Below, in pieces: positions 1 to 22,885 of a stretch of DNA of 22,885 nt; position 1 is the first letter of the stretch, and each line of letters begins with the position of its first letter. The DNA lies in contig JASHQT010000106.1 in NCBI GenBank assembly GCA_030039005.1, positions 1-22,885 of the forward strand, in the 5' to 3' direction. The position numbers and the translations under genes are program-made. This stretch comes from Bryobacteraceae bacterium. Lineage in GTDB: Bacteria > Acidobacteriota > Terriglobia > Bryobacterales > Bryobacteraceae. The notes below the pieces were generated by a model. The model made no database searches. It was not told the origin of the DNA and worked only from the letters and a program-made list of their open reading frames with translations.

Positions 1-2
1 CC

Positions 3-188
3 GAGCACAACGCCGATGCATACTATAGCCATTGGATAGCTGCTATGGAGCGCTTAGTGACCTCGAAAGGCCTAGTCAATTCGAACATTCAAAGGGAGCG
101 AATGCGCGCCCTTGGCGGATTGGCGGAGTCATCGCCGATACGTTACAAGCACGACTGTAAATGCGTTTCGGAGCAAGGCGGCGATTAA
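3..188 (+). CDS. Nitrile hydratase beta/accessory-type protein, C-terminal end (partial)
   Basis: Reading frame 3 is open from the window edge to a TAA at 186-188 and gives about 61 residues. The segment HNADAYYSHWIAAMERLVTS followed by KGLV resembles the C-terminal part of nitrile hydratase accessory and beta-subunit proteins, where a (Y)Y-x-HW-(L/I)-AA-(L/M)-ERL-V-x-x-KGLV stretch is typical. Such proteins help to load the metal (Co or Fe) into nitrile hydratase, or form its beta chain. The start and most of the domain lie outside the window. The last 20 residues have two close cysteines (CKC) and look unlike the usual tail. The family call rests on one short conserved stretch, so accessory protein and beta subunit cannot be told apart. 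Confidence 0.6.
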   Translation, partial: EHNADAYYSHWIAAMERLVTSKGLVNSNIQRERMRALGGLAESSPIRYKHDCKCVSEQGGD

Positions 189-259
189 TCTGGGCGCGAA
201 ACGCTTGTCTATATATCGTATGCCCGTGACTCGCCGATGGAGCCTGTGCTAGCCCATTT

Positions 260-451
260 ATGGACCCATTCGATGAACCATCAAACCTTCCTTGTCCGTA
301 CGAAGACTGCGCGAAACCGCTGTCGCAGAGTCTCAACGAGCTGCTTCGCGGCAACTCTGAGGGGCGGCTATTTGACTGCGCGTGGTGCAGTCGCTCATTC
401 CATATTGTTTTCGAGGCCGACCAACGAATACGGCCCGAAATATTCTGTTGA
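260..451 (+). CDS. Small putative zinc-ribbon protein
   Basis: A 63-residue frame with a CPYEDC knuckle near the N-terminus and a CAWC knuckle about 30 residues later, the spacing expected for a small zinc ribbon. A single C-terminal cysteine follows. No homologue is recognised. The ribosome binding site is weak: a GGAG lies about 20 bases upstream. A second frame that also covers this stretch is open from 237 and runs on into the next gene, so this could be a chance frame. The paired CxxxC/CxxC motif is the only argument for it. It sits between the nitrile hydratase-type tail and the hypothetical gene at 507. Confidence 0.35.
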   Translation: MDPFDEPSNLPCPYEDCAKPLSQSLNELLRGNSEGRLFDCAWCSRSFHIVFEADQRIRPEIFC

Positions 452-506
452 GACCCTGGTTCATATAACCGTACGACCTTTCGATACACTTGGGGAGGAG
501 ATCGCG

Positions 507-845
507 ATGCATCCGGAGACTCAATACTTTGTGAACGAACTTAGGAAGGAGGTGAAGTCCGTTCGAAGCGAACTGGACAACGCTCGGCAACGGTTCGGTG
601 ATAATAAGGACGAATATCTCCACCAGGAGATCGAAAAGGCTTACGTCTGGCTGGATGATGTAGACGCGATGTTCCTCAACGCCCTCGACAAAGATCGGAT
701 TCCGCCACGATCGCTAGTGGAAGAGGCACAAATCTTGAAGCTTGCCGATCATCATTATCGGAACATTGCGCGTACGTTGGTCGATAAGATTCGGGAGTGG
801 TCAGTGACGTTGGGGCCGGCGTTTACGGCAATTGCGGCACAGTGA
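507..845 (+). CDS. Conserved-looking helical hypothetical protein
   Basis: This 112-residue protein starts at the ATG at 507 because a strong GGGGAGGAG ribosome binding site ends 7-8 bases before it. The same frame is open further upstream to 237 without such a signal. The sequence is rich in charged residues and should be almost fully alpha-helical: KEVKSVRSELDNARQRFGD, then helices rich in E, K and L. No signal peptide, membrane segment or catalytic motif is visible. I do not recognise the family. It precedes the integrase module by about 250 bases and may belong to the host chromosome or to the element. Confidence 0.6.
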   Translation: MHPETQYFVNELRKEVKSVRSELDNARQRFGDNKDEYLHQEIEKAYVWLDDVDAMFLNALDKDRIPPRSLVEEAQILKLADHHYRNIARTLVDKIREWSVTLGPAFTAIAAQ

Positions 846-1091
846 ATAGCTATTGTTTTGATTCAAGTGGATCCAGAGCTTGCGTTCGCCGTGGTGTGGG
901 TGTGGCGGAACCCAGCGGAAATTGAGCTTTCATTCCAATGGCGCATCAGGTCTGCCCAACATAACATTGGACCGGCGTCGCGGCATCTGCGATATTTGTT
1001 TGCGGGATGGTGATCGGTGACGATCCAGACGTCGGCTGATGCTAGCCTGGTCGATCTTCAAAGCGATCGCTTCTTGAAACCAGGAGAGTTT

Positions 1092-1325
1092 ATGGCGGAT
1101 TCGCTATTGACCGAGATCGAGGTCGCAAAGTATCTTCACTTATCCGTAGCCTGCGTTCGGCGCTGGCGGCTCGAGCGGCGAGGGCCAAGATTCTTTAAGA
1201 TCGGAGCGCTCGTCCGATATAGACCAGAGGATGTGGAAGATTGGATCAATGCCCAGCCAGCCGGCGGCGGCAATGAACTCGTCGGAGGCGAGGCAGCGCT
1301 TCTTGCTCCGTCAGGCAGATCGTGA
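1092..1325 (+). CDS. Excisionase-like helix-turn-helix DNA-binding protein
   Basis: A 77-residue protein with a MerR/AlpA-type winged helix: TEIEVAKYLHLSVACVRRWR is the helix-turn-helix, followed by RRGPRFFKIGALVRYRPEDV, the usual wing pattern of the HTH_17/excisionase family. Such proteins bend DNA at att sites or regulate an integrase. The ATG at 1092 is preferred over the GTG at 1017 because AGGAGA stands about 6 bases upstream. The integrase starts 27 bases after its stop, which supports a xis-int pair. The tail after the HTH is low complexity (Gly/Ala/Ser) and probably disordered. Confidence 0.78.
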   Translation: MADSLLTEIEVAKYLHLSVACVRRWRLERRGPRFFKIGALVRYRPEDVEDWINAQPAGGGNELVGGEAALLAPSGRS

Positions 1326-1352
1326 TCCACTGCAGTGTCCAAGGGGACCCGC

Positions 1353-2846
1353 ATGGCCGTTTACAAACAAAAAGAATCGAAAAACTGGTGGTACAAGTTC
1401 AACTGGAATAGCACGCTGATTCGCGAAAGCACGAAGCAGACGAATAAGCGAATCGCCCAGCAAATGGAGGCCGCGCACAAGGCCTCGCTCGCGCGGGGTG
1501 AAGTAGGCATTCGGCAAAGAGAACCGGTGCCCACACTGGCAGACTTCGCCGAAGAGCAATTCCTCCCGTTCGTTCGCTCGACCAGTGCCGCCAAACCGAA
1601 CACCGTCAGGTTCTACCGGAACAGTGTCGCGATTCTCAAGGAATATTCAAGGATTTCATCACTTCCGCTCGACCGAATCACGTCCGAGGTCATCGCGGCC
1701 TTCGTGGCACACCGTCAAAAGGACGAAGTCGAGATAGCGACGGTGAACCGCGACTTGGCCACGTTACGCCGCATGTTCCATCTCGCGACCGAATGGGGAA
1801 AGGTCACGCGAGTTCTGCCGCGCGTTCGCTTGCTCGCGGGCGAAAACCACCGCGAGCGCGTCCTCTCGTTTGAAGAGGAGAAATCGTATCTCGATGCTGC
1901 AGTCGCCATTGGACACGGGATCGAGGAGGCATACCAGCAGGCCCTTAAGGGCATTCGCGCAGTCCAGCGCGGTCAGCAGCCAAGGCTCCCGGACTCGTAC
2001 CTCCTCCGTGATGTTGCGACCATCCTGATTGATTGCGCTCTTCGTCCCGAGGAGTGCTTCCGGCTCAAGTGGGAGAACTTTCGCGACGGACTCATCGATA
2101 TCCATAAAGGCAAAGGAAAGGGTTCGCGACGCCGGATTCCGGCTAGCCAGCGTGTTCAGGGAATTCTAGAAATGCGAAAGGGGCAATCTGCTTCGGATTG
2201 GATCTTCCCGGCACCCACCCGGAGCGGCCACATCGAGCCTTCGAGCATCAAGAAGCAACACGCTGCGGCGATCAAAGCCGCCGAGGTCCAGCCCTTCGTC
2301 CTGTACACGTTACGGCACACGTGTCTAACCCGCTGGGCAAGGCACATGGACCCGTTCACCCTGCACGTCCTTGCCGGCCACACGGACATGAACACGACCA
2401 AACGCTACATTCATCCGAACGAGGCACACATTCGCGAGGCAATGGCCAAGGTTTGGGGTAGGCATAGTTTTGGGCATAGTGACGAAAAAGGCGATCCGAA
2501 GGCCGTCTCTGATTTATCTGCAAATGATTCTATTAATAAGGACTTAACTGGAGCCACCCGCCGGGATCGAACCGGCGACCTGCTGATTACGAAGCCATCC
2601 ATGTCAAGTCTCAGGAGTATTTTCTTGTCTCTTTTCTCATCATATTTTGAGCAGCTTGCGGAGTTACTCAGTCATGGGAGCACACCAGAGAACACACGAG
2701 ATTCCGCCGAGTTGCTGACAAAACTGCTGACAAAAGTGGCCGAGAGACTGGGTCCTCGGTGGGCGTCATCAACCTGCCGCGACCGTCTGGGGAGACACAA
2801 GCGACTCGACTGTCAGCCGAGGGCCGTAGGTTCGAACCCTAAGTGA
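1353..2846 (+). CDS. Tyrosine recombinase/integrase
   Basis: A 497-residue site-specific recombinase that integrates or excises a mobile element. The N-terminal part has an arm-binding-like start and a SAM-like core-binding domain (about 60-160). In the catalytic domain I see Arg231 in ALRPEECFRLKW, a basic Gly/Lys/Arg loop, Arg321 in YTLRHTC, His343 in LAGHTD and the nucleophile Tyr352 in KRYIHP. The usual first His of HxxR is Tyr318, a tolerated variation. ATG at 1353 follows AAGGGG; a GTG at 1335 is in frame. The frame runs about 145 residues past the tyrosine. Residues about 399-415 are the antisense reading of a tRNA 3' half (GATRRDRTGDLLIT), so the C-terminus is shaped by the att site and probably not a folded domain. 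Confidence 0.9.
   Translation: MAVYKQKESKNWWYKFNWNSTLIRESTKQTNKRIAQQMEAAHKASLARGEVGIRQREPVPTLADFAEEQFLPFVRSTSAAKPNTVRFYRNSVAILKEYSRISSLPLDRITSEVIAAFVAHRQKDEVEIATVNRDLATLRRMFHLATEWGKVTRVLPRVRLLAGENHRERVLSFEEEKSYLDAAVAIGHGIEEAYQQALKGIRAVQRGQQPRLPDSYLLRDVATILIDCALRPEECFRLKWENFRDGLIDIHKGKGKGSRRRIPASQRVQGILEMRKGQSASDWIFPAPTRSGHIEPSSIKKQHAAAIKAAEVQPFVLYTLRHTCLTRWARHMDPFTLHVLAGHTDMNTTKRYIHPNEAHIREAMAKVWGRHSFGHSDEKGDPKAVSDLSANDSINKDLTGATRRDRTGDLLITKPSMSSLRSIFLSLFSSYFEQLAELLSHGSTPENTRDSAELLTKLLTKVAERLGPRWASSTCRDRLGRHKRLDCQPRAVGSNPK
2549..2596 (-). repeat. tRNA-Thr 3'-half fragment, probable attachment site core
   Basis: Read on the minus strand this is the 3' half of a tRNA: anticodon loop TTCGTAA (anticodon CGU, Thr), 3' anticodon strand TCAGC, a perfect T-arm (GCCGG, TTCGATC, CCGGC), acceptor strand and an encoded CCA at 2549-2551. 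Past 2596 the 5' anticodon strand does not pair and no D-arm is present, so the gene is not complete. Integrases that use tRNA genes carry exactly such a 3' half as attP/attL core. Its position inside the integrase reading frame is typical of this class. The partner copy is not in the window. Confidence 0.75.
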
Positions 2847-3350
2847 AGAGCCAATCAGGTCACACATACGGAGAAGTTCCAACACGAGGTCTTCGGGAGC
2901 GCATCGGCTGCATAGACAAGAAGCGGGCGGCTCGCGCACCAAGCTGTACGTGCTCTCATTCTTGCACGATATCCTGAATTGGCGAATGGCGAAGTACGCT
3001 GGCGATCTGGCGGGTGAGGCATCCAATATTGCGGCGGTAGCCCCAACGCTCACCCTTGAGACCGGGCATAGTCGGAAGAAATTGTATGTGCGCTTTAGCG
3101 AAGGCGAAGCTTCACTCGATTCCGCTCGAGATCGAGGTCGATGAGCGAAAAGTGGGATTATGTTCGTGGGTGGCCCGTGGCGTCTGCCATCTCGTCGATT
3201 CCCGAGCGCCATGTTGGACAAAGAGTTCAGGCCGCCGCAGTTGATTGCCAGCATTCGCGGCTGCACAAGTCTTGCAATCCATCCGGTACGCTACCGCAAA
3301 GGGACCTCAGACGCCCGCCAGTTCTTAGCCCAAGTTCGGGACGACGATAC
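2847..3350. other. Stretch without a convincing gene
   Basis: Several frames of 60-165 codons exist on both strands, but none has a recognisable motif, plausible composition or a good ribosome binding site; they are rich in Arg, Ser, Pro and Cys. The region lies between the integrase and the 3' end of the minus-strand HAD gene. It could be decayed element DNA or a long 3' region. I see no clear promoter, repeat or terminator in it. Confidence 0.5.
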
Positions 3351-3890
3351 TCAATCTTGCCCTCCGACGTCGTGCGATTCCGAACGGGCGAGCATCGCGT
3401 CCCGAGGCTTCGGGCTTCGTAACATGAGTATGAGGGCAGCGACAAGATCGTCAAAGAGATATGCAAGCTTGACCAACTTGCGGTCTGCCGCCGATCGGAC
3501 GCGGCCTACCCGAATGAAGCGGGCTCCGACCCGCCACGCAAATAGTCCATCAACAGTGATCTTGTCACCTATCACTATTAGCGGTAAGGATCGATGGACT
3601 GGGGGCAGACCGCATAATATCTTGACGCTAGGCTTGCGATGGGGCGTGTCGATCAGCGCACATCCCACATTGCAAGCGACGAGCCGGTTTCTTCTGTTGC
3701 TGCGATGATTCGAGAATACATATACGATATTGCGTGAAGCTAATTCGGTGATCGTCGCAAGCACAGCGGCAGTAAAAGCCGACTGGCCGTCGGCGGTGAT
3801 CGTGCCATCAACATCAAGAATGACCGTCGTGTCGCTGATCTTGCTAGTGTCAAGCGTCTCAAAGTTCGGACATATTCGATGCTTAGTCAT
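3351..3890 (-). CDS. HAD-superfamily phosphatase (YqeG/HAD-IIIA-like)
   Basis: A 179-residue cytoplasmic hydrolase that should remove phosphate through an aspartyl-phosphate intermediate with Mg2+. Motif I is ILDVDGT with nucleophile Asp26 and acid/base Asp28. Motif II is VFSN with Ser60. Motif III is the RKPSVK segment (Lys86 or Lys90), and motif IV is IVIGDKITVDG with Asp109 and Asp114. The short insert between motifs and the KP before the GD motif recall the YqeG group. The substrate is unknown. It is the last gene of the minus-strand operon. Its ATG overlaps the end of the upstream frame by 8 bases, so translation is probably coupled. The 35-residue C-terminal tail is Arg/Ser rich and less typical. 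Confidence 0.8.
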   Translation of the reverse strand: MTKHRICPNFETLDTSKISDTTVILDVDGTITADGQSAFTAAVLATITELASRNIVYVFSNHRSNRRNRLVACNVGCALIDTPHRKPSVKILCGLPPVHRSLPLIVIGDKITVDGLFAWRVGARFIRVGRVRSAADRKLVKLAYLFDDLVAALILMLRSPKPRDAMLARSESHDVGGQD

Positions 3891-4065
3891 AATTCAGATT
3901 TCGCTTCTCGGAGCGGATCTCCACATCGGCCGTGTAGAACTGGGCCCACTTATCCGGGAACGCTGGTTTGTCTTTATGCATCAGTGTGTTGACTAATTCG
4001 TGAGGTTTTCCGTTTTTATCTCGGAACAGCCTTACTGAAACGTACCGCGCCAGATCATCGGTCAC
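3883..4065 (-). CDS. Small hypothetical protein upstream of the HAD gene (start uncertain)
   Basis: The 60-residue frame from a GTG at 4065 reads like real coding sequence (VSVRLFRDKNGKPHELVNTL), with balanced composition and an 8-base overlap with the HAD start. No family is recognised. The start is doubtful because no good ribosome binding site precedes the GTG. The frame stays open upstream without any ATG, GTG or TTG until the TAG at 4138-4140, which is the stop of the DUF47-like gene in the same frame. The open stretch (starting TDDSWRQLLG) also looks coding. So the true protein may be longer through an unusual start, or the TAG may have split one longer gene. Confidence 0.5.
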   Translation of the reverse strand: MTDDLARYVSVRLFRDKNGKPHELVNTLMHKDKPAFPDKWAQFYTADVEIRSEKRNLNYD

Positions 4066-4137
4066 ATTCGTCGTTGTCTTCGGAAATGACCACGGGACAG
4101 ACGCACTCCCAAGTAATTGTCGCCAGGAATCATCTGT

Positions 4138-4761
4138 CTACTCGGAATCCAGGTGAAGAAGCTGTCTGATAGCTGAAGTAGACAGCGTGACGGCCAGAAG
4201 TAGCGCATTGCAGATTTCCCTGTTGGTGAAGACCGTGAGGCCCTGATCGTCTCTGGAAGAGAGATCGGTCACCGAACTCCGCAGGAGGTCGTGGGCGTGG
4301 GTTAGAAGTTCAGTAACTGTAGGAGAATCCTGGGTCAACGCGGCGCTGTGAGCTATGGCTTCAAGGAGCGCGCAGATCTCTTCCGCAGATGCTTTGAGAC
4401 AAGCGCAACAAGCCGGAATCGATTCCATCAGCCAGGTGCAGGGGTACACGCCGAGCAGAAACGCTGCCTCTTCGATTGCACCTAGTATGCTGTTAAGGCT
4501 CGACGAGAGTAGGCGCAGAGCCTCGGGTTTGCAGCCGTTGCTGAAGACCGTCGTAAATTCCGAGAGTAGGGCCGTATTCTCGGATGCAAGGCGGTCATTG
4601 TTTGTCTGGAGCAGTCGGATGCTTCCTGCGAGCTGAGGCCGGATTCCTATAAAAGATCCTGCCTCCTCTACCAAAAGAGACGTCGCGCCTTTGATGAGCG
4701 CGGCCTGCGCCACAAGGTTCTCGAAAACATGTGCTTGGTCTTTGGGGATGTTTCGCGCCAC
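4138..4761 (-). CDS. DUF47/PhoU-like helical protein
   Basis: A 207-residue all-helical protein that resembles the DUF47 family, the PhoU-like partner of Pit phosphate transporters. The opening (DQAHVFENLVAQAALIKGA) matches the family's F-x-x-L-x-x-QA-x-x-x-x-x-GA helix, and LNSILGAIEEAAFLLGVY corresponds to the conserved LDDVLDAIEEAA helix. The E/DxxxD metal-binding residues of classic PhoU are less clear, so this is a divergent member. The GTG at 4761 is chosen because AGGAGA lies 7 bases upstream; the frame is open beyond it without a good signal. It stands in a minus-strand operon behind MCDYSL-1 and a fluoride-type riboswitch. No Pit transporter is present in the window. Confidence 0.65.
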   Translation of the reverse strand: MARNIPKDQAHVFENLVAQAALIKGATSLLVEEAGSFIGIRPQLAGSIRLLQTNNDRLASENTALLSEFTTVFSNGCKPEALRLLSSSLNSILGAIEEAAFLLGVYPCTWLMESIPACCACLKASAEEICALLEAIAHSAALTQDSPTVTELLTHAHDLLRSSVTDLSSRDDQGLTVFTNREICNALLLAVTLSTSAIRQLLHLDSE

Positions 4762-5037
4762 GGTGTATCTCCTGGGGTCCTCAGGTGAACGAGCCAACGA
4801 CTGGTCGGGTGTGGCGACGTGGTGCGAGCAGGTACGTCTGATCGAGAATCGGGACGCTCCTCCAATGTTGTTTGAGGTTTCGTTCCAGAGCGGGAGGGAG
4901 ACAAAAGCAGTTCGCCATGAAGGTCGCGGAACGCGTGCCGCCTGGTATACACGTGTGGCCAACGCGCTCGCTCGGTTTGAGTTGGGCTTCGCCCATCAAG
5001 CTAAGTCTCTTCACCGGATCGATCCCTTGGCTTTCGA

Positions 5038-5571
5038 TCACCAAACGCCGGGGAGGCCCTCGGGCAGGGTACGTCGGAGGCTTGCTGGTCGGCCGCGTAG
5101 TCCATCAGGAGAACGTTGAACGACAAGATATTCATTATTTCGCGACACTGTCTCTAGTACCTGAACTCCAACTCCCGGCCCGAATCTCTGCAATAGGACT
5201 TCGCGCCCATTCATGAAACGGACTGCGTCACGATAGCGGTTCTGCGACGCTGTTACCTCAGTAAACGTTACCTCCTCCCGCGCACTGACGGCCGCGGACC
5301 GCTGGATTTCTTCGGGGATGCCATAGAGTCTTAGAAGCGCACCTGGAGGAATACAAACGGCACAAACGACCGGTATGGCCCGAGCGTCAGTACGCCGCAT
5401 TCGCACCTTCCACCACGGCACACGTTGAGCTCGGCCAAGTGAAGTCCTTGCAGCCTGAACTTCTTCAGGGGACGCTAAGCCTACAGAGCCGTTTGGAAAT
5501 CTATGCGTCATCAACACCTCTCCTTCGGCTACCAGCCTATTTGGAAGGTTCATCAGCGAATAGTCACACAT
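5038..5571 (-). CDS. MCDYSL-family hypothetical protein, copy 1
   Basis: A 177-residue soluble protein of unknown function. It begins MCDYSLMNLPNRL, a start shared with the paralogue at 9750. Both also share an AVCIPPGA segment and a C-terminal block (TFTE, then S-x-N-x-(F/Y)-RDA-(V/L)-R and NGREVLLQ). Proteins beginning MCDYSL are known as uncharacterised conserved proteins in several soil bacteria. The ATG at 5571 follows AGGGAGAG about 9 bases upstream. This copy is the first gene of the minus-strand operon whose leader carries a type B fluoride-like aptamer. The Cys2 at the very N-terminus is striking and could be a modification or metal site, which is inference. The last 30 residues are Arg/Pro rich and not shared with copy 2. 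Confidence 0.8.
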   Translation of the reverse strand: MCDYSLMNLPNRLVAEGEVLMTHRFPNGSVGLASPEEVQAARTSLGRAQRVPWWKVRMRRTDARAIPVVCAVCIPPGALLRLYGIPEEIQRSAAVSAREEVTFTEVTASQNRYRDAVRFMNGREVLLQRFGPGVGVQVLETVSRNNEYLVVQRSPDGLRGRPASLRRTLPEGLPGVW

Positions 5572-5814
5572 GGTCTTCTCTCCCTTTTTAAGCGAAGCTG
5601 CTGCTGGGGACGACCTGCCCGTTGCAGGAAAGACGAGAGCATAGACTGGCTCCGCAATGGTATCGGTTGGCATTTCTGCCGAGCTTGTTGCCTCGGCGGA
5701 TCTTGTGAGTCGCAGTGGCCCGTCGTCTTGGTTCCATGGAACCGCTTTCGTAAACTTCTAAGCTGGAAAGTCTGAGGAAGGCCAGCGTTCGCAGACACCC
5801 ACAGCAATCCCGCT

Positions 5815-5866
5815 GCAGGAGTCATTGACCGCCGTTTGAGGCGATGATGTTGCGGACTCCACCGCC
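5815..5866 (-). promoter_or_regulatory. Fluoride (crcB)-type riboswitch aptamer, type B copy 1
   Basis: On the minus strand the aptamer begins GGCGGUGGAGUCCGC. GCGG/CCGC forms P1. AUCGCC/GGCGGU forms P3. GGAGU pairs with ACUCC of the AAUGACUCCUGC end as in crcB RNAs. The canonical A6 and U38 are G (5862) and C (5827), a compensatory swap. Beyond the aptamer, ACUCCUGCAGC (5812-5822) can instead pair with GCUGUGGGUGU (5795-5805), 10 of 11 positions including wobbles, which would dismantle the aptamer. No U-run follows that stem. It leads MCDYSL-1, DUF47 and HAD after about 240 bases of leader. Confidence 0.82.
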
Positions 5867-5872
5867 AGCTAA

Positions 5873-5902
5873 AACCTAACAGAAAGCTGCTCTTCGAGTC
5901 AA
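5873..5902 (-). promoter_or_regulatory. Sigma70-like promoter of the MCDYSL-1 operon
   Basis: TTGACT (5902-5897), an 18-base spacer and TAGGTT (5878-5873). The -10 ends 6 bases before the aptamer, exactly as in the metK promoter, which uses the same TAGGTT hexamer. Transcription should therefore start at or just before P1. Confidence 0.65.
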
Positions 5903-6040
5903 GACGCGACGGCGCGCAGGCGCGCGAGGTCGCGGCCACGGTCGAGCAAGCTCAGACTCAGCCATTCGCCTCGGGACCGAAATGTATAGACGACACAAGT
6001 GGACATAGTTAGGGGTATTCCAAAACGGGAGTCGCGACAT

Positions 6041-6069
6041 TTGACGAACCCAATCGCTGCGCTGATAAT
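6041..6069 (+). promoter_or_regulatory. Sigma70-like promoter of the Nudix-Hsp70 operon
   Basis: TTGACG (6041-6046), 17-base spacer, GATAAT (6064-6069). The aptamer begins 9 bases after the -10. The divergent MCDYSL-1 promoter lies 138 bases away; that interval holds no gene that I can support. Confidence 0.7.
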
Positions 6070-6078
6070 GAAAATCGA

Positions 6079-6130
6079 GGCGTTGGAGTTCGCCAATAAG
6101 CGCCCCATCACCGGGGAAGATGACTCCTAC
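6079..6130 (+). promoter_or_regulatory. Fluoride (crcB)-type riboswitch aptamer, type A copy 1
   Basis: GGCGUUGGAGUUCGCC gives P1 (GGCG/CGCC) with the conserved UGGAGUU loop. A CCCC/GGGG P3 follows, then AAGAUGACUCCUAC, which closes the pseudoknot (GGAGU/ACUCC). This differs from canonical crcB RNA mainly at the 6-38 contact, here U6083 and A6118. Right after it, ATGACTC (6120-6126) can pair with GAGTCAT (6148-6154), an alternative stem that competes with the aptamer. It leads the Nudix gene after about 200 bases. Confidence 0.85.
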
Positions 6131-6327
6131 GATGGATGTTAACGGATGAGTCATTGCCTCGGACCCAAAATCACGCGAAAATACCCCATTCGCGGACTTC
6201 GGTGCCCTCTGAGGTCCTTGGGTAAACGAAGAACTTGAACTAAGGGTCTTGGTACGCGTCATCGGATACGCGAGGCATGTCGTGATTACCGCCAATGGAT
6301 GCCGATCGGACTTGAGAAGAAACAGGT

Positions 6328-6804
6328 ATGGATCTCTGGAAAATCTGCGATATGGGCCACATTCATTGGGGCGACACGGGAGCTGCCGGATTTCTCTTTC
6401 GGCACGTCCTCGACAGTGGCGAATCCAGTTTTCTGCTTCAGCAACGTTCCACTGCGGTTGACTACCCAGGAACGTGGGGTATTCCCGGCGGTGCCATTCG
6501 CGATGGGGAGTCTCCTGAGGCGGCTGCGAGGCGCGAGTTTCAAGAGGAGATCGGCCCCTTGCCTTCGTATCGTATTACCGGAATGAAGGTTCAGGACTGT
6601 GGAGGAAATTGGCAATTCCATATGATCTTTGCGGACGTCTCGGAGCCATTCCTCGCGTTCTGCGGGAAAGAGACAGATTCAACCGGATGGTTTACGAAGA
6701 GCGAGATGACCTCGCTGGAGTTGCATCCTGGTCTAGAGGCGTGGCTTCGTGAACAGATGCCTGGTGTAGAGGAGACTCCATTGTCGCCCTGGAAGCGGCC
6801 TTGA
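6328..6804 (+). CDS. Nudix hydrolase
   Basis: A 158-residue Mg2+-dependent hydrolase of nucleoside diphosphate-linked substrates. The Nudix box is complete at residues 55-76 (G-x5-E, x7, REFQEEIG): Gly55, Glu61, Arg69, Glu70, Glu73 and Glu74 are present. The upstream strand (GFLFRH, FLLQQRS) and PGTWGIPGG are typical of the MutT/ADP-ribose group. The C-terminal helix has HPGLEAWLREQMP. The start at 6328 is preceded only by a weak GAGAAG; ATG at 6352 is an alternative that keeps the whole fold. It is first in the operon after a type A aptamer, 38 bases ahead of the Hsp70-like gene. House-cleaning of damaged or accumulating nucleotides is a plausible role (inference). Confidence 0.88.
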   Translation: MDLWKICDMGHIHWGDTGAAGFLFRHVLDSGESSFLLQQRSTAVDYPGTWGIPGGAIRDGESPEAAARREFQEEIGPLPSYRITGMKVQDCGGNWQFHMIFADVSEPFLAFCGKETDSTGWFTKSEMTSLELHPGLEAWLREQMPGVEETPLSPWKRP

Positions 6805-6842
6805 AAACTTCGATGTCAATGTTTCGGGGAAGGCCATAGCAC

Positions 6843-8147
6843 ATGCCTTCCACAATGGTGGGACTGGACTTTGGAACCACGAACAGTTCTATCGCGCGAT
6901 GCACGAATGGAACTGGATCGGTTGAGCTCGCTCGATTTCAACTGTTCGGCGAAGTCACCGAATCCTATCGATCTCTCCTCTATCTGGAACTTATTCGCGA
7001 TCACGGAAAAGCGAGCCTCGCGTCGTGGACCGGTCCGGCGGGAATCGAGCGTTACTTGTCGAGGGAGGTTGCAGGGAGACTCATTCAATCGCTCAAATCC
7101 TTCCTCACCAGCCGGACGCTCGAGACCACTGAGATATTCGGCCGCCGCATCACTCTGGAAGATCTGATCGCCCGTATTCTTCGCGATTTGCGAGAGCGCG
7201 CTGAACTGCAGTTCGGAGCGCCAATCACTTCTGCCATGGTCGGCCGTCCCGTACGATTCGTGGGAGCGGAGACGGAGGAGGATAACGTTTACGCGGAAAT
7301 CCGGCTTCGGACGGCTTTCCATCTCGCGGGTTTCGAAGCCGTAGAATTCGAACTTGAGCCCGTGGCTGCAGCGCATTTTTACGAATCAACGCTACAGCGA
7401 GAGGAGCTCATCCTGATTGGTGATTTTGGAGGAGGTACCAGCGATTTTTCATTGATGCGTGTTGGCCCCACCGTTCTCCGCCGGGGCCGTACCAGACAGG
7501 ACCTCTTGGGCAATGCGGGAATCGGAGTCGCTGGGGACGCCTTCGACGCGAAGATCGTCAGGCATTTGGTTTCTCCGCATCTTGGAGCAGGAACGATGAT
7601 GCGATCGATTAACAAGATTCTGCCAGTTCCAACGTGGGTATACGCGAAGCTTGAACGGTGGCATCACTTGTCGCTGTTGCAAGCCAGGGACACGATGAAC
7701 CTGTTGCGTAGCGTTAGGGGGCAAGCGCTGGAACCAGAAAAACTCGAGGCCCTAATTCATTTGGTCAGTGAAGATCTTGGGTATCGCCTGCATCATTCGG
7801 TGCAGAAAACCAAATGCGAGCTGTCGAATGCGATGTCCGCCCGATTTGAACTGTCGGATGGATCGATCAACATTGATGCGGTAGCGCAGCGCTCTTGCTT
7901 CGAAGAATGGATTGCGGATGAGGTCGCCGCGATTGAAAATTGTGTCGATTCGCTCCTTCGAGACTCTGATGTTCGTCCATCGGACGTGAACATGGTCTTC
8001 TTGACTGGCGGTTCCTCGTACGTCCCAGCGGTCCGAGGGATTTTCGAGCGGCGATTCGGGGCCGAGCGAATACGTACGGGAAGCGAGTTTACTTCAGTCG
8101 CGCAGGGATTGGCGCTCGTTGCAAAAAAAAGGTCGCTTGTCGCTTAG
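6843..8147 (+). CDS. Hsp70-family ATPase, YegD-like
   Basis: A 434-residue actin-fold ATPase. PHOSPHATE-1 is GLDFGTTNSS (residues 7-16), PHOSPHATE-2 is GDFGGGTSDF (DFGGGT at 194-199) and the ADENOSINE motif is FLTGGSSYVPAV near residue 390. ELEPVAAA is the usual linker helix before PHOSPHATE-2. The protein stops soon after the nucleotide-binding domain and lacks a DnaK substrate-binding domain, as in YegD and related proteins of about 450 residues. GGGAAGG stands 9 bases before the ATG; Met5 is an alternative start. It is co-transcribed with the Nudix gene behind a type A aptamer. The client is unknown; a chaperone-like role under stress is inferred. Confidence 0.87.
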   Translation: MPSTMVGLDFGTTNSSIARCTNGTGSVELARFQLFGEVTESYRSLLYLELIRDHGKASLASWTGPAGIERYLSREVAGRLIQSLKSFLTSRTLETTEIFGRRITLEDLIARILRDLRERAELQFGAPITSAMVGRPVRFVGAETEEDNVYAEIRLRTAFHLAGFEAVEFELEPVAAAHFYESTLQREELILIGDFGGGTSDFSLMRVGPTVLRRGRTRQDLLGNAGIGVAGDAFDAKIVRHLVSPHLGAGTMMRSINKILPVPTWVYAKLERWHHLSLLQARDTMNLLRSVRGQALEPEKLEALIHLVSEDLGYRLHHSVQKTKCELSNAMSARFELSDGSINIDAVAQRSCFEEWIADEVAAIENCVDSLLRDSDVRPSDVNMVFLTGGSSYVPAVRGIFERRFGAERIRTGSEFTSVAQGLALVAKKRSLVA

Positions 8148-8398
8148 ACGGCGATCTCTTTTCGAACTTCGGCGATACGGGGCGCGCCATCGTGAATTTC
8201 GTGAGGCAAGATGTTCTCAATGAGAAGCGTTGCATATTACTCAGAATCTACGATCTAGCAACTTGAATGTTGAGGATAGAGGATGGTCGCGTTGTCGGGA
8301 TTCAGAACGGCGGCTGAGCAACGTCATCTATCTAGAGCGCCAGCACCACAAAAAACCGTATCCGGCAAGATTTTTTATTATGCCATCCGATTTTTTTC
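8148..8398. other. Intergenic region before the metK promoter
   Basis: This gap lies between the Hsp70-like gene and the metK promoter. It becomes AT-rich with T-runs near 8371-8377 and 8391-8397, just upstream of the -35 box, which may act as an UP-like element. No coding frame is supported, and I see no clear terminator for the Hsp70 operon. Confidence 0.45.
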
Positions 8399-8427
8399 TT
8401 GACAGATGCAATGACATTTGTTAGGTT
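8399..8427 (+). promoter_or_regulatory. Sigma70-like promoter of the metK operon
   Basis: A consensus TTGACA (8399-8404), 17-base spacer and TAGGTT (8422-8427), with T-rich DNA upstream. The aptamer starts 7 bases after the -10, so the transcript should begin almost exactly at P1. Confidence 0.75.
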
Positions 8428-8433
8428 GTTCGT

Positions 8434-8483
8434 GGCGGTGGAGTCCGCGCCAACATCGCTTGACGGCGATCAATGACTCCTGT
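8434..8483 (+). promoter_or_regulatory. Fluoride (crcB)-type riboswitch aptamer, type B copy 2
   Basis: It begins GGCGGUGGAGUCCGC. P1 is GCGG/CCGC, P3 is AUCGC/GCGAU, and the end CAAUGACUCCUGU pairs with GGAGU. G8438 and C8471 replace the canonical A6-U38 contact. The 3' strand is shared with the terminator that follows, the classic layout of a ligand-on switch: ligand-bound aptamer keeps ACUCC busy, so the terminator cannot form and metK is expressed. SAM riboswitch classes were considered because the gene is metK, but their motifs are absent. Confidence 0.85.
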
Positions 8484-8514
8484 GGCGAGAGCGCTGCAGG
8501 AGGTTTTGTTTTTT
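8477..8514 (+). terminator. Intrinsic terminator, expression platform of the metK riboswitch
   Basis: CTCCTGTGGCG (8477-8487) pairs with CGCTGCAGGAG (8492-8502) over 11 positions, nine Watson-Crick and two G-U, with an AGAG loop. GTTTTGTTTTTT follows. The 5' arm overlaps the aptamer's pseudoknot strand, so aptamer and terminator exclude each other. Confidence 0.85.
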
Positions 8515-8567
8515 AACCCCCTCCCTCCGCGTGTTCTCCCAAACAACCTAACGTAAGGAGCAGAGTT

Positions 8568-9737
8568 ATGAACTCTGAGGTAGGTTTGGAACGTTTTGGC
8601 GCGCACAGCGCGATGGCTACCGCTGAGATGGTAACGGACGGACATCCCGACAAATTCTGCGACCAAGTGGCGGACGCGATTCTGGATACGGCTTTGCAGA
8701 AGGACTCGAAGACGAAGGCGGGAATAGAATGTCTCGCCAAGGACAGTCTCCTCGTTGTTTCAGGGGAAATGAGCACCGGGGCCAATCTCGATATTGAGGA
8801 GATAGCCCGAGACGTTTGGGAGAACGTTGTTGGGTACGGCCCCGGCGAGGAACTCACTGTCATCAGCCACATCAAACTGCAATCTCCTGACATAGCGCGC
8901 GGAGATCATAGCGACGCCAGCGGAGTTGAAGGCGGCGGCGCCGGCGATCAGGGCGTGATGGTAGGTTACGCCACTGACGAAACGCCGGAGATGCTGCCAC
9001 AAGAATATGTGTTGGCGAGAGATCTCTGCTTGGGCCTTAAGTCGCTTCGTGACATGGGAACCAAGTGGCTGCGTCCGGATGGCAAAAGCCAAGTTACGTT
9101 GCTCGGGGGAAAAGTAAAGAGTGTCGTTCTCGCCGCGCACCATGATGCCCAGGTTTCCACGACTGAGGTTCGCGAGGTTCTTCGCAAGAAGGTCATCGAA
9201 CCCGTTCTTGGTTCCCATCTCATTGAAGATTCCCGAATAGTGATAAACGGAACCGGGAGGTTCACAATCGGAGGACCGAAAGCCGACGCCGGAGTAGTGG
9301 GACGAAAGATCGTTGTAGACGCCTACGGACCTCGCGTCCCGGTCGGTGGAGGTGCATATTCTGGCAAGGACCCGTCCAAAGTGGACCGAAGCGGAGCGTA
9401 CATGGCGCGTCACATCGCAAAGGCTGTGGTCCAGAACAAGTTGGCAAAGGAGTGCATGGTGGTGCTCGCCTATGCTATCGGGCAACACCAACCGGAAATG
9501 GTGCGCATTATGACGCGTCCCCATGCCAAGGAAGTGGAGCGTTGGGTTGCGGAGTACTTCAAGGATCTCAGGCCCGAGGCCATCACCGAGTATCTCGGCC
9601 TGAGAAATCCAAAGGGTTGGAGTTACCGTTCGACAGCTGCGTTCGGCCACTATGGGCGCGAGGCATTTCCATGGGAACGTTCCGTCTCTCTACCAATGAA
9701 GAAGACCGCACGAGCGAGCGTTGCAGAAAGCAAATAG
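8568..9737 (+). CDS. metK: S-adenosylmethionine synthetase
   Basis: A 389-residue enzyme that makes SAM from ATP and methionine and releases PPi and Pi, using Mg2+ and K+. Visible signatures are DGHPDKFCDQVADAI (ATP/methionine site), GAGDQGVMVGYATDETPE, PDGKSQVT, TGRFTIGGPKADAGVVGRK and the glycine-rich GGGAYSGKDPSKVDRSGAY. Length fits the bacterial family. Several normally strict positions differ in flavour (GYAIGQHQPEM near the end, MGTKWLRPD), so this looks like a divergent second copy and not the housekeeping gene. AAGGAG lies 8 bases before the ATG. It is controlled by a type B aptamer with terminator and followed 12 bases later by MCDYSL-2. A fluoride-tolerant isozyme is a reasonable guess, not shown. 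Confidence 0.95.
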   Translation: MNSEVGLERFGAHSAMATAEMVTDGHPDKFCDQVADAILDTALQKDSKTKAGIECLAKDSLLVVSGEMSTGANLDIEEIARDVWENVVGYGPGEELTVISHIKLQSPDIARGDHSDASGVEGGGAGDQGVMVGYATDETPEMLPQEYVLARDLCLGLKSLRDMGTKWLRPDGKSQVTLLGGKVKSVVLAAHHDAQVSTTEVREVLRKKVIEPVLGSHLIEDSRIVINGTGRFTIGGPKADAGVVGRKIVVDAYGPRVPVGGGAYSGKDPSKVDRSGAYMARHIAKAVVQNKLAKECMVVLAYAIGQHQPEMVRIMTRPHAKEVERWVAEYFKDLRPEAITEYLGLRNPKGWSYRSTAAFGHYGREAFPWERSVSLPMKKTARASVAESK

Positions 9738-9749
9738 AGAGGATCCAAT

Positions 9750-10235
9750 ATGTGTGACTATTCGCTGATGAATCTTCCGAACCGCTTGGCGAACGAAGGC
9801 GAAATCCTGGTGACGCATAAGTTCTCCAGCGGGTCAGTCGGATTTGTAGCATTGCAGGAGCTGTGCGCTCACCGAAACCAATCCGAGAGCAAGCCAACCG
9901 GCCTATGGAGCACCATAAAGGTTTGGTTTTCCGGACCTCCGGTTCTCCCCGGCCTGGCGGCAGTATGTATTCCTCCAGGCGCGAGATTGCAAGTGGTGTC
10001 TGTTTCACTTCGAGGGGACAAAGGCCTCGGTGCACAGCCCGACGATGAGTTGACGTTCACGGAGCTTTCCGCGTCATGGAATCAGTTTCGCGATGCCCTC
10101 CGTCTTAGGAATGGACGCGAAGTTCTTCTACAGAATGTAGGAACCGGCCTTCAAGTTCAAGTCGTCAGCCTTGCGTCGGCAGAGGAGCTGGAGTCGCACG
10201 CCGAGTACGTGAACGGTGTCCCTCTACGCCGTTAG
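9750..10235 (+). CDS. MCDYSL-family hypothetical protein, copy 2
   Basis: A 161-residue paralogue of the protein at 5038-5571. The two share the MCDYSLMNLPNRL start, a following G-E-(I/V)-L-(V/M)-TH-(K/R)-F block, AVCIPPGA near the middle, and NGREVLLQ near the end with TFTEL and RDALR before it. No membrane segment, signal peptide or known catalytic motif is seen. GAGAGGA precedes the ATG by about 6 bases. The gene lies 12 bases after metK and 72 bases before the SatP-like gene, so the three form one transcription unit. Both copies sit under type B aptamers, which ties this unknown family to the same signal. Function is unknown. Confidence 0.85.
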   Translation: MCDYSLMNLPNRLANEGEILVTHKFSSGSVGFVALQELCAHRNQSESKPTGLWSTIKVWFSGPPVLPGLAAVCIPPGARLQVVSVSLRGDKGLGAQPDDELTFTELSASWNQFRDALRLRNGREVLLQNVGTGLQVQVVSLASAEELESHAEYVNGVPLRR

Positions 10236-10307
10236 TTGGGCCAATTGCCTGGGAAGTCCAGCGCTAACGCCACCCAGAGCTGGTTGTTTCAGAAAGGGAG
10301 GATCTAC

Positions 10308-10904
10308 ATGAATAAGACGTCAAAATCCGTGGCAACGACAACCATCGGGTACATGTGCCTCGCGTTGACCGGATGGATGGTCTCAATGCCAAACGCTTCC
10401 TGGTTCTCTAAATCCTACGCCTATGGGGACGCGATGCTATACCCTCTAGCTGTCGTACTCGCTGTGATGGGTATATTGTCGTTTCTTCAAGGCCGAGCCT
10501 TGGACGCGATCGTTTTCTTCGGCGGAGGTGGACTGTTTTGGTCGGACTACCTCCACATGGCCGCAGCAACTTCCGTCGGCACAGCGGACCCACCGACCTA
10601 TGTGGGATGGTACGCCTTTATTTGGGCAGTCTTCTTCTGCTACGTCTGGCTGGGGGCCTTCAAGAGCGGCATCATCCGCTTCTTGTTCCTACTTGCGCTT
10701 TGGCTAACATTGCTTGCCCTTGCGATCGGAAATTGGGGCGCCATCCATGGCTTCGTCGTTCTGGGGGGGTACCTTGGTTTGATCACCTCGATTCTTGCCG
10801 CAATTGCGTCTGCTTTCGACGTAATAAGCTTCGGAATGAAAGTGGGAGATCCGAATCGCGAGATCGTGCCTGGCCTAAGCCCGACTCCGATCAAGGCGGC
10901 TTAG
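10308..10904 (+). CDS. Acetate/succinate transporter family (GPR1/FUN34/YaaH, SatP-like) membrane protein
   Basis: A 198-residue integral membrane protein with about six hydrophobic helices. The pattern matches the YaaH/SatP family: a first helix ending near MPNASWF, a conserved small-residue region LQGRALDAIVFFGGGGLFWSD, and helices around YVGWYAFIWAVFFCYVWLGA, LALAIGNWGAIHG and the last GYLGLITSILAAIASAF. Members form anion channels for acetate and succinate in the inner membrane. The classic N-terminal NPAPLGL signature is not present, so substrate could differ. The ATG at 10308 follows GGGAGGAT; the frame extends upstream without need. It is third in the metK operon behind a type B aptamer. 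Export of a small anion under stress is possible (inference). Confidence 0.8.
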   Translation: MNKTSKSVATTTIGYMCLALTGWMVSMPNASWFSKSYAYGDAMLYPLAVVLAVMGILSFLQGRALDAIVFFGGGGLFWSDYLHMAAATSVGTADPPTYVGWYAFIWAVFFCYVWLGAFKSGIIRFLFLLALWLTLLALAIGNWGAIHGFVVLGGYLGLITSILAAIASAFDVISFGMKVGDPNREIVPGLSPTPIKAA

Positions 10905-11228
10905 TGGCGCCGGCGAAGCGCTCGTGCAGTACTGCTGCTCGAAACGGCGGGAGGTGTCCACGCGTGAGCGCAGCGATGGGAGGTTGATCTGCTTCGGTGG
11001 GTCGTTTTGTCTCCCGGCAGAAAGAAGGTATGCGTCCTGGTTTGAGTACTTCCACGCCGTTTCCGCCATCCTACATTACTGTCCAGGAGTTTGGGAGTTC
11101 TGCTGCGGGCCCGGTATTGCCCCCAATTTGTTTTCGCGGCGGGAGCAAGTCACGGTGTCTCAACCCCATCACAAAGAATCTTCGCAACTAGTCGTGACGG
11201 TCCCAAACTCCCGCCGCATCATCTAAAG
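10905..11228. other. Intergenic region between SatP-like gene and glnA promoter
   Basis: Frames of up to 100 codons exist here but lack a ribosome binding site, a recognisable motif or reasonable composition. GC-rich short inverted segments occur, none followed by a U-run. I see no supported gene or terminator. Confidence 0.45.
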
Positions 11229-11257
11229 TTGACTCCATCCGGCAATGCGTTGACAAT
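11229..11257 (+). promoter_or_regulatory. Sigma70-like promoter of glnA
   Basis: TTGACT (11229-11234), 17-base spacer, GACAAT (11252-11257). The aptamer begins 8 bases after the -10. The spacing matches the other type A promoters. Confidence 0.68.
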
Positions 11258-11264
11258 AGATAAA

Positions 11265-11317
11265 GGCGTTGGAGTTCGCCCTTAAACGCCCCTTCGACCG
11301 GGGAAGATGACTCCTAC
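11265..11317 (+). promoter_or_regulatory. Fluoride (crcB)-type riboswitch aptamer, type A copy 2
   Basis: GGCGUUGGAGUUCGCC, then AAACGCCCC and GGGGAAGAUGACUCCUAC: P1 GGCG/CGCC, P3 CCCC/GGGG and the GGAGU/ACUCC pseudoknot. The 6-38 contact is U11269 with A11305. Downstream, GACTC (11309-11313) and CCAG (11317-11320) can pair with GAGTC (11335-11339) and CTGG (11330-11333), a competing stem. CAGGGAT (11318-11324) also matches ATCCCTG (11367-11373). No U-run follows, so control may act by another route than simple termination. It leads glnA after about 270 bases. The known glutamine (glnA) RNA motif was looked for and not found. Confidence 0.87.
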
Positions 11318-11588
11318 CAGGGATCTTGACTGGCGAGTCGTTGCTTCCGAACCAACTCACAAGAGAATCCCTGCTGCTGACTAGTTTGCCGATTTCATCG
11401 CCGGCGGTCCTCGTGACACCGGCGTCATTCGCGGCATGGGGCGAGTCTTGTCATCCAGTCGCGCTGCCGTGGACCTCGACGACCGCGACAGATTGGACCA
11501 GACGGCGCGCGACTAAGCGCGCGCTACGTCTTAAACCTGGAGCTCGAGTGGCTCTATCTGGCATTTAATTATCCAAATAGGGGGAACA

Positions 11589-12998
11589 TTGACGCCTAAC
11601 GAAGTCCTTGAATTCGCAAAGAAGAATGACGCAAAACAGCTTGATCTCCGCTTTACCGATTTGCCTGGGGTCCAGCAGCACGTTTCTTATCCGATCACTG
11701 AACTTGAGGAGGGTTCCTTTGAAGACGGTTTCGGATTCGACGGCTCAAGTATCCGCGGATGGGCCGCCATCAATGAGAGCGACATGCTGCTGGTCCCCGA
11801 TCCGGCGACAGCCATGATCGACCCGTTTTTCGAAACGAAGACTCTAGTAATGCTATGCAACGTCATCGATCCCGTCACGCGGCAACACTATGACCGCGAT
11901 CCGCGCTGGATCGCGCGTAAAGCCGAACTATACTTGACCAATTCAGGCGTGGCCGATACTGCTTACTTCGGCGCTGAAGCGGAGTTCTTCATCTTCGACA
12001 ACGTCCGCTTCGATCAGACATCGAACAAAGGCTTCTACGAAGTGGACGCGGAGGAAGGCCGTTGGAATTCGGGACGTGCCGACAACAATCTTGGTTATCG
12101 TCCTCGATATAAGGAAGGCTATTTCCCGGTTCCTCCGACCGATCATCATCAGGACCTGCGCGCGGAAATGGTCGAGACGATGATTCAGTGCGGCCTCAAT
12201 ATCGAATGCCATCACCACGAAGTTGCTACTGCTGGCCAATGCGAGATCGACCAGCGCTTTGACACGCTCGTCAAGTCCGCCGACAACATGATGATGTACA
12301 AGTACATCATACGAAACGTCGCTTATGTGCACGGCAAGACCATAACCTTTATGCCCAAACCGCTGTTCGGGGACAATGGCAGCGGAATGCACACGCACCA
12401 GAGCCTCTGGAAGGACGAGCGTCCCCTTTTCGCAGGCGACCTATATGCTGGTTTCAGCAAACTTGGCTTGTGGTACATCGGAGGATTGTTGAAGCATGCC
12501 AGGGCCCTCGCCGCGATCATTGCTCCGACTACGAATAGCTACAAGCGCCTTGTGCCGGGCTATGAGGCTCCAGTTAACTTGGCCTACTCTCGGCGAAATC
12601 GTTCCGCCGCCTGTCGCATTCCCATGTACTCGGCCAGCCCGAAATCGAAACGCGTTGAATTCCGCCCGCCAGATCCATCTTGCAACTGCTATTTGGCTTT
12701 TGCAGCGATGCTGATGGCCGGTCTCGACGGAGTGCTCGGCAAGGTCGAACCAGGCGAGCCACTTGATAAAGACATTTACGACTTAACGCCAGAAGAGATG
12801 AAAGCAGTACCTTCGATGCCATCCTCACTTGAAGAAGCTCTCGGTGCGCTCGAAGAGGATCATGATTTTCTCCTCAAAGGCGATGTATTCAGCGAGGACC
12901 TACTCGAAACCTATATCGGCTACAAGCGAAAGAACGAGGCCGACGCGGTGCGACTCCGTCCCCATCCCTACGAATTCGCCCTCTATTACGACATCTAA
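11589..12998 (+). CDS. glnA: Glutamine synthetase, type I
   Basis: A 469-residue GSI enzyme that forms glutamine from glutamate, ammonia and ATP; it works as a dodecamer in the cytoplasm. I see DGSSIRGW near residue 52, [21 protein letters not shown], the ATP-site [33 protein letters not shown] and [11 protein letters not shown]. Tyr397 in [11 protein letters not shown] matches the adenylylation site of GSI-beta, so GlnE control is possible. The start is a TTG at 11589 with GGGGG five bases upstream; no ATG fits. Some usually fixed positions differ ([12 protein letters not shown] in place of EFR-F-PDPS-NPY), which suggests a second, divergent copy. It is single behind a type A aptamer and converges with the MutS-like pair. 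Confidence 0.95.
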
Positions 12999-12999
12999 C

Positions 13000-13053
13000 G
13001 ACAGCGATACGATACCGCCCTAGCCGGCAGAATCGTATCTTGCGAGTCCTGTC
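13000..13053. terminator. Possible hairpin terminator after glnA
   Basis: GATACGAT (13006-13013) pairs perfectly with ATCGTATC (13032-13039), and outer GACAG (13000-13004) matches CTGTC (13049-13053). It starts just after the glnA stop, between convergent genes. There is no U-run, so function is uncertain. Confidence 0.35.
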
Positions 13054-13222
13054 AAGGCCAATATGTGAGCCAGTTACAAGCGTTCTCCCAACGTTGACCT
13101 ACCGTTGGCTCGCCGGCAAGCGGCCCTTGCTGACCAACTAGAGGCGGCGCGACTCGTCTTTGGCGGCATTCTTGCGCCTTAGCGACGCCCACTCCCGATG
13201 AATTGTCTGCGGTGGCATCTGC

Positions 13223-14728
13223 TCACCCCCCAAAGATGCGGCGATAAAGATCCTCCCCGTGACTTGTCGGAAGTGGCTCGCCCTCAGACAATCGGTAGGT
13301 GCGCTGGCCATCTGAAAGCCTTTCGGCACGAAGAAAAAGCGCATCCTTCATATTCCGGCTGTAGAAGCCATGGGACAAGTCGTACATGTGAGTTACGAAA
13401 ACGACTTTGATCTCAGATTCGAGCAGGCCGCGCACGATCTGCCTCGCGATTTCGGAACCCTCCCGTTCATTGGTGGAAGCGAACGATTCGTTGAAGAGCA
13501 CCAGGCTATTGGAAGAAAGGTGCTCGACAATCGAGGTCATTCGTCTCAATTCCTCATCGAGCTTCCCGCTTTTCATGGAGGCGTCTTCTTCACGTTTGAA
13601 GTGGGTAAACACGCTCGGCCGAATATCAGCCCGGAAGAACTTTGCCGGCACGAACATACCAGCTTGCATCATCAATTGAGCCGTGCCAATGCTGCGCAGC
13701 AGCGTCGACTTGCCTCCACGGTTGGCACCCGTCACGATCATCAGCGTCTTGTCGCTCGCCTGGATGTCATTGCTGACTACGCGATCTGACATTCTGAGGC
13801 TAAGGCTTGCGTCGTACAGTCCGCGGGTAGAAAGGTCCGCCTGACCCAGGGGCAGCGGCTCAGGGAGGCAGACAGGTTCGCCTTTTCCAAGCAAGCGGTC
13901 ACGGAGATTGATGCATCCAATGTAAAAGGCGAGTTCCAGACGAAGCATGTTGAAGAAGCCTAGGATATGATCGCTCGACTGCGCAAGCGCTGCTCCAACG
14001 TCAGAGATCCCCTCATCTGTAAGATCTGATAATGCACGGTAGCCAGACTCGTCACGATCTGCAATCTCATAAAAGAGTTTCGAGCCTCGCTTGCCCGTTA
14101 ACCAGTCCTGAGCTTTCTCCCACCAGCGCCGGCTGTCCATCCAGGGCTTCCGAAGCACGTAGTCGATCCCTTTGTTTCTGGTTCCGAGTGCCGCCGTCAT
14201 TACCAGCGCGCCACGAAACTTCAGCCGCGCCACGTGGTCATCTACCGTCTGCATGTAGGGCTCAACCAGTTCGGTTGCAATCATCCGGAAGAGGCGCTGA
14301 AACCCTTCGGAATGAAACTGTGCGCCCTTGTCGGCTGCGATCTGCCGCAACTTTCTGAGCAGGGCCGAAAACATCTCCAAGACATCAATACCTCGGTGTA
14401 AGGCGCCCGAAGGATATCGCGAGGCCATCCATCCCCATGCCTTCTTCTCACTCTCGATCGCCTCTACAGCTAAGCCGTAAAGCTCCCGCACCACCCAGGG
14501 ATTATCGAGACAGTCCGTGAGAATGTGCTGTCGATATAAGATCGACTCGACATTGCCGAGGCTGGCGAGGAGTGCAGCCTTGGCGACGTCTAGCAAGAAC
14601 TTGTCTCCATCGGCCATTGTCTCGAGCAGTTTCTGCAGTTCCAAATCCTGCACCAGGTCGGGCGCGTTGGGAACCCGAGCTTCGCCTGCAGTAAAATCCT
14701 TGTCACGGTACATCAAGAAGACTTTCAC
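13223..14728 (-). CDS. MutS-like ATPase, second of pair
   Basis: A 501-residue protein with a C-terminal MutS domain V-type ABC ATPase. Walker A is GANRGGKSTLLRSIG near residue 334, the Q-like/D loop region has FTHFKREED, and Walker B plus signature is LVLFNESFASTNEREGSEIA. The Walker B aspartate of classic MutS (MDE) is Asn here, while the catalytic Glu remains. The N-terminal two thirds is helical like the MutS lever and clamp region; the mismatch-binding domain I with its FxE motif is absent. The ATG overlaps the stop of the first gene by four bases (ATGA). Genes of this type are recorded downstream of crcB riboswitches in other bacteria. The target is unknown. Confidence 0.85.
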   Translation of the reverse strand: MKVFLMYRDKDFTAGEARVPNAPDLVQDLELQKLLETMADGDKFLLDVAKAALLASLGNVESILYRQHILTDCLDNPWVVRELYGLAVEAIESEKKAWGWMASRYPSGALHRGIDVLEMFSALLRKLRQIAADKGAQFHSEGFQRLFRMIATELVEPYMQTVDDHVARLKFRGALVMTAALGTRNKGIDYVLRKPWMDSRRWWEKAQDWLTGKRGSKLFYEIADRDESGYRALSDLTDEGISDVGAALAQSSDHILGFFNMLRLELAFYIGCINLRDRLLGKGEPVCLPEPLPLGQADLSTRGLYDASLSLRMSDRVVSNDIQASDKTLMIVTGANRGGKSTLLRSIGTAQLMMQAGMFVPAKFFRADIRPSVFTHFKREEDASMKSGKLDEELRRMTSIVEHLSSNSLVLFNESFASTNEREGSEIARQIVRGLLESEIKVVFVTHMYDLSHGFYSRNMKDALFLRAERLSDGQRTYRLSEGEPLPTSHGEDLYRRIFGG

Positions 14729-16326
14729 GATCCCACCCGTTTCCGATTGTTCGATGCGATGCGCGACTTGACGGCGTCGTAGGTGAGCCGATACTTCTCT
14801 GCGAGCGCCGCGGCGTACGCCAGACCATCCGCGGGCCTTCGCACCACTTTGAATGTTCGCTGGGCTGGATCTGCGGGGTTTACAGTGCTCACCATGCTGA
14901 CCGTCGATTCGCTGAAGGCCGCAAGCTCATCGAGAAACGTGACGGACACGCAGATCAAGTCGAGCGCGACGATTTTCTGCATCATTTCATTGCTGAGGAA
15001 GATCGCGTCATTCAACGTCGTGGAAAGGAAGCTTTCGTTCATGATCAAAATACTGTTTGAAGTCGCCTCCGCCAGAATGGCCCGAATCCTCAACAGTTCG
15101 TCTTCCAGCTTGCCACTTAGATTCCGTAAATCCTCTTCTCTCTCGAAATGGGTGAACAGCTTGTCGAACAGAAACAGTCGCGAAGCACGCCCCGGAATCG
15201 GAAACCCGATGCTCGCGAGGTAATGGAGCTGCCCAACGGTCCGGGCAAAGGTTGTCTTGCCGCCCTGGTTCGGGCCGGTCACCACGAAGACTCGCTCCGA
15301 ACCTGTCAAGTGGAAATCATTGGTTACCACTGGGACGTTCTCACTTACCAACCGTGCCGCGAGGGCAAGATCGAACGTCTCTGCGGACAGAATCTCTTTG
15401 GATGTGTCAGATACCGCTGGGAAGCAGAAGGAGAGCCCCGCTTGTTTAAGGGGTTCAATGAAGTCAAGGCAGGCAACATAGAACTCGATCTCGCGATCGA
15501 ACCTGGCGATCGTATTGTCCACAAACTGCGAGCGACGAGCCGTGTACTCGTCTAAGTACGCAAAAACGTCAGGAAACAATTGCACCACCAAATCCAAGAT
15601 TGCCGCCTCGACGTGGTTCATCTCCACAATAAAGCGATGATCGAAGCGATATTCCTTTGAAACCCCTTCCTTGAATTTCTCAAATGTCGCGAGCACGTCA
15701 GCTCGATAGTCAGGTTCATCCTCGCACTGAGTGACTGTAATGCGCTTGCCTTGGATAACCAGACGATATTTGATTCCGGCTAGGCCGGACCGCGCCTTTT
15801 GTGTTTCGGCGACCATGGACTGAAAATCATGGGAGTTCACATAGGCTGTCAGGAAGCTCCGGAATGACGTGAATCCTAGCGAGGCCGGAGAGGCGTCCGC
15901 GAGTCTCTCGGCAAATCGGACGACGGCGGAGCAATAGCAATCGACGGCGTCGATGAATGCCGCCTGTTTCTGGCGAGCATAGTAGTGTTTTTCTCTCTGC
16001 GCCAAATAACGGCGCATTGTCCGCATGTCTTCAGCAAAAGCACGAACGCTGTCCGTCAGGTGACGATCCTGGAGATCCCGAAAAATGTCGTACCGATAAT
16101 TGATCTCGGCGACGGAGCGCAGAGAGGTGTGGAAGAACGGCTGCAGCTCGTATTCTTCACGGCCAGCGGTTGCCTTCGCTACGACCTGATCGAGGTTCAG
16201 ATCACGAAAACACTCAGGGGACTCTTCCCGAATCTCCGGCTTATCCGACCTAAAGGCGAACAAGATACTCTGAAAAATGGAAATCGGGGATGCCTGATTC
16301 ATCGGGACAACAACCTGTTCACCCAT
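14725..16326 (-). CDS. MutS-like ATPase, first of pair
   Basis: A 533-residue relative of the next gene. Walker A is TGPNQGGKTTFARTVGQL near residue 350, followed by a FTHFEREEDL segment, and Walker B is ILIMNESFLSTTLNDA, again with Asn for Asp. The domain I for mismatch recognition is missing; the N-terminal part is helical. Starts: ATG 16326 after GAGGG is chosen; ATG 16302 and TTG 16389 are alternatives. Two unequal MutS-type ATPases in one operon suggest a heterodimer, as MutS-family ATPases always pair. About 300 bases upstream on the same strand lies a type B aptamer, so this operon should answer to the same signal as metK. Confidence 0.85.
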   Translation of the reverse strand: MGEQVVVPMNQASPISIFQSILFAFRSDKPEIREESPECFRDLNLDQVVAKATAGREEYELQPFFHTSLRSVAEINYRYDIFRDLQDRHLTDSVRAFAEDMRTMRRYLAQREKHYYARQKQAAFIDAVDCYCSAVVRFAERLADASPASLGFTSFRSFLTAYVNSHDFQSMVAETQKARSGLAGIKYRLVIQGKRITVTQCEDEPDYRADVLATFEKFKEGVSKEYRFDHRFIVEMNHVEAAILDLVVQLFPDVFAYLDEYTARRSQFVDNTIARFDREIEFYVACLDFIEPLKQAGLSFCFPAVSDTSKEILSAETFDLALAARLVSENVPVVTNDFHLTGSERVFVVTGPNQGGKTTFARTVGQLHYLASIGFPIPGRASRLFLFDKLFTHFEREEDLRNLSGKLEDELLRIRAILAEATSNSILIMNESFLSTTLNDAIFLSNEMMQKIVALDLICVSVTFLDELAAFSESTVSMVSTVNPADPAQRTFKVVRRPADGLAYAAALAEKYRLTYDAVKSRIASNNRKRVGS

Positions 16327-16600
16327 TGCAGCCCTCGAGTTGGGCTTGCGAACGCGCAGAACACACGGCGTCAGCGGGTTCAACGGCAAGCGTGTTCAAA
16401 ATCTTTGCGCGCTCCGTTTTAGGCATAGTTATCAGACGAGACGTAGCTTGAACGGACGGTAGCCCGCCACATTGGATTGTGCCCGCGAATATGGAATCAG
16501 CGCCCCGGAAAGTCACAGGCGCTCGAAGATCTACCGCTTTGTCATTAGAAGTGCTCCGGCCCACCGTCGAGCTCCCATCCTTTGCGGGAACTCACGAAGG

Positions 16601-16625
16601 TCCCGCAGTTTTCGCAACTGCAGGA
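16601..16625 (-). promoter_or_regulatory. Anti-aptamer hairpin in the MutS-pair leader
   Basis: UCCUGCAGUU (16625-16616) pairs with AACUGCGGGA (16610-16601) over ten positions with one G-U pair and a GCGAA loop. The 5' arm is part of the aptamer's 3' end, so the two structures exclude each other. A second possible stem with GCGGGA and UUCCCGC follows. No U-run is present. Confidence 0.6.
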
Positions 16626-16666
16626 GTCATTGGCCGCGCTGGCGACGTTATGCGGACTCCACCGCC
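16620..16666 (-). promoter_or_regulatory. Fluoride (crcB)-type riboswitch aptamer, type B copy 3
   Basis: GGCGGUGGAGUCCGC with P1 GCGG/CCGC, P3 GUCGC/GCGGC (sequence differs from the other type B copies but pairing is kept) and CAAUGACUCCUGC that pairs with GGAGU. G16662 and C16632 replace the A6-U38 contact. It leads the two MutS-like genes. Confidence 0.83.
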
Positions 16667-16688
16667 GACAGACAAACGCTTCGTTCAC

Positions 16689-16716
16689 ATCATAACATCA
16701 GTCGCCATTGATGCAA
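16689..16716 (-). promoter_or_regulatory. Possible promoter of the MutS-pair operon
   Basis: TTGCAT (16716-16711), a 16-base spacer and TATGAT (16694-16689). The -10 ends 22 bases before the aptamer, further than in the other five leaders, so this call is weaker. Confidence 0.4.
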
Positions 16717-16834
16717 TTCGCCTGCCACGGATACGATTGAGAGTAACCATTTCCTCAGCCTCCATGATCCGGTGCGCTGGCGGACCTCCGGCCAGGGCTC
16801 GGGTTTCGAAGAGAATGCCTCATCTTTGATACGG

Positions 16835-16863
16835 TTGACTGGAACTAGGTTGACGCCCATAAT
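16835..16863 (+). promoter_or_regulatory. Sigma70-like promoter of the HEAT-dynamin-MeaB operon
   Basis: TTGACT (16835-16840), 17-base spacer, CATAAT (16858-16863). The aptamer begins 8 bases after the -10, as for glnA. Confidence 0.7.
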
Positions 16864-16870
16864 TAAGACA

Positions 16871-16920
16871 GGTGTTGGAGTTCACCTTGAACCGCCCCAC
16901 CAGGGGAAGATGACTCCTGT
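16871..16920 (+). promoter_or_regulatory. Fluoride (crcB)-type riboswitch aptamer, type A copy 3
   Basis: GGUGUUGGAGUUCACC forms P1 as GGUG/CACC, a compensatory change from GGCG/CGCC in the other type A copies. P3 is CCCC/GGGG and the end is AAGAUGACUCCUGU, pairing with GGAGU. The 6-38 contact is U16875 with A16908. Downstream, GAGG/CCTC (16921-16924 with 16929-16932) and ACTC/GAGT (16913-16916 with 16941-16944) form a competing stem, and GAGGGAT (16921-16927) matches ATCCCTC (17031-17037). The first gene starts about 290 bases later. Confidence 0.86.
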
Positions 16921-17207
16921 GAGGGATTCCTCGGGCGGAAGAGTGACCAACATCTCCCCACGTTCTTTTCCGCTGGTTTGAAGTCCCGCCGAGCCGAGCG
17001 CAGCAGAGGCACTAGCATCGGCCGGCGAGGATCCCTCGTAGAGCAGGAAGGGTTTCGATGCCAATCGGAAAGTCCGAGGACGGGCTCACTTCGCTTAATC
17101 AACTGCATCCACTTTCCGAGCGCTTGATGAGCTGATAACTTGCTAGCGGATCGATCCGCTATCGACCCGCGCTCATTCAGGGTATTCCGATTGATAAGAG
17201 GTGAACG

Positions 17208-18194
17208 ATGACTGGCCAAGGGAATTCGGGTATTGAAAGATTTGTCAACGACGCACCAGATACGGAGATCAGTCAGTTGGTCCGGGATCTAAACTCGTTG
17301 GAGGCGGGCGAACGGACGGTAGCGAAGTTGATTCTCCAGGGCCGTGCCATCATCGAGCCTCTGAAGGAGTTTCTCTTTCGCGGCAAGCCAAGCGCGGTTT
17401 ATCAGCCCCGGCGGTGGGCCGTTGAAGCTCTCGCCGGCGTTGGCGCCAAGGCCGCACTGATTGAATATTTGACGTGGAAGAAGGAGATTCCTGACCCCGC
17501 CGTACGGCTTGGCGAGCAAGCCGTAGAGAACGCTGCCGCCCGAGCACTGGCGGCCTGGCGTACGCCGGAGGTTTTCCAGACCCTCTCAAAAATCGCCTCT
17601 CCACTTCCACAGCTGGGACTGGTCGAGGCATTGGGGGCGTTTAAGAGACCTGAACCAATCCCCTATTTTATCCGCGCCCTGGAAGATGATATGTGCCGAT
17701 CAGCGGCCGAAGAGGCTCTCCGAAAATTGGGAGCGGTAGCAATGCCGGCACTGCTCGAAGCCGCGACCGCCCGAGCTCCTTCCGCGGAAGAGGAAGCACC
17801 ATCGAGCGTACTAAGGCGTGTGAGCGCCTTGAATCTCCTTACGGAACTCAGGTTAGGGTCCGATGTCTGGCTGGTGCTGCGCCCCCTTCTCTCAGACTCA
17901 CATTCAGAAGTAGTGATCGCGGTGTCAAAGGTTGCGACGAAGTTCGGCGATTCGGAGGACAAACTCGCCACCGTGCGTCGTGTGCTTGAGATTTTGCCGT
18001 CGGTTCCTTGGTTTGCTCAGGAGGAAATCGAAGACTGTCTGGTTCGCGTCTATCCGGTAGGGAGAGCAATCCTGGAGGCGGAAACAACGCGCCGGGATTC
18101 GATGCCCGGTGAGCAGAGAGTCATGGATCGCGCTCTACGAGTCCTATTGCGGGTCAAGCGCCGACTGGCGGCTCGCGAGCACGGAACGGAGTAG
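17208..18194 (+). CDS. HEAT-repeat protein
   Basis: A 328-residue soluble protein built from paired helices. Repeats are visible as A-V-E-A-L-A-G-V-G-A-K-A-A (about residue 70), ALRKLGAVAMPALLEAA (about 170), and PLLSDSHSEVVIAVSKVATKFG (about 235), the pattern of HEAT/PBS-lyase scaffold proteins. It probably binds another protein, most likely its operon partner, the dynamin-like GTPase that starts 16 bases after its stop. AAGAGGTG precedes the ATG at 17208. The operon is led by a type A aptamer. The exact partner is inferred from context only. Confidence 0.8.
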   Translation: MTGQGNSGIERFVNDAPDTEISQLVRDLNSLEAGERTVAKLILQGRAIIEPLKEFLFRGKPSAVYQPRRWAVEALAGVGAKAALIEYLTWKKEIPDPAVRLGEQAVENAAARALAAWRTPEVFQTLSKIASPLPQLGLVEALGAFKRPEPIPYFIRALEDDMCRSAAEEALRKLGAVAMPALLEAATARAPSAEEEAPSSVLRRVSALNLLTELRLGSDVWLVLRPLLSDSHSEVVIAVSKVATKFGDSEDKLATVRRVLEILPSVPWFAQEEIEDCLVRVYPVGRAILEAETTRRDSMPGEQRVMDRALRVLLRVKRRLAAREHGTE

Positions 18195-18210
18195 CAAGAA
18201 CGAGGATTTC

Positions 18211-20691
18211 ATGCCTACGATTGAACGGAACAAGACAGTGACTACGAATGAGTCAAGCGTAGGGTTGAAGGAGTACACGCGGCTGAAGTTGGAGCTGGCG
18301 GATATTGTACGCGCGCTGAAGCAGCGAGCTGACGAGCGAAGGGACGAGGTTAAGTCAGCCGACTGTAGGAAATTGCTCACTCGCCTCGCTGAAGATCGAT
18401 TTAACCTTGTAGTGGTCGGCCAGTTTAGCCGCGGGAAATCCTCCCTGATGAACGCCATTCTGGGAGTTGAGCGACTCCCGACCAGCGTGCTTCCCTTGAC
18501 TTCGGTGATTACAACCGTGTCCTACGGAGATCGCGAACGTGTCCTGATCCATTGGAAATGGACATCCTACCCGTCGGAAGTCCCGCTCGCCGATCTTTCC
18601 CAATTCGTCACGCAGGAAGGAAATCCCGGAAACGAAAAACGGGTTGCGGTTGCCGAGGTGCAACTCGCTGTTGAGCTCCTGCGCTTGGGATTTTATTTTA
18701 TCGACACGCCCGGTATCGGTTCCGCGATCGCTGCAAACACGGTGACAACGACCGAATTTCTCCCAGAAGCCGACGCAGTAATCTTCGTGACCAGCGTTGA
18801 ATCACCTTTGACTGAAGCGGAGCTGCAGTTCCTTAGGCAGGTGCGGCAGCACGTCCGGAAAATATTCCTGGTGATGAATAAGCTCGATTTGATCTCACCC
18901 GAGGAGCAGGCGTCGGTTGCGGCGTTCACGCAGGAGCGGCTACGCGAGGTGTTCGGGGACGCGGAGCCGCTGGTTTATTTCGTTTCCGCCCGAGATGGTC
19001 TTAAGGCCAAGCTGAGAGGCGAGTACGACGAGCGTGCGCTAGCGGGCCTGCCTCAACTGGAGGCTGCGCTGGTTGACTTCCTTAAGATTGGGAAAGCGCG
19101 CGAATTGCTGCAGCGTGTCGCTGACCGCACTGCTGATATTCTCACGCGGCAGGCCCTCGAAGTTCATATCTCACAAGCTCTGAGCACAGAAGCCGAGAAG
19201 GCCAAACAACTGGAGGAGGAACTTCTACGACGAGCGAACGAAGGACGAGCTGAATTCGACAAAATCATAGGACGGTTAAGGACAAGGGTTGGTTTGGAGT
19301 TGCCGAGATATTTCGAGCCGGAATTAGGCGGTCTGATCACCCAGCTTAAGGCCGAGCTGCCTGTCGAAATTGACCGGTCATTAGCGGCACTCAATATCTG
19401 GCGCGACGACTCGCCGGCCGATCCTAGCAAGGTAGTCCAGGATATCGCTCAAGAGCGATTTATGAACTGGCTCACAGACTGCGAACAGTCGATTGGGGAA
19501 TTCCTTCGGGGTATCGCAGCTCCCGACCTTCAATCTGTTGAGCAAGACGTCACGAGGTTGACACGGATTAGTGCTGAGGCAATCGGCGCGGATGTCCGCA
19601 GCATCGAAGGAGGACTGCAAGGGGATGAGCTGTTCGATGATGTACGTGTCGTCGTCCGCGGAATACAATTCGATGCCGAAGAACTCGCAGCGCCCTGGTG
19701 GCTGGCATTTGCTCCACTCTCATTTCTCAGAAGCGTCGTGCGACGCAGAATGCTAAGGAAGTTAGACGGGTTTCTCTCTGTCTGTATGGAGCAAGGGCAA
19801 ACCGTACTACAGCGGACGGGAGAGGACTGGATCGATCGCCTCAAAAGGAGAATGCAGGAGCGAATCGGCGATCTCGTAAAGCGACAACGCGAGATCATCC
19901 GCAGGCAGGTCACCCCTGAGGAGGTGGCTGTTGTCGAGCAGCTTTCTGCAAGTCTGGATCGTGTCGTGGCGGAATTGGGAATCATTGAATCAAAAAAACC
20001 GAGTTTGGAATTGATTGATGGGGATCGGGTACCGCGGTCGGATATCAGGGCCTCTTGCGTCATCTGTGTGGAACAGGAGACGAAACTTTTCGATTTCATG
20101 AGACGGCGTCAGTATGAATTACAAACGCGCGGTGTTCGTCAGCAGACCCACGCCAAGCGGGGCGGCTTTTGCGGATTGCATACTTGGCAGTACGAGGCCA
20201 TCGCTTCCCCGCAAGGCGTCTGCTCCGCCTACCCGCCCGTTCTCGAGTCGCTAAGTGATCGTCTGCGCTCAGTTGCAAAATGGGCCTCGTCCCCAGGAGC
20301 GCTGGCCGATGCGCTTGAAAAGCTTGTTCCGCGACCAGGGACCTGTGAGGCCTGTGAACTGATGGCGGAAATAGAAAGGGCTACTTCCAGAAAGGTCGTT
20401 ACTCAGTTGTCGAGCGATGAGGGCACGCAGAAGTTCCCGTCCCTTTGCGTACGCCATCTCTGTTTTGTGCTACTTGCCAATCCGCCGATGGATGTGGCGC
20501 TGCTCTTGGTTGATGAGCAGTCACGTGTCCTCGATCGTGTGGCAGAGGAGATGCAACGGTACTCGCTCAAACACGAGGCTCTGAGACGGCATCTCGCGAC
20601 GGAACAAGAACAGAGAGCATACGAAGTTGGGCTTTCCCGTTTAGCAGGGCTCAAGACGATCGTTGCTCCATGGAACTTTGATGAGAGTTGA
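18211..20691 (+). CDS. Dynamin-like GTPase with duplicated CxxC-CxxH zinc-binding C-terminus
   Basis: An 826-residue protein. The G domain has G1 GQFSRGKSS (70-78), G2 threonines in LPLTSVITT, G3 DTPGIGS (165-171) and G4 NKLD (223-226), as in bacterial dynamin-like proteins. Long helices follow, with a hydrophobic or amphipathic patch AAPWWLAFAPLSFLRSVV near residues 500-520 that could touch a membrane. The C-terminal 210 residues hold two similar cysteine sets, C616/C619 with C654/H657 and C712/C715 with C746/H749, resembling DUF6062-type domains and likely to bind zinc. The start at 18211 follows GAGG; an upstream frame from 18109 overlaps the HEAT gene and lacks support. The role is probably membrane repair or remodelling (inference from family). 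Confidence 0.85.
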   Translation: MPTIERNKTVTTNESSVGLKEYTRLKLELADIVRALKQRADERRDEVKSADCRKLLTRLAEDRFNLVVVGQFSRGKSSLMNAILGVERLPTSVLPLTSVITTVSYGDRERVLIHWKWTSYPSEVPLADLSQFVTQEGNPGNEKRVAVAEVQLAVELLRLGFYFIDTPGIGSAIAANTVTTTEFLPEADAVIFVTSVESPLTEAELQFLRQVRQHVRKIFLVMNKLDLISPEEQASVAAFTQERLREVFGDAEPLVYFVSARDGLKAKLRGEYDERALAGLPQLEAALVDFLKIGKARELLQRVADRTADILTRQALEVHISQALSTEAEKAKQLEEELLRRANEGRAEFDKIIGRLRTRVGLELPRYFEPELGGLITQLKAELPVEIDRSLAALNIWRDDSPADPSKVVQDIAQERFMNWLTDCEQSIGEFLRGIAAPDLQSVEQDVTRLTRISAEAIGADVRSIEGGLQGDELFDDVRVVVRGIQFDAEELAAPWWLAFAPLSFLRSVVRRRMLRKLDGFLSVCMEQGQTVLQRTGEDWIDRLKRRMQERIGDLVKRQREIIRRQVTPEEVAVVEQLSASLDRVVAELGIIESKKPSLELIDGDRVPRSDIRASCVICVEQETKLFDFMRRRQYELQTRGVRQQTHAKRGGFCGLHTWQYEAIASPQGVCSAYPPVLESLSDRLRSVAKWASSPGALADALEKLVPRPGTCEACELMAEIERATSRKVVTQLSSDEGTQKFPSLCVRHLCFVLLANPPMDVALLLVDEQSRVLDRVAEEMQRYSLKHEALRRHLATEQEQRAYEVGLSRLAGLKTIVAPWNFDES

Positions 20692-21718
20692 ACGTTCGAG
20701 CTCATCCCCCAACGCTCTCCCGCACGAGCGAGCAACAGCCGATAACGCATCGCATCAATGGGTGGAACAACTGGCCGGTCGGATTAGGAGCGGCGACATC
20801 GGCGCGCTATCCCGGGCCATCAGTGCGGTCGAGAATCGTTCAGTGCGCGCGAGCACCTTGCTGCAACATCTGTTCCCTTTTACGGGCAGAGCCCTGATGG
20901 TGGGCGTAACGGGAACGCCCGGGGCCGGCAAGAGTACGTTACTGGATCAGCTTGCCCGAGCTTTGCGGCAGGAGGGGCAGACGGTCGGTATCATCGCGAT
21001 TGATCCGAGCAGTCCCTTCTCCGGTGGCGCCCTCTTGGGGGATCGCGTCCGGATGATGGGGCATTACAACGATCCCAGCGTCTTCATACGTTCGATGGCT
21101 ACACGCGGTGCATTGGGAGGCGTTGCGGCTGCAACACTCGATGTCGCGCTCCTCATTGACGCGGCCGGACGCGACGTTGTCTTGATCGAAACCGTTGGTA
21201 CGGGGCAGGACGAAGTAGACGTCATGCGGCTGACGGACGTGACAGTGCTTGTTCTCATGCCGGGCCTTGGCGACGAAATCCAGGCTAGCAAGGCAGGGCT
21301 GCTTGAAATCGCCGATGTGTTCGCAATCAATAAAGCCGACCGGCCCGGTGTCGACCAACTGGAAAGCGAATTGAAATCGGTTCTGAGTCTATCGCAGAAC
21401 CCGGATGGGTCGGCCCCCCGAATCGTGAGAACGATCGCGACCGAGGGACAGGGAGTTAACGAGTTGTTGGCGAACGTCAGAGCGTCTTATGCGTCCGGCG
21501 ACAAGAATGTGACGGACGTTTGGGCCCAACGTCTTGCGGAGATGTGGCGCGAGAGCCTCATCATCCGATTTCCGGTACCTGTCCTATCCGAGGCAGCCGC
21601 GAATGTGGCGGCGCATCGGCGTGACCCGTACAGCGTCATCCGCGAGTGGAGTGAACGATATGGTTTCAAAGACCTCCCCGAGACCGGTGGTGACGCGGGC
21701 AACGCGGGTAGAGATTAG
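20681..21718 (+). CDS. MeaB/ArgK-type G3E GTPase
   Basis: A 345-residue P-loop GTPase. Walker A is VTGTPGAGKST (78-86), followed by DPSSPFSGGALLGDRVRM, ETVGTGQDEVDV (switch/Walker B region) and NKAD as G4, all typical of MeaB/ArgK, the chaperone that loads or protects adenosylcobalamin mutases. No methylmalonyl-CoA mutase gene is in view, so the partner here may be different or distant. The ATG at 20681 overlaps the end of the dynamin-like gene by 11 bases, which suggests translational coupling; a TTG at 20663 is an alternative. Its stop overlaps by four bases the stop of the convergent VIT-like gene. Confidence 0.9.
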   Translation: MRVERSSSSPNALPHERATADNASHQWVEQLAGRIRSGDIGALSRAISAVENRSVRASTLLQHLFPFTGRALMVGVTGTPGAGKSTLLDQLARALRQEGQTVGIIAIDPSSPFSGGALLGDRVRMMGHYNDPSVFIRSMATRGALGGVAAATLDVALLIDAAGRDVVLIETVGTGQDEVDVMRLTDVTVLVLMPGLGDEIQASKAGLLEIADVFAINKADRPGVDQLESELKSVLSLSQNPDGSAPRIVRTIATEGQGVNELLANVRASYASGDKNVTDVWAQRLAEMWRESLIIRFPVPVLSEAAANVAAHRRDPYSVIREWSERYGFKDLPETGGDAGNAGRD

Positions 21719-22251
21719 ACAATGCGGAGTTCTATTCCGGTAATAGTAAGCAGGCTTCCAGCGACGACCAACGCAGCAGCCCATAAGATGGGGTTACCGT
21801 AGAGGGAGCGCGCCGCAGTCACGCCCAAGACACTCAATGCAAGGAGTGCGATCGCAATGGCGAGCCAGGAAAACCGCGGCAAGAGCGCACCGGTGATTAG
21901 CGGCAGCAGGGCGCCCAGCAGATTGCAGATGCTTGAAATAGCGGCAGCTCGCATCGAATCGGAGCGTGCTGCCTGTCCGAGGCGTGTTGCGGCCAAATGA
22001 TTCTTTGACATTAGACTGAGCTGACGTTCGAAATAAACAAGCTGTCGGCGCTGGCGTATGTAATCAGCAGTGAAGAAAACGAACACTCCCGACAACGAAG
22101 ACGCAATCGATATTCTGAACGCCAGGCCAATGGTGATCGGTTCCGTTGAAGCAACAATTCGGCCGGCACCAAGCGTGAGCGCCGTCAGTATACCGTCCGT
22201 CAAGCCGGTAACAACCGCAAAAATGTGCTCAGGGAGGATCATCCGACTCAT
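21715..22251 (-). CDS. VIT1/CCC1-like membrane protein
   Basis: A 178-residue protein with five predicted membrane helices: around FAVVTGLTDGILTALTLGAG, FRISIASSLSGVFVFFTA, ISSICNLLGALLPLITGALL, AIAIALLALSVLGVTAA and LWAAALVVAGSLLTITGIEL. The GLTDGILT start of helix 1 and the five-helix count resemble VIT1/CCC1 iron/manganese transporters (GLNDGLVT). It is shorter than usual, and the metal-binding cytoplasmic insert is reduced to about 40 residues with few acidic positions. ATG overlaps the DUF211 stop (TAATG). The transported ion is unknown. Confidence 0.7.
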   Translation of the reverse strand: MSRMILPEHIFAVVTGLTDGILTALTLGAGRIVASTEPITIGLAFRISIASSLSGVFVFFTADYIRQRRQLVYFERQLSLMSKNHLAATRLGQAARSDSMRAAAISSICNLLGALLPLITGALLPRFSWLAIAIALLALSVLGVTAARSLYGNPILWAAALVVAGSLLTITGIELRIV

Positions 22252-22535
22252 TAGCGCTCCCTCTTTATCCTTTCCACGATGCGGCAGCCGGACGCGAGCT
22301 GATCAATGCTGTGCACGACTGCTCCCGTGGCTTCAATCGCCTTGACGAGGTCCGGATAATCGAGTTGCTCGCCTTCGATGGTCACATCCATACCGACCGT
22401 CTCAATGTCTATTTCCGTGACAGTGATGTTGAATCCTTCCACACCCCTCACCTCGTCGATAGCCTCGGCGAGCTCAACCAAACTGGGTCGACTGACGGCT
22501 TTGTCTACATCGAGGACCAGCCTCCTAATGTTCAT
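22251..22535 (-). CDS. DUF211 family protein
   Basis: A 94-residue ferredoxin-fold-like protein. MNIRRLVLDVDKA at the start, VELAEAIDEVRGVEGFNITV, then EIDIETVGMDVTIEGE and AIEATGAVVHSIDQLASG follow the DUF211 pattern, known mainly from archaea. Members have a small beta-alpha-beta domain and no assigned biochemical role. It is fused by overlap to its neighbours: its start lies inside the end of the 116-residue gene and its stop overlaps the VIT-like ATG. A regulatory or sensor role for the membrane protein is plausible from this arrangement (inference). Confidence 0.85.
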   Translation of the reverse strand: MNIRRLVLDVDKAVSRPSLVELAEAIDEVRGVEGFNITVTEIDIETVGMDVTIEGEQLDYPDLVKAIEATGAVVHSIDQLASGCRIVERIKRER

Positions 22536-22875
22536 CCGTACACTTCCTTCCTAGCTCTCGATTTGCCCTAGTTTGGCTGGATTCGTGCTGCTCTAAACTT
22601 TGCGCATAACACCTGTAGTACGGTTCTGCGAACTCTGGATGAAGAATGAGCCATTGCGTAAGGTTGACCAGATGACTTCTCTCCAGTGCAGCACGCAATT
22701 TTGGACTCCTGAGTCCGCGGCGAAGGATTGTGCAGACAACGGCTTCGCTGTCTTCCATCTCAAAACAGTTCGTAAACGCGCCGTCGTTCGCAATGCGATC
22801 TCGGAGGATGGTTGCGATCGCGTAACGGACGCGGTACGCGTGTGCTCCCGGTTCCAGAACTTTTGGTAAGCGCAT
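22525..22875 (-). CDS. Hypothetical protein, first gene of the DUF211-VIT operon
   Basis: A 116-residue soluble protein with no recognised family. The ATG at 22875 follows AGGAG by five bases, a strong start. It has two cysteines (NCFEMEDSEAVVCTIL) and a region AALERSHLVNLTQWLILHPE, and is probably helical. It overlaps the DUF211 gene by 11 bases, so the two should be translated together. Its promoter lies outside the window. Confidence 0.7.
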   Translation of the reverse strand: MRLPKVLEPGAHAYRVRYAIATILRDRIANDGAFTNCFEMEDSEAVVCTILRRGLRSPKLRAALERSHLVNLTQWLILHPEFAEPYYRCYAQSLEQHESSQTRANRELGRKCTDEH

Positions 22876-22885
22876 AAAGGCTCCT

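Follow-up and report, generated by a model that had tools for sequence, protein, structure and literature searches.

The window, by which we mean the whole 22,885-nucleotide stretch of DNA that was analysed and that likely comes from a soil bacterium of the Acidobacteria, very probably carries six fluoride-riboswitch aptamers of two classes, in which a U-A or a G-C pair takes the place of A6-U38, and each aptamer is predicted to induce its operon upon fluoride. The six sites are listed here with their scores under the Rfam model RF01734 (gathering score of 34 bits in Rfam, cmscan) and under R3, a covariance model of 28 type B sequences, all from other genomes and none from the window.

5809-5875 (-), aptamer B1, type B (G6-C38, A39): R3 52.3 bits; RF01734 15.7 bits, below the cut-off; leader of the 5038-5673 (-) gene
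6070-6136 (+), aptamer A1, type A (U6-A38): RF01734 34.8 bits, above the cut-off; leader of the Nudix and Hsp70-like genes
8425-8489 (+), aptamer B2, type B: R3 55.6 bits; no RF01734 match at E<=10; leader of the metK operon
11256-11323 (+), aptamer A2, type A: RF01734 39.9 bits; upstream of glnA
16614-16675 (-), aptamer B3, type B: R3 60.2 bits; RF01734 17.4 bits, below the cut-off; leader of two MutS-like genes
16862-16926 (+), aptamer A3, type A: RF01734 37.7 bits; leader of the HEAT, dynamin-like and MeaB genes

Aptamer fold and the exchanged 6:38 pair

A sequence-only reading had proposed six fluoride-type leaders at these places, and all six are borne out, three by RF01734, three by the held-out R3, and by a pattern search (P1, TGGAGT, a gap and TGACTCCT) that matched the six sites and no seventh in the window. 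Its expectation that RF01734 would recover them, if need be below threshold, held for the three type A sites over the cut-off (34.8-39.9 bits) and for two type B sites at 17.4 and 15.7 bits, but not for the site at 8434; no type B site reached the gathering score. Under R3 the type B sites scored 52.3-60.2 bits and the type A sites 23.7-30.1 bits, and the best match beyond the six (16.8 bits) lies within the Hsp70-like gene. Weak RF01734 matches (E<=1) were left out; 13 of the 14 control genomes gave such matches as well (4 above the cut-off).

The GGAGU/ACUCC pseudoknot, described earlier as invariant, is indeed identical in all six aptamers. P1, said to be kept throughout, has four pairs in type A, but in the type B sites of the window only three of its pairs are standard, the outer position being G.A or G.G. 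That P1 and the low RF01734 scores would fit decayed, functionless copies at the three sub-threshold sites, an explanation that we consider highly improbable, as these sites score 52-60 bits under a model built without the window, the same class is strong in genomes outside the R1 training set (G058, G060 and G092, 69-70 bits), and the metK copy retains an 11-pair terminator hairpin. In the fluoride aptamer, U7, G8, U41 and G42 surround the three Mg2+ and A40 and U48 form a Hoogsteen pair; U7, G8, A40, U41, G42 and U48 are kept in all six window aptamers, so that both Hoogsteen partners are present in each.

In solved fluoride aptamers, as described in the available parts of PMC11586693 and PMC10687018, A6-U38 is a reversed Watson-Crick pair. 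None of the six window sites has it: the three type A sites carry U-A and the three type B sites G-C, and type B departs from the A-U form at positions 6, 38 and 39. The earlier picture of six copies of one standard class is supported as to the fluoride family but incomplete: the copies split 3:3 into classes that differ at 6:38.

The exchange is coordinated across relatives. Bases at 6:38 match as a Watson-Crick pair in 107 of 113 sites from the window and relatives (shuffles: mean 39.9, maximum 55), a set that leaves out L112:9871 (incomplete), L098:9315 (without a usable loop) and the duplicate locus L121. In the alignment of sites, 6:38 is a standard pair in 95.6% of cells and its covariation score is 1.168, falling to 0.34 or less when the partner is shifted by 1-3 columns; the pseudoknot pairs are formed in 97.0% of cells (114 distinct rows), and the relatives' alignment also holds compensatory changes in P1, the pseudoknot and P3.

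Among the Rfam matches listed, A-U stands at 6:38 in 92 of 93 outside Acidobacteria (two other bacterial groups) and in 95 of 108 within Acidobacteria. These counts exclude matches shorter than 55 nt and the antisense matches L293:23, L274:29 and L272:6 (6-9 bits), score L365 as A-U by eye, and include ten Acidobacteria matches added by hand (L101, L102, L103, L169, L170, L172 and L173). An earlier count over the best 30 matches of each of two listings had given A-U in 83 of 84 outside the island set; taking in the remaining listed matches brought more U-A and G-C cases within Acidobacteria. Across window and relatives, 38 of the 49 type B sites fall below the Rfam cut-off. Because A6-U38 is absent while the match at 6:38 persists by covariation, we term types A and B variants of the fluoride riboswitch class, which on sequence grounds would work like it rather than being plain members. 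The sequences are related by descent, so as few as two independent events may account for the pair exchanges.

Promoter-like sites, competing hairpins and proposed mechanism

Signals that would frame the aptamers as parts of transcripts were found at four places:

6041-6069 (+), promoter-like TTGACG-17-GATAAT, 9 nt before the A1 core
11229-11257 (+), promoter-like TTGACT-17-GACAAT, 7 nt before the A2 core
16835-16863 (+), promoter-like TTGACT-17-CATAAT, 7 nt before the A3 core
8477-8514 (+), terminator-like hairpin (8477-8502) with U-rich tail in the metK leader, 11 pairs, from a terminator scan

Promoter-like sequences in the window are overall not above chance (5 found and 5.8 in shuffles), and the weight lies in the position of these three directly before type A aptamers, not in the scan total. 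Within 60 nt upstream, promoter-like sequences were found at 18 of 30 type A, 10 of 49 type B and 5 of 32 A-U class sites (in promoter and gene-context counts this class comprises 28 A-U, 2 A-C and 2 G-U sites), and random stretches of the same loci gave rates of 0.3%, 0.3% and 0.8%, respectively.

In the metK leader, the CUCC of the 5′ arm of the terminator hairpin is part of the 3′ strand of the B2 pseudoknot. The fold of 8465-8520 contains this hairpin (-20.4 kcal/mol, z -2.81), which disappears from the minimum-energy fold when the sequence is extended by 70 nt downstream and therefore depends on folding during transcription. A hairpin incorporating the pseudoknot strand occurs in 38 of 46 type B sites (24.6 expected) and in 26 of 28 A-U sites (16.6 expected). 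A competing hairpin common to all classes was rejected because type A shows no enrichment: 13 of 29 sites have one and 13.8 were expected.

We consider it very unlikely that the repeats work at the DNA level (say, as an operator bound by a protein between divergent promoters) and that their RNA fold is incidental. Neighbouring sites less than 400 bp apart lie head-to-head in 19 of 19 pairs, as an operator might, but compensatory changes occur in P1, P3, the pseudoknot and 6:38, the aptamer is located downstream of the promoter-like sites, which puts it within the transcript, the B2 terminator overlaps the pseudoknot, and the family matches a known RNA. Mixed-type pairs are not preferred among the 19 (13, with 12.7 expected).

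Under the riboswitch explanation, transcription would likely start at the aptamer, and fluoride held by Mg2+ would lock the pseudoknot and thereby prevent the competing hairpin; for the metK leader, read-through by the polymerase is the predicted result. The gap from aptamer to next clear gene is 192 nt for A1, 266 for A2 (to glnA), 282 for A3, 225 for B3, 136 for B1 and 79 for B2. It is long at four of the six window sites, which counts against the riboswitch explanation.

Genes behind the predicted switches and their likely ligand

The claim that at least 13 genes would be governed agrees with the thirteen ORFs that can be counted downstream:

5038-5673 (-), 'MCDYSLM' family protein, function not assigned, behind B1; no Pfam match; 42% identical to 9750-10235
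4138-4962 (-), ORF of 274 aa, second gene behind B1; no Pfam match
6328-6804 (+), Nudix hydrolase behind A1; PF00293
6843-8147 (+), Hsp70-like protein behind A1; PF00012; nearest NCBIfam model PRK11678 at 220 bits, below its cut-off of 331
8568-9737 (+), metK, S-adenosylmethionine synthetase, behind B2; TIGR01034 373 bits (cut-off 309.4)
9750-10235 (+), 'MCDYSLM' family protein, second gene behind B2
10236-10904 (+), third gene behind B2, membrane protein with weak similarity to acetate uptake transporters; PF01184 24 bits, just below the cut-off of 25
11589-12998 (+), glnA, type I glutamine synthetase, behind A2; TIGR00653 669 bits
14725-16389 (-), MutS-like ATPase 1 behind B3; PF00488
13223-14728 (-), MutS-like ATPase 2; PF00488; 4-base overlap with MutS-like ATPase 1
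17208-18194 (+), HEAT-repeat protein behind A3; PF13646
18109-20691 (+), dynamin-like GTPase behind A3; PF00350
20663-21718 (+), MeaB-family GTPase behind A3; PF03308

About 13 genes would thus be switched on when toxic fluoride enters the cell. Fluoride disturbs Mg-phosphate chemistry, and the products (MetK, GlnA, Nudix, Hsp70-like, MutS-like, dynamin-like and MeaB proteins) could be spare or protective versions of Mg-phosphate-dependent enzymes. No CrcB or CLC exporter was found among the 20 window ORFs scanned. Because a relative's glnA, 92% identical to that of the window, has no aptamer in front, A2 may front a plain housekeeping glnA or may not act on glnA. Two metK genes are present in the relative G001: one, preceded by a type B aptamer, shares 79% identity with the window metK, the other 44%. 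We rejected a SAM switch in front of metK, since no SAM family matched at E<=10 and the same RNA type precedes fluoride genes. Nor does the 'MCDYSLM' protein qualify as a fluoride hallmark: of 50 genome loci, one has an aptamer. Run over 714,560 bases surrounding 50 such genes in other genomes, R3 (E<=0.001) found one site, of type B and before metK. Relatives of this protein were found neither in plasmids nor in one viral-contig scan.

Behind types A and/or B in relatives lie genes for CrcB, enolase, pyrophosphatase, Na/H exchanger and Usp, all tied to fluoride in the available portions of PMC11139923 and PMC5533749. CrcB follows the switch at 1 type A, 4 type B and 5 A-U class sites, and the first five genes behind type B include Na/H exchangers (8 sites), Usp (5), CrcB (4), enolase (2) and pyrophosphatase (1). 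A dynamin-like GTPase lies behind 27 of 113 sites, across all three classes. Since genes classically tied to fluoride, CrcB and pyrophosphatase among them, lie behind both types in relatives, fluoride is the likely ligand of types A and B.

Type B could instead be a variant aptamer for another ligand (a different anion, or a metabolite tied to metK), with type A still sensing fluoride; its differences at 6, 38 and 39, its 38 of 49 sites under the Rfam cut-off and the window copy before metK point that way. We regard this as unlikely, given the CrcB, Na/H exchanger, Usp, enolase and pyrophosphatase genes behind type B in relatives and the bases 7, 8, 40, 41, 42 and 48 kept in the window's six. 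The proposed multi-operon fluoride-switch cluster is supported by the Rfam matches, the held-out model and the fluoride-resistance genes in relatives. More tentatively, Acidobacteria may have split the fluoride riboswitch into A-U, U-A and G-C classes, which could give one cell side-by-side sensors with different set-points, staged via divergent head-to-head pairs.

Significance and comparison with known systems

Position 6:38 is part of the fluoride-bound fold, and its natural U-A and G-C exchange in Acidobacteria amounts to an evolutionary double-mutant experiment, with types A and B as ready sequences for probing the role of the pair in affinity and switching. Because standard annotation overlooks 38 of 49 type B sites, the fluoride regulons of Acidobacteria, a common soil phylum, are likely under-counted; MetK, GlnA, dynamin-like GTPases and Hsp70-like proteins are added candidates for them. 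In a limited search of open-licence PMC literature, in the text available, we found no report of U-A or G-C at 6:38, and none of a fluoride riboswitch controlling MetK, GlnA or dynamin. As far as such limited searches go, the two natural aptamer classes in which the tertiary pair is exchanged are new, as are the switch-linked MetK, GlnA and dynamin-like genes.

With the crcB motif RF01734 (T. petrophila and B. cereus aptamers) the window aptamers share P1, P3, the H-type pseudoknot, U7, G8, A40, U41, G42 and U48, the 5′ leader position and, in relatives, the resistance genes. They differ in replacing A6-U38 by U-A in type A and by G-C together with A39 in type B (most type B sites being below the cut-off), and in fronting metK, glnA, Hsp70-like, MutS-like and dynamin-like genes with no exporter among the 20 ORFs scanned. 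The terminator-like hairpin of B2 would share the pseudoknot strand as described for the crcB motif, of which MutS is a long-known association (both from the accessible part of PMC2864571).

Island GI3 of Enterobacter cloacae FRM is likewise a resistance cluster controlled by a fluoride riboswitch, with crcB, enolase, pyrophosphatase and Usp (PMC5533749, in the part available); it has one operon and one switch, whereas the window, in which no exporter was seen, has six leaders and other enzymes. Six neighbouring copies had been taken as the sign of a dedicated island, which, in the sense of one mobile unit, is hypothetical. Such clusters are not unique: two relatives (L116 and L101) also have six sites within 11.2 kb, and genomes with many switches have been described before, Methylobacterium extorquens DM4 being reported to have at least 10 fluoride riboswitches (an excerpt of PMC6785547, citing an earlier paper). 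Compared by description, DM4 and our window have many fluoride riboswitches per genome in common, but unlike in the DM4 description seen, the six found here lie within 11 kb, fall into two classes and form head-to-head pairs.

Two aptamer types in the window

Six fluoride-riboswitch-like aptamers within 11 kb had been claimed from the sequence-only reading, and all six were present where it had placed them, with a sequence pattern returning exactly these six. In its proposed check with the Rfam fluoride model RF01734 (gathering score, 34 bits), three sites scored over the gathering score, two remained below it, and one, 8425-8489(+), was unlisted at E<=10. All six were scored by R3, a covariance model of type B trained on 28 type B sequences from other genomes only and none from the window.

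Aptamers of the window, with the genes behind them
5809-5875, minus strand: B1, type B; RF01734 15.7 bits (under the cut-off), R3 52.3 bits; a gene of the family we call 'MCDYSLM' and an ORF without assigned family
6070-6136, plus strand: A1, type A; RF01734 34.8 bits; a Nudix hydrolase and an Hsp70-like protein
8425-8489, plus strand: B2, type B; R3 55.6 bits (absent from the RF01734 listing at E<=10); metK, a 'MCDYSLM' gene and a weak acetate-transporter-like gene
11256-11323, plus strand: A2, type A; RF01734 39.9 bits; glnA
16614-16675, minus strand: B3, type B; RF01734 17.4 bits (under the cut-off), R3 60.2 bits; two overlapping MutS-like genes
16862-16926, plus strand: A3, type A; RF01734 37.7 bits; HEAT, dynamin-like and MeaB genes

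The type A sites of the window received 23.7 to 30.1 bits from R3, and the best match beyond the six aptamers, within the Hsp70-like gene, received 16.8 bits. At E<=0.001, R3 found 1 site in 714,560 bases flanking 'MCDYSLM' genes of other genomes. Judged by their sequences, the three weak sites are real members of the aptamer family.

The consensus of the three strong sites was GGYGUUGGAGUUCRCC...GGGGAAGAUGACUCCU (type A), and that of the three weak sites was GGCGGUGGAGUCCGC...CAAUGACUCCU (type B). In the solved aptamer (Thermotoga petrophila numbering), A6 and U38 are described as forming a reversed Watson-Crick pair, and A40 and U48 a Hoogsteen pair (PMC11586693); the B. cereus numbering gives these as A10-U38 and A40-U48 (PMC10687018). 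Aligned to the T. petrophila numbering, type A has U6 and A38, type B has G6, C38 and A39, and A40 and U48 are conserved in all six window aptamers.

Exchange of the 6:38 tertiary pair

Covariation was analyzed in 113 usable sites obtained with the models from 65 sources (826,509 bases), namely the window plus relatives that belong almost entirely to Acidobacteria. Positions 6:38 were G-C in 49 sites, U-A in 30, A-U in 28 and other in 6, so that 107 of the 113 were Watson-Crick-matched (mean 39.9 and maximum 55 in 2,000 shuffles), a count to be read with the model training groups having been pre-sorted by type. None of the models had 6:38 entered as a pair, and paired cells made up 95.6%, with a covariation score of 1.168 versus at most 0.340 when the partner was slid. 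Covariation was also seen in P1, the pseudoknot and P3. Kinship of the sequences inflates shuffle tests, so the independent exchanges at 6:38 may be as few as two.

To place the exchange more broadly, 6:38 was read in three samples, covering all RF01734 matches listed there at E<=1e-6. Outside Acidobacteria, it was A-U in all 19 listed matches from one class (that of genome G022; 274 genomes) and in 73 of 74 from one phylum (that of G043; 148 genomes), the other being A-C. In the Acidobacteria sample (247 genomes, 110 matches), the 108 distinct listed matches were A-U in 95, U-A in 6, G-C in 6 and G-U in 1. The exchanges are therefore confined to Acidobacteria in these samples, and even there they are a minority of Rfam-findable sites. 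Only 11 of the 49 G-C sites reach the RF01734 gathering score, and 38 fall short, including the three of the window. Four loci of the wider phylum sample, beyond the island set (L353, L341, L359 and L360, in G244, G292, G415 and G314), also carry U-A aptamers.

The 'MCDYSLM' protein at 9750-10235 had 2,793 relatives at E<=0.001, and 46 of the 50 loci reached through such relatives were labelled Acidobacteria of some kind; RF01734 exceeded its cut-off in 18 of the 44 genomes behind these loci, several with many matches per contig. R1, a type B model with window sequences in its training set, matched 70 of 150 genomes in the order of the Bryobacteraceae genome G001 at E<=0.01, many matches being weak, and 18 of 247 genomes of the Acidobacteria phylum sample at E<=1e-6. 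The best R1 site, read in seven of these 18 with G001 excluded (L168-L174), was G-C in all seven, and the remaining phylum matches include cross-matching A-U sites; in the class of G022, R1 matched 2 of 229 genomes, both sites being A-U. In the G-C, A39 aptamers of L172, L169 and L170, from other Acidobacteria, the junction preceding P3 is longer than in the type B aptamers of the window; they are perhaps an older form.

Genes and putative expression platforms

The claim of at least 13 genes behind the six leaders agrees with our count of 13 downstream genes. A simple ORF caller was run downstream of each of the 113 sites, taking at most five genes per site and calling none behind 22 sites; the genes were clustered by BLAST, with at least one member per main cluster checked in Pfam.

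Sites with each gene family in the 113-site survey (A-U class: 28 A-U, 2 A-C and 2 G-U sites)
Dynamin-like: A 10, B 10, A-U class 7
DUF190: A 1, B 13, A-U class 5
CrcB: A 1, B 4, A-U class 5
Enolase: B 2, A-U class 8, C-C 1
Na/H exchanger: B 8, A-U class 1
Usp: B 5
MutS-like: A 3, B 1 (that of the window), A-U class 1
Pyrophosphatase: A 1, B 1

The fluoride-riboswitch genes named in PMC11139923 include exporters, Na/H antiporters, pyrophosphatase, enolase and formate hydrogen lyase, and mutS was linked to the crcB motif already in 2010 (PMC2864571). Because known fluoride-riboswitch genes stand behind these aptamers, the predicted ligand of all types is likely fluoride. No exporter gene was found among the 20 window ORFs scanned. 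By eye, the 179-aa ORF at 3351-3890(-) has a DVDGTI motif and is HAD-phosphatase-like, with no Pfam match; HAD proteins are described as frequently tied to fluoride riboswitches (PMC11139923).

In G001, a metK 79% identical to that of the window has a type B aptamer in front, with a 'MCDYSLM' gene (L001:2728-3213) and a distant glutamine synthetase downstream on the same contig. A second metK elsewhere in G001 is 44% identical, so the switch-linked MetK there is an extra, diverged copy. Only one metK was seen in genome G011, behind a C-C member of the aptamer family. The window GlnA shares 92% identity with its counterpart in genome G032, where no aptamer was found in the 1.5 kb upstream of glnA; in the window, a housekeeping glnA could have come under control of the switch, or A2 may have no effect on the gene.

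Promoter-like sites were not in excess in 11.7 kb (5 versus a shuffle mean of 5.8), but each type A aptamer has one of them in front, stopping 7-9 nt short of its core. Across the survey, the fraction of sites with promoter-like sequence within 60 nt upstream was 18/30 in type A, 10/49 in type B and 5/32 in the A-U class, compared with 0.3-0.8% of random stretches from the same loci. A TTGAC(T/A)-17/16-TTAGGT box, seen by eye, precedes both B1 and B2, at ~5886-5905(-) and 8399-8426(+); it is unlike the type A -10 boxes and possibly a promoter of a different kind.

The top-listed terminator of the region lies in the metK leader:
8477-8502, plus strand: terminator of 11 pairs, then GUUUUGUUUUUU

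Its 5′ arm is part of the 3′ pseudoknot strand of B2, and pseudoknot and terminator would be mutually exclusive, an arrangement that in crcB RNAs would raise expression upon ligand binding (PMC2864571). When 70 nt further downstream are included, the leader has a different minimum-energy fold that lacks the terminator, so the terminator would need to form during transcription. Hairpins absorbing the pseudoknot strand were over-represented in type B (38/46 versus 24.6 expected) and at A-U sites (26/28 versus 16.6), with no enrichment in type A (13/29 versus 13.8). Another A-U subtype, represented by the enolase leaders of L109, L111, L153, L106 and L107, combines an extended loop (GGAGCAU or similar) with GAUAGCUCC and has a terminator-like hairpin and T run overlapping the pseudoknot strand.

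Cluster architecture and known systems

Neighbouring sites less than 400 bp apart were head-to-head in 19 of 19 cases, two of them in the window (5809/6070 and 16614/16862). A preference for mixed-type pairs was rejected (13/19 versus 12.7 expected). The six-site cluster for which a dedicated island had been proposed is not singular: loci L116 and L101 likewise have six sites within 11.2 kb, making the window one case of a recurring kind.

A phage-type integrase (PF00589) at 1335-2846 overlaps an apparent tRNA 3′ end seen by eye at ~2553-2597 on the minus strand, where ARAGORN found no complete tRNA; this spot beside the cluster is likely an integration site. Just past the cluster lie VIT1-like (PF01988; 21715-22251(-)) and DUF211 (PF02680; 22251-22535(-)) genes.

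So far as a limited open-access literature search shows, the two classes of aptamer in which a tertiary pair is exchanged appear new, as does their predicted association with MetK, GlnA and dynamin-like genes. Multiple fluoride riboswitches per genome are described for Methylobacterium extorquens DM4, with at least 10 (PMC6785547), and a fluoride-resistance island governed by a fluoride riboswitch has already been reported (PMC5533749).
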